A stretch of DNA of 64,000 nt, from positions 15,890,272 through 15,954,271 of the forward strand of contig NC_026659.2 of the NCBI RefSeq assembly GCF_000004075.3. The letters are read 5' to 3'. The notes under the pieces are model-generated. The model saw only the letters and a program-made list of their open reading frames with translations, ran no database searches and had not been told where the DNA came from. Within the stretch, counting starts at the first letter, position 1; every line of letters begins with the position of its first letter. Both the position numbers and the translations under genes were made by a program. The stretch is from Cucumis sativus (lineage: Eukaryota > Streptophyta > Magnoliopsida > Cucurbitales > Cucurbitaceae). Shown here piece after piece: positions 1 to 64,000 of the stretch.

Positions 1-852
1 TTATATTTACAATTTTTTTAAAATGTTTATTATATCCTTAATTATTATTCCTCAAATGGCGATCAATTACAATTACCCTTTTTCTTTTCTTTTTTGAGAT
101 ATTTTTTCTCTTTTTCTCTTTTTTGTGCAACTTTTTTAAATATTTTCATTTGCTCGTTAACTTTTTTTCAAATATAAAAATCATAAAAAAAAATTGTTTG
201 AGATATTAGATTGCCAAATATAAATGATCTAGTTGCAAATCAATGTTAAAAAATCTTTGGAAAAAAATGTTCTAGATTTGGTTACCATATTTTAAAAGAT
301 TAAATCTAAACATGAAAAATATAAACGTGGTGATATCTAAATGATTACCTACAAAAAAAAATCTTGAAAAAATTGTGTGTCAAATCTAAACTATCACACT
401 AAAAAATCTTGAGAGAAATGGTTCAAATCTAAATGAAATTTAAACGATAGTTTTGAAAAGATTCATAAAAAAGATGTACTTAGTATTAAGGCAGGTTAAA
501 TTATTAAAGTTTTGGTCCTTTTTATTATTCTCTTTATTTTTTTAGGGTCAATATACTAAACTTTGCTTACCTTTACCAAATCCAATATCACCAAATAAAA
601 TAGTATGAAGTATGTTATTATAAATCAAAACTAAAACAGTATATAATAAATTAGAATTAGATACGTATTAAGTTGTTAATTTGTTTGATTTAAAACTACA
701 AATCCAAAAGGGGATTTTAAAATTGTATGTAATCTAAAGTAAATAAATTTGGAATCGGATTGGGAATTGGGAATCATAACTTTTGGGACCCACTCTTATT
801 TTATATTTTTTAAATCAAATAAATACATATAAAACTTTAACGCTAAGAATTA
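1..852. other. AT-rich intergenic DNA
   Basis: I see no coding exon here. The stretch is AT-rich with short homopolymers. Positions 300-450 hold loosely repeated phrases around 'aatctaaa' and 'atgatt' that resemble the degenerate repeat near 27.3-27.5 kb, so this may be an old dispersed repeat. Confidence 0.6.
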
Positions 853-860
853 GTATAAAT
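853..860 (+). promoter_or_regulatory. TATA box of the TMEM53-like gene
   Basis: TATAAATA lies just before a CT-rich leader. A start about 30 bp downstream (near 885) would put the ATG at 861 outside the transcript, which argues against translating the CT-rich open frame that begins there. The box is seen directly; its use is inferred. Confidence 0.5.
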
Positions 861-884
861 ATGGCGGAATTTTCGTTCCGCTTT

Positions 885-2354
885 CTGTTCCTTCCTTCTT
901 CTTCTCCGCCATTCGTTCCTTCTTCGATTCCTCTTCTTCCTCTTCTTCTTCTTCACCAGTTTCACAATAACAACAATCCATATTCAACACTCCCTTTTTC
1001 CTTCCCAAGGATTTCGCCTTCGTTCCTTCTCTCCCTCTCTCATTCATCGGTATGTTTCCATTCCACCTCCATTTTAATTCCTTTTCATGCTTTCTTCTTT
1101 TCTTCTTTCCGCCTGATTTTCTCTATTTTATTTTATTTTATTTCATGGACGATTTGCTTTTTTTTTTTGCCCCCTCTCTTATGTTTTCCTTTTCGTTGGG
1201 TTACTGGATTCCCTCATTGTTGATTTTTTCTCATAGCTGTTTTGTTGATTTTGTTACATTGCGATGAATTATTGCCAGTAGTTCCTAGGATTACCATTTT
1301 AGAACTCCATCTTTATTCGATTGGACTCTGTAGTATCATATTTTCGAATGTGATGAGATTAAATTGACTTCTTTGGTGGTTCATGAAGACTGATTTTCTT
1401 TTGAATTGTTTCAAACATCGAGACGTGTTTTACATATTTTTCTTTTTACCAAGTTTGAAAATTCAACGGGGTTGTTTTTGTGTTTATGAGGAAGTCAGCC
1501 GGGGATTATGACTCGGGGTGTAGAACGTGCGTCTTTAATTCCTGTTATTCCAAACTTTCGAATAAATTTTTCTTTTGGGTTTGAGGTTATGTCTTGTTTA
1601 TCAAATCAATTCGTTTACTTGGATTGAAATTTATAGGGTTTATATGTTTTTTTTCTTTTTCTTTTTCTTTTTCTGAACTATTATTATGGCTGGCAATGAA
1701 TAAATGAGAAGTCGTTGTCAAGGGTCTCATCTTCCTTCTGAAGTGTGGGGGCTCCTTGTATTTTATGGAATTGTGTCGCTATCCTCACCAAGTTCTTTGG
1801 ATTGACCTCATAACACGTGGCTTCAACTAATTCTTTTTTCTTTTTCACTTTTTTGGGTTGTTCCCAGTTCTTTGTTTAAAAATATAATGTTATGTAATCG
1901 TTTCTTACTCCTTTGGCCATGTGAGATTAATGTTCTAATTTGTTGGAGACGTGTTGTTTTTTTCCATTTATTTTTGTTTCAGGATCGTGTGTGAGTGGGA
2001 ACGGGAAGAGGGCTTGACCAAAACCAACCTTTCAAGGAAACTTCTTGGACGGTTTGGTTTGAGAATAAATGATTCTGGCTGTCAAAGTAGGTGACAGCCT
2101 GATTATCTTGAATTGAACAACTTCAAAGATTCATTCCAAGATCCTTTTTCTCGTGCGTATTAAGACCTCAACTCAAACTTTGATAATGGGACCTCCCTTT
2201 TTATTTCGCCATTAACGTTTAGTTTCTTTCTTTCTTGGTTTAGCAGGTGATCTCTCATAGAAAGATCTCGCTTTCTGGGAATGCTGGTTCTTGGCTTATG
2301 TTGTTTCAGAGTAATCTAGTATTGGCATGAGACACTTTGATCTGTGTTTTAGAT
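885..2354 (+). other. 5' leader of the TMEM53-like gene with a probable intron
   Basis: The leader starts in a CT-rich stretch typical of plant 5' UTRs. A donor (tcg|gtatgt) at about 1049 and an acceptor (tttcag) ending at 1983 define a probable leader intron of about 0.93 kb. A second possible acceptor (tagcag) ends near 2246. Joining 1048 to 1984 in the upstream CT-rich frame meets a stop within four codons, so no N-terminal extension is supported. Transcript limits are not known from sequence alone. Confidence 0.45.
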
Positions 2355-4565
2355 ATGGGTTCCTTGTCTGGAATCCTTCAACGACCATTTGTTGCTTTAA
2401 CTGCTGTGGCTGTAGCTTCTTTTTCCTCTGACTTTTCAGACAAGTTACCATCTCAGAAACCAACAGAGGCTTCTTCTTCTTCCTCCTCCTCCTCCTCCTC
2501 CTCCTCAGATTCAACTTTAGATTTCTTGAAGGAATCAAATACGTCATTTGTTTCCCATACATCTGTTTCAAAGCTTGCAAACTTATCATTTGTCACTAAA
2601 ATTCATGCACCTATCCCGAAATTTAGTTTTCCAAGTTCAAGTTGCAACTATGTTGGAAACTTCCCCACGTCTTTGGTTTCTTCCTCCGTTCTCTCTAATT
2701 TATATCAGTCAGCTGCATTGACCAAGGGATCAAAGCAGGCTGCACCTTCACCTAAACTTTCTTCCCCACCTTCTGAGGTTATGTACAGATGGCATTTACC
2801 AGAGCCAACTTCTTTAGATATTACGGGTAGTTCTGCTTGTTCAGTGGCAAAATCTAGGACGGTGGTGGTTTTATTAGGATGGTTGGGAGCAAAGCAAAAA
2901 CATTTAAAGAGATACGCTGAATGGTATACTTCAAGGGGTTTTCATGCCATTACCTTTACTTTTCCAATGGCTGAGATACTTACGTATCAGCTTGGTGGAA
3001 AAGTTGAACAACACATTGACTTGCTTGTGAACCATCTAGCTGATTGGTTGGAGGAGGAGCACGGGAAGAACCTGGTGTTCCACACTTTTAGCAATACCGG
3101 ATGGTTAACGTATGTTCTTTTCCCTCTTTATTTAATATGCACACAGAATAAACGTTTGTTCACACACATTGACTTGCTTGTGAACCATCTAGCTGATTGG
3201 TTGGTGGCTATGGAGATTCTTTTAATTAAAAAATGGCTTTACGTGATTGTTTCCTTGGATTTATCATGATGCAGGTATGGAGCTATTCTGGAGAAGTTTC
3301 AGAATCATGATTCTTCTATAATGGGAAGGATTAAGGGCTGCATTGTGGATTCTGCCCCTGTCGCGGCTCCCGACCCTCAAGTAATGGCAGCCTTGAAATG
3401 AAATTTTTGTACTTTGTAAACGACTGTCGTCAATAGTGAAAGATATTAGTCACCGTTGCACCATGTTTTCATCAGTTCCCTTTCTTGCTATTCAAAAAAT
3501 CTACCTTGCCGTATTTATTTGACACAATAAATAAACATATACTGTGCACTATGCTTGATTGAAAGAAAAATAAGATTATCACCATCATTTTATCACGATT
3601 TCATATAGGTAAAGACTTCAAGAGTTTTCTTATTTTTTATTTTTTTTCTTAGGCATATCCTCTGTTGATCAAGTTTTCCATAAGGGTGAAATTTTGTCTG
3701 TTCAACTATGGTTTTCACTATGAATTTAGAGCATCTACCTTTCGTGTGTTTGCACAGCTTCTTGTTTTTTGTTCGTGTTTCTATTTATCTTATTTGAACA
3801 ATTATGTGGGGAAGTGTTTGTTAAATCTTGTCATTTCTTCTCTAGGTCTGGGCTTCAGGCTTCTCTGCAGCGTTCTTGAAGAAGAATAGTGTGGCAACAA
3901 AAGGATTGACAACCTGGGACAACACAGGGATGGAAGTATCAATCAGCGATAAAGAAAATATAAAACCTAAACCTGCAGTTACTGAAGCAGCCCTTCTATT
4001 AGTGTTGGAAAAGATTTTCGGCGTTGTTTTGAACCTTCCTACTGTGAACAGGTAGTTGCCCTTTTAAATGCAGTCATTATAACGAATATATAACAAGATT
4101 GAGCAGATGCAAGTAAAATGAAGCAAATATTGAACTCTGAAGTTATATAGGATGGTCATTAACAAGTATACAATGCATAATTGATGATAGTTTCATATCC
4201 ATTTACAAATACGCCTTTGTTCAATTACATTAGATTTGTTACTACACTTTTTTGTGCAAATGTAAGTAAAATTGTTCTATTATCCTACCAGGAGGCTATC
4301 TGATGTGTTGGATACTCTATCGTCATCACAACCAAGCTGCCCACAGCTGTATATCTACAGCTCAGCGGATCAAGTTATCCCCGCAGGTTCTGTGGAATCG
4401 TTTATAGAGGAGCAGCGACGAGCAGGACGTGAGGTTAGAGCTTGCAATTTTGTGTCCACCCCTCATGTAGATCATTTTAGGAATGACCCAAAACTGTATA
4501 CTACTCAGCTTAGTCAGTTTCTGGCCGATTGCGTGCTTACTTCTTGTTGCAGGGAGTCCTGTTAG
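2355..4565 (+). CDS. TMEM53/DUF829-like alpha/beta-hydrolase protein
   Basis: There are four coding exons: 2355-3109, 3275-3380, 3846-4051 and 4292-4565. Together they make 1,341 nt, or 446 residues plus stop, with GT-AG introns in frame. The start is the first in-frame ATG (MGSLSG). Residues 1-150 are a low-complexity, Ser-rich N-terminus with a run of 12 serines, possibly an organelle-targeting or disordered region. The DUF829 fold begins near residue 170 with LGWLGAKQKHL. The nucleophile position reads FSNTG with Ser246. Candidate acid and base are Asp382 (in SADQVIP) and His414 or His417 (in HVDH). Plant members of this family are annotated as alpha/beta-hydrolase superfamily proteins similar to animal TMEM53; no substrate is established. 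Domain and frame evidence is strong; function beyond the fold is unknown. Confidence 0.88.
3164..3204 (+). repeat. 41-bp copy of exon 1 sequence inside intron 1
   Basis: Positions 3164-3204 repeat 3011-3051 exactly. The source lies 59 bp upstream of the exon 1 donor and encodes HIDLLVNHLADWL. The copy lies in the first coding intron (3110-3274), 153 bp from its source. If the intron were retained, the exonic frame would run through the copy in the same frame. Confidence 0.9.
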
Positions 4566-6199
4566 GTCAGTATTATGAGTTAGTTACTCACCATTATACC
4601 TGATTCTTTTCTTCTTTTTATACAACATTGTTTGTTCTCCCAAAAAAGTGAGGGCAAACAAAAGCCTAATTCATTGGTTCTTAATAATATAGATCACAGT
4701 GTTTTTTCTATGTGTGAGGTGTTTGATCATTCTTGGCTTGTGCTAGTGAGGGAGAGTGTGTGTGCATGTAACTTAAACAAGCCACCACGTCAACAAGATA
4801 AAATATATTTTCACGATTACAGTTATCTTGTGATCATCAAGCTATGCTAACTCTGACATCAAAATATGGAAATCATATAGAAGGCTTGAAAGTTTATTGA
4901 TTATTAACAACGTTTTAAATTACAATATTCAAAGTAAGGAACATTGAGATTAAACTTATAATTTAACTACTTGATAATATCAACAAAAGTTTATCAATGA
5001 TGAGAGTAGAAGATTTGAATTTACTGGGAAAATTAACACTTTTTTTGTTTTATATTTCAAAAGTAGTATACTTTTAGAAAACTTGAAATTTTGTTGGTCC
5101 CATTCGTTTATCCTTTTAGAAAACTTGAAATTTTGTTGGTCCCATTCGTTCCAAATTTAAAAATTGGATTTATCTCGTGCATCGCTGAGATTAAACTTCA
5201 ACTTAAACCACTTGGTCTGAAAATGACTAACTCCCGTAAAAAAAAGAGTTGAGTGAGTGATGGAGGAATTCCATTACTCATCTTCCTTAATTTATGGTAA
5301 GATATTTTTCTAAAAATGAATAAGAAGTTTTTAGTTTTTAAACTCTGTGCGTCTCAAATTTATACTTGCAAATATCACCTATCAAAATGTCATGTACATA
5401 ATCTCAAATGTGTATCTGAGGCAAGTGGTAGTCTGAGATCCATTATTTATTGCTTCAGAGTATATAATTTCGGGCATACAACGATGTATAGACCCTTGTT
5501 GTATATGTATGGACCCTAATCTTCATTTTTTCAATCTTAAGTTCATTCCCTTATTGTATATTTTGGACTCCAATTTAATTTTCTCCATTTTCTTAATTGA
5601 AGGCGGAATGATATGTTTGTTGCATGCTCGTGTATATGAAGATGAATTGAAAAAGAAATTTGGATTTTTGAGAAAAGTATGATTTAATGCATTTGGCCAA
5701 GAGAAACTGAGATAAATCCTTCAAATATTTTTTTTAAATTTAGAAAAAATCTCAAGGTCAATCTTGAGATTGATCCCAAAAAACAATTTTCTAAAACTGT
5801 ACTATTCTTGAAATATAAAACAAAAAATGTGTTAGTTTTGTTGCTCTTCAACTGATTGAGGATCACTCTTGGTAATAATGCGAACATATATTTCAATTTT
5901 TAGTTGATATATATATATCAAAACCTCAGTCATATGGATTTATTCTACCACTAATTGATTGATTTAACCACATGGCATGAGTGACTATAAATTTTGAAGC
6001 TAACACCAAACATATATATAATATATATCAACTTACATTGATTGTAATTGAAATTTGTACAAATTGATCCTATTGTATCAATCTAGATTTCCTTAGCTCC
6101 AATAAGTAAATATTATTGTAGCAGAAGGATTACAAAAGAAATAGAAAAAGAAACGAAAACACTTCTACCAAATATGTTTCTTCCAACTTCCAAACATAA
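4566..6199. other. 3' UTR and intergenic DNA
   Basis: The first few hundred bases after the stop at 4563-4565 should include the 3' UTR of the hydrolase gene. The rest is AT-rich and, apart from the 42-bp tandem duplication listed separately, I see no gene. This is the 3' side of two converging genes. Confidence 0.55.
5071..5150 (+). repeat. Tandem duplication, 42-bp period
   Basis: The segment starting CTTTTAGAAAACTTG at 5071 restarts at 5113 and matches for about 38 bases, with a few non-matching bases between copies. It lies in non-coding DNA. Confidence 0.85.
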
Positions 6200-7463
6200 C
6201 TAGCAATTCATCTTCCACTCCTGAGAGATAGCTTGTTGAAGAGATCTAAAACTTTTTTGGAAATTTTGGAATCCCATGAACCAGAAATCGAAATTATCCA
6301 CTGTTACTATTTCCAAGTACTTCTGTGAAGGCTTCATCACATTCTTACTTTGGTTCACTCTTTCTATCCTCCCCACAGGAATCACCACCTGCATCAACAT
6401 ATCATAAACAGTTTAGTGTCTTTACCTTTTTTTAATCTAAGACGAGAGGTTCGAGAGATATAAGAGAGAGAGTGATAGGTTGTTACCTTGTAATGAAATC
6501 TTAAGAGCTCTCCAGTTGGGGAAGAGAGTTTGAGGGATTTGTCACTGCAAAAGGCAAGTTTGTGTGTTGATATGAAAAGAAGACCTGCAAGAGGTCCTAT
6601 TGTGGTTGACAAATGGCATTGACAAGCCTTCAATAGTTTCTCTCCTTCTCTTACAATAAATAACTGCTTGTAAGCTTTCCTCAACCCACCAACTTGAAGA
6701 ATCTTTGCTCCCAAATTCAACTTTCCCTTCACTGTTTCTCTGATCTTTTGTCCTATTCTCACTGCAACTTAACCAACCAAACAATGCAAACATAAGTTCA
6801 TGGTCTAAATGAGTTGTTTAATGATATGTTGAATAATCTTTGGATTTGGTTTGATATTAAAGAATCATAAATTGTCTCTATAAGTTTCATTTTCCTCATC
6901 AACAGGTAAGAGCTGCCTATCATGATACTCATTCAAACTCGATATTTGCGTAGATCATTTCATAACTTTTCTTGAATAAAAGATGATCTAACTCTCTAAT
7001 GCTCTGAACGATTATTGTTAATGACAATACACTTCTCTATCACTAACACAATTGTATCATTTCATATCAATAGAGACGTTCTTAAGTATATACACAATAA
7101 GTTTTCCGCAGAGACTAATGTCTAATTTAACTTACCATGTTCTCTAACTCCTTGTGCAAAACTCCCGACCATGCTCCTACTGCCAACAACTGTATCCTCT
7201 CTACCTGCAAACATTTATAAAATTCTCTCCATTCAGTCACCATCTTTCCTCAGTACTACAAATGCCATATAGACATCTAAAGAAGCAAAGTAAAAAAAGA
7301 AAAGTAGAGGTTTTTTACATTGTTTTGTCGCCCGGGGTTCGCCGTCAGGAGACTGGCAACCAACCGGAGCAGGCAACAGTCTCTTCAACGACTTCTCAAC
7401 TGGCCGAAATGTCATGGAGCTAATCGGGATCCCGGCGACTTCTTGTGCCATCATAACTTCCAT
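6200..7463 (-). CDS. GEM-like GRAM-domain protein, copy 1
   Basis: Four exons on the minus strand, 7463-7319, 7204-7136, 6761-6487 and 6388-6200, join to 678 nt (225 residues). The first exon encodes a short divergent N-terminus (MEVMMAQEV). Exon 2 ends in the family phrase FAQGVREH. Exons 3-4 carry the GRAM domain, from about residue 95 to the end: EKLLKACQCHLST, GLLFISTHKLAFCSD, FHYKVVIP and then VDNFDFWFMGF. GEM-like proteins are relatives of Arabidopsis GLABRA2 EXPRESSION MODULATOR; the closest named relatives are the GEM-like 4/6/7 group. GRAM domains bind membrane lipids or proteins. It is paralogous to the gene at 13141-14205, with the third exon the same length (275 nt) and by eye about three-quarters identical in protein. 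The open frame and splice sites are intact, so it looks functional. Confidence 0.88.
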
Positions 7464-7542
7464 TTTCTTTTGCTTCTACTTCTATGTGAAAACAATGAAA
7501 AGGAGAGTGAGGGTGGATGATCAATGTGTTTCCAACTCTCAG

Positions 7543-7548
7543 TATATA
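7543..7548 (-). promoter_or_regulatory. TATA box of GEM-like copy 1
   Basis: TATATA on the minus strand lies 80 bp upstream of the ATG at 7463, a suitable distance for a short leader. No other core-promoter element is obvious. Confidence 0.4.
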
Positions 7549-7549
7549 T

Positions 7550-9002
7550 GTGTGAATTTGAAACTTAAAGTTCTGAGGTGAGTCAGCCATGGCCGTCCAC
7601 CAAGATTATTAAAAGAACGGATCTTAGAAAAAGGGAGTTTTTGAGAAAAAGAGGATCATAAAAGAAGGGAGGATGATGTTGGGGTTTTGTAACTTTACTA
7701 ACAAAATAGAGAGAAAAAATGCATAGTGGAATTCTCTTTTTGCAAAACCCTTAAGATGACGGTTTCTTTTATTTTTCTTGTCACGAAAGCATATGTATGC
7801 ATTTATAAACTATGCCTTAATTACTTTACCCTCTTCTTTAAGGAAATGTGTTTAGGTGGTTTGGATTAACTTTTTAATGTTTATTTAGGTTTAAGTTTCA
7901 TTTTCATAAGTTAGTTATTTACTATAAAGTCCTCACAAACCATTATACATTCTTCTCTATATAAAATTTGGAAACGTATTAAAAAATTTTAAAAATATAG
8001 TCGCTTACCTTTTCTCTTAGGTTTTGTTTGAGAAACACTATAGTGTAAAACTTACCACTGTGTCAATTAGTTTTCTAAACTTTTATAGATTTATCAATTT
8101 AGACTCTTAGTCATAACTTTTTATAGATGATTTTCAAATGTAACCATAATGAAATGTCAAATTGATTGACTCATCAGGTTTTCAAATTGATATACTTACA
8201 AAAACAATTCAAAGTGTTTAAATCAATACAACTATTAGTTTAGAGTTTTAGTTAATACAACTCTAAAGTTTAAGGATATAGTTTGATATTTATTCTAAAA
8301 ATTTTAAGATACCTTGGTTTAGGATTATTTTCAATAATCGAACTTATAAGAATACGCGAGTGTTTCGATATTACTCTTTAACTTTGTTCGAGGTGTTTGT
8401 TTTTATCATTGTATAACTCTAGAGGTAAGTTATTATTTTGTCACTGACTAGTTTAAAAGGGCTAAGTTTCAAAGTTACCTTTTTAGCTTGGTCCCTTCGC
8501 TTCATACAAAATAGATTTATTTCCATTTCAAAGTTATCCTTAGAATTAAAATCTGTTATATAGTTGAACAAAATTGAAGTCTACCATACAAATTTAGACC
8601 CAAATTTCATTCAAATTTTTAACAAATTACTATTTCATAATTAGGTTTGAAATATATCTCAATAGTTTATAAAAAAAAAATAATAAAAAGTGCTTTTTTC
8701 TAATTAGAAGTTAATTGAGTAACAAGTATGTTGTTATTTGAAAAGAAAAAAGAAAAAAAAGTAGTATGATAACATTAATAATAATATTTTTATTTAAAAA
8801 AGCTTAGATACATTAAACACTAATAAAGTTAAAAAGACAAAATTAGAAAATATTTTACAAGTAATAGATCATACAATCAACAAATATAGTTAATTTGGCA
8901 TAAAATCTGTTGAGAAATTAATTTGGAAGCAACTTTTGCAAATGGGTTCACTAGAGAAAGATATATATATTCTTATAATATACATATACATATACATATA
9001 AG

Positions 9003-9003
<1 letters not shown>
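7550..9003. other. Intergenic DNA between the GEM-like copies, part 1
   Basis: This is the presumed promoter region of GEM-like copy 1 followed by AT-rich DNA. A short ATACAT-type simple repeat occurs at about 8978-9000. No exon is recognisable. Confidence 0.55.

Positions 9004-9046
<43 letters not shown>
9004..9046 (+). repeat. Compound microsatellite (GT)9(GA)12
   Basis: Nine GT units run directly into about twelve GA units, flanked on the left by ATACAT-like units. It is likely to vary in length between accessions. Confidence 0.95.
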
Positions 9047-10955
9047 TTACTTTTGTATTTTTCCCCTAATTGATTGAAAAATGTATTGAGTTGGCATAAC
9101 AACTTTGTGATGCCAACTCTTTCCCCTTTACCACCAATAGAGAGAAAAAGAAAGGCAAAGGCAAGTTGTATGTATGTGCTCATTTTGTTAAATCATCTCA
9201 TCCCACTTGCTCAAAAATACAATATCATGTGCAAAACATTTCTATTTTCCTATTACATGCATACATGTTAACTTTTCTTCTTATTATTATTCAACCAAAT
9301 TAGAAAATACAAATGTTCACAAACTTTGTATGTAATTAGTATCAAAATCAAATGATGATGGAGTGTATATCTCACTTGATTAAGATATTGAATCATCCTT
9401 TTAAAACTTAGAACATGTTGAAAAAGAGAATGATGATAGTTAATCAATAACTAAGGTATCATTTTATCTTTTTTGTTTATACTTTTCTTGAAAATTAGTA
9501 TATAAATACAATGCATAAATAGTAAAATATCTATTTACAAAATATAGCAAAATTCATTCAACTTCCTATAACTTATTTAACTTTTTTGCTATTCATATCA
9601 ATTTTTCTATAAATACTCATTTAATTTCTAAACTTTTTTTGTTTTGTATCTATAAATACCAATAGAGGGAGGTTGTAGAGGGAGGTTGTTCCTTTAAATG
9701 CTAACTTCGAGTCTTAAACAACTCACTCTCTCATTGACCCAGAGATATTTGATTTTGTGGTTAATTAGATTACAAACCAATCGTGTGGATTAGAGATCCG
9801 GAGGGAATTTGAAAGAGCAAGAAGTAATTACTAGGTAAAATAGTAATTCTGGCCCATCATAATTACAAACAATATGTGAATGATTGATGTACTAATTAAT
9901 TATGGTTATATCAAATGGACAAAAGTATATTTGCAGTGAAGAAAATGTAACGACATTGGACTTTAGTGGAGTGTTCCCCGTAGTTAACAAATGTTAGTTA
10001 ACTAGGTTTAAAGAGTTTAGTCAATTAAATTCGAGTTGTTGGAGCTCATGAACATTAGTTAAGGGTCATAGGTCTCTCTGCTGGCTCATATTGAAATAAA
10101 CCTTAGAAATGTGTGATGAATAAGTTTGAATTAGTTTACGGAGTTAAGTGCACAATATATTCAATAAATCTAAACAACTTGGCATAACAGAGAGAATATT
10201 AAATATTTAAATAATGAGAGCTTGACTACATATTCATATATTCGACTTCGATGGTTCGAGATTAGTTAATAAATCTTAATTTAATATTTAATATTAAATT
10301 AATGAAATGATGAAATAGTTTAATTAACCTTTAATCAAGATATAAAATGATAATTGAAAATTTGACTTTTGTAAGACAAAGGTCTAAGTTAGTGGGTTAT
10401 TTGATAATTATTAGTTGAGTTATCCAACACATTGTTAAAATGTGATATACGAACAATTAGAAATATCACTCACAAAAACTCAGTTCTTGCAAAGCTCAGA
10501 ACACCTAGCTTCACTTCACTTCTTCTTCTTCTCGCCTTAAGAGCAACTCAACACTTTGTTTTTCTTACCAATTCTCCAAGCAAAAACTTCTTAGCACTTG
10601 TCTTCTTCGTGTATTTAAACTACTCCTGAACCAGATACTCATCCTTAAGTTTTTTTTAACTTGCCAACACTTACTTATAACTTTACACATGTAAGCTTAA
10701 TATTTCACTTAACTATTTTTAACTCTTAATCTTACACGTAAGCTCTTGTCAAATCAAGATTAGACATCTTTTCACTTGACTTCATCTCGCATAGAACTTT
10801 GATTGCCTAATTGTTCTTTAATAGCCAAAATCCTCCTCATGTCGTTTTCCTTCATCACAGTATAAAACTTGAACGCCTAAATGCCAGTCTTCAAAATGGC
10901 AAGCTTCTTCTCAAAACACTTAGTCAAATTTTTTACCCTTTTATTCAAAACACCA
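9047..10955. other. Intergenic DNA between the GEM-like copies, part 2
   Basis: AT-rich sequence without a recognisable gene. The part from about 10.4 kb rightward is richer in C and may be the upstream end of the dispersed repeat recognised at 10960-11075. Confidence 0.5.
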
Positions 10956-10959
10956 ATCT

Positions 10960-11075
10960 CACACAAACATTATTCTTCCAAGACTTCAACTTCAAGAACA
11001 TCAAACACTCTGCTTCCTCAAATCAAGCATACATATTCAATTGACAGAGAATCAAAAACTCAAATTCTAGAGGTC
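10960..11075 (+). repeat. Dispersed repeat family, copy A
   Basis: Positions about 10970-11060 match the reverse complement of about 43495-43590 and of about 34240-34300. All three share the core GCTTCCTCAAATCAA. Copy A is on the plus strand and the other two on the minus strand. It is a probable transposon-derived repeat; its full length and class cannot be set from this copy. Confidence 0.6.
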
Positions 11076-13140
11076 AAACCACATTGCATAAAATCAACAT
11101 AAACACAACATATCAACACAAGTTCAACTTCACAAAACATGCTTCTCCAAAAACTTCGTGCAAACAACTATAATCGAAGAGTAATCTTTTGTTGATTTAA
11201 TAAGATACACGTAAGCCATATTTATGGGCAAAAACATAACATAACAATTGAGTACTCATCGACAAAATATTCAAGTCATAAAAATTAGATAAGTTCTTCT
11301 TACGATGGAGAATCATTACAATCGACATATGAATCAGACTTATTACGAAAAGATAAATGTATGTGTAAACATAGATTTGAGTGAATTTGGTGTTGGAAAA
11401 TTGGAGAAAGCAGCGGTGAAATTGTTTTTCGTTTGATTTCTCAAATTGGGTAAAACTTGAAAAAGAAAAGATGTGTCTCTCCCTTTGCTCTCTCCAAAGT
11501 ACCCTACAACTTCAAACATCAAACCTTTCTTTTCTTTAGTATAGAAAGAAAATAATAATAAGTTAGATAATTAAAGATATTAAAGAAAATATTAAAGAGA
11601 AAACTTTATGAGAATCATATGACATTATATTGCTTCTCTTTTCCCACTTTGGAGGTTGTGTTGGGCAGCTCATCTCCTTTCTTTAATTACTCTTTTTTAG
11701 CTACCTTTACCCATTTTCCTTTTTTTCTTTTTAGTTTTCTACCAACTTCACAAAAAATATAAATGAAATTCTAGCTGTCTACAATTAGATAATCACTTCC
11801 CCCATCCATTTTATAACTTTTTTCATTTTCACTTTTGACTTGATTGTTCATCCAATTTAAAAATTTAACACTATTTATCAATTGAAATATAGATGAACGG
11901 AGTGTAAGATATATCCACTTAAACGAGAGAGGAAATATATATATTCACCAACCCAATTACTTGGAGAAAAAAGGTTGAAAGAAAAGGAGAAGATTCATTT
12001 GGAAAGCTTGCAATTTTTTAAAGTATACATACCAAAGAGAAGAGGGTTAGTTAGAAGAAGATTTAAAACAAAAATGCAAAAAGAAAAAAGAAAGCAATAA
12101 CATTGCACAAATATGTTGCAGGAAGGTGTAAGTTATCTATGATACATGAGATACAGGTACCATCATATATGTCAATTAGTTCATTTCCAAAAAACTAAGA
12201 TCCAATAAGCTGATGTAATTAATTAGCAAGCACATACCTAAAATTGAAGGATGGTTCGTTCCCAATATGGAGAAAGGAAGGATTAAGGAAGGATAAAGGT
12301 TTCTCCACTCTTATCTTACAAATGAGAGTCCAGAAGACATTTTTATGTTTTTATTCTCTCCATATTTTGAATGCAAAATTGTAATAATAAACAAAAGATA
12401 AAAATGTTCAAAGTTATAGTATGTGTATAATATTACAAAATAATAACAATAAATATTTGAATGTTCTTAATTATATTAATAATGATTTATTGACATTGAT
12501 GTTTAGTTTAGTACCTAACAACTAATTTTAAAAATTATAAATACATTATTAAATAGATTTTACAAATTGTTTAAATTAGAAATTCTAAATCTTCAATCCC
12601 AACACATATTTAGAAAATATTTCATTACTTTCTTTCTTTGTTTTTTAAATTTTTGGATTCAAACTGCTACCAAATATCTCCTTAATTTCTTGATGATGTA
12701 GAGATATTTTGTACGTATTTGTATTAGAGGCAGAGAATTATGAAGTAGGGTTTTAGGTAATTATGTCAACCAAATGATACAAAAGGTTATTATCATTAAA
12801 TTCAGCTAATTTGCCAAAGAAAATGAAAAAAAAAAAAAAAAAAACTTTTGAATATTGATTTAAACCAATCAATCTAAATATTGATTTTACAACTGATTCT
12901 TGACAATATTTACTTGTAAAAAGACATGATGTGATGATAAGCTTCTCCATCCAATAGATTTGGATGTAGACTTTTGAAGAATAAGGATGAAGAACTGAAC
13001 ACAACATAACAACTTGCATTCACAAGAGAAAATTTGTACAATTGAGTAAATTGTAATGTGAATTTTTCCTCCCATTTCAAATAATAAAGAAAGAGGAAGG
13101 AAACAAAGAACATTTCTGTTTCAATAGAGCTTCCAAGCAT
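11076..13140. other. Intergenic DNA 3' of GEM-like copy 2
   Basis: Nothing recognisable as a gene. A poly(A) run lies at about 12827-12844. The last 100-300 bases before 13141 should be the 3' UTR of GEM-like copy 2. Confidence 0.5.
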
Positions 13141-14205
13141 CTAGCACTTCTTGCATTTTTGAGAGATCACATCTTGAAGATATTGAAGAGTTTTGTGATA
13201 ATTTAAGAACCCCATAAACCAGAAGTCGAAATTATCCACTGTAACTATTTCCATGTACTTCTGTGAAGGCTTCTTCACATTCTCACTCTGATTGATTCTC
13301 TCTATTTTTCCTACTGGAATCACTACCTGCAGACAACAACCATTTCTTTCGAGTTTGAGAAAGAGAGAGGAAGAAGATGACGACAACGATAATGACAAAG
13401 AAACAAGAAAGCAACTATTTCTTGGGTGAGCTTTTACCTTGTAATGGAATCGAATTAGCTCTCCTGAGGGGGAAGAGACTTTGATCGATCTGTCGCTGCA
13501 GAAGGCGATCTTATTTGTGGATATGAAGAGCAGCCCTGCAATGGGTCCAGCTGTGGTTGACAAATAGCAATGGACAGCCTTCAATAATTTTTCACCATCT
13601 CCAACGTTAAATAATTGTTTGAAGATTTTTCTCAATCCACCCACTTGAAGAATTCTAGCTCCTAAGCTCAACTTTCCCTTTACAGTTTCTGAGATCTTGG
13701 ATCCTAATCTCACTGCAGTTCCATCAAAACCAAAAAGTTTCTATCAAACATCTCACTTTGGATTGTAATAAGTAAATCAAAGTACATCGATTTGTCATCC
13801 CAATTTTTTGTTCTCTTGAGAACACCATATCAGAGCATTTGAAAATCTTAATAATGAACGTATAATGTTGAACAACGAACTCACCATGCTCTCGGACTCC
13901 ATGCGCAAAGCTGTCTGCTCTTTTACCAAGCTTGTTCACCCTGCTAAGCATTGAATCTTTACTACCTGCAAGATGAAACTATTCTCAATCCAAAAACCCC
14001 TTTCATGTTCATTCATTCATTTGTTAAGGCATAGGTTTGGAGGTGAGTACTTACATTGTTTTAATGCTGGGTATTTGGTGTCTGAAGAGGAAATGTTGTA
14101 TTGGCCAGCAAGATCAGGTAAGAGTCTCTGAACTGATTGCTCAACTTGTAATGCTGTTGATCCAATTGGAAAACCAATAACATGTCTCTGCAATAAAGTT
14201 TCCAT
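13141..14205 (-). CDS. GEM-like GRAM-domain protein, copy 2
   Basis: Four exons, 14205-14055, 13965-13885, 13712-13438 and 13326-13141, join to 693 nt (230 residues). The first exon gives METLLQRHVIGFPIGS and ends PALKQC, ending like copy 1 (TKQC) with the same donor context. Exon 2 contains VNKLGKRADSFAHGVREH, 12 nt longer than in copy 1. Exons 3-4 hold the GRAM domain (EKLLKAVHCYLST, GLLFISTNKIAFCSD, FHYKVVIPVGKIERI, VDNFDFWFMGF). This copy keeps the more usual family wording, so copy 1 may be the faster-evolving duplicate; that is inference. Both genes face the same way about 5.7 kb apart, the usual result of tandem duplication. An intact frame supports function. A weak TATA-like TAAATATA lies near 14359-14366. 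Confidence 0.9.
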
Positions 14206-17200
14206 ATTTGATTAATGACAGAAAATTCAGCTATTCAAATTCTGTTGCTTGGAGTGGCTTGACCTCTGCAGCCACTCGCCTAGGATGTCCTTTACTAGCA
14301 ATAAGCAAGGAAGATATGTTTGCTTAATGACTAGTGTATGATTCATTGCTTCTCCCACTATATTTAAAGAGATCGAAAGTTGTAGGTGAATCTTACTTTC
14401 TGTTGTCTGAGTCATCCAAGATGCATCAGAAAGAATAAAAAAATTAAGAAAATTGGGGAAAAGAAAAAGAGATCTTAGGTTTAGTTACTTTAGAAAAAGG
14501 CAAAACAGAATGACTTTTGAAATATCTTCCATCTCCTTAGAAAGCTTCGGAAGAAAGGCTAGTTTCTTGTAGAACAAGCCTTGTTTTAAGCTAATATGAA
14601 AGCTAATATTGTCCCGGTACGTTGCAGTGGTGCTGAATGTAAATAAGTATAATGGAGAGCAATATTCCTTCTTTCTGGATTTTAGTTATTGAAATAGTGT
14701 GCTCATGTGATTTTAAAATTATCTCCCCAACAAATAAACTCTCAACTTTTCAGCGTTGTGGAGTTTGAGCATAGTAAAATGGAAAATGTGATGTCTGTCT
14801 ACTCTGGTAGCATTACCCAGGGCAGAATTTGGTTTTTTCGAGGGGCCACAATTCAACATAACCATAAGTGAAATTTTCACCTTATATGACTTCTCGTTCC
14901 ATTCTTTCAAGTTATTGGATCCTTTTTCTCACCAGAGAATCTCCTCCATTCTTCTGTTCCATCAATCCCAAAAAGCTATGTGACACATATAGTGTGAGAC
15001 AAATAATCCATATTTATATGTATTAGATATCAATACTACCAAATACTTCTCAGATACGTATCAATACTCAATTTGGCATATATGTGTTTTCTGTCCATGT
15101 ATCTTAAACATATCTATAACACGATTTAACATATCTATTTTTATACTAACTTTTATTTAAAACAAAAAAAAAAAAAAAACAAGCAACTCATGTAATATTT
15201 CACAACTCAAAAGACTAAACAACCTATTCAAAATGTCTATTCTTTTGTCCTAAACTAAAATGACAAAAATAAATAAAAACATACCAAATCTTAAAATCTT
15301 ATGATCCTCATCATCACATTTGAGTCCCTACCAAGTCTTGTAAAATATAGCCCTCTTGAATATAAATAATTTAAAGAAGAAGTTCTTGTTTATCTTTATA
15401 CTTTTGTTCAAATCCTTCTTCCATTTTGATGTTTTATTAACGTGACATTTTATGATTTTTCGTGGATTTAGTGAATTACATTTAGTATCTTAACATTAAA
15501 TTTACCTACATCCTAGATTTTTTAAAGGAAAAAAATGTATTTTCGAATGTATCATAGTTTTTTTAGATTGACTTCTCGTCGTATTATAACATACCCGCAT
15601 CTTGTATTTGTAATTTATGTCTGTCCTTCAGAGCCGAAGAGTGATCGGAACCAATTCAGTCATATTTTCATTCATTTGGAATTTGGACTCTCCTAATTCA
15701 TTTTTTATTTACTTATTTTTTAATACTCAGATAAAAAAAAAGAGAGAGAGAACCAACATCATGACATTTTTTGTTTTTCTCTTCTAAGAAAGAAGTTGAA
15801 CCTCAATCAAGAGAGTGAAAACATCCATCCTACAGAGATCATCAATCCATTGAGGGAGAGAATGAACCCAACAAAAAGAGTACTCAAACAAGAAAGGGTA
15901 TATTTAGCAATCTTATACGCTGTTTAGTTAGAACATTAACCAACATGGATTCTGACGACACCATTTAGAAAAAGAAATAAATAAATGGATTTCTTAACCA
16001 ACTCCTACCCCCACCCAAAAATAATAATAGTAGGAAAAAGTTAGCTCTTGAAAATAGATCCCAAGACAACTTTTGAATCATAGCCCTTAAAGCTTCCTAC
16101 TTTCCCTCAATTCGAAATGGTGAGGCTATGATTTTGAAACTTTTTGAGCTGGAATATTGGCTTTCTGATGCCAGCTGACTTTTCATACCAAATGAAAAAG
16201 AAAGAAGGAAAGAAAGTTGTATGCAGAGCCCAATTGGTAAAACTAACACATAGCAGCACATGCTAAAAGGCATAACACGGTTGCATAGTTTTTATCAGAA
16301 ATGACATTTGATGATATATTTTTTCAGTACAAAAATCTCAGTTGAACTACCTAATATAACCGCTGCTTTCTCCTACTCTGAGTCTCTGACACAGTCAGCA
16401 TAGAAAATTAAAGGTTGCAAGCATGGCACTGAAGGTGAAAAAAGTAGTAGGACTTAATTCAAACACATGGTGGGCAATGCAAGATCACAAAAGATATATT
16501 TCTATTTCGTTATGGGTAATCAAGGAATCTAAATTTGATCTTAAACTCAATCCAAACAGTGTTAATGGGACCTGATCATTAGAAAGAACTAGAAAAAGGG
16601 GGGGAAATCCAAGGATGATTCAAGTCGGCAGGTCAAAAAAAGAAAGAAAAAAAAAGGTGGAGGGAGAGAGAAATTCAGGACCTTATTTGAGAAGAAGATC
16701 AAGAGGGTCCTCATGCCGACTTGGAAAGTTGGAATTGAACTTGAGAATGTGACAAACCATCTTTTTTGGATGGATAATTTGCCAGTATATTCATCACTCT
16801 TGAGATATAGAATGAACAAACATTACCAAAATGAATTTTATGTCTTTCAACACTTATTTTAAATACAACCAAATGAATCCAAATATCACCAATATACCCA
16901 AAAATATTACCGTGTTAACATTTTTGTTACATTTCAAAATACTTCTAAACAACTACTTTTACAAAATTATCTTAAATTTATTTAAAATAGACCATTTAAA
17001 TGCCCTTCAAATTTGGTTGGTTATAAGAAAAAAATGATACATATCTTTTATTATTTGCAAATGACTAAATTTTATAATTTATCCGTAATAGATCCGGATA
17101 GATTTTAGTGAAAAAGACCAATAAAAAATGAAACAACATACCACACAACTAAAGTAAAAGGTTCTAAGGAGAACAATCCACATTGATTCCCACGAAAAAA

Positions 17201-19897
17201 ATCCTCAACCACTAAAATCGACACGTATAAGTTTTAGCCTTAATGTCCATACAAAGGTATGAGGAGGTCTTAAATGAGCATCACGGACATACCTATTCTA
17301 CTCAACAAAACACCAAATGACTCTTCACACCAATATTTTATTTAACAATGATTTAACCTTATATTAATATTTATTTGAATTTGATTAGAAGTGATTAATT
17401 AAATTAGAATAGGTGATGAGTCAGATAAGAAGTCTGCATATTTTAAAATAAAAACACATCAGAAAACAAATGTGGAAAACAAAATTAGATTAAAGAAATC
17501 ATTAATAATAGTTAATATTATTTGGTTTCCTTCTATATTATTAAATAATGATGTGTAAAGTATTTTGTTAATATAAAATGGCTAATAAAAAATAGGTTGT
17601 GGATCCCTTGAAATAAAGAAAGGTATAGGGAAAAAGATGTAGGTTTTGGGTGTAATTTCCCATAAATGTTTAAGTTTTGAGTTCTGTTTCATTTTATACG
17701 CTTTACATGATTTTTAAATCTCACTAGATTAGCTCATTTTTAATTATTACATTAATGTTTATTAATTAATTTGAAATAATTATCAATTTTATTTTTATAA
17801 TTTATTTTTAATTGCAATAATAATTATGAAACTTAATTAATTATAATTCTTTTTAAAGAAAATTTGTAAGAATAAAACATTTGACAACATATTTATCCTA
17901 AAAATATAAAGTATAATAAATTTTGTCATTTATTGTTTTGTTTTATGGAATATAAATAGTTTATCAATTTTTTTTATTTTTGAAAAAAATAATCTTTTTT
18001 TAAATTAATTAATAGACACTGAATAATCATATAAGATTAATACTTTAACATTTAAGGACCGAATAAAAGTTAAACCAAATACTTAAACACCAATAAAGAT
18101 TTGTTTAGTAGAAAATTCAAATTATGGTTTATGTTTTCGAATTTATTTTTTATGTTGAGTTTGAAAACTGTATAGAGTAAAATTCCATAACTAACATTTT
18201 TATGTTTTTTGTTTTTCTATATTTTAAATTTCAAATTTTAAAATCATAATTATATTAGATAAGATAATAGTAAGAACAAAAATAATTTCTATAATAAACT
18301 CAAAAACTCAATTATTTTGGTTAACTAAAACATGTATCATATATTATATAACATATGGTAAACATAAAACAATAATTATAGAAAAAATTTACCACAGAAT
18401 ACGTTTGTAAATTAATTACTAATAGTTTATATCCAAACATTATTAAGTAATACTGTTTATAAATATATTAAGGAAATTACCAAAATTGTTGAAATTAATA
18501 AACTTGTTAGATATTGACACTCTATGTCTCTTTAACACTAGGCCAATCAGTTAGGTTTAGAAAAATTAAAAATATTTATAAAGAAAACAAAGTTTTGGAG
18601 AAAAAAATTGACATAAGATATTTAGAAAAAGAAAGAGTAAGTAAAAGATATAATTTGAATATATATTATAGTTTGTGGTTTTGGTAACCTTTTGTGTCCA
18701 CTCTCATTTATTACTAACTTTGGGTCACATTCATTAATGGAAATAAAAGGAAAATTAAAATCAATGGGAATGAAAACAAATTTTCTTTAATATTGTTTGG
18801 AAATTGTCAAAGAATCAGTCAATTATCATATAGTTCCAAATAAGTCAATATTATTCTCCAAAAATAATTATTATTATCATCATTGTACCAAATGGACTTC
18901 ATATTTTCAATGACATTTATTGAGTTTAATTAATTAGATAGATAGATGGATATCTTACTATACAATTGATTGAACATTGAACATGGTAAATGGTAATTGG
19001 TAATTGGTAATAAACAAAATAGCTCTCTTATATCAAATCATAACTAACATGAATGAAAATCCTAACCCCTTGAATCTAAAAATCAATGATTTCATCTCAA
19101 GGTTTGAATCACTGCACAAGTAGTTTGATCAACAATACATACAATCTAAAGATAAGATATACAAAGAAAGTTGCTTGTGGTCTTAGGTTCGATTTGGATG
19201 TATTCGTAAACGTAATTTTCAAAAAAAAAAAAAAAACAGAAAACCAACAGGTTACCAAAGGAGCCTTCAAATTTTCAAACTTATTTACCAAACTATGTTA
19301 GAATTATCAAACATTGTATGATTTAAAAAACAATACAAATAAATTGGTCAATACACAAAAAGTTAACCAATACAGATTCATATTTTGGACATCCTTCTCA
19401 TCATATAAGTCAATAATAATAATAAACTCACAACAAAGTAAAATTGATATAACAGCCCACCTCTTCATTATTATTACTCAGGCACTGTTTGGAAACAGCA
19501 ATAAACAACTGGAATACAAGATTACAAGATCCAAACATTGATTCTTCTTTGTAATAAAATATTTTTAAATCTGAAACTTTATGGACATTACTTCAAATTT
19601 TTGCAAGAAAAAGAAAGAAAAAAAAAAAAAAAGAGTTCTAGTTCTATCTCTATCACAAATAATGGGAATTGAAAGTTTTTCAACCCAAAGAAAGAAAAAG
19701 AGAGAGAGATCTAACAGAGGATGTCCTATTCATTCATAACTGCTTACCATTTTTTTTGTTCCTTAACTTCCTACTGCCTATACAGAAACTTGTAAATTTT
19801 CCTCCATTATGGCTTTATTTCCATTGCCAATTAGAGAAGATAATTGAAAGATTGAGAAAAAACAAAATGGCATTCCCAGCATCCAATAATTTGTATA
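14206..19897. other. Intergenic DNA between GEM-like copy 2 and SRM1-like
   Basis: About 5.7 kb with no recognisable exon on either strand. It includes the upstream region of GEM-like copy 2, very AT-rich DNA from 17.3 to 19.1 kb, poly(A) runs near 15164 and 19219, and a purine-rich stretch near 16600-16670. The last few hundred bases before 19898 should be the 3' UTR of the MYB gene. Confidence 0.55.
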
Positions 19898-22764
19898 TTA
19901 CCTATGAGCAGATGTGGGAGGCATTGGATATGTCATTGGGCCCATGTTTACGGGTGCACCGGGAACCACTGTGCCGGGCACTGGAGCTCGGACTCCATAT
20001 GCCATATGAGCGGGAGCAGGGAGACTGACAGGGGTGCCAACAGCTGAGACAAGTGGACCGCCCACTGGCTGTCCCATTGTTGGACCACCGTACATTCCCA
20101 CACCAGGAGGACCAGCTGCAGATTGAGGAGGCTGTTTTGTTGGTTTTCCAGAGGGAGCTGCTCCAGAGCCATTTGCTTGACCCGTGATTGGCCCTTGAGC
20201 CGCTGAGATATCTCCATTTGCAACGCTGGTGATATCGTGGATGCTGGACCGCCTCCTTTCTTTGTTCATTGAGTTCAAACGGATGAAGTATTTTTGTGCA
20301 TGGCTTGCCACTTGAGTAGGTGTTCTCGTCACAACAAAGTTTCGGGATATACTCCGCCAGTCTCCTTTCCCATATTTATCAAGACCAAGTAGAAATAATC
20401 TGTGTAGTCAGGCATGAAGGAGTTTAAAACTTCAAGGCAGATGTTACAAAGAAAGAGAAACACATGGAACAAAGAAATACTTCAACTTCTAAAGGCCAGC
20501 GTTATAAGGCCTCAGAAAAATTTTAGGCTATAAGCTTGGCATTTACAAACCATAACGTTATTCATAAGTCAGATTTTCTAAAACAAGGCAAAAAGAATAA
20601 ACAGATTTACCAAACATGTTTCACTAGTTCTTAAACCAGTTTCTAAGAACAATTTGAGCACTCAACACACGGTGACGCGTCAGTTGGGCACAACATTGAA
20701 TGCATCAAATCGTCATATGCATTTAAAATTTTAAATGTGTCTAATAAGTCCCCAAGGGGATGTTTGGACCCCCAGCTTCAAGTGGATTGGGGACTAGTTT
20801 GGGGCTAACATTACTATTATTAGTTGGAAACCAACTATTATAGCCTATGATACACTACAATTTTACTATTTCCAAATCTTTTTTGTTAGCGTTTATTTTC
20901 CTATCCAAATTAAAATAGTTTGTATCCCAAACACATACTATAATAACGTATAGAACCACTAAATAATAACGTGGTTAATAAGTTCTTAACATTTAATCCA
21001 AAATCCAAATATCAGATTACTCGACAGGACATATTTCCAAAGAGCTTCCAATAAAGATGTTTGAGTCAATCAAAGGAAGGCAATATGAAGAGTTCTCAAC
21101 AAACAAATCTTCTAAGAGCTGAAAGTAAATGCAACAAATTTGGAATAACATTGAAGTGTTGAAATAATTAAATTTATCTTAGCCCACTAGCTTAAATTCG
21201 AGTCAATCGGTGATTTAACATGGCATTAGAATAAGAGATTCTATGTTTGAACCTATGTCATTTCCTCCTTGCTTAATATTAATCTCCATTTGTTGGGTCA
21301 GTTACAAACTTTCAAGCAAGCCGACGAGTGAAGGAAAGTGTTAAATTTTGACATAATTAAATTTATGACAACCCACTATCTTAAACTTTTTGGTCAATGG
21401 ATGATTTAACTCATATAGGAAACAGGTTGTAATGAAAACTCTTTACGTTACATTAAAATCCAGGATTCTTTTATTCTCACAACTCATAAAAGGCCTACTG
21501 GATTTGATGAAACACTATCTTGATGCAAGTGTTCATATGCATCAATGTGTTTAGGTTCAGTTGCATCGACTATAGCTAGAAAGATCAGAATTTACACCAC
21601 GTTGGCGGAACACAGAAGAACCAAGAAGCAGACTTAGCCACAATAAAACTGAAAATCTCATCATACATTTTCAATAAAAAGCAGGATGGTTTCAACAGAG
21701 ATATGGAGGTGGTTTCAAAAGAAGGGCATAAAGAAACTAACTTTATTCCAATAACTCAGCTGATCCCCCTCCCAAAGAATGTTTCCAACTAGATTTCGGG
21801 AGTACAAATTTATTAGAATAAACTCCAAAACCTAAAAACAAGAGAGCAATTTTGGACAGCATCACAACTAAACAGACATACATGACATTTAAAACTTCGG
21901 GTTACGGCTGCTATTTGTCATCAATATGCTACTAAACCTTTGTTTGTCTGAAGTAGGACAAAAATCAATTCTAAGTAATTGAGTTTGAGAGACCTGAGGC
22001 ATGGTTGTATCGTGTAACTTTAATTGGATAAAGAAAACTTTAGGCAGGAGGAGGTTTACCGAGGCAATTAGTGTTTCATTAGAAATCAGAGACATATACC
22101 TAACAGAGCATTAGAAATAGCACATTCCCGTGAGCTCAGGTAGGGGTTTAGGACAGGACCAGTCTAACTCGACTATGCTATGCCTATGATAATATAGTGT
22201 GTCATTCATGGACTGTAGCTAGTTCCATGAAAACAAGATGTTTGTGTCAAGGAGAAAGAAACAAAAGTAATCTGATTAACAAAACAGTAACCAAACTTTT
22301 GACTTTCATAAGATACCATATCACAGCTTCTATGAGAAGGACGAGGGAGAGAAGCATAAACATAAAGAGTCAATTCACCTGTGTTCATCCTCTGTCCAAG
22401 CAATCCCTTTACGGCGTTCTTGATCTGACCTTGAAGTCTTACTTCCATGATTTGAATCACCATTACAGTTCCCAAAATGACCATTCTTCTTAGTTGTTCC
22501 TTCATCACCAGCATGGTTGGCTGAACCATCTGAAGAAGAACTATAGGAAGGGAGAGGCACACAACCCGATTCAATTAGATTAACATCCTCAACTAAGAGC
22601 TCATAGTGATGTTTAATCTCTTCTATGGTTTTCCCTGGTACATCGACTGCAATTTTCTCCCACCGATCCGAATCATCCTCGGGATGACTTGCAAGTGCAT
22701 TCTCAAATGCCTTGTCCTGTTCTAAACTCCACAAGGAGCTACTTCCTGCTTCATCAACAGTCAT
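19898..22764 (-). CDS. SRM1-like MYB transcription factor (SHAQKYF class)
   Basis: Two coding exons, 22764-22379 and 20399-19898, join to 888 nt (295 residues), close to the roughly 300 residues of Arabidopsis SRM1 (At5g08520). The start is the ATG beginning MTVDEAGSS. Residues about 9-62 form an N-terminal SANT/MYB repeat with Trp11 and Trp34 ([21 protein letters not shown]). A Ser/Gly/Asn-rich linker follows. The second MYB repeat runs about 120-172 ([21 protein letters not shown]) and contains SHAQKYF at 161-167. The C-terminus is rich in Pro, Gly and Ala. Family members bind TATCC/GATAA-type sites in the nucleus; Arabidopsis SRM1 is linked to ABA and salt responses. The 1.98-kb intron splits the second MYB repeat and carries a small LTR-like element. 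The exon GC content is clearly above the flanks, as expected for a conserved coding region. Confidence 0.92.
21157..21411 (+). mobile_element. Minute LTR-element remnant (SMART/TRIM-like)
   Basis: Two direct repeats, about 21157-21220 and 21339-21411, both begin TGTT and share AATTAAATTTAT, a CCCACTA..CTTAAA block and GTCAAT..TGATTTAAC. Directly after the left repeat, TGGCATTAGAAT (21221-21232) matches 8 of 12 bases of the plant tRNA-iMet primer-binding site TGGTATCAGAGC. Directly before the right repeat is the purine tract GAAGGAAAG. The layout LTR, PBS, short spacer, polypurine tract, LTR in about 255 bp fits the very small non-coding LTR elements called SMARTs or TRIMs. No target-site duplication is clear, so it is old. 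It sits in the SRM1-like intron. Confidence 0.55.
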
Positions 22765-22953
22765 CTGACCTTGTTTAAGTCTGCTGAGCAGAATTAGCCA
22801 CCAGAAGAAGAAGAAAAGAACCAGCTTCACCCAACTGTACGCTAGTGTTCCAAAATTGAGGTTTCTAACAATTAAATTTTCTGTTTCCTAAATCTAAGAG
22901 AAGACTGAGTTTCCAGAACTGATTTATGGAATTGGGACTTTGTTCTATCTCAC

Positions 22954-23112
22954 GTAGATGCAACCGATAACAAAGATTCAGATTGGGGAAGCAGATAAGG
23001 CTTCAGATCCCGCAATTTACTTCAAATTCGGGAAGACGAAGACGAAAACACAAAGAGAAAGCTTGGAGCAAGTTGAAACCAGAGAGCAGTCTAGAGAAAA
23101 AGTAGCAAAAAC
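22954..23112 (-). other. Probable non-coding leader exon of the SRM1-like gene
   Basis: On the minus strand an acceptor (tttacag) ends at 23113 and a donor (gtgagat) begins at 22953. The next acceptor, ending ctgctcag just before the ATG, has a pyrimidine-rich tract. This makes a leader exon of about 159 nt plausible. The sequence further upstream is listed as the next interval. Confidence 0.4.
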
Positions 23113-24720
23113 CTGTAAAGTAGAAGAGGATTCTCAGTGTTGATTTGCTCCACAGCACAAGAACTCGACTCTTGTGAGCAGCTGACCTATTGAAAGAACG
23201 AAAAGGCAACAGAGTTCAGTTGGACCATAAGAAATATCTGAATGCCATAATATCAAAAAATAATAATAATAGTAATAGTAAATATAACAATAATAATATT
23301 AATAATAAAATATATTGTCAGTTTTCTGTGAGGCAATGGAAATTAATGCAGTCATGATATAAACAAAGTGGTAATTAAAGCTTTGAATTGCGAAATTTGA
23401 AAGGGACATTGGAGACTAACAAACATAGAGGTAACAACCCAGAAGTTCACGAAGGATAATAAGAGGGGAAAAAAAGAGTAAAAGAGGAGTCTTCTGATAC
23501 ATAACAAAACAAAAAACTCAATTACCAAAGCCAAACATGTCACAAAGCTTTTTTAACACTTGAGGCCCACCAAAGTTTATCCCGTTCCATTTCAGATTCT
23601 CACAATTCTACACTCATTTTTTACAGCAAATCATAACTTAGCATAAGATTGTTTCTGCTACTTAAGCAGATGGGGTGGAATCATTTAAGGAAAGAAGAGA
23701 AAAGAAGTCCAAAAATAGAACCTATCTTGAATATATAGATATACGAAAGAAGTAAAAGGATGTGTTAGGTATTGTCGGTTTCCAAAAACAAAAGACCATA
23801 AAACCCCAAATTGGATTCAATCAAAGTGAAAGGATTTCAGTTTTAATGAAGCAAAGTTCAAAAGGGGTTTTCGTTTATGAGAATCTGAATTCAAAAAATA
23901 AACAGGTTCATAAAAATTCCATAAAACCCACTTCTTAAACATCAAAAACAGCTCGATAAACCACTGATTTGAATGAAAAGAAGAAGAAACCCACCTCGAA
24001 ACCCTCGTCTTCTTGCTTTCAAAGCCTAGAAAAATCGATGATCGAACCCAGAAAAAACTAACGAAGAAGAAACAAAACTAGGCTTATAATAACCACAAAG
24101 ATTTTGACAGTTTACCCAAAAATCCATAAAAAAAAAAAAAAGAACAATGAACCCCAGTATTCATTTACCTAGCAAAGTAAGAATCGGAGCTGAAATGTCC
24201 AAATTACTCCAACAATCACAGTAAAAAGAGAAGAAGACAACAAAACCCCAAAAACGTAAAGCTTAATTACACCCATTACCTTACATTTCACTACAAGCTT
24301 TAGTGAGAAATCAAAGAAAAGACAAAGAAAGAGCAGAAATCGAATCTAAGGAGAAGAAACAACTGGGAGAGTCCAGAATTAAGATAAACACAGAAAAAAG
24401 AAAAGATGAAAAACACCATAGGTTTTGAAAAAGGGGAAAAGAAAACCCTCAATAATGTTGAAAAATTACAAAGGGTAGAGATAGAAATTACTAGAGAAAA
24501 TGATGGGTGATGTTGAGAAATCCACACAAGTGAAGAGGGGGAGAAGGAGGAGAAAGAACAGTGAAGAATGGGGATTTTTGGTCCCATTCCATACAGCTAG
24601 GATTGAAAATGGCTCAACCCCAAGTTGACAAAACAACCGAATCTGAATACTCATTAAATATCTGACACATCAAAAAATATGAGAGAGAAAAACAATGAAC
24701 AATGGAAAAAAATTAATTCG
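23113..24720. other. Upstream region of the SRM1-like gene
   Basis: Contains an AAT-rich simple stretch (about 23262-23311) and, at 24300-24650, a stretch that is CT-rich on the minus strand and resembles a plant leader or promoter. No coding exon is supported. Whether the first leader exon of the MYB gene lies here cannot be decided without transcripts. Confidence 0.45.
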
Positions 24721-24749
24721 TTTCTTTTCTTTTCTTTTCTTTTCTTTTC
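24721..24749 (+). repeat. Microsatellite (TTTCT)n
   Basis: Nearly six perfect pentanucleotide units. A (CAT)n tract of about six units follows at roughly 24943-24962. Confidence 0.95.
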
Positions 24750-27301
24750 ATCCAAACAGAAAACCAAAACCAACCAACCCTGATTTCCAAACTTGGGTAT
24801 GGATCAGTTCTGGCTGTTAGATTTCTGGGTTTGACTTTTCTGTTTTTGTTCATCAAAGTTGCTTAATATGGAGCCCAACCCCATCACCAAATCAATACAA
24901 AGCTAAGATCTTTTTTTGATGTGGGTCAGTGAATTATGATCCACCATCATCATCATCATCATTATTCATAATGGTGAATCTTTTTCTCTTTCTTTTTTAC
25001 TTAAATTCGTAAGGTAAATCCATAAATTGATCAAGTTGAAGAAGAAGGCATATACAATTTTTTTTTTCGAAAAAAAGTTGGAACTAAGTTGCATAGAACT
25101 TAAAAATGGACCAATAATTGACGAATAGATCAACAAATGGTCAAATTTCACGGACTAAGAAAGCACATGCCTGCCCAACAGTTCATCATGCTGCTTCCTT
25201 TGGCTTCTCATTTTCAATTTCTTTTAATGTGTTATGTATGTTTTTGGATTGAATTGGATTGTGTGGAATAAATTAATTAAAGTTGTTTCTACCAAAGAAA
25301 ACAAAAATAATAAATAAAATTATATGTTTTTCAGATTTTATTTTATGTTTCTAAAAGTTGGATGTATTCTGATCATAACCTTTTTGACATATTGTAAAAG
25401 GCATTGATAAATTAAATTAAAAAAAAAAAAGCATTTACAAAAATTGTTGAAATTCTTTTAAACATTTAGGTGTAAAAATGAAACAAATAGATTAATGCGA
25501 TGGAAAAATGGTTAAAAATAGTAAAATAGAAAGAAAAAAAGAATGTCTCCTCATGTTTGTATAAACATTAACTATATATTTTCTATATAGATTTGAACTT
25601 TTTTGTTTAAGAATCTATTTAGATTCTTTCAACTCTAAAAAGTTTCAATTAACTTTATAATATGCTTATTTAGTTGTTTATCTTTAATATTTTTTAAAGT
25701 AAGGTTAATATGTTATAACTATTAGTCAAAAACTTTAATTCAGTCAACATTATTTATTTAATAAATCTATATAGTAAATACCCTATTAATATTGTTTATG
25801 CCATAAGCTACATTATTGGAATTTTATCCTAAGTTTGAGAAGAAGAAAAATAAAATCAAAAGTTATAACATAATCTCTATTTCTTCATTCTTCTCTAATT
25901 TGGAATTTGTTATAACTTCAACTATTCTCATTAGGATGTATTTGTGAGTAATAGTGGGAGTAGTAATTTTAGAAAAAAGATTTTAAGTAAAATTGATTTC
26001 TGAAAAATGATTTTCAAATGTTTAAAATTAATTTTGTTCCAAAAATGATTTTAGAATTACCGAATTATATTTATGTATCATATAAAATCAATATTTCAGG
26101 AATATTTGATCGGTATGGAGGTGGCAAATATATAATTGTATATTTAAAGTAGAGAAAGAAAATTAAAGATTGAAGAGAACATAGTCTCTTTCAAAATAAT
26201 AATAATAATACAAGGACCAATAAATAATATTGAAAAATATTTTTTTAAAAAAATTATTAAATTATTATAAATATTATACTCGTAAGTATGGTCAGTGTCC
26301 ATAGCCACATGTCCACCCTTAACTATGTAATTCACCTCATGCTTGTCAAATTACCTATAAATAGTTGGATTTTGTCAATTTTAATGGACACCGAGGAATT
26401 CCAATAACGTGGAGAAAGTGTGAAATTTTGAGATTTTTCATCTTTATCTTTGTTATTTTCTTGTTGAATATTGTATTTCTCGAGATAGGTGTTCCAATTA
26501 GTTTTTACAACAAAATCAATATCACATTTTTTTTTAGAGATATCCACACATGAGTAGCATAACATAAAATTATAAAATTATGTTTCCAAATATAACAACT
26601 TAAATAAAAACAAAAAAAGATGATAATTAAATTTATGTTATGTTTGTAAGGGAATAAAGTACTAGCATTTTGTTTTAAATTATAAAATTACTAAAATAAT
26701 TATTTACAATTACACCAAAAATATTATATTTTTTCTTTATCAGTGACAGACTATGACAGAGTTAGCGATCGTGTCACAGAAAGTAGTCTATTGTTCATCG
26801 ACTGTTATATTTTGATATATTTGTAAAAAAGTTGTTCATTTTGTCATATTTGAAAACAACTCTTTTAGGAGAAAAATTAATGAAATAAAACATTGGAGCA
26901 TTTTCAAAGGTTCAAAATGTAGGAAAGTTTTCAAACACAAATATTAAAAAATTATTATTTTTTTTTTTAAATGAGAAATTGTTTATATAACTATATTTAA
27001 AATGTTAATTTTTATAAATGTAACAAAATACCAAAATATTTACGGTCCGTGTAACAAAAACAAAAAGTTCATAAAGTCGGTAAAATATTTTCATAAATTT
27101 CAAGTTTGTCTTTGATATTACGGACAATTTGTCATTTTTCTTTCTTATTCTTTGCAATATCCATATTTTCTTTTAGATTTCTTCGACTCTTTTTCCAAAT
27201 TTTCTTCTACTTTATTCATATTCTTTTCTTCTATTTTTTTCATCTTCTCTTTCTTCTAGATCCTCTTCCAAAACATCAAAGTCGTATGAATATCATTTTT
27301 A
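24750..27301. other. AT-rich intergenic DNA
   Basis: No gene is recognisable. Positions 26745-26835 (GTGACAGACTATGACAGAG and following) resemble the 'gatagactatgatagagt' phrases common in cucurbit dispersed repeats. A similar phrase occurs at about 46380-46480. These are probably remnants of one short repeat family. Confidence 0.5.
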
Positions 27302-27535
27302 TATGATCTAAACAATCTCTTACCTAGTCAACAAAATCGTATTTAGCATGGTCAACACAATCGTTTAGGTTTTAAATCATTTTTCCATCGTTTAAAAAAA
27401 ACTATAAAATCATGTGGATATGATCTAAATGATTGTTTACATAGTCAACACGATCATAAAGTGTGGTCAACACATTCGTTTAGATTTGAAGCATTTTTAT
27501 GTTCGTTAGAAAAAACTATACGATTGTATATCATT
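27302..27535 (+). repeat. Degenerate tandem duplication, 117-bp period
   Basis: TATGATCTAAA starts at 27302 and again at 27419. Each copy continues with CTTACCTAGTCAAC-like and TGGTCAACAC..TCGTTTAG phrases. The copies differ at many positions, so the duplication is old. Confidence 0.65.
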
Positions 27536-28490
27536 TTCTACGTGATTGCATATCATGATCGTAGAAGAAAAATTACACGCGAGTATGTGACTGACCAATT
27601 AATCACGTGTTTGACTGGGATATTTTTTGTATTTTCTATTGTGGGCTTGCAAGCTTTTTTCGTTTTCAAAATTGTCCAATACAGTGTAATATTTTGCTAG
27701 TTTATTAGATTTTTTAAAAAAGAAAACCTATTTAAAATTTCATATGTGGATGGTAATTGAAAAAAAAAAAAAGTTAAGAATTCACTAAATTAGACTTTTA
27801 TCTATGATTGTTACTTGAAAATTAGAAAATGACGAGGTCAATTATATAATTTACTCTAAACCCTATAAAATCCTACAAAAACCGATTATTTTGGCAAGAA
27901 AAATTTTCAAATAAAAACATGATTTGAAATCATTTCAAATTTTAAAATCCTTCTCTTTTATGTGATAACAAACAACGAAATTTATTTGAAATCTGTTATA
28001 AAATAAAATCACTCAGAATTCTGAGGCTTCAAACAAAGCTTTAACGAGATGTTGACTGTGCATAGTTAAGTTAGGTTGGTAATTATTATTTGGAAAGTTA
28101 GAATGTCTGTGTTTGGATCTTTGGAGTAGTGAGTTGAGCTAAGTTAAAAGTTTGTGTAAAGTTATGTTGACGTATATGTGGTGCGTTTTTTCTAAAACAT
28201 AATTGAGTTTGTATTGAGTTTTTTTTTTTTTTTCCTCCAAATGTACACTACTTTTTCTATAAAAAAAAAATTACTAAAAAATGCTTTTTTTTCTTCTATT
28301 CCTTCAAATCTAACAAAACTTCTACCAAGTAAACATATATCATACTTTGACACCTTATATTTCAATAAAATGAACATTTTTCTCTACTCCCTAACCTTCA
28401 ATTTTGAACTCTCACTTAATTTTAACTCCATCATAAATGTTAGCTAAAAAGAGAACAATTCCTATCTTGTTTCGTTGTTTGTCCACTAGT
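27536..28490. other. AT-rich intergenic DNA
   Basis: I see no gene or clear repeat here beyond homopolymer runs near 28220 and 28260. Confidence 0.5.
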
Positions 28491-28965
28491 TGGAGGAAAT
28501 GTGCAAACGTCTATTTACGTGTTCACAAAAAATAGAGTTATCACTAACGGTCTCATTATAGGTGGCCTTCATCGAAGTTGGTCTCTTGATTATATGTTAG
28601 TGTTGGTTGCCAGAGATGGTTGTCATTGAAGTTGATCATCCAAAGTGATATTCATCGAAGTTTGTGGTTAGAGGTGGTTATTGGAGCCTAGAGTTGGTCA
28701 CCTAAAGGTGGCTGCTCAAAATATGTCAATGGAGTTGCTTGTGCAAAGGTAGTCATTAGAGTTAGTGACTAGGATTTTGGTCGGAGGTGGTTAGCGGAGC
28801 CCCAAGTTGGTTGATGAAATTGGCGACACGAAGGTAGAAGTCGAAGTATGTCACTGAAATTGCTTGTGTGAAGGTGATCATCAAAGTTGGTCATATAAGC
28901 TCAAAGTTGTCGGAGTATGTCACCAAAGTGTGGTAGTGGTAATTGTTAATGGAGGCCAATGGGGG
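28491..28965 (+). repeat. Degenerate GGTGGT/GAAGTTGGTC motif repeat
   Basis: Imperfect phrases such as GAAGTTGGTC, GGTGGTTATTGGAG, GTCATTGAAGTTG and GAGTATGTCAC recur irregularly about every 25-40 bases. The block is much richer in G than its flanks and has no long open frame. It looks like the body of an old transposon or a decayed minisatellite. Confidence 0.5.
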
Positions 28966-29875
28966 AAACCATTTAAAACATTGAATGGACGAAGAATTGG
29001 AGAGAGTTGGAGTAAGTTGGTAAAATAACCAACTCAATTCCATCAACAAAATAATTTGACAAATTAGCAAATTTAATTTTGTAAATATTTTATCAATTGC
29101 TATTTTTAAAGGCATCGAAAGCAAAATAATTGATTTTGAATAATATAAATTATTTTAAATGATATAACACTATAAATATTGTAAAAATATATATTTTTTT
29201 TCAAGTATAGAGCATCAAGTGATAAACATATATATAACATAAATAAAACGTAGAACATCAAGTATTGAAGAGTGAGCATTAAAGCATCGAGTGAGCATCT
29301 AGTATCTAGTATCTAGTATCTAAAATATAACATAGAGAATATAATATAAAGCATAGAACATCAAGTATCGAGCATTAAGTACAATAGATCGTGCATCAAT
29401 TAGCGTTTTTCAATTATAAGTGTACTGCAAATTTATAAGGATGAATTAGTAAATTCACAAGATGCTAGTGCAAGCAGAAGTTCATTTTTGAGTCACTTCT
29501 AAAACTCTAGTCATTTTTATTAGATAGGCATTCAAATGATGTTACATCCATATGAATCACTCCTCATATTCGTCTTCCATGAATTATTTTATAAAAAAAG
29601 AAAAAAAAAGCATTAAGCATTAACAACTACTCTAAATTGAAATGTTGATACTTCTATTTCTATTAAAAGCAATGATTGCAACACTAATAAAAATGGGTTT
29701 ATGAGAGCTTAAAGAAGAAGTGTGTTAGATGATTATAGATAAAAGGTAAGATTAAAGTTGGATAGTTCAAAAATGAAATGGACAAAAAGTTAGGAGTGGA
29801 GGAGATATTATATATTTGTTGTACCAACATATTATTTGTCCTTTTGGCTCCCCATTCTAATAGCAATGATGCCAA
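28966..29875. other. AT-rich intergenic DNA
   Basis: Positions about 29205-29400 contain repeated short phrases (AGCATCAAGT, AGTATCTAGT, ATCGAGCAT), a weak low-complexity tract. No gene is seen. Confidence 0.5.
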
Positions 29876-29932
29876 AGCTATACTTTCAAACTTGAGCTAT
29901 ACTTTCAAACTTGAGCTATACTTTCAAACTTG
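29876..29932 (+). repeat. Three perfect 19-bp tandem repeats
   Basis: AGCTATACTTTCAAACTTG occurs three times in a row at 29876, 29895 and 29914 without mismatch, so it is recent or conserved. Confidence 0.95.
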
Positions 29933-31479
29933 TACTAAAGTCAATTTGTATGGACTTGTGCATTCATGACTTCATCAATCACAACAATTACTTCCCTTTT
30001 CTTTTCTTTTTCTTTTGTGTAATAGAGATGTTTATAGGTGAGGATAGTGATTTCTTATCCTTTATCTCTCTTTTGTTAAATTATAAGTTTAACCAAAACC
30101 ATTACATCCCATATCTATATATGATTATAAATATCATCTTTCACCTTTATATGAAATAGGTTTTTTAACTTTTCAACAATGTCTAACATAGCATTGACAC
30201 AATATTGAACATTGTTTTCAAAGTTAACATATAATTGAACTTTGTGTTTTATATGTCAATATTAAGTAACTCTCTCTTTCTCTAAATTTAGCCGCATTTT
30301 TAATTCAATTATTTATTTATTTACATTGTTATTATTTCTACCTTTCTTTTATGAATTTTGTTAGTGTTGTAAATTTAATTGCATTTATTGTCAAATAGTG
30401 ATGAGAATGGTAACAGTAACAAGAAGCAATGGTAATTTAATCTTCATATATTGAATTGGATGAGCTTTGTGAGATGATGATGAGAAAGGCACATCAATAA
30501 AGGCTGCCTTTTTCTTTGTGTATTGCCCATCACATACTTCCCATAATTGGTCCCCTCAACCTCAACCTCAACCTCCCAACTTCCCAACTTCCCTTTTTTT
30601 TTTCTCTCTTTTTTCTAACAACTTGTACAAATCCTTTTTCTCTACCTTTTATCATTTCAATTCTTTTACCTTTTTCTTTTTTTCCCTTTTCCCAAAACAA
30701 ATTCTATTTCCCTTTCTCTAAACCTTGCTTGGTTTAGGGTAACATGAAGCACTAATATAATATATCAATATAAATAAGAAGAGGGAGATGAAAGACGAAA
30801 GGGTATTGACGTCGAGTCAAGAACAAATAGAGAAGAGTTTAGTTGTACATTGAAGTAGAAAAGGGGAAGAGAAGAGGAGGGTGATTGAGGTATTCACACA
30901 TTTTTAAAATTTACGAGTATTTTTACAAGGAATTGCTAAAACTTGGTGTCGTTTTAAAATTTGAACACTATTTTTAGGACTTTTGAAAATTGACAAGGCA
31001 TCAAATTCAGAGGGGAAGAAAAATCTTCTATTACAATCAAACAAATAAAAGGTTTTGTATTCAAACCTTCACCAAAAAAACTTTCTTTTCTTTGTTACAT
31101 TGTTGTTTATTTTTCACGGTGTTCGCCTTGGGATCTATTGTACTATCCAAAATACACACTTTTCTGCCTTTCTATTATTGTCTTTAGTCCCAAGCCGATC
31201 CACAAGTTTCTCAAGTTTTATCTCTTTGCGTTTATGTTTGAGATAATTTTTCAAATCTCTCCATGAGAGTGACAATTTTTCAATTATTGTTGATACCTAA
31301 AAAGATTCACTTAAGGTCATATTCTCAGCATGGATTTACTTGGATTTCCTCGACCTGACTAGTTACAGTTCTTGAATCCACCAGTAATCCATAATTTTTT
31401 CCACCATTAATTTCTTTGAATCAACATAAATTTTCAATTATTTTGGCACGCATTACCCTCTACCAACAGAAGTTTGGGG
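29933..31479. other. Intergenic DNA
   Basis: No gene is recognisable. Short CAACCT and CCAACTT repeats occur at about 30556-30595, followed by a pyrimidine-rich tract to 30720. The plant-mobile-domain remnant may begin somewhere after about 31300. Confidence 0.5.
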
Positions 31480-33306
<1,827 letters not shown>

Positions 33307-33645
33307 CTTTGCTCCCTTTCCCTTTTTTTTTATTCGTTTTCTTTTTTTAATTTCAGTAAATACAAAACTTTGCTTTAATGATAATGAAAATTTCTTATTT
33401 CATGTTGCTTACATACCATTTACTATGAGATTAAGTCATAATGTCGCTTACTAAACTTTTTTCTTGCACATATAACTGAACTTAAAGTTAACATTAAGCT
33501 GCCTACGTACCATTTTTATAACATTGAGATCAAATAGTTTGATTGGGTTTTTTTTTTTTTTTTATCACTCACCTTTTAAGCTCGTGTGGGTTTGGAGATT
33601 ATGCAGTTTAAGCTCTTGCGATAAAGAGCTTTTTACATAATGACG

Positions 33646-33782
33646 TTACACATAAAATGTCTTGAGAATCCTATCATTGATTGGGGCAACTTTTAATCTA
33701 TCTCGATCAACAATCTTGTATACTTCATTTGTGTAAACTTCTTTGACAATGTAGGGTCTATTTCATTTCATTTAGGTGTGAA
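33646..33782 (-). mobile_element. C-terminal end of a Ty3/gypsy-type polyprotein
   Basis: On the minus strand an open stretch reads RPYIVKEVYTNEVYKIVDRD then KVAPINDRILKTFYV and a stop at 33648-33646. This is the usual ending of plant Ty3/gypsy polyproteins (GPYIVKEV..YKIVD..G..V.PIN...LK.YY). An in-frame stop lies just upstream, and no integrase core is visible, so it is a short remnant on the opposite strand to the PMD piece. Confidence 0.55.
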
Positions 33783-33829
33783 CTTATTCCCTATATACCT
33801 TATCGTGATTATCGATCTTCTTATAGCAA

Positions 33830-33925
33830 GGGATTCCTTGATGACAATCCCAACTTTAGGAAACTCCATCAATTGCTGGGATTCCTTGATGACAATCCCA
33901 ACTTTAGGAAACTCCATCAATTGCT
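33830..33925 (+). repeat. Perfect 48-bp tandem duplication
   Basis: The block beginning GGGATTCCTTGATGACAATC at 33830 is repeated exactly at 33878. Confidence 0.93.
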
Positions 33926-34163
33926 TAAGAATGCTCTACGCAATGACAGAACCTTGATTATGCTCCTGGATGATTTCCCTTGAACACTGTGGGTACAGGT
34001 CCTAGTCCTGTGTAACCGTCGCTTGCAATAGAAGATGTGCAAGTGTCGCTTATAGAAGATTTGGATTAAGCTTTCTTTATTGTCATTGGTTTGCTTGTAG
34101 ATTTAGATGATGAAAGAGAGATAAGAGGTAGAGATATCCCATCGAACGTGTCAATTTGACCAA

Positions 34164-34229
34164 ACAATATTTCTAATATTTGATCCTTTAATTTTCACAA
34201 TATTTCTAATATTTGATCCTTTAATTTTC
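34164..34229 (+). repeat. Perfect 33-bp tandem duplication
   Basis: ACAATATTTCTAATATTTG and following bases at 34164 are repeated at 34197. Confidence 0.92.
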
Positions 34230-34239
34230 TCTCGATTGA

Positions 34240-34760
34240 ATGTCTATATGTTTGATTTGAGGAAGCTACATCACATAATGTTTTTCTTCAATCTTGGAGG
34301 GTGGTCGACGAGAGTCTTCTTGTTCTTAGGAGAATTCTCTTTAAACCCTATGGAGTAAAAATTTCTATCTCCACAGATGAGGAGGACTCTTCTATTTATA
34401 GTCCTCTTATGGGCTTGGACTTTGTTGATCCATGGATCAGACTCATGGATCCAATCACATATATTTTTGTCATATTTAGCTCTCCAACTAAGTTAACCTT
34501 ATTACATAAATTTTTGTCATATTTAGCTCTTAGGCTAAAATTGTACAAATAAATAATATTTAATTGAACCTAAAATAGTTAACTTTAACTTGAACCAACG
34601 ATGAAAATGCGTGGCATCATCCTTATGTCAACACATGTCAACTTTTAATTAGTCCTAAATTCAATTACTTGTACTTTTTCGTGATTGGTCCAAAAATTCT
34701 TAAACCAAATATCATATCCAACATCATATTTGAAAAGGCAACAAAATCTAAAATTACACA
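34240..34760 (-). repeat. Dispersed repeat family, copy B
   Basis: The order of blocks matches 43480-43900. A shared TTTGATTTGAGGAAGC comes first, then a TCTATTTATAG-like stretch, GATCCATGGATCAGA against GATTTATGGACCAGA, then CACATGTCAACTTTTAATTAGTC and a TGATTGGTCCAAAAATT tail. It is likely a solo LTR or a non-autonomous transposon. No protein is encoded. Confidence 0.6.
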
Positions 34761-35249
34761 CCTGTTTGTAGCTCACTTTTCAAAACCCTATACTCAAAAG
34801 ATAAATATGATTGAATAATTGATAATTTTCTATCTAGGAAGAATAAATTAGTAACAAATAACAATTAAATGGTAATTCTATACCAAGGACATTGAACTTA
34901 ACAAAACTATTTGCAAATAAATGTCTATAATCTAAGGTGTGAAACCATTGTTATCTTAGACAAGATGGGGGTTTCATATGCTACAAAAAGAGGGATACCA
35001 CCATATGGGCGAGCCATGGCTGAAGAAGTTTAACCCAGTTCTGACCACCATGCCAGAGAGATCTCCTCCAAGTTGTTGCCTAAGACTTCAAACTCTGTAT
35101 CCCGATTCCATGCTGCGAAAGAACTCCGTTTTCTCTACTGCTAATCCTATCTGACTATTCGACTATTCCTGCAACAGCAACAAACATCAAGACTGATCTT
35201 GTCCGCGGAAGTTTGTTAGATAGAGGGAGGTGTCCATACATGAAAAAAC
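34761..35249. other. Intergenic DNA and 3' side of the EF-hand remnant
   Basis: No exon is recognised. The last bases before 35250 should correspond to the former 3' UTR of the EF-hand gene. Confidence 0.45.
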
Positions 35250-36183
35250 TTAACGAAACTCATCGTGGAAATCATAATCGTCCTCATCATCTTCGTTGAA
35301 AATGGCACTGTAAAATACGTAAGGATGATCGATCATTTCTGCCAAGGTGAGACGTCCATCTTTATCTGCATCAGCCTGTAAAATAAAGACAGAATGAAGA
35401 TGTTAATCAACAGATGTAGTTGCTCCCTCTGGAAGATGAAAATATTTTCCAGGCCTAGTCTAATTCTAGATCTTATGCCTTATGGTAATGTTTTCTCATT
35501 TAGAAAACATTTGCAAGAAAGTTCTTCCATGTAAAATGATAAGATAAATGACGTCATACTATATCTTATGTTCTGAGGCTGATAGAGAACACTTGGTCTA
35601 TCTTATTAAAATCAATGAGGACCATAATAACATTAACAATTATGCTACAGTTTATTGAGTTAAAAGTCAGATGCAATAGATTCATAATGAAATCTGATAA
35701 AGGAACTTCCAAGAGAATAACCATTCAGTCCACAAAGTGCAAACAGAAAACAATTGGTGTAATGACTGCGTTTTAATATGACCGATTTTACTACTCGTAA
35801 AATGAATTTTACACAATATTACTTATATGTGATGGGTGGTCGGTCAAGTAAAAATTAAAATAACTGTACAGAGTATAAAACAATCCATGGACAACCCAGC
35901 AAGCTCTCACTGATAGAGGAAAAGAAAGAGTAAATTGTTTCTACAACCATACATAAGAATCATGAGATGTTTGTTGATGACATTAATATGTGCCACAATA
36001 TCCAAGCAATATCTCAATCGTAAAAGTAAAGCTAAAAAATTCATCGACTTGCATATGGGTTTTAAGATTCGTTATGGATGAGTACCTGCTGTATGATATA
36101 TTCTGCCTGTTGTTTTGCATAGTAATGCTGCTGATGGGTGAATTTTTCCAATTATAGGTAACAGCTCTTCATTAGACAGGTGT
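35250..36183 (-). pseudogene. 3' end of a calumenin-like EF-hand gene (At5g08580-like)
   Basis: Two exons on the minus strand, 36183-36086 and 35375-35250, have good splice sites. The last exon encodes a full EF-hand loop, DADKDGRLTLAE, followed by HPYVFYSAIF, an acidic stretch and a HDEFR C-terminus and stop. The exon before reads LSNEELLPIIGKIHPS and then, one base out of frame, HYYAKQQAEYII. The exon is 98 nt where 97 would keep the frame, which points to a 1-nt insertion in TCAGCAGCATTAC. The family is an ER/Golgi calcium-binding group with several EF hands; the upstream exons with the other hands are not in this window. It is a truncated, frameshifted copy unless the inserted base is a sequencing error. 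Confidence 0.72.
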
Positions 36184-37030
36184 CTATGAAAAACAAAATA
36201 CAACACACAAAATAATCCTTAAAGGTGTCAAATAGGATACAAAACTGTAGAATCATTGCTATAATCTTTTAATGAAACCAGACCCGTTCTTAGTAGATGG
36301 GTATATATTGGTTAGTAGGTGTCAATAGGTTTCTCTCTAAGAATTATCTTTGGTTAGGATTAGGAGAGATGGGGAGGCTCTTGAAATGTCTGTAGAATTG
36401 TTATTTATGTTCTTTTTAAAAATTACATTTTGTCAAACTGATTTTTATCAATTTTTTGTTTCTTTGATCGTTATTCAAAACCACAATTTCTTGGAGAGAA
36501 ATGAAGAACATAGAAGGGCACTCAAGAGGATAGAAAAGAGAAAAAAAGAAGCCCAATCCCCGACAATAGAAAAGAGAGTTCAACCCTTCCTACAATAAAG
36601 GACTCCAATCCAAAGAATGATCCCAAAAGATCAAGACAACATATAAATACAATTTGGTTTTACGATTTGGTATGGAAGCAAAATAAAAAAATGGGATTAC
36701 AATGCCTGCGTTATGTGAACAATCATTGGCAGTCTATCACATTCTTTTATTTACTCCTGGGACAACCTAGTAGGCCACTCATATTATTTCTAGACCTATT
36801 CCTAAAGCATGATTGGTGACATCATAATTTCCTGCAACTTTTCCATCATCGTGTCATAATTGACATTTTTTGTCACTTAGCTGGAATAACGGAGGTTATG
36901 AGATCTGCTTGCTCATTGAATATCTAAGTTACTAATTCTCCGAGTTTGGCATTTTAATCTTCAGCACCAATTAGTGCTTGTATTTGTGTTCTCAAAACAT
37001 GCCTTTTATTTTCTCTCTTTTCTTTTTCAG
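36184..37030. other. Junction between two gene fragments
   Basis: This interval separates the head of the EF-hand remnant (-) from the first retained exon of the RRG-like remnant (+). It should hold upstream introns or exons of both genes, but I recognise none. A purine-rich stretch at 36495-36600 resembles interspersed-repeat DNA. Confidence 0.4.
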
Positions 37031-37239
37031 GTTGATAGTTTGGTTGAAGAGTTTGCAGATATAAATCGTAAAATGGAGAAAACAGGAACATTCACTATGG
37101 ATAAGAAAAAGCTCCTTCAACTTGTTGGAAAGGCCAATTCAAATTTAGCAGATGTAATTCTCAAAGTTGGTCTTTTTGAGAGGTAAAACCCCGATAGTTG
37201 GTATTGGACTTATAGTATATTGGTCTAAACAGATAGCTG

Positions 37240-39335
37240 TCTTTTTATGTTACGTCTTGTTATAAAGGACTGAATTGTGGGCAATGGAAATTGCTGCCGT
37301 GATACTGCATGAGCATTGTTTGAGTGAATCCCAATTCTTCCAACACTCACAAATGCGTTGGGTTAAAGCTCTAAATTCTGCTTCTGCACTACTTCTTGCA
37401 ACAGCACTTTGTTTTTTACTTTGCCAAGTAGCAAGATTTCCTCCAAGGAAGGGGCAGTAACCAGATCTCAGTCATGCAACCTGCCCAATTAGTATTAGTG
37501 TAAACGTTAACATTAGATGATCATGTCTTTGAAACAATGTGTCTTTTCCTCAAGTACCTTTCAAATACTTAGGATTCTATTCTATAAACGGCATAAAAGT
37601 GAGTTGGTCCAAGAGCATGCATGAACTGACTTTTGATACTAATTGCAAAAGCAATGTTAGGACGTGTGGGAAAGATATATGAGTCTTCCTACAAGTCTCT
37701 AGTACTTTTCTCTTTCCTTTATCTCATTCTTGGTTGCAACTTTCAATTTCAAATTCTGCTCAATGGGAGTTTCTGCTACCTTGCAACCAAGTAAACCTGT
37801 CTCTTTTAACAGATCAATGATATTCTTCCTTTGTTTGAAAAGAATGCCACTTTTGGACCTGGCAAACTTCATGCCTAGGAAGTACTTTAAAGTTCCTAGG
37901 TCCTTGATCTGGAAATCATCTGCCAACTTTTTCTTCACGAAAGTTTGTTCTGTCTCATCATTGCTTGTAAGAACGATATCATCAAATTAAACTATCAAAA
38001 TCATAACCTTGTCATTTCCTGTATGTTTGTAGAATATCATATGATCGACTTGGCTTTGACTGAATCCATAGCCCGTGACTACTTTCTCGAATCAAATCAA
38101 GCTCTAGGAGACTGTTTGTTCCAAGGAATATACAAGCGTTCAAATCAAGCTCTAGGAGACTGTTTGAGACCGTATAATGATCTCTTTAACTTTCAAACTT
38201 TGTTAATCCCGAGATCTACCTTAAAACTAGGTGGCAAGTCCATAATTACCTCTTCTTTCAGTTCCCCATTGAGAAAGACATTCTTAACATCCAATTGATA
38301 AAGAGGCCAATCAAAGTTAGCTACAACAGACAACAAATTTCTAATAGAATTGATTTTGACAACTGTAGCAAATGTTTCTTGATAATCAACTCCATAGGTT
38401 TGAGTAAACCCCTCAGCAACCAATCCAACCTTGTACCTCTCGACACTACCATCAGCTTTACATTTTAGCGTAAACATCCACTTGCATCCAACTGTTTTCT
38501 TTTCTTTTCGTAGTTCAAGTATATCCCATGTAGAATTCATCTCTTCGATCACTGCTAATTTCCAATTCAAATCATTTAGGACCTCTTGTATATTCCTTGG
38601 AACAAACAGGTTGATTATTTTGAATGTAAAGGCTTTATGATTGTGAAAGTTTACGATAAGAAAGATAGTTTGCAATGGGATATTTGACAAATTTACTGGT
38701 ACCTTTCCTGTTGGCAATTGTAATATCAAGATCAGAGACATTAGACAAGGAATTATGAGAAGAACGGGGAGAATTAGACGAAGTAAAAGGAGAATGTATG
38801 TTACCTGGATCTTCATAATCATTTATCGGGGTATTAGTTTGGTTTTGTGATAGATCATTCTCAATTCCTTCGAGTCAAGTTTCTTTTATTATAAAGCTGT
38901 AGTTCAGGTTTTTACTTGTCAAGTCAGTCTATAGTGGTTCTCCCCCTGAAGAACTCTCCACACTTGACATCAAGAGTTAGCTCATAACTTTGGAATCAAT
39001 GGTGTTTGGGATAGGTTAAGTGTCCCAAAAATTATCTTAAGGTTAGGGGACTCCCTCTAAAGAGAATTTTGGCTAAAAAAAAGGTTGATTTTCCAAAAAC
39101 AGACATATCCATACTCTCAAAATACCTTTTAGTCGAAGTGTCAAAACATTTGTAAGCTTTCCTATAGGAGACAGCCTACAAAAATGCATTTAACAGCTTT
39201 AGGATCAAGTGAAGTACGAGTAGAGTTGGGATTATGAACATAAGTAGTGCAACCAAATAATTTAATTGGTAAGTCAGAGAAAAACCGAACAATAGGAAAT
39301 CCTTTTTTAAAATTATTTAGAAGAGTTTTTAAATT
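37240..39335 (-). mobile_element. Ty1/copia retrotransposon remnant (integrase end, RT, RNase H)
   Basis: Read on the minus strand, the pieces run in copia order. They are the integrase C-terminal region (FGCTTY-like, then YKCFDTSTKRYFES, about 39330-39090), RT (GCKWMFTLKCKADGSVERYK, YGVDYQETFA, QLDVKNVFLNGELKEEV, 38600-38210), KQSPRAWF (38165-38095), then the YFDDI box and KKKLADDFQIKDLGTLKYFLG (about 37990-37860), and RNase H (SSAEAEFRAL, AISIAHNS, about 37400-37255). Stops and frame changes break it throughout. No LTR was identified. It lies inside the first retained intron of the RRG-like fragment. Confidence 0.85.
38092..38166 (-). repeat. 48-bp duplication inside the copia RT
   Basis: TCAAATCAAGCTCTAGGAG and following bases at 38092 recur at 38140. 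Since 48 is a multiple of three, the RT motif KQSPRAWF is present twice in the same frame. Confidence 0.9.
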
Positions 39336-39489
39336 CAAAACCTAAGAAGCACGAACACCGACACGAGATACGACACACCAGTTTTTTAACATATAGGATA
39401 CAACATGCATAGGACACGACATGCAGAGGACACGTTCTTTTTTTAATTTTTTTGGTAGGTAGTTGGAGTAAAGGAGCCACTAACCTATC

Positions 39490-40146
39490 AAAACGGACTG
39501 CAATATTCCTCCACCACTGTTTCTTGCTTGATTATGAGAAATTGCCCACAAACTGAACCTTGGCATGATGAGCCAAATCGGATCAACAATCTTTGTTTCA
39601 TATCATTCCAATTCAAAATTGGTTCTCGTTTGTCTGTGGCTTGGTACCAATTGAGAGCCGCTGCTTTGAAGCTAATACTCCGCTGCTTTGAAGCTAATGA
39701 CTGTCACTGTTAATTTTTTGGAATCAGTAAGTTTATGGATTTGTAAGTAACGATCGGATTCATTGAATACTGACATCTCAAACTTGTTTAATTTGCTATG
39801 ATCCTGTTCACCCTCATTATTGTCTGAATGCATTGCTCCTATAGCCATAAATAGGTTCCACTGTGTTTGCCACTGTCGTATTCTTAATTTCCTCATTCGA
39901 TTCCGAATTGGAAGGGCGATCTGACAATCCAACACCAGAAACTAGAGAAGCCAATAATGTTTGAGTGTCATCTGCATTCCTTCGTTGTTGTTCCAACTGT
40001 GCTATAAGGATAAAGCGTTGAACAATCTTAAGCAAGTGCAAGCAGCGTTTCTTCAATTTGTGGTAACTTCTGAACATCCTGGCAATTTCAAAATCAGTTA
40101 CGCCTAACCGTTCTTCAATTTTCTTCTGTGCCACCTTTCCTATCAT
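39490..40146 (-). mobile_element. Ty3/gypsy gag remnant
   Basis: The minus-strand frame starts with ATG at 40146 (MIGKVAQKKIEERLG), 13 bp downstream of a primer-binding site. It continues in two frames, with a shift near 39840-39930, into the gag core FEMSVFNESDRYLQIHKL, KKLTVTVISFKA and then ALNWYQ-like and RFGSSC-like phrases down to about 39490. The gag core pattern (F.G.....W.......F........K....A...L.G.AL.WYQ) is typical of plant Ty3/gypsy elements. A 22-bp-period duplication (39658-39698) interrupts it. No pol is attached. Confidence 0.7.
39658..39698 (-). repeat. 19-bp direct repeat, 22-bp period, in gag
   Basis: CCGCTGCTTTGAAGCTAAT at 39658 recurs exactly at 39680, breaking the gag frame. 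Confidence 0.92.
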
Positions 40147-40158
40147 CCCCAGGTTGAG

Positions 40159-40171
40159 GGCTCTTATACCA
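40159..40171 (-). promoter_or_regulatory. tRNA-iMet primer-binding site of the gypsy element
   Basis: The minus strand reads TGGTATAAGAGCC, matching 12 of 13 bases of the initiator-Met primer-binding site TGGTATCAGAGCC. It lies just upstream of the gag start, where a 5' LTR should end. Confidence 0.75.
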
Positions 40172-40560
40172 GTATGATAGTTACTAAAGTAAAGTTCTTC
40201 TATTATAGATAATTTACTATTACATAGACCATTCCTCCCACACGAGAGAAACCCAAACACTTCAAACTAAAAGACTGTCTACCCATCTGCTAACTTAACT
40301 TCTTATTTAAACACATAACATAGCAACGGTAACATAACTTCCTTCATAACCAACTACTAACCACCTGAAGACTGAAACTAGTCAAGATAAATGCCCAAAA
40401 CTACCCAAGATAATCATTCTTACTGTTGGATGATTCTCCCAACTCAATAATAACTACTTCTTTGCCCTTTTTGCCCCTGCGAGCATACTGATGTATAATC
40501 AGTGGCCTATCAAATACATTTTGCTTTTTATTTTATCTAGAGCCTCTTTAAAGCTTGGAT
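40172..40560 (-). mobile_element. Possible 5' LTR of the gypsy gag element
   Basis: By position, the sequence upstream of the primer-binding site should be the 5' LTR. It ends TATCATAC next to the site. The outer boundary is a guess because no second LTR copy is present to compare. Confidence 0.3.
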
Positions 40561-42174
40561 TACGTCTTATGTGGTTTTCTATGTACTTGGCGCCAGGATA
40601 ATACTATTGTTCAGAAATGTATTTGACATCCTAACAGAACCAAGATCATAACATAGAAAAGTTTGCCTTTCAAGCTTGATATAAGTAAACAAAAATATAC
40701 ACATTCTTACCTTCTTATTATTATTAATATTCGTGCATAGAAAATTCGATCATAATATTGCTTTAATTGGTAGAATTTTGTTATCTTAGTGCTCTTTTAT
40801 GTCTTTTTCCTTTGCCACTCAGATCAGAAATTGCGTGGAGGGATGCAAAATATGCTCAAATATATGAGTACCTTCGGGAAGAGTACGAGGTCACCCAGCG
40901 CTTTGGGAATCTAGATTTCAAATTGAAGTTTGTGGAGGTAATTTCATTCTATTCCATTCATTCCTTCAAAGTGGTTTTTTCCGTATAGTTGAGCCTCTTC
41001 TCTTGAACGTTCTTCTTAAATATCGTGGCAATAGCCAACTTGAAAGCAATATTATCTATTTTTGGTTATATGCAATGGAAAATGTGTTGAGAGGACGTGT
41101 AACCTCGTGAAAACTTTCGTATTTTCTTTAGTATTCTTTTTAAGGGAAAGAAAACCAATTTATACTAAATGTTGTATTAACTAAATCTCTCAACTTTCAC
41201 AAGTGAATGAATTTAAATCCTTCATTCTTATTTCATTTTAAAATCGTTAAATCGTTAATGCATAATATTCACACATGTACAAGGCTTTAAATTCAAGGAT
41301 TGGAACGTATTAAATCAAATGGATACTAGCAGCTTCTGATTAATTTTATTGGTTTTATCATATTCTTGTCCACTCTTTCTTCACTTATTTAGAAAAAGTT
41401 ACATAACAACTTTTCCTACTGCTTCGGTAGAATTTTAGGAAAAGAATTTTTTTATTTAACAGTTTGGATGGTGGATATTATTTCGTGGGTATGAGCATTA
41501 TTATCCCTGGACATTTAGATCCCAATGTTCAAGAATTAAATGTTTATTTTTTTTAAAGAAGAAGAATAAAAAAAATTAAAATATTGACATCAATATTCTA
41601 ATCCGTGGTGAAGGGACGTGGTCCTATCAAAAGCTAGCTACTATTGTAGGAGAATCAATTCATAGTTCTTCAAGGAGTGAAGTTTTGAGGACTCTCTTTA
41701 TTTAATTAGTTTAGAATGTTTCTTTAAGAAATTGGTTCTGCTAAATTGTTTCCAAGTGTTTGTGCTGTCCATCTGAAGTTTGTGTATTCTGAAGCTGACC
41801 CAAAATAATGCAAATGAAATCAGGGAGTGGTGTGTGTTCCTTTTCCAAAAGCCGAGCTAAGGAAAAAATAATCAACATTCTCATTGTGATTTCCTTATTT
41901 AAATCTTTAACCTAGATTCTTCCACTTATATCATACTCACTGGAAGGAGGTTCTTTTACTTTTATGGAAATGATATTTCTTGAGATAGAACAGTGTTTAA
42001 TTCTTCTCTAATAAATTTGCACCTTCCTTGCAGCATAACATTCATTTTCTTCAAGAAGTCCTCCAGAATAGGAAATCAGATCTCTTGGAATGGTGCATCA
42101 TTGGCCTATTGAGCATTGAAAACATTATATCATTATATGAGATTGTTAAGGATTCAACTCCCATGCAACTCTGA

Positions 42175-43479
42175 TTTGCCAGCGTCGCGGATGCAATTTT
42201 TGATCTGCAATTAGTAAAGTCTAATTTTGTTTTTTGTTGTACTAATTATTTTATCATAAAGATAATAATCTGATTTTCTTATATTTTTATTTGATCCTCC
42301 AGCTCTCCATATTACATTATGCTCATGTTGTCTTACATTATTGCATTATATATATAGATGCGCATAAACATACAACTATTGTAACTCGAACAAAATTCAG
42401 TTGGAGAAATTCATTACTATTTTACCTTCTAGTTTTCTTTTATGTAAATAACTATTGAAAAGTTTCCTAAAGTATGTTGATGTTGAGCCATAGCAAGTAC
42501 TTTTAGAAGATGCAACTTATTCTCTCTAGGGAGAGATTCTTGAAACTGATCACAGATACAAAATTGTGTACATTTACAATAAGTTTAGGAATATTGTAAT
42601 AGGTAGCAAAATAAGTTGAGATATTTTGCAAATGTGTCTTCCAGATTTCTACTATTGCAAATATGAGAAAGAATTCAAGTTATGATTTTGGTTATTTCTT
42701 TATATCCATTTATCTTCTTGATGAACCTAAACAAAGTTCCTACTTTCTCTTTTTTTTTTTTTTTTCCATTTGCATGCATGATCTTTTTCTCCTCTCAACA
42801 TTTTTCTTCTTCGCAAGTGTGGTCTCAATCCTTATTTTCTTTGTCTTGACCATGATCAATAACTCAACTTTGAGGCGGTAGACGGTGTGGTGTTTGAGAA
42901 ATTGTCAAGTGATTTTTATTATCTAATATGAAGTGTATGATAACATTCTTAGATCTATAAATTTACAAATTATTTACATCTGCAAACCTTTTATCAAAAT
43001 AACAATGGACAGCAACAACGAGACAGTCAATTAATACATTATATAGCAAGTCTTCCATTTCGGGGAACAACTAACTATAGTCAAATTCATCACCATCTTC
43101 TCACAATTTCTGCCATTTTACAACAACTCCATAGGTCTTCCGCAACATTCCAAGTCAGTAGCTAATCTTAAGTACAAAAGTTCCTATGAGGGAGGCATAG
43201 TAGCTCTAAAATTTCTCATCCCACAAAAGTGTGTGTTGACGGACGATTAGAGAATTCGTCCAAGGAAAAGACTTAGAATTTTGAGGATTCATCTCAAGTT
43301 CAGTAGAGTTGTAATTTTCCTGTATTTCATTTTATTTGATTGAATTTATTAATGAAATATTTCGTTTATAATCACTTTTTGGTTCACTGTGGTTTACACG
43401 AGATCTTTATAGAGAAATTTAATTTGTGAACTCCAACTTGTATTAATAATGTATTTATGTTGATTTGATGCAATGAGTC
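42175..43479. other. 3' UTR and intergenic DNA
   Basis: It starts with the former 3' UTR of the RRG-like fragment. I see no further gene or repeat apart from poly-pyrimidine runs near 42748-42765. Confidence 0.45.
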
Positions 43480-43900
43480 ATTTGATCTCCTGATTCTCTC
43501 TCACTTAGATGCTTATGCTTGATTTGAGGAAGCAGAGCACGTGACGTTCTTGAAGTTGGAGTCTTGAAAGAAAGTTTGTATCTTCAAATGAAGGGAACTC
43601 CAGTATCTATAGAGTTCTTTAGTGGCTTTTATGAACTTGAGTCTGGTTGATTTATGGACCAGAGCTAAATTAAATTTATTTTTTTGGCTCGATTGAATTT
43701 TAGTCTTAACCGAGTAAATAATATTAATTAAACTAAAATAATTAATTTGATCCAAACATGTGTATCATCCAAATTAACAAATTTATATTTTTTTTCAATT
43801 TTAATTTGGGACACATGTCAATTTTTAATTAGTCTTGAATTCAACGATAATGCGTGATTGATCTAAAATTTTTTATTCTACAACTATAATAGTATTGGGG
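43480..43900 (-). repeat. Dispersed repeat family, copy C
   Basis: It shares its block order with 34240-34760 (copy B) and its left 100 bp with 10960-11075 (copy A, opposite strand). The block GACACATGTCAATTTTTAAT near 43808 is a clear marker. No open frame spans it. Confidence 0.6.
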
Positions 43901-44240
43901 AATTGCCAAAAATAGGCCAAAAATGGGGTAGAAAAAGAGTTTTAGGATTGATTGTAAAAAAGTTGAGATTTAGGACAAATTTTGGGTAGAGGGATTTAAA
44001 CCCGAGACCTCTTGGTTCTAAGTACATACATACAGGCGTTAGTTGAGCTTGGTTGACAATTTCTATACTTTTTTAAGTAACAAATAATTGGAGAAATTTT
44101 GTGGCTATATTTATGATTTTTCTCAAAGAACTTAAGGATCTTTATTTCCATTTCTATATATTGTGGGAATTTTTGCAGACATTGATATGGGTGAAACAAA
44201 GAAAGTAACCGAACAAACTAATATTGGACAGTTGGAGTTC

Positions 44241-44297
44241 AGCCCTGCACGACCCTTTGACAAAGCCCTGCACGACCCTTTGACAAAGCCCTGCAGC
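44241..44297 (+). repeat. 23-bp minisatellite, about 2.5 units
   Basis: AGCCCTGCACGACCCTTTGA plus CAA at 44241 repeats exactly at 44264; a third partial unit starts at 44287. It is GC-rich compared with its surroundings. Confidence 0.95.
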
Positions 44298-47254
44298 CCT
44301 TCCCTCACTTCTAGCCACCATTGTCCATTGTTCACACCTAACACAACCTAGTGGTAGCATGTCACTTCCTCCTTGCCAGCCAGTTCACCCCAGCCTGTAG
44401 GTCAGTCAGCCTGTTATAAAAGAAAAAAAGTCAATTTTTATGTTCTCCCCCAACCGACAGTGAGCTTCACGGTGACATCTATTCTAATCTACACTGACTT
44501 TCACCCTACTTCGACCACAACCAGACTTTCATAGTTAATAGGGTGGTAATTTTGCTGGTTTCGACATTATGTACATGCATGAGTTTAATCACCCCTCCCT
44601 CCTCTTTTCCTTTTCAGTTATGAGATTAAAGTGAGGGAATGACAAGAGAAGATCATGAACCAACGAAAATTACAGGTAATTATTGTTTTTCTTTTTTTCC
44701 TTAACTCTTTTTAGCCTTTGGAAATATTTAGCAAAGAACTCATGTATGATCTGCATTGAGACTGTTCTTGAGTTGCTTTCATCAGACAAGTTTATGAAGT
44801 TCTTGTTGTTGGTTTGTCATGATTTTGTTTCAATTTTTCTGGGAAACTAAGAGTTGTTACTCTTGATTTTTTTTCGAGTATTTCTCAGTCTAAGAGTAAT
44901 TTATCACTAAGCACATGATTTTGTTGGTAACATGCAAGATACAACCTGAATGGAATATCAAATACCATAATGTATTTGTCAGATCATGCAAGACAACTAT
45001 ACAAGCAGATAATTATGCTTATAGTAGCAATCGGCAATAAAATTATTTTTAAAATTTATTTCAGTGTTCTAATTACCTTGTTATCCTAATTCCTATCTTC
45101 TTTCGCCTTGCAGATGTGTTGAAATTTGTTGTCAGAATCTGTTTGAATGATGAACTTCATGCATACAATTGTTGTGGTTGTCACAACTGGAATCTATTAA
45201 ACAAAATCAAATACTTGATAATAACTACCTCTCCACACTGTTATGTTTCTTGTTTTTTCGTTTTCAATAATTTGATCGGTTTTAGACTTTTGATTTATTT
45301 TCAATTAGAAGTAAATGAATGAAGGAAAAAGATAACAGAAAAAGTTGATTTTACTTTTACTATCATTTTCCTATGCTTTTTAGTTTATGGGGATAGATAT
45401 TTGTTGGTGTTCCTTTTCTTAAGTTAGAAGAAAAAAGTTGGGGCATAACTTTACATGGACAATCAAGTCATTTTTTTTCTTAATTTGTGTCTTTTATAGC
45501 TAAAAGAAGAAAACTTAAGAATTACATATAAGTAGTATAAAGTCCTAATATAAGCTTGATAAAAAAATTTCCTTTAATTTTTACTCTGTTTATAAACTTA
45601 TGAGGTTACAAATTGCAATATATTTTCTAATACCATATTATGAATAATTTGGATAGCTGGTTGTGTTTGAAAACTGTATCTTCTTCCATCGTCATTGGTT
45701 TATCGTTGCTTTCTTTTCATTTTTGTTAAATTTCAACAAATATCAAGTTGATGTGACTTTTATTGTAGGATATGGGTAATGTTTACAATTTCAAGGATTA
45801 GAACTTTTCGTTTATGTTGTTTATCAGACCTTCTATACATCTCTACAATTATATGATCTTTATGGTGAATACATTGTGCAAGGCCGTATATTATAAGATC
45901 AATACTGTTTTTTAAAGGAAAGAAAAATATATAATGTGCTACACACCAAATTTTCTTCAAAGAAAAAAAAACAAATTAAATATATTCCATACTTTCTTTT
46001 TGTAGTTTGTGATCCTAGCTAAACTCAGGTTAAAGAGTTATGTTTATATTTGTATATTTGAATGGAGTTAATTGCAAATACAACGATTAGATACAAAATA
46101 TTTGCATATGTAACACATATTGTATTGCTAATATAAATATATCACTCATAGAATTTGCTATAATTATACTTGTTTAAACATACTAATACACACTTAATCT
46201 TCTTAGTTCAATAATGGTATGGAGTGGAACAAACTTCCTACGTTAGGATAAAAGGGTCACACAAATTACCTTCGTAGTAAACTTACTTTTGACATTATTC
46301 ATTTAACTTAGGGTAAGTATAATGGATTAGCAATTTTATGAATAATAATTAAGTATATAACAATATCTTTTAAAAATTGTAAATGTAGCAAAATATATTT
46401 GTGATAGATTTATATCGTTAATAGACTCTTATGGCTTATAAGCGAATGACATATGTGATTTAAAATAACTGCAGCAATTAGTTTAAAATGTTGTTATATA
46501 TCTACGAATTTCTTAATTGTTATATTCATTTGTCATTAGTTGTATTTAAAAGGGATGACCAGAAAAACATTAAAACAAGAGGTTTACTTTTGATAAAAGA
46601 AAATTTTAAATTTAAATTGCTAAAATAGCAAAATGTGCATGTCTAAGTGAAAATTATTCAACAATAATCACGGTCGAACTCAAACTCCCAAAAACAATGA
46701 TTACATTTATTCCCTAATTTGCTAATTCATTTTGGATTAGGTTTATTTTTGACAACAATAAAAAAATTGAGGTGTGGAACAATGATATTATAAATGCCAA
46801 AGAGTAGTTAAGATGCAAAATATAAATTTATATTTGCAATATTAGGTCAAAATGAATGATAATTTAGTTAGATTTTTGTCAAATAAATAAAAATGTGAAC
46901 CATACCAAAAGCAAATATAGATGCTTTTTTTTATTGAATTTTCATAGAATAAATAATAAAAAAAAGTAGAAAATATTTGCCTTTTAACTTTTTCTTTTTT
47001 AATTTTCATAGAAAATATTTAATCCAAAAATTAAACAAACTAAAAAAAGCTTCTCTCAATTTTCTTTTCCCTCTTCTTCAACCTCAACGGTCTCTTTTAT
47101 TTCAAATTTCTTTCCCCTTTTTCTTCTCCATCGGTTTACTCTGCCTCTCATCTCCCCTTCTCTTCTTCGTCTTCCTCAAACCCTGCGATTTCCTATCTCT
47201 CAAATTCCGTTTCGCTCTTCCTATACCTCCAAAATTTCGCTCTTCCTCTCTAAC
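44298..47254. other. Intergenic DNA
   Basis: No coding exon is supported. AT-rich sequence predominates, with a short cucurbit-type repeat phrase (GTGATAGATTTATATCGTTAATAGAC and similar) near 46390-46440. The CT-rich stretch 47050-47250 resembles the leader of the kinesin-12 gene whose first exon follows. Confidence 0.5.
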
Positions 47255-47886
47255 GTGAAGCAGCCAAGAAACTCTATCTTGCGACATACCCATCTCGTCG
47301 ATCCACCACTTTCTTCTTCTTCTAGCCTTAACGGTGCCGAAATCAAGGGCGGCAGACCCCCTCGGAAACCCAAGTCTTCCAAAGAAAATTCTCCACCGTC
47401 AGATCGGTTTTCGATTCCAAATCCTGAAGAGCCCGCTTCCACCTAGGCCTCCCTCTTCTAACCCGACCGTTCCTGAGAGTTCGCTATCACATACTGCTTT
47501 TACCTGCAATCCCGATCCAAGGTAATGCTAAAATAATGTTGCTAATATCTGGAATATGGTATTACTGAATTTAGTAAAAATAAATAAATAAATAAATAAA
47601 AGAAGTATACCTGTAACAACTAACAGTTGTGAGCACTGTCGGAAAAAGGCAATGAATTTGTAAATCGAAGTGCAGATAGTTCTGTTGTTTAGGATGGAAA
47701 AGCATGAGTATCACGTTTCTATATTCAACGGACTGGTACTTGTAAAATTTAGGCTCATAATCATTTTATTGTGCAGAGACTGGCAGATGGTTTAAGTAGC
47801 TGGTTCCGGAGGCAGAAGCTAACAGGTGCAGCTGGGGAGCGCTTGAAGGAAGCACGCAATATCAACCGATCACTCTCACAACTCGG
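47255..47886 (+). pseudogene. Kinesin-12 (PAKRP1/KIN-12-like) 5' fragment
   Basis: Exon 1 (47255-47521) begins GTGAAGCAG where family members begin ATGAAGCA, so the start codon appears lost. It reads KQPRNSILR, then PPRKPKSSKENSPPSD, and after a frame change near 47420 continues LKSPLPPRPPSSNP, the typical low-complexity N-terminus of KIN-12. The first frame stops at 47443-47445. A second exon piece (about 47777-47886) carries the motor-domain phrase QKLTGAAGERLKEARNINRS and ends SLSQLG at a GT donor, but the bases before it (equivalent to DLAGSER) are damaged. The exons expected between the two pieces are absent. KIN-12 proteins guide the phragmoplast in cell division; this copy cannot encode one. 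Confidence 0.72.
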
Positions 47887-47951
47887 GTAACCGATCAAAA
47901 CTATTGGGAGATATTTCAAATTTCATTTAAGCAGTGATCTTTCCAATGATT

Positions 47952-48766
47952 TTTTTCTTTATTTATTTTGTAATGTCAATTAGTTGGCTAATTATTTATC
48001 AGAATGCTTGTTGATATCGCTGCATGTTTTATTTTGTAATGTTTGTACTTTTTAGTTGTGATTTGTGAATATGCTAGGATTGATTTGATTTGCTCTTCTG
48101 ACTGTTAAGATCGGAATGATGTTGCTCATCTGAAAGAAGGCAGCATCATGTGCTTGAAGACTTGTGGAGTATGGAGAGTGAATGGTCAAATTTGAGGAAT
48201 CGTATCTGCTGGCTTTGTAGTCCAAACAGGTTGTCTGGCTAACTTTCTTTTTCTCATTTTCAACCAATTAGGATAGCTGTCATGTTTTTTGAATTCCTTG
48301 CCATTCTTGAGTAGTAACTTCGCATTTGTTTATTAAAAGGTTTTAATTAAGATTATGGTGTTCATAACTTTGTAGTGTCACACTAAATAACTTAAAAGAG
48401 TTAGTTTGACAGTTGACAAACATGATAGTAATGTGATAGTGAGTGCAAGGGTAAAAAGAGCTGCTTCTGTTGGGTTAAAGGGATGTTTGTATTTTTTAGT
48501 GTGATGTGTTTTGTTTTCAAGTTCGTTAGTAGACGTATTACTTAATTGAGCATTTTGATACCATAGCCAGTGTAGGGGAAGATGAATGGAGGGTGCTATG
48601 AGACTAGTTAAGACTTATATGTATCCTAATTTTAGTAATATATAAAATTGAGAGAATTTCCTTTGATTTTCAGGAACAAGGATGAATAATCAATGAAAAG
48701 GTTTATCCATGCAAGCTTCAAACCAAAGTCAAGGATGTCGATCCTTCCAGGGGAGTCCAAAGTTCC
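47952..48766 (+). repeat. 0.82-kb segmental duplication, copy 1
   Basis: It matches 52276-53099 in the same orientation, with by eye about 14 substitutions and a few small indels over 815 bp (about 98% identity). It lies between the kinesin fragment and the UPL6 exons and runs to within 70 bp of the first of them. Confidence 0.92.
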
Positions 48767-48833
48767 AAGATTGTTTATCCATGCATCATTTTGTCGATCT
48801 ACTAAGATTAAATTGTCTCGTTGTAGTTGCAAG

Positions 48834-50385
48834 ACTGGAACAATAGACGGCAGTTTACACCACCCAGTGACTTCCATGCTGACGCGATGAATGATTATTT
48901 CATTTCTCAGGTAATTGTTCTCAATGAATGTTTTGGTTCTAACGACCTGCTATCTGATCGTAATTCTAATTATTTACTTGGCCTTGTTTCTTTGTAGGCA
49001 GTGATAGAAAATACCAGAGCAAATGATATACACAAGCGAGTTCCCTTTTTAGTACCGCTTACTAGCAGGGTTAAGATTTTCACTGTAAGCAAGTTATTTT
49101 TTTGGTTTCCTTATCCACAATATTGAATTTCTTGGATGACTGTTAGTTATAGAAATATGTAAGATATTTTTTATTTATGGTTACTTTCTCTATAACTCAT
49201 TTCACAGACACAACTAGCAGCAGCTAGGCAAATGAATGGATCTCTTGCTGTTTTTGCCAGAAACCGGTTTAGAATTCGACGAAATCATATATTGGAAGAT
49301 GCTTTCAGTCAGATGAGTGCATTGTCTGAAGTTGATCTTCGAGGATCGGTAATTTCAGACTTCCATGATTTATGAAAAATGACATTGTTATCTTACTTTT
49401 TTCTATCTTTTTCTTTGCCCTCGTGAAAACGACCCCATCCCTCTTCTGCATCCTATAGTTGCAGAGTTACTTGTAATTGTTTATTAGTTTTTTCTTGTTT
49501 GTGTTGGGTCAATTGCTTCACTTTTCTGCATGCAGATACGTGTGTCTTTTGTTAATGAATTTGGAGTTGAGGAGGCAGGAATTGATGGTGGTGGTATTTT
49601 TAAAGATGTCATGGAGAACATTACACAGGCAGCCTTTGACGTGCAGTATGGTTTATTTAAGGTTATCACGACATTCCTTATTATTAGCATGGCATGGCTT
49701 TGTTAATCCTGTAGTATTATTGGATAACATGAAGCGTGATGAGACAGCCATAGTTGTTTGAAATCGCTTTTCAAAATAAAAATAGTTGTGAGATCACATT
49801 TCATAAAATTTCAGTAATATGTGGGTATGTATTGTTCATTTTTTCTAATATAAGTTATTTTCTGCTTGGTAATCCAGCAAATTGCTGACCATTTGCTCTA
49901 CCCCAATCCTGGTTCGGGAATGATACATGAGCAACATCTCCAGTTTTTCCATTTCCTCGAAGTTCTTTTGGCAAAGGTATGGCCATAATTCCCAATCATA
50001 CATGGAATTTACTTTGGTTGATTAGTTTTTTCTTTTTTTGGATAAGGATATCCTGGTCTTGGCCTTATCATGGAAGATTCTTATATATCTTTCACCCCAT
50101 ACTTTGGTTGAATTTTGGAACATTAATGTATCGCCTGACATTCATAAATACAATGTCATAATTTGAAATCTGCTGTCTTCCTACATTATGCATGTTTTTC
50201 TGTTATTGAAGTTGCTGCCCGGTTGTGCTAAAAGTTCTCAAGCAGTCATGCTAAAAGATCTCAATCACATTAAATGATTTTTGACAGGATGTTGTTGTTT
50301 TACCCTTCTTCTTGTAGGTCATGTTTGAAGTAACTCTTGTTGATATACTTTTTGCAACATTCTTCTTGAGCAAGTTAAAACAGAA
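48834..50385 (+). pseudogene. UPL6-like HECT ubiquitin ligase fragment (HECT N-lobe exons)
   Basis: Six exons with good splice sites: 48834-48910 (DWNNRRQFTPPSDFH), 48998-49084 (FLVPLTSRVKIFT), 49208-49348 (RNRFRIRRNHILEDAF), 49536-49661 (GVEEAGIDGGGIFKDVMENI), 49878-49976 (YPNPGSGMIHEQHLQFFHFL) and 50318-50385 (ATFFLSKLKQK). They are open and match the UPL6 type of plant HECT E3 (Arabidopsis At3g17205) more closely than UPL7. The sequence ends within the HECT N-lobe. The C-lobe with the catalytic cysteine is missing, and a Ty3/gypsy fragment starts about 0.5 kb later. No start codon is attached, so no ligase can be made. One donor (aag|gttatc) is weak. Confidence 0.8.
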
Positions 50386-50876
50386 GTAAGGTTTTTAAAG
50401 ATTTACTGTCTTACTGTTTTGTATTTTGTGCTGATCCACTAATCGTAGTATTGATGGTCATGACAATGACTAGTTGCAAGTTACTTGAATTTTTAGGGTT
50501 CTAAAAATCTTACATTTTATTATGGGTGCACTGCCTACTAATGAGATTGTCAATTGCTAACTTCCAAATGTTGAATTTGGGATTTCCATGCTACATTCAC
50601 TTTCTTGATCTGCAATTACAGAGCTACTCTATACTGGAATAAAGTCTCATCTGAACTGTACATTGCTTTTGATGCTGTAATTGCAAAGCTAGGAAATCTT
50701 TATGTATAATGCCTTTTTTTTTTATCATTTATTAATGAAAATGAGAAGCCTTTTTATAAGCTGGAGATTACAAGAGTTGTTAAACTAACTTGGGGTTGAG
50801 TTAGTTTACTTATAACTAACTCAAGATACAAAATTGTTAATTCAAATAACTAATCCTAAACTATAAAAATGGTAAT

Positions 50877-52258
50877 TCAAACACCTCCTCTAGGATAAAA
50901 CTCAATAAAATCCATACTAATATCTTCCCACACACGGTCCGGAATGGGTAATGCTTGAAGGAAACCAGCCGGAGTTAAAGACAAGTATTTGGCTTGCTGA
51001 CACACGGAACATTCAGCAACATAGGTGCGGATATGGGCTTTCATACCTCGCCAATATACCTCCCTTGCTAGCCTTTGATATGTTTTCAATGCACCATGAT
51101 GTCCCCCTATCGGGCTGTTATGGAACTCAGCTAATAATAAAGTAATATTAGGTGAATCCTCCTCCTTGTAGCAAATATCCATCTGGAGCTGGCTGTCCAT
51201 TTATCAAGGACAATCGAATATTGTTAAGAGATTCATTTCCAGCCACTTGATCGATGAAAACCGAAGGGTTTAGCCCGCCCACAATACTTACGAGGCCCAA
51301 TTCAAATACCGGTGGTAATCTCTATAAGGCATCGGCCGCTTTGTTTTCCAATCCTTTCTTGTACTCAATCACAAAATCATACCCCAATAGTTTAGCGATC
51401 CATCTCTGATATTCTCCCCGATAGCCCGTTGTTCAAGAAGAAACTTCAAACTTTTCTGATCTGTACGCACCACAAAAGGCTTACCCAATAGATATGGTCG
51501 CCATTTTTGAACAGCCAGCACTATTGCCATAAGCTCCCGTTCATAAACAGCCTTAAACCTATGGGTAATAGGTAAAGCTTGACTGAAAAAGGCCACTGGT
51601 CGTTGATTTTGCATTAGGACAGCCCCAATACCCACACCCGAAGCATCAGTTTCCAGCACAAAACTTTGTGAAAAATCAGGAATACCTAGCATCGGGACAG
51701 ACATCATTGCTGACTTTTAACTGCTGAAATGCGTTCTCGGTCGTCTCATTCCACTTAAAGTTACCTTTTTTTAACAGTTGTGTCAAGGGGGGCAGCACAA
51801 TAGAACCGTAGTTTGCAACGAATTTCCGATAATACCCCGTTAGCCCCAAAAAACCCACCTAGCTCCTTCACGTTCTTGGGTGCTGGCCATTTAACCATCG
51901 CTTCTATTTTTGTTGGATCCGCTGCCACCCCCTCTGAAGAAATAACATGGCCCAAGTATTCAATTTTGTCAACCGCAAATTGGCATTTTTTAAAGTTGGC
52001 TACCAGTTGATGAGCTACTAGAGTTTCCAAAACCATTGCCAATTGGTGCAAATGCTCGTCCAAGGACTTGCTGTAAATTAAGATGTCATCAAAGAAAACC
52101 AAAACAAACTTGCGTAAATATGGGCGAAGAACATCACTCATGATTGATTGGAATGTTGCCGAAGCGTTTCAACCCAAACAGCATCACAAGGAATTCATAG
52201 GGCCCCTCGTGGGTTCGAAACGCTGTTTTGTGAACATCGGCTGCCCGCACAAATAGAA
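50877..52258 (-). mobile_element. Ty3/gypsy pol remnant (RT, RNase H, integrase start)
   Basis: In minus-strand order the pieces are RT (KTAFRTHEGPYEFLVM, then VLVFFDDILIYSKSLDEHL with the FxDD active-site box, and FKKCQFAVDKIEYLGHVIS), the RT-RNase H linker (GFLGLTGYYRKFVANYG), RNase H (FVLETDASGVGIGAVL, YERELMAIVLAVQKW), and the integrase zinc finger (HHGALKTYQRL ... CSVCQQAK) up to DISMDFIEF. At least three frame changes or stops break it. Both ends are truncated: upstream within RT at about 52258 and downstream just after the first acidic residue of the integrase core. No LTR is attached. Confidence 0.88.
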
Positions 52259-52275
52259 AAATATCAGAATGCTTG

Positions 52276-53099
52276 TTTTTCTTTATTTATTTTGTAATGT
52301 CAATTAATTGGCTAATTATTTATCAGAATGCTTGTTGATATCGCTGCATGTTTTATTTTGTAATGTTTGTACTTTTTAGTTGTGATTTGTGAATATGCTA
52401 GGATTGATTTGATTTGCTCTTCTGACTGTTAAGATCGGAATGATGTTGCTCATCTGAAAGTAGGCAGCATCATGTGCTTGAAGACTTGTAGAGTATGGAG
52501 AGTGAATGGTCAAATTTGAGGAATCATATCTGCTGGCTTTGTAGTCCAAACAGGTTGTCTGGCTAACTTTCTTTTTCTCATTTTCAACCAATTAGGATAG
52601 CTGTCATGTTTTTTGAATTCCTTGCCATTCTTGAGTAGTAACTTCGCATTTATTTATTAAAAGGTTTTAATTAAGATTATGGTGTTCATAACTTTGTAGT
52701 CACACTAAATAACTTAAAAGAGTTAGTTTGATAGTTGACAAACATGATAGTAATGTGATAGTGAGTGCAAGGGTAAAAAGAGTTGCTTCTGTTGGGTTAA
52801 AGTGATGTTTGTGTTTTTTAGTGTGATGTGTTTTGTTTTCAAGTTCGTTAGTAGACGTATTACTTAATTGAAAATTTTGATACCATAGCCAGTGTAGGGG
52901 AAGATGAATGGAGGGTGCTATGAGACTAGTTAAGACTTATATGTATCCTAATTTTAGTAATATATAAAATTGAGAGAATTTCCTTTGATTTTCAGGAACA
53001 AGGATGAATAATCAATGAAAAAGGAATGAAAAGGTTTATCCATGCAAGCTTCAAACCAAAGTCATGGATGTCGATCCTTCCAGGGGAGTCCAAAGTTCC
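52276..53099 (+). repeat. 0.82-kb segmental duplication, copy 2
   Basis: Direct copy of 47952-48766. It starts at the edge of the gypsy remnant, after a 15-bp phrase (ATATCAGAATGCTTG) that also occurs inside the segment, and stops before the UPL6 exon that follows copy 1. Confidence 0.92.
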
Positions 53100-53735
53100 C
53101 CCCTTATTTTTCTCCATTTACTTTGATTTTCAAAAGCTTTTAGGACAGAAAAAGCAATTTTTTGAGTGGGTGTGGGTAATAGCTTGCTTAGCTTGCATGT
53201 TTAGTGTAAACTTGGGGGTTCAAATTTTGCCCAAATTTCAAAATTTTTCAGAATTCTTTCCATACAATAATGAGCATTATACCTTCTTAGCTTAATTAGA
53301 TCTTGCATAAAAAGCATGATTGGCAACCCTTGAGCACTGAGCTCGGGTTTATGATGTGAAATTCTGAATTTTGATGAGTATATGTGCTGAAATTTGAGCA
53401 TAAGCTGCTGTCTTTTTTGTTTTAAGCTCCTTTTAGCTATTTCTTATTGAGATGTGAATGCATGATTGAGAAAATGGTATGTGTGTTGTGAATGCTTGAT
53501 TGAATGTATAATAAATAAGTGCATGGATACTTTTCTAGCTTTGTCTTCCTTTGTTGCTTTGTCGTGACTTACCTATGATGCACTTAGTCCAAACCTAGCC
53601 TAGATAGAGTAAAAAAGGATAGGAGGCTCTCTTTAGAAACTGGGATGGTTTTAACAAATTTGTCTTGTCAAACATGAGTTAGAAGCCTCTTGTCTAGCCA
53701 CAATGAACTAAATCCCTTTAGAAAAGGGTCGACAT
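53100..53735. other. Left flank of the tandem array
   Basis: Non-coding DNA of unknown origin between the duplication and the array. It is less AT-rich than typical intergenic DNA here. It may be part of the same element that gave rise to the array, such as untranslated sequence of an LTR retrotransposon; I see no domain to prove it. Confidence 0.35.
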
Positions 53736-56093
53736 TAACAAAACTTATTGTCACTTCAAAGGGAGCAATCAAACTTAATTAGTAACTAAATGTAGAACCA
53801 TAGAAAGGTTAGCCCACCGATTCTAGCAAGGCCTAGTTACCACATTGCATACCAAAGAAAGAAAAGAGAGACTTGACAATGCAAAACATAAAACAGTAAG
53901 ACAATCAAGAGCTATAAAAAAAATCAAACAACATATCCAATATACATTAGAAAAAGCCCATAAAAAATGGGGGAAAACTTCACTTTTGGCCTAACCAAAA
54001 CCAGACTACCTACTCTTAGCGTTCTAAACATAGCATCGAGTTTGATGAGGGCTTTGAAAAGAGGAGGAATCCTCCCCGATCCACATTAGGGGGAAAACAA
54101 GGCTTGTTGTCACTTCGAAGGGAGCAGTCAAACTTAGCATTGAGTTTGACGAGGGCTTTGAAAAGAGGAGGAATCCTCCCCGTTCCATAGTAGGGGGAAA
54201 ACGAGGCTTGTTGTCACTCCGAAGGGAGCAGTCAAACTTAGAAACTAAGTTTAGAACCATAGAAAGGTTAGCCCACCGGTTCTAGCAAGACCTTGTTACC
54301 ACATTGCATACCAAAGAAACAAAAGAGAGACTTGCAAATGCAAAACGTAAAAAGGTGAGACAATCAAGAGCTATAAAAAAACAAACAACACATGTAATAT
54401 ACATTAGAAAAATCCCATAAAAAAACAAAGAGCCAACTTGGTTCGGTCAAGTAGAATGTGTTGAGTTCCCTAACTATCAGAGCTTTTAGCAGAAAACTTT
54501 ACTTTTGGCCTAACCAAAACCAAACCACCTACTCTTAGCGTTCTAAACTTAGCATCGAGTTTGATGAGGGCTTTGAAAAGAGGAGGAATCCTCCCCGATC
54601 CACATTAGGGGGAAAACAAGGCTTGTTGTCACTCCGAAGGGAGCAGTCAAACTTAGCATTGAGTTTGACGAGGGCTTTGAAAAGAGGAGGAATCCTCCCC
54701 GTTCCATAGTAGGGGGAAAACGAGGCTTGTTGTCACTCCGAAGGGAGCAGTCAAACTTAGAAACTAAGTTTAGAACCATAGAAAGGTTAGCCCACCGGTT
54801 CTAGCAAGACCTTGTTACCACATTGCATACCAAAGAAACAAAAGAGAGACTTGCAAATGCAAAACGTAAAAAGGTGAGACAATCAAGAGCTATAGACAAA
54901 CAAACAACACATGTAATATACATTAGAAAAATCCCATAAAAAAAGAAAAAGCCAACTTGGTTCGGTCAAGTAGAATGTGTTGAGTTCCCTAACTATCAGA
55001 GCTTTTAGCAGAAAACTTTACTTTTGGCCTAACCAAAACCAAACCACCTACTCTTAGCGTTCTAAACTTAGCATCGAGTTTGATGAGGGCTTTGAAAAGA
55101 GGAGGAATCCTCCCCGATCCACATTAGGGGGAAAACAAGGCTTGTTGTCACTCCGAAGGGAGCAGTCAAACTTAGCATTGAGTTTGACGAGGGCTTTGAA
55201 AAGAGGAGGAATCCTCCCCGTTCCATAGTAGGGGGAAAACGAGGCTTGTTGTCACTCCGAAGGGAGCAGTCAAACTTAGAAACTAAGTTTAGAACCATAG
55301 AAAGGTTAGCCCACCGGTTCTAGCAAGACCTTGTTACCACATTGCATACCAAAGAAACAAAAGAGAGATGCAAATGCAAAACTTAAAAAGGTTAGACAAT
55401 CAAGAGCTATAAAAAAACAAACAACACATGCAATATACATTAGAAAAATCCCATAAAAAAACAAAGATCCAACTTGGTTCGGTCAAGTAGAATGTGTTGA
55501 GTTCCCTAACTATCAGAGCTTTTAGCAGAAAACTTTACTTTTGGCCTAACCAAAACCAAACCACCTACTCTTAGCGTTCTAAACTTAGCATCGAGTTTGA
55601 TGAGGGCTTTGAAAAGAGGAGGAATCCTCCCCGATCCACATTAGGGGAAAACAAGGCTTGTTGTCACTCCGAAGGGAGCAGTCAAACTTAGCATTGAGTT
55701 TGACGAGGGCTTTGAAAAGAGGAGGAATCCTCCCCGTTCCATAGTAGGGGGAAAACGAGGCTTGTTGTCACTCCGAAGGGAGCAGTCAAACTTAGAAACT
55801 AAGTTTAGAACCATAGAAAGGTTAGCCCACCGGTTCTAGCAAGACCTTGTTACCACATTGCATACCAAAGAAACAAAAGAGAGACATGCAAATGCAAAAC
55901 GTAAAAAGGTTAGACAATCAAGAGCTATAAAAAAACAAACAACACATGCAATATACATTAGAAAAATCCCATAAAAAAGCAAAGATCCAACTTGGTTCGG
56001 TCAAGTAGAATGTGTTGAGTTCCCTAACTATCAGAGCTTTTAGCAGAAAACTTTACTTTTGGCCTAACCAAAACCAAACCACCTACTCTTAGC

Positions 56094-56509
56094 GTTCTAA
56101 ACTTAGCATCGAGTTTGATGAGGGCTTTGAAAAGAGGAGGAATCCTCCCCGTTCCATAGTAGGGGGAAAACGAGGCTTGTTGTCACTCCGAAGGGAGCAG
56201 TCAAACTTAGAAACTAAGTTTAGAACCATAGAAAGGTTAGCCCACCGGTTCTAGCAAGACCTTGTTACCACATTGCATACCAAAGAAACAAAAGAGAGAC
56301 TTGCAAATGCAAAACGTAAAAAGGTTAGACAATCAAGAGCTATAAAAAAACAAACAACACATGCAATATACATTAGAAAAATCCCATAAAAAAAGCAAAG
56401 AGCCAACTTGGTTCGGTCAAGTAGAATGTGTTGAGTTCCCTAACTATCAGAGCTTTTAGCAGAAAACTTTACTTTTGGCCTAACCAAAACCAAACCACCT
56501 ACTCTTAGC
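56094..56509 (+). repeat. Short array unit (one subrepeat deleted), first
   Basis: 416 bp. It starts with the left part of subrepeat 1 (TTTGATGAGG) and ends with the right part of subrepeat 2 (TTCCATAGTAGG), as expected from unequal recombination between the two subrepeats. Confidence 0.9.
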
Positions 56510-57545
56510 GTTCTAAACTTAGCATCGAGTTTGATGAGGGCTTTGAAAAGAGGAGGAATCCTCCCCGATCCACATTAGGGGGAAAACAAGGCTTGTTGTC
56601 ACTCCGAAGGGAGCAGTCAAACTTAGCATTGAGTTTGACGAGGGCTTTGAAAAGAGGAGGAATCCTCCCCGTTCCATAGTAGGGGGAAAACGAGGCTTGT
56701 TGTCACTCCGAAGGGAGCAGTCAAACTTAGAAACTAAGTTTAGAACCATAGAAAGGTTAGCCCACCGGTTCTAGCAAGACCTTGTTACCACATTGCATAC
56801 CAAAGAAACAAAAGAGAGATGCAAATGCAAAACGTAAAAAGGTTAGACAATCAAGAGCTATAAAAAAACAAACAACACATGCAATATACATTAGAAAAAT
56901 CCCATAAAAAAACAAAGATCCAACTTGGTTCGGTCAAGTAGAATGTGTTGAGTTCCCTAACTATCAGAGCTTTTAGCAGAAAACTTTACTTTTGGCCTAA
57001 CCAAAACCAAACCACCTACTCTTAGCGTTCTAAACTTAGCATCGAGTTTGATGAGGGCTTTGAAAAGAGGAGGAATCCTCCCCGATCCACATTAGGGGGA
57101 AAACAAGGCTTGTTGTCACTCCGAAGGGAGCAGTCAAACTTAGCATTGAGTTTGACGAGGGCTTTGAAAAGAGGAGGAATCCTCCCCGTTCCATAGTAGG
57201 GGGAAAACGAGGCTTGTTGTCACTCCGAAGGGAGCAGTCAAACTTAGAAACTAAGTTTAGAACCATAGAAAGGTTAGCCCACCGGTTCTAGCAAGACCTT
57301 GTTACCACATTGCATACCAAAGAAACAAAAGAGAGACATGCAAATGCAAAACGTAAAAAGGTTAGACAATCAAGAGCTATAAAAAAACAAACAACACATG
57401 CAATATACATTAGAAAAATCCCATAAAAAAGCAAAGATCCAACTTGGTTCGGTCAAGTAGAATGTGTTGAGTTCCCTAACTATCAGAGCTTTTAGCAGAA
57501 AACTTTACTTTTGGCCTAACCAAAACCAAACCACCTACTCTTAGC

Positions 57546-57961
57546 GTTCTAAACTTAGCATCGAGTTTGATGAGGGCTTTGAAAAGAGGAGGAATCCTCC
57601 CCGTTCCATAGTAGGGGGAAAACGAGGCTTGTTGTCACTCCGAAGGGAGCAGTCAAACTTAGAAACTAAGTTTAGAACCATAGAAAGGTTAGCCCACCGG
57701 TTCTAGCAAGACCTTGTTACCACATTGCATACCAAAGAAACAAAAGAGAGACTTGCAAATGCAAAACGTAAAAAGGTTAGACAATCAAGAGCTATAAAAA
57801 AACAAACAACACATGCAATATACATTAGAAAAATCCCATAAAAAAAGCAAAGAGCCAACTTGGTTCGGTCAAGTAGAATGTGTTGAGTTCCCTAACTATC
57901 AGAGCTTTTAGCAGAAAACTTTACTTTTGGCCTAACCAAAACCAAACCACCTACTCTTAGC
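57546..57961 (+). repeat. Short array unit, second
   Basis: 416 bp, with the same fused subrepeat and the same flanking markers as the short unit at 56094. The two are therefore copies of one deletion event rather than independent ones. Confidence 0.9.
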
Positions 57962-59515
57962 GTTCTAAACTTAGCATCGAGTTTGATGAGGGCTTTGAAA
58001 AGAGGAGGAATCCTCCCCGATCCACATTAGGGGGAAAACAAGGCTTGTTGTCACTCCGAAGGGAGCAGTCAAACTTAGCATTGAGTTTGACGAGGGCTTT
58101 GAAAAGAGGAGGAATCCTCCCCGTTCCATAGTAGGGGGAAAACGAGGCTTGTTGTCACTCCGAAGGGAGCAGTCAAACTTAGAAACTAAGTTTAGAACCA
58201 TAGAAAGGTTAGCCCACCGGTTCTAGCAAGACCTTGTTACCACATTGCATACCAAAGAAACAAAAAGAGACATGCAAATGCAAAACGTAAAAAGGTTAGA
58301 CAATCAAGAGCTATAAAAAAACAAACAACACATGCAATATACATTAGAAAAATCCCATAAAAAACAAAGATCCAACTTGGTTCGGTCAAGTAGAATGTGT
58401 TGAGTTCCCTAACTATCAGAGCTTTTAGCAGAAAACTTTACTTTTGGCCTAACCAAAACCAAACCACCTACTCTTAGCGTTCTAAACTTAGCATCGAGTT
58501 TGATGAGGGCTTTGAAAAGAGGAGGAATCCTCCCCGATCCACATTAGGGGAAAACAAGGCTTGTTGTCACTCCGAAGGGAGCAGTCAAACTTAGCATTGA
58601 GTTTGACGAGGGCTTTGAAAAGAGGAGGAATCCTCCCCGTTCCATAGTAGGGGGAAAACGAGGCTTGTTGTCACTCCGAAGGGAGCAGTCAAACTTAGAA
58701 ACTAAGTTTAGAACCATAGAAAGGTTAGCCCACCGGTTCTAGCAAGACCTTGTTACCACATTGCATACCAAAGAAACAAAAGAGAGACATGCAAATGCAA
58801 AACGTAAAAAGGTTAGACAATCAAGAGCTATAAAAAAACAAACAACACATGCAATATACATTAGAAAAATCCCATAAAAAAGCAAAGATCCAACTTGGTT
58901 CGGTCAAGTAGAATGTGTTGAGTTCCCTAACTATCAGAGCTTTTAGCAGAAAACTTTACTTTTGGCCTAACCAAAACCAAACCACCTACTCTTAGCGTTC
59001 TAAACTTAGCATCGAGTTTGATGAGGGCTTTGAAAAGAGGAGGAATCCTCCCCGATCCACATTAGGGGGAAAACAAGGCTTGTTGTCACTCCGAAGGGAG
59101 CAGTCAAACTTAGCATTGAGTTTGACGAGGGCTTTGAAAAGAGGAGGAATCCTCCCCGTTCCATAGTAGGGGGAAAACGAGGCTTGTTGTCACTCCGAAG
59201 GGAGCAGTCAAACTTAGAAACTAAGTTTAGAACCATAGAAAGGTTAGCCCACCGGTTCTAGCAAGACCTTGTTACCACATTGCATACCAAAGAAACAAAA
59301 GAGAGACATGCAAATGCAAAACGTAAAAAGGTTAGACAATCAAGAGCTATAAAAAAACAAACAACACATGCAATATACATTAGAAAAATCCCATAAAAAA
59401 GCAAAGATCCAACTTGGTTCGGTCAAGTAGAATGTGTTGAGTTCCCTAACTATCAGAGCTTTTAGCAGAAAACTTTACTTTTGGCCTAACCAAAACCAAA
59501 CCACCTACTCTTAGC

Positions 59516-59930
59516 GTTCTAAACTTAGCATCGAGTTTGATGAGGGCTTTGAAAAGAGGAGGAATCCTCCCCGTTCCATAGTAGGGGGAAAACGAGGCTT
59601 GTTGTCACTCCGAAGGGAGCAGTCAAACTTAGAAACTAAGTTTAGAACCATAGAAAGGTTAGCCCACCGGTTCTAGCAAGACCTTGTTACCACATTGCAT
59701 ACCAAAGAAACAAAAGAGAGACATGCAAATGCAAAACGTAAAAAGGTTAGACAATCAAGAGCTATAAAAAAACAAACAACACATGCAATATACATTAGAA
59801 AAATCCCATAAAAAAGCAAAGATCCAACTTGGTTCGGTCAAGTAGAATGTGTTGAGTTCCCTAACTATCAGAGCTTTTAGCAGAAAACTTTACTTTTGGC
59901 CTAACCAAAACCAAACCACCTACTCTTAGC
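59516..59930 (+). repeat. Short array unit, third
   Basis: 415 bp with the fused subrepeat, but its downstream markers (GAGACATGC, GCAAAGATCC) differ from the other two short units. It may be an independent deletion or a later exchange. Confidence 0.88.
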
Positions 59931-61680
59931 GTTCTAAACTTAGCATCGAGTTTGATGAGGGCTTTGAAAAGAGGAGGAATCCTCCCCGATCCACATTAGG
60001 GGGAAAACAAGGCTTGTTGTCACTCCGAAGGGAGCAGTCAAACTTAGCATTGAGTTTGACGAGGGCTTTGAAAAGAGGAGGAATCCTCCCCGTTCCATAG
60101 TAGGGGGAAAACGAGGCTTGTTGTCACTCCGAAGGGAGCAGTCAAACTTAGAAACTAAGTTTAGAACCATAGAAAGGTTAGCCCACCGGTTCTAGCAAGA
60201 CCTTGTTACCACATTGCATACCAAAGAAACAAAAAGAGAGACATGCAAATGCAAAACGTAAAAAGGTTAGACAATCAAGAGCTATAAAAAAACAAACAAC
60301 ACATGCAATATACATTAGAAAAATCCCATAAAAAAGCAAAGATCCAACTTGGTTCGGTCAAGTAGAATGTGTTGAGTTCCCTAACTATCAGAGCTTTTAG
60401 CAGAAAACTTTACTTTTGGCCTAACCAAAACCAAACCACCTACTCTTAGCGTTCTAAACTTAGCATCGAGTTTGATGAGGGCTTTGAAAAGAGGAGGAAT
60501 CCTCCCCGATCCACATTAGGGGGAAAACAAGGCTTGTTGTCACTCCGAAGGGAGCAGTCAAACTTAGCATTGAGTTTGACGAGGGCTTTGAAAAGAGGAG
60601 GAATCCTCCCCGTTCCATAGTAGGGGGAAAACGAGGCTTGTTGTCACTCCGAAGGGAGCAGTCAAACTTAGAAACTAAGTTTAGAACCATAGAAAGGTTA
60701 GCCCACCGGTTCTAGCAAGACCTTGTTACCACATTGCATACCAAAGAAACAAAAGAGAGACATGCAAATGCAAAACGTAAAAAGGTTAGACAATCAAGAG
60801 CTATAAAAAAACAAACAACACATGCAATATACATTAGAAAAATCCCATAAAAAAGCAAAGATCCAACTTGGTTCGGTCAAGTAGAATGTGTTGAGTTCCC
60901 TAACTATCAGAGCTTTTAGCAGAAAACTTTACTTTTGGCCTAACCAAAACCAAACCACCTACTCTTAGCGTTCTAAACTTAGCATCGAGTTTGATGAGGG
61001 CTTTGAAAAGAGGAGGAATCCTCCCCGATCCACATTAGGGGGAAAACAAGGCTTGTTGTCACTCCGAAGGGAGCAGTCAAACTTAGCATTGAGTTTGACG
61101 AGGGCTTTGAAAAGAGGAGGAATCCTCCCCGTTCCATAGTAGGGGGAAAACGAGGCTTGTTGTCACTCCGAAGGGAGCAGTCAAACTTAGAAACTAAGTT
61201 TAGAACCATAGAAAGGTTAGCCCACCGGTTCTAGCAAGACCTTGTTACCACATTGCATACCAAAGAAACAAAGAGAGACATGCAAATGCAAAACGTAAAA
61301 AGGTTAGACAATCAAGAGCTATAAAAAAACAAACAACACATGCAATATACATTAGAAAAATCCCATAAAAAAACAAAGATCCAACTTGGTTCGGTCAAGT
61401 AGAATGTGTTGAGTTCCCTAACTATCAGAGCTTTTAGCAGAAAACTTTACTTTTGGCCTAACCAAAACCAAACCACCTACTCTTAGCGTTCTAAACTTAG
61501 CATCGAGTTTGATGAGGGCTTTGAAAAGAGGAGGAATCCTCCCCGATCCACATTAGGGGGAAAACAAGGCTTGTTGTCACTCCGAAGGGAGCAGTCAAAC
61601 TTAGCATTGAGTTTGACGAGGGCTTTGAAATGAGGAGGAATCCTCCTCGTTCCATAGTAGGGGGAAAACGAGGCTTGTTA

Positions 61681-61892
61681 TGAGGATTTTCCCTTGGGAA
61701 ATTATTATAAAAGTGACAAATGAAAATATTGATTGGTTTCTGAACCACTGTGGTGCCCTTGTTTGTTATTTTCCCTTATGTTGCTTTATGCTTGGTTTTC
61801 TAATTGATAATATCATCTTAAAGTGTTCTAATTGATAGCACATATCTCTTAGTGTTAGTACTTTCTTACCTTTCTCTCTCTTACATATATAG
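61681..61892. other. Right flank of the array, probable UPL6 intron
   Basis: A stretch of about 210 bp between the abrupt array edge and the UPL6 exon acceptor at 61892. It has intron-like composition with a pyrimidine-rich end. Confidence 0.45.
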
Positions 61893-63412
61893 GGGATATG
61901 TTGAGCATTTTCGCTAGCAAGGATTATGTACTTAACAAGGCCTTAGTGGATTAGAGAGTTAAGAAATTTGCATATGCTTGCATCCAGACTGTACACCATA
62001 ATAGGTAATTAGTTTTTTCCATTTCAACATTCCTTATTAAAAACTTATCCTTTTTAACGTTTTGAATGGAAAAACAGATGTTTGATCTATCATTGTTGAT
62101 TTTGTTGGCTTTCTATGCTATGATCCTTTAATTGTATATGATATATTTCTTTTGTTGAAAAGTGATATATTTCTTAGATTTTGTTCAGATATATATAATT
62201 GACATAAAGGTTTTTTTACCTTCAGCTAACGAATTCAGACTAATCTTATTTATATATATGATAAGTTGTCTTTATTTTTCCTCTGAATTATTCTTACTTG
62301 ATGTTGTTCTTGATAGAAACCAATTGAGGAATCAACTTTTGGCTGCACCTGTGAACTCTAACACACCTGCAACTCTATTGTTAGACACAATTATTTTCTT
62401 ATTACAACCTGAACTCCCATGGGTTTGTAAAATTGTTGGTTACTTCCTGGAAAGAAATGCATATGCGTTGATTAGGGATATCACTTTGACAGGGAAGGTA
62501 TAAATGTACTTCCTTTTTTTTCTACTTGCAAGTGGTTTTTTTTATAGACATTCTGTTTTGCCGTGGATTATCCTCTGCAGGTGTTTTCAGAGAACTAATT
62601 CACACTCAAACTATTGCAGGAAAGTGCAGATTCACATTCCAAGAGTTCATTGGCTTCTCTAGAACATCTGCTGTCTCTTTTGAGTTCTCATGTTGGTAAG
62701 AAGCCATGTTGTTGCCCACGTGTTGATCCCAATTGGAGTTTCTCCTCTCAAATTCTTACTCTTCCTTTACTGTGGCGGACATTCACATTTCACACCTCTC
62801 TCTACCCAATGGACAAAGTTGCATGTGTCATCCTCTACTAGGTTTGTGTACCTTGCTGTTTGGATATAATGGCGTTAGTAATGGTTTAAAGGTCATGTTT
62901 TCTCAATAACGAGAAACATAACATGCATGTACTTCGTTTAAAAAAGAAAAAAAAACTCTATAGATTTTTTTTGAAAAGATCTTTTTAAGTACAACTTGGT
63001 GTGGGACATAAAAAATTATGACTATTCTAGCATACAGAATGGAGTTAGTTCCAGTACTCTGGAGTTTTATTAAAAACTGCCACGAGAATAAAAAATGGTC
63101 ATCCTTTTCAGAGAAATTGGCATATTTATCAGGAGATGCACCTGGTTGGCTATTACCTTTGGCTGTTTTTTGTCCTGTGTACAAGTAAGATTATCTTCTT
63201 TATTCCTGTTCCTCTACTTTTGAATTTCGCTTTAATTCCTCATCTGATGTTATATAATTATATGGTATGTTATAAGATTCGGCATGTCCTGATCACTTCT
63301 TTCCTTATCAATCAGGCACATGCTCATAATAATTGACAATGAGGAGTTTTATGAGCAGGAGAAGCCACTATCGTTAAAGGACATCAGATGCCTGATCGTT
63401 ATTTTAAGACAG
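61893..63412 (+). pseudogene. UPL6-like fragment (N-terminal and mid-protein exons)
   Basis: Exons are 61893-62004 (FASKDYVLNKALVD, stop, RVKKFAYACIQTVHHNR), 62317-62497 (NQLRNQLLAAPVN, LPWVCKIVGYFLERN), from 62620 to about 62775 (LEHLLSLLSSHVGKKPCCC, DPNWSFSSQILTLPLLW), 63112-63184 (LAYLSGDAPGWLLPL) and 63316-63412 (NEEFYEQEKPLSLKDIRCL). All match UPL6-type ligases in order. Damage is clear: TAG at 61952-61954 replaces an aromatic codon, and roughly 200 residues of family sequence between the third and fourth pieces are missing. The first exons with the IQ-like start are absent. These exons encode parts N-terminal to the HECT pieces at 48.8-50.4 kb but lie downstream of them. Confidence 0.8.
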
Positions 63413-63573
63413 GTGAGCTCTTTAATTCCATCATATGTCCAAAAAGATACCCATACCCTCCCACTCAAGACACTTAAGTAATTGCTCAGAGAAATAACAA
63501 AATACTTGGCCCCACTCTAACAAACACATTCCTAAGGGCCCACACAAATAGAAAAATACCAACTAACTCTCAA
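63413..63573. other. UPL6 intron start and gypsy 3' untranslated part
   Basis: Begins with the GT donor after the last UPL6 exon and passes into the 3' non-coding part of the minus-strand gypsy element. The phrase CACAAATAGAAAAATA at about 63544 also occurs at about 52248, at the truncated RT end of the other gypsy remnant. Confidence 0.45.
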
Positions 63574-64000
63574 TCATTCTTTCTTCTTCCTATTCTTGTC
63601 TCTACGGGAATACACGTTTACTATGGGAGGTCTATCATTATCCGCCCCCCAAAGAGCCACCTTGTCCTCAAGGTGGAATTCAGGAAACTGTTCTTGAATA
63701 AGAGCAGCTTGTTCCCATGTTGCACTTTCAAGTGTCCCCTCACTCCAACGGATCAAAACTTCTAAGTTGTCCTCCTTTTCTATTGTTTTGCGAACTCCCA
63801 ATACTTCTACTGGAGACACTTGCATAGACAAATCAGCAGCCAAATCTTTTGGAATTGGGAATAATGGCCTGTTTGAACCCACGACCTTGGTCGGACGCTT
63901 TGAATCTGGCCCACAGAAGCTATCGGAATTCTGTCCAGCTGCCGATTTTCTTTCTATCCTCCTTCCATTGATACCAGTCCAAAGCTTCCCCCTCCAAGCA
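63574..64000 (-). mobile_element. Ty3/gypsy deletion derivative: gag joined to chromodomain end
   Basis: From the window edge on the minus strand, the first about 110 bases read LEGEALDWYQWKEDRKK, then SWTEFR, a stop and LLWARF, which is a gag core. From about 63885 the frame changes and reads GSNRPLFPIPKDL, then VLIRWSEGTLESATWEQAAL, FPEFHLEDKVALW and a stop near 63574, which is the chromodomain-like end of gypsy integrase. Protease, RT, RNase H and integrase core are missing between them, so this is an internally deleted copy. The element continues past the window. Confidence 0.72.

What the first reader, a model, noticed from the sequence alone, without database searches (positions are those of the whole stretch)
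53736..61680. Tandem array with a three-unit higher-order structure between gene fragments
Sixteen marker positions give spacings of 517-520 bp with three of 415-416 bp. Small variants show that a long-long-short trimer of 1,451 bp was duplicated as a block (55059-56509 and 56510-57961). Near-identity of units points to recent homogenisation. Higher-order structure is usual in centromeric satellites, but here it is a short array inside a gene-fragment mosaic, so it may be a satellite in the making or the expanded repeat of an LTR retrotransposon. I do not recognise the unit.
Basis: partly seen in the sequence, partly recalled or inferred. Interest (0 to 1): 0.72.

Follow-up and report, generated by a model that had tools for sequence, protein, structure and literature searches.

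The report
Expandable repeat inside duplicated cucumber DNA
A short stretch of repeated DNA in cucumber has different lengths in more than two dozen near-identical copies of a much larger duplicated block, giving a natural view of how a tandem repeat grows and shrinks, though the process itself is ordinary.

Summary
The array is real and correctly placed. Its 519-bp unit is a ~311-bp core plus two 104-bp sub-repeats. The three short units (415-416 bp) of the window have one sub-repeat each, a hybrid of the two, as unequal recombination would leave. One long-long-short block was duplicated almost perfectly (1 substitution, 1 gap), with a third, altered block. That is local: of six arrays read, only C5 and C16 show clear short units, and no significant three-unit period is found. 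It is not an established higher-order satellite. The array lies in a large block present on five large and many small contigs of cucumber 9930 v3. In 28 of 40 listed left flanks a right flank follows after 464 to 11,757 bp; arrays read run from one diverged unit to about 22 markers. The left side is Ty3/gypsy debris with an 832-bp direct repeat; the right edge is a breakpoint in a fragment of a protein gene, probably HECT-type, related to C6:7,515-8,650. In 7 of 10 loci sequence beyond the 832-bp repeat is shared, which favours spread by large duplication. The origin of the unit is unresolved.

The parts
53736..61680 (+). Tandem array: one diverged first unit, 12 long (517-520 bp) and 3 short (415-416 bp) marker-to-marker units, and a partial end unit
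53744..54011 (+). Diverged first unit, about 60 bp shorter in the core; also seen in two copies with a collapsed array
   Evidence: 88% identity over 224 query positions to later units; spacing 459; reading
54545..54752 (+). Example of the two 104-bp sub-repeats of a long unit (6 differences)
56085..56500 (+). Short unit 1: hybrid of sub-repeats 1 and 2
57537..57952 (+). Short unit 2: identical to short unit 1
59507..59921 (+). Short unit 3: same hybrid type
55059..57961 (+). Long-long-short block duplicated in tandem (55059-56509 and 56510-57961)
   Evidence: 1 substitution, 1 gap
53100..53735 (.). Left flank between the 832-bp repeat and the array, shared by many copies
52268..53099 (.). 832-bp direct repeat, copy A (LTR-like; no target-site duplication seen by eye)
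47945..48766 (.). 832-bp direct repeat, copy B, 96.8% identical to A; another B-type copy lies on C5 beyond the window's right end
50877..52168 (-). Broken Ty3/gypsy reverse transcriptase, RNase H and integrase zinc-finger fragments
   Evidence: Pfam PF00078, PF17917, PF17921
61673..62788 (+). Fragment of a protein gene with introns kept (probably HECT-type, inferred); the array ends at its left breakpoint; in-frame stop near 61955
   Evidence: 1072 of 1120 columns identical to C6:7,532-8,650; this exon itself matched no Pfam family or PDB chain; HECT-like stretches lie further right on the same strand in the C45 copy
62789..63443 (+). Continuation shared with other copies; exon-like frames by eye only
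   Evidence: no Pfam match for the frames tried
63444..63889 (-). Chromodomain-like retroelement fragment, repeated elsewhere in the block
   Evidence: PF00385, E 0.00026, below the curated cutoff
25257..64000 (.). Part of the large duplicated block that lies in the window; sharp left edge at 25257, right end beyond the window and not found
   Evidence: 10 of the 63 rows start at query 1258, one more at 1264 (21 of 1,761 candidates scored); probes 4000-5000 and 20500-21700 have no other full-length match

Best explanation
The array is a variable-number tandem repeat inside a large block that has been amplified in the cucumber genome; neighbouring copies lie about 27-75 kb apart on several contigs. 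Shown: the unit carries a built-in 104-bp duplication; unit number differs widely between copies that share flanks; short units are hybrids of the two sub-repeats; one long-long-short block was duplicated. Inferred: unequal exchange or break repair between misaligned units and 104-bp sub-repeats adds and removes sub-units, whole units and multi-unit blocks, and the large block itself was multiplied by segmental or tandem duplication, carrying the array with it. No function is needed; it behaves as neutral by-product DNA.
For: 28 of the 40 left flanks used pair with a right flank in the same orientation, gaps 464-11,757 bp. Arrays that were read: one diverged unit (C45 at 247 kb, C72), 11 markers (C45), 16 (C5), 16 (C83, fetch slightly short), 19 (C2, fetch cut), 22 in two pieces (C52). 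All 3 short units of the window read 1-1-2-2-2-2 at the six sites that tell the sub-repeats apart; C16 has two of that type, one 1-1-1-1-1-1 and one 1-1-2-2-2-1. The block duplication differs by 1 substitution and 1 gap. In 7 of 10 fetched loci the sequence beyond the 832-bp repeat on the left is shared with the window; 10 of 63 rows share a left edge at 25257; rows on C6 (20 of 20), C16 (10 of 10), C49 (9 of 9) and C4 (5 of 5) have one orientation (several rows belong to one copy).
Against: The assembly was not checked with reads. Search lists were capped (40 of 287 candidates scored), so counts are lower bounds; 12 of 40 left and 12 of 40 right flanks have no partner in these lists. A gap is not always all array: in C7 and C27 about 2.2 kb of the gap lies outside the array hits. 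Spacing of block copies is irregular, so a strict tandem array of blocks is not shown. Orientation is mixed on C44, C52, C45, C27, C2 and C5. In 4 of 10 fetched loci the sequence right of the array is different. Exchange and replication slippage cannot be told apart.
Confidence: 0.72

Rival explanations
1. The array is the hypervariable 3' region of a Ty3/gypsy LTR retrotransposon coded on the minus strand, with the 832-bp repeats as its LTRs, as in plant elements whose UTR repeats seed satellites.
For: 832-bp direct repeats on both sides of the array in C45, C83 and C63 and on the right in C4 (right copies 97.1-97.8% identical to window copy A); a purine-rich stretch beside copy A on the minus strand; a gag-like fragment (E 0.011, below cutoff) and a chromodomain-like one on the minus strand to the right.
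Against: No matching target-site duplication at the repeat edges by eye; the LTR-start and primer-site patterns tried hit only distant or pol positions and an insertion in C83. Between the chromodomain piece and the array lies a gene fragment with introns on the other strand. Sequence outside the 832-bp repeats is shared between copies.
Confidence: 0.2
2. A giant DNA transposon (Mutator-like or Helitron-like) carries the gene fragment and the array and spread by transposition.
For: Sharp left edge at 25257 in 10 of 63 rows; introns kept in the gene fragment; PMC12395194 (passages) reports cucumber tandem repeats as internal parts of Mutator and CACTA annotations.
Against: No inverted copy of the edge sequence in the window or in the loci held; the 256 bp at the edge recur there only in direct orientation relative to the array. 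Right end not found; copies are truncated or recombined at different points.
Confidence: 0.12
3. A centromeric or pericentromeric satellite with true higher-order structure.
For: High unit identity; the window lies at 15.9 Mb of a 31.9-Mb contig; a duplicated three-unit block.
Against: Short arrays (28 inter-flank gaps sum to 97,474 bp) at a fixed place in a larger block; no significant three-unit period; no 177-bp period in the array, whereas the cucumber centromere repeat has a 177-bp monomer (PMC11220175, passages). Copies on C4 and some on C2 lie near contig ends.
Confidence: 0.03
4. An assembly artefact produced the array or its block duplication.
For: Repeat-rich, many copies on small contigs; the 9930 assembly is said to miss about 120 Mb (PMC12395194, passage).
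Against: Locus-specific variants, hybrid units and different lengths; both flanks recovered at 28 places.
Confidence: 0.07

Closest known systems
Short tandem arrays in the 3' UTR of Ogre/Tat LTR retrotransposons that seed satellites (PMC7004042, passages)
   Same: Short variable arrays at a fixed place in a larger high-copy repeat, with retroelement domains near by, as possible seeds of a satellite
   Different: Here a gene fragment with introns abuts the array, sequence beyond the putative LTRs is shared between copies, and LTR status is not shown
Cucumber tandem repeats internal to Mutator/CACTA annotations (PMC12395194, passages)
   Same: Same species; tandem repeats as internal parts of longer repeated elements, proposed there to grow by illegitimate recombination or break repair
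   Different: The passages name dominant units near 180, 360, 540 and 720 bp and a 531-bp unit; whether the 519-bp unit is among its repeats was not checked
Cucumber centromeric satellite CentCs/Type III, 177-bp monomer (PMC11220175, passages)
   Same: Tandem repeat in the same genome
   Different: 519 is not a multiple of 177; arrays are short and embedded; no sequence comparison with CentCs was made
Variable-number tandem repeats in segmental duplications (recalled general knowledge)
   Same: Unit number varies between paralogous copies; sub-repeats favour unequal exchange
   Different: Nothing essential

Membership tests
Variable-number tandem repeat in a segmental duplication | Same flanks, different unit number in different copies | tested here: met
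   28 of 40 left flanks paired, gaps 464-11,757 bp; arrays read in whole or part at eight loci (C5, C16, C83, C2, C52, C72, two on C45) confirm different unit numbers
Variable-number tandem repeat in a segmental duplication | Larger flanking block shared between copies | tested here: met
Satellite with higher-order structure | Regular multi-unit period along the array | tested here: not met
   C5 lag 3 p = 0.08, best of lags 2-5 p = 0.36; best-lag p 0.47-0.99 in C16, C83, C45, C2; uncorrected exceptions C16 lag 6 p = 0.03 and neighbour similarity (lag 1) in C45 p = 0.013 and C83 p = 0.047
Satellite with higher-order structure | Long free-standing arrays | tested here: not met
   Longest of 28 inter-flank gaps 11,757 bp; assembly gaps could hide longer ones
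Satellite with higher-order structure | CENH3 enrichment | not testable with these tools
   no ChIP data
LTR retrotransposon UTR array | Array between two LTRs of one element | tested here: inconclusive
   832-bp repeats on both sides in 3 of 10 fetched loci (C45, C83, C63; C4 has one on the right and a B-type one further left), but edges lack clear LTR signals
LTR retrotransposon UTR array | Target-site duplication and independent insertion sites | tested here: not met
   no matching duplication by eye; outer left flank shared in 7 of 10 loci
LTR retrotransposon UTR array | Array downstream of gag-pol on one strand | tested here: inconclusive
   weak gag-like and chromodomain-like fragments lie beyond a gene fragment on the other strand
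Mutator-like or Helitron element | Shared termini (inverted repeats or Helitron ends) | tested here: inconclusive
   one sharp edge at 25257, no inverted partner in held sequence; Helitron ends not searched

The most novel reading that the evidence does not exclude
The whole block is one very large mobile or self-amplifying unit of cucumber heterochromatin that carries a captured gene fragment and its own expanding tandem repeat, so that each copy is a separate satellite nursery whose length can be read locus by locus.
Probability: 0.12. Interest if true: 0.6.

Novelty: new member of a known kind. Interest (0 to 1): 0.35.

Why it matters
More than two dozen near-identical copies with the same flanks and from one to about 22 units form a natural series for the early steps of tandem-repeat growth: gain and loss of a 104-bp sub-unit, of whole units and of a three-unit block. 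It also shows that a higher-order look can arise from a single block duplication without any evidence of a centromeric role, and that a large duplicated block with a gene fragment occupies many small contigs of the reference.

Tried and rejected
LTR reading of the 832-bp repeats: patterns for usual LTR starts and an initiator-methionine primer site gave hits only at distant window positions (16173, 33270, 34976), inside pol pieces, and inside an insertion in C83. Terminal inverted repeat at the 25257 edge: none in the sequence held. Parent of the array in the C6 relative of the gene fragment: no match of the unit in C6:1-10,000. Rfam on the whole window: no match at the gathering scores. PDB sequence search with the exon: none. 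A period-3 test over the array: not significant. Locus-wise clades in the unit tree: not found; labels cluster more than shuffled labels but no locus is one clade. My early idea that every inter-flank gap is array was wrong for C7 and C27; the largest, on C52, was then fetched and is array. Searches for a described 519-bp cucumber unit listed no paper that names one in the titles, abstract starts or passages I saw; supplements were not open to me. The pericentromeric repeat CsRP1 (PMC3039625, passages) could not be compared because its sequence was not at hand. Of the other literature calls, 58 gave the retrotransposon parallel cited and 67 nothing used further.
Full report
The observation. 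A scan of the window gives 16 exact markers with 12 spacings of 517-520 bp and 3 of 415-416 bp, the same copies as an independent repeat finder. Tandem Repeats Finder adds a 104-bp period inside long units. A long unit is a core of about 311 bp followed by two 104-bp sub-repeats that differ at 6 of 104 sites; a short unit has one. At those 6 sites all three short units of the window read sub-repeat 1 at the first two and sub-repeat 2 at the last four, so a 104-bp piece was lost by recombination inside the identical stretch between them. In C16 the script found four single-sub-repeat units: two of the same type, one that is sub-repeat 1 at all six sites, and one reading 1-1-2-2-2-1, so there was more than one event.

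The trimer. Blocks 55059-56509 and 56510-57961 differ by 1 substitution and 1 gap; the stretch 58479-59930 differs by 3-4 substitutions and 4-5 gap columns. By class the units 3 to 15 run a b S a b S a b b S b b a. A tandem abSabS appears in 1.3% of shuffles, but the classes were drawn after looking, and mean divergence at lag 3 against shuffled order gives p = 0.08, p = 0.36 for the best of lags 2-5. The fair statement is one clear block duplication and a third altered block.

Whose genome. Contig C5, which holds the window at 15,890,272-15,954,271, is 31,913,682 bases long, exactly the N50 printed for cucumber 9930 v3 in PMC12395194 (passage); the total of 226.6 Mb fits the 211 + 15 Mb given there.

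Other copies. A search with the 1,451-bp block gave 164 matches, 30 of 377 candidates scored, not all rows shown. Probes from the left flank (42 matches, 40 of 287 candidates scored) and the right flank (41 matches, 40 of 55 scored) were paired by contig, strand and order after leaving out three small split pieces: 28 of 40 left flanks have a partner; gaps run from 464 to 11,757 bp, in sum 97,474 bp. Twelve left and twelve right flanks have no partner in these capped lists. Gaps are not always pure array: on C7 and C27 about 2.2 kb lies outside the array hits. The largest gap, on C52, was fetched and is array: 19 and 3 markers in the two pieces. Four gaps are 464-546 bp; the two that were read (C45 at 247 kb and C72) hold just the diverged unit with two sub-repeats. 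Whether such copies are unexpanded or collapsed cannot be told.

Units between loci. Seventy-two units from five arrays were aligned (C5 15, C16 14, C83 15, C45 10, C2 18). The C2 fetch was cut by the tool, the C83 fetch ended slightly before the array's left end, and one C16 entry of 934 bp is two units with a missed marker. Mean substitution within loci is 0.2-0.9% except C16 (2.8%), between loci 0.5-2.0%; C5 units are closer to C45 units (0.61%) than to each other (0.93%). Identical rows occur in different loci. So arrays are not homogenised locus by locus; they share recent ancestry or exchange. C83, C45 and C2 hold no short unit in what was read, though C83 has two 536-bp units and C2 one of 455 bp; C52 has none in 18 spacings, but one spacing of 928 bp in its second piece could hide one.

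The surroundings. Left of the array lie 636 bp, then an 832-bp direct repeat (52268-53099) whose second copy is at 47945-48766 (96.8%), with broken Ty3/gypsy reverse transcriptase, RNase H and integrase pieces between them on the minus strand. A further 832-bp copy lies about 6 kb right of the array in C45, C83, C4 and C63, and 680 bp of it nearer in C6a and C6b. I tried to read these as LTRs. A purine-rich stretch flanks copy A on the minus strand, but no matching target-site duplication or primer site was seen. In 7 of 10 fetched loci (C45, C83, C6a, C2, C80, C63, C71) the sequence left of copy A is also shared with the window; C6b and C6c carry copy A's array side joined to the B surroundings, and C4 lacks copy A next to its array. 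Hence most of these copies are not independent insertions bounded by these repeats.

Right of the array the window matches C6:7,515-8,650 at about 95-96%, starting within a few bases of the array's edge. The C6 sequence has open frames where the window copy has an in-frame stop near 61955. The exon compared matches no Pfam family and no PDB chain. About 2-4 kb further right, on the same strand of the C45 copy, two stretches match the HECT domain, E 2.3e-8 and E 0.0038, below the curated cutoff. That exon and HECT stretches belong to one gene is inferred; the name UPL would be my recall, and whether the C6 relative has a HECT domain was not checked. A chromodomain-like retroelement fragment (63444-63889) lies between. 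The array thus sits at a junction between retroelement debris and a gene fragment. In 4 of 10 fetched loci (C6a, C6b, C6c, C80) the array is followed by other sequence. The unit has no match in C6:1-10,000.

The block. Probes at 4000-5000 and 20500-21700 have no other full-length match; the probe at 33300-34300 has 17 others at 91-96% (40 of 369 candidates scored); and a 9.3-kb query shows 10 of 63 rows starting at window 25257. Copies follow one another at irregular distances: right flanks on C49 56.4 kb apart, on C52 67.1 and 63.0 kb, on C16 31.0 and 40.7 kb, on C4 27.1 kb; the 33.3-kb probe recurs 63.9 kb on along C5 and 75.2 kb on along C52. Rows on C6, C16, C49 and C4 all have one orientation, but C44, C52, C45, C27, C2 and C5 are mixed. 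Copies on C5 and C6 lie for the most part near the middle of those contigs, those on C4 and some on C2 near contig ends, so 'pericentromeric' is not shown. This favours segmental or tandem duplication over insertion of a mobile element, without proving it. A 256-bp piece at the 25257 edge recurs in direct orientation beside the gag-like fragment in four loci, which I cannot explain.

Verdict. A real, ordinary but instructive case: a variable tandem repeat in a large duplicated block, with visible recombination products. Known parallels are retrotransposon-borne seed arrays (PMC7004042, passages) and cucumber repeats inside Mutator and CACTA annotations (PMC12395194, passages). Membership in the first is not established.

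Noticed in passing
G000 C6:14,041,387-14,166,535 (L037 in part): Five copies of the gene-fragment exon at 86-93% amino-acid identity, two neighbouring pairs about 23.15 kb apart: an older, separate run of the same junction; the one read (L037) has the diverged unit and little more array.
   Followed up: partly
window 25257-25512 and L009 6058-6312, L011, L017, L026: A 256-bp piece marks the left edge of the duplicated block and recurs in direct orientation near the HECT-like stretches, next to a gag-like fragment.
   Followed up: partly
L013, L015, L021, L020 (C6 and C80, right of the array): In four loci the array is followed by a different set of tandem repeats with copies about 77-96% alike.
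   Followed up: no
L012 and L014, about 3.6 kb insertion (array-orientation 1034-4605 in C83): An insertion relative to C45, shared by C83 and one C6 locus, with a methionine-type primer-site pattern in C83.
   Followed up: no
window 37699-38822, minus strand: Open frames that read like a broken Ty1/copia reverse transcriptase (by eye, not searched).
   Followed up: no
window 32217-32333: TAT trinucleotide run of 39 copies, 98% matches.
   Followed up: no
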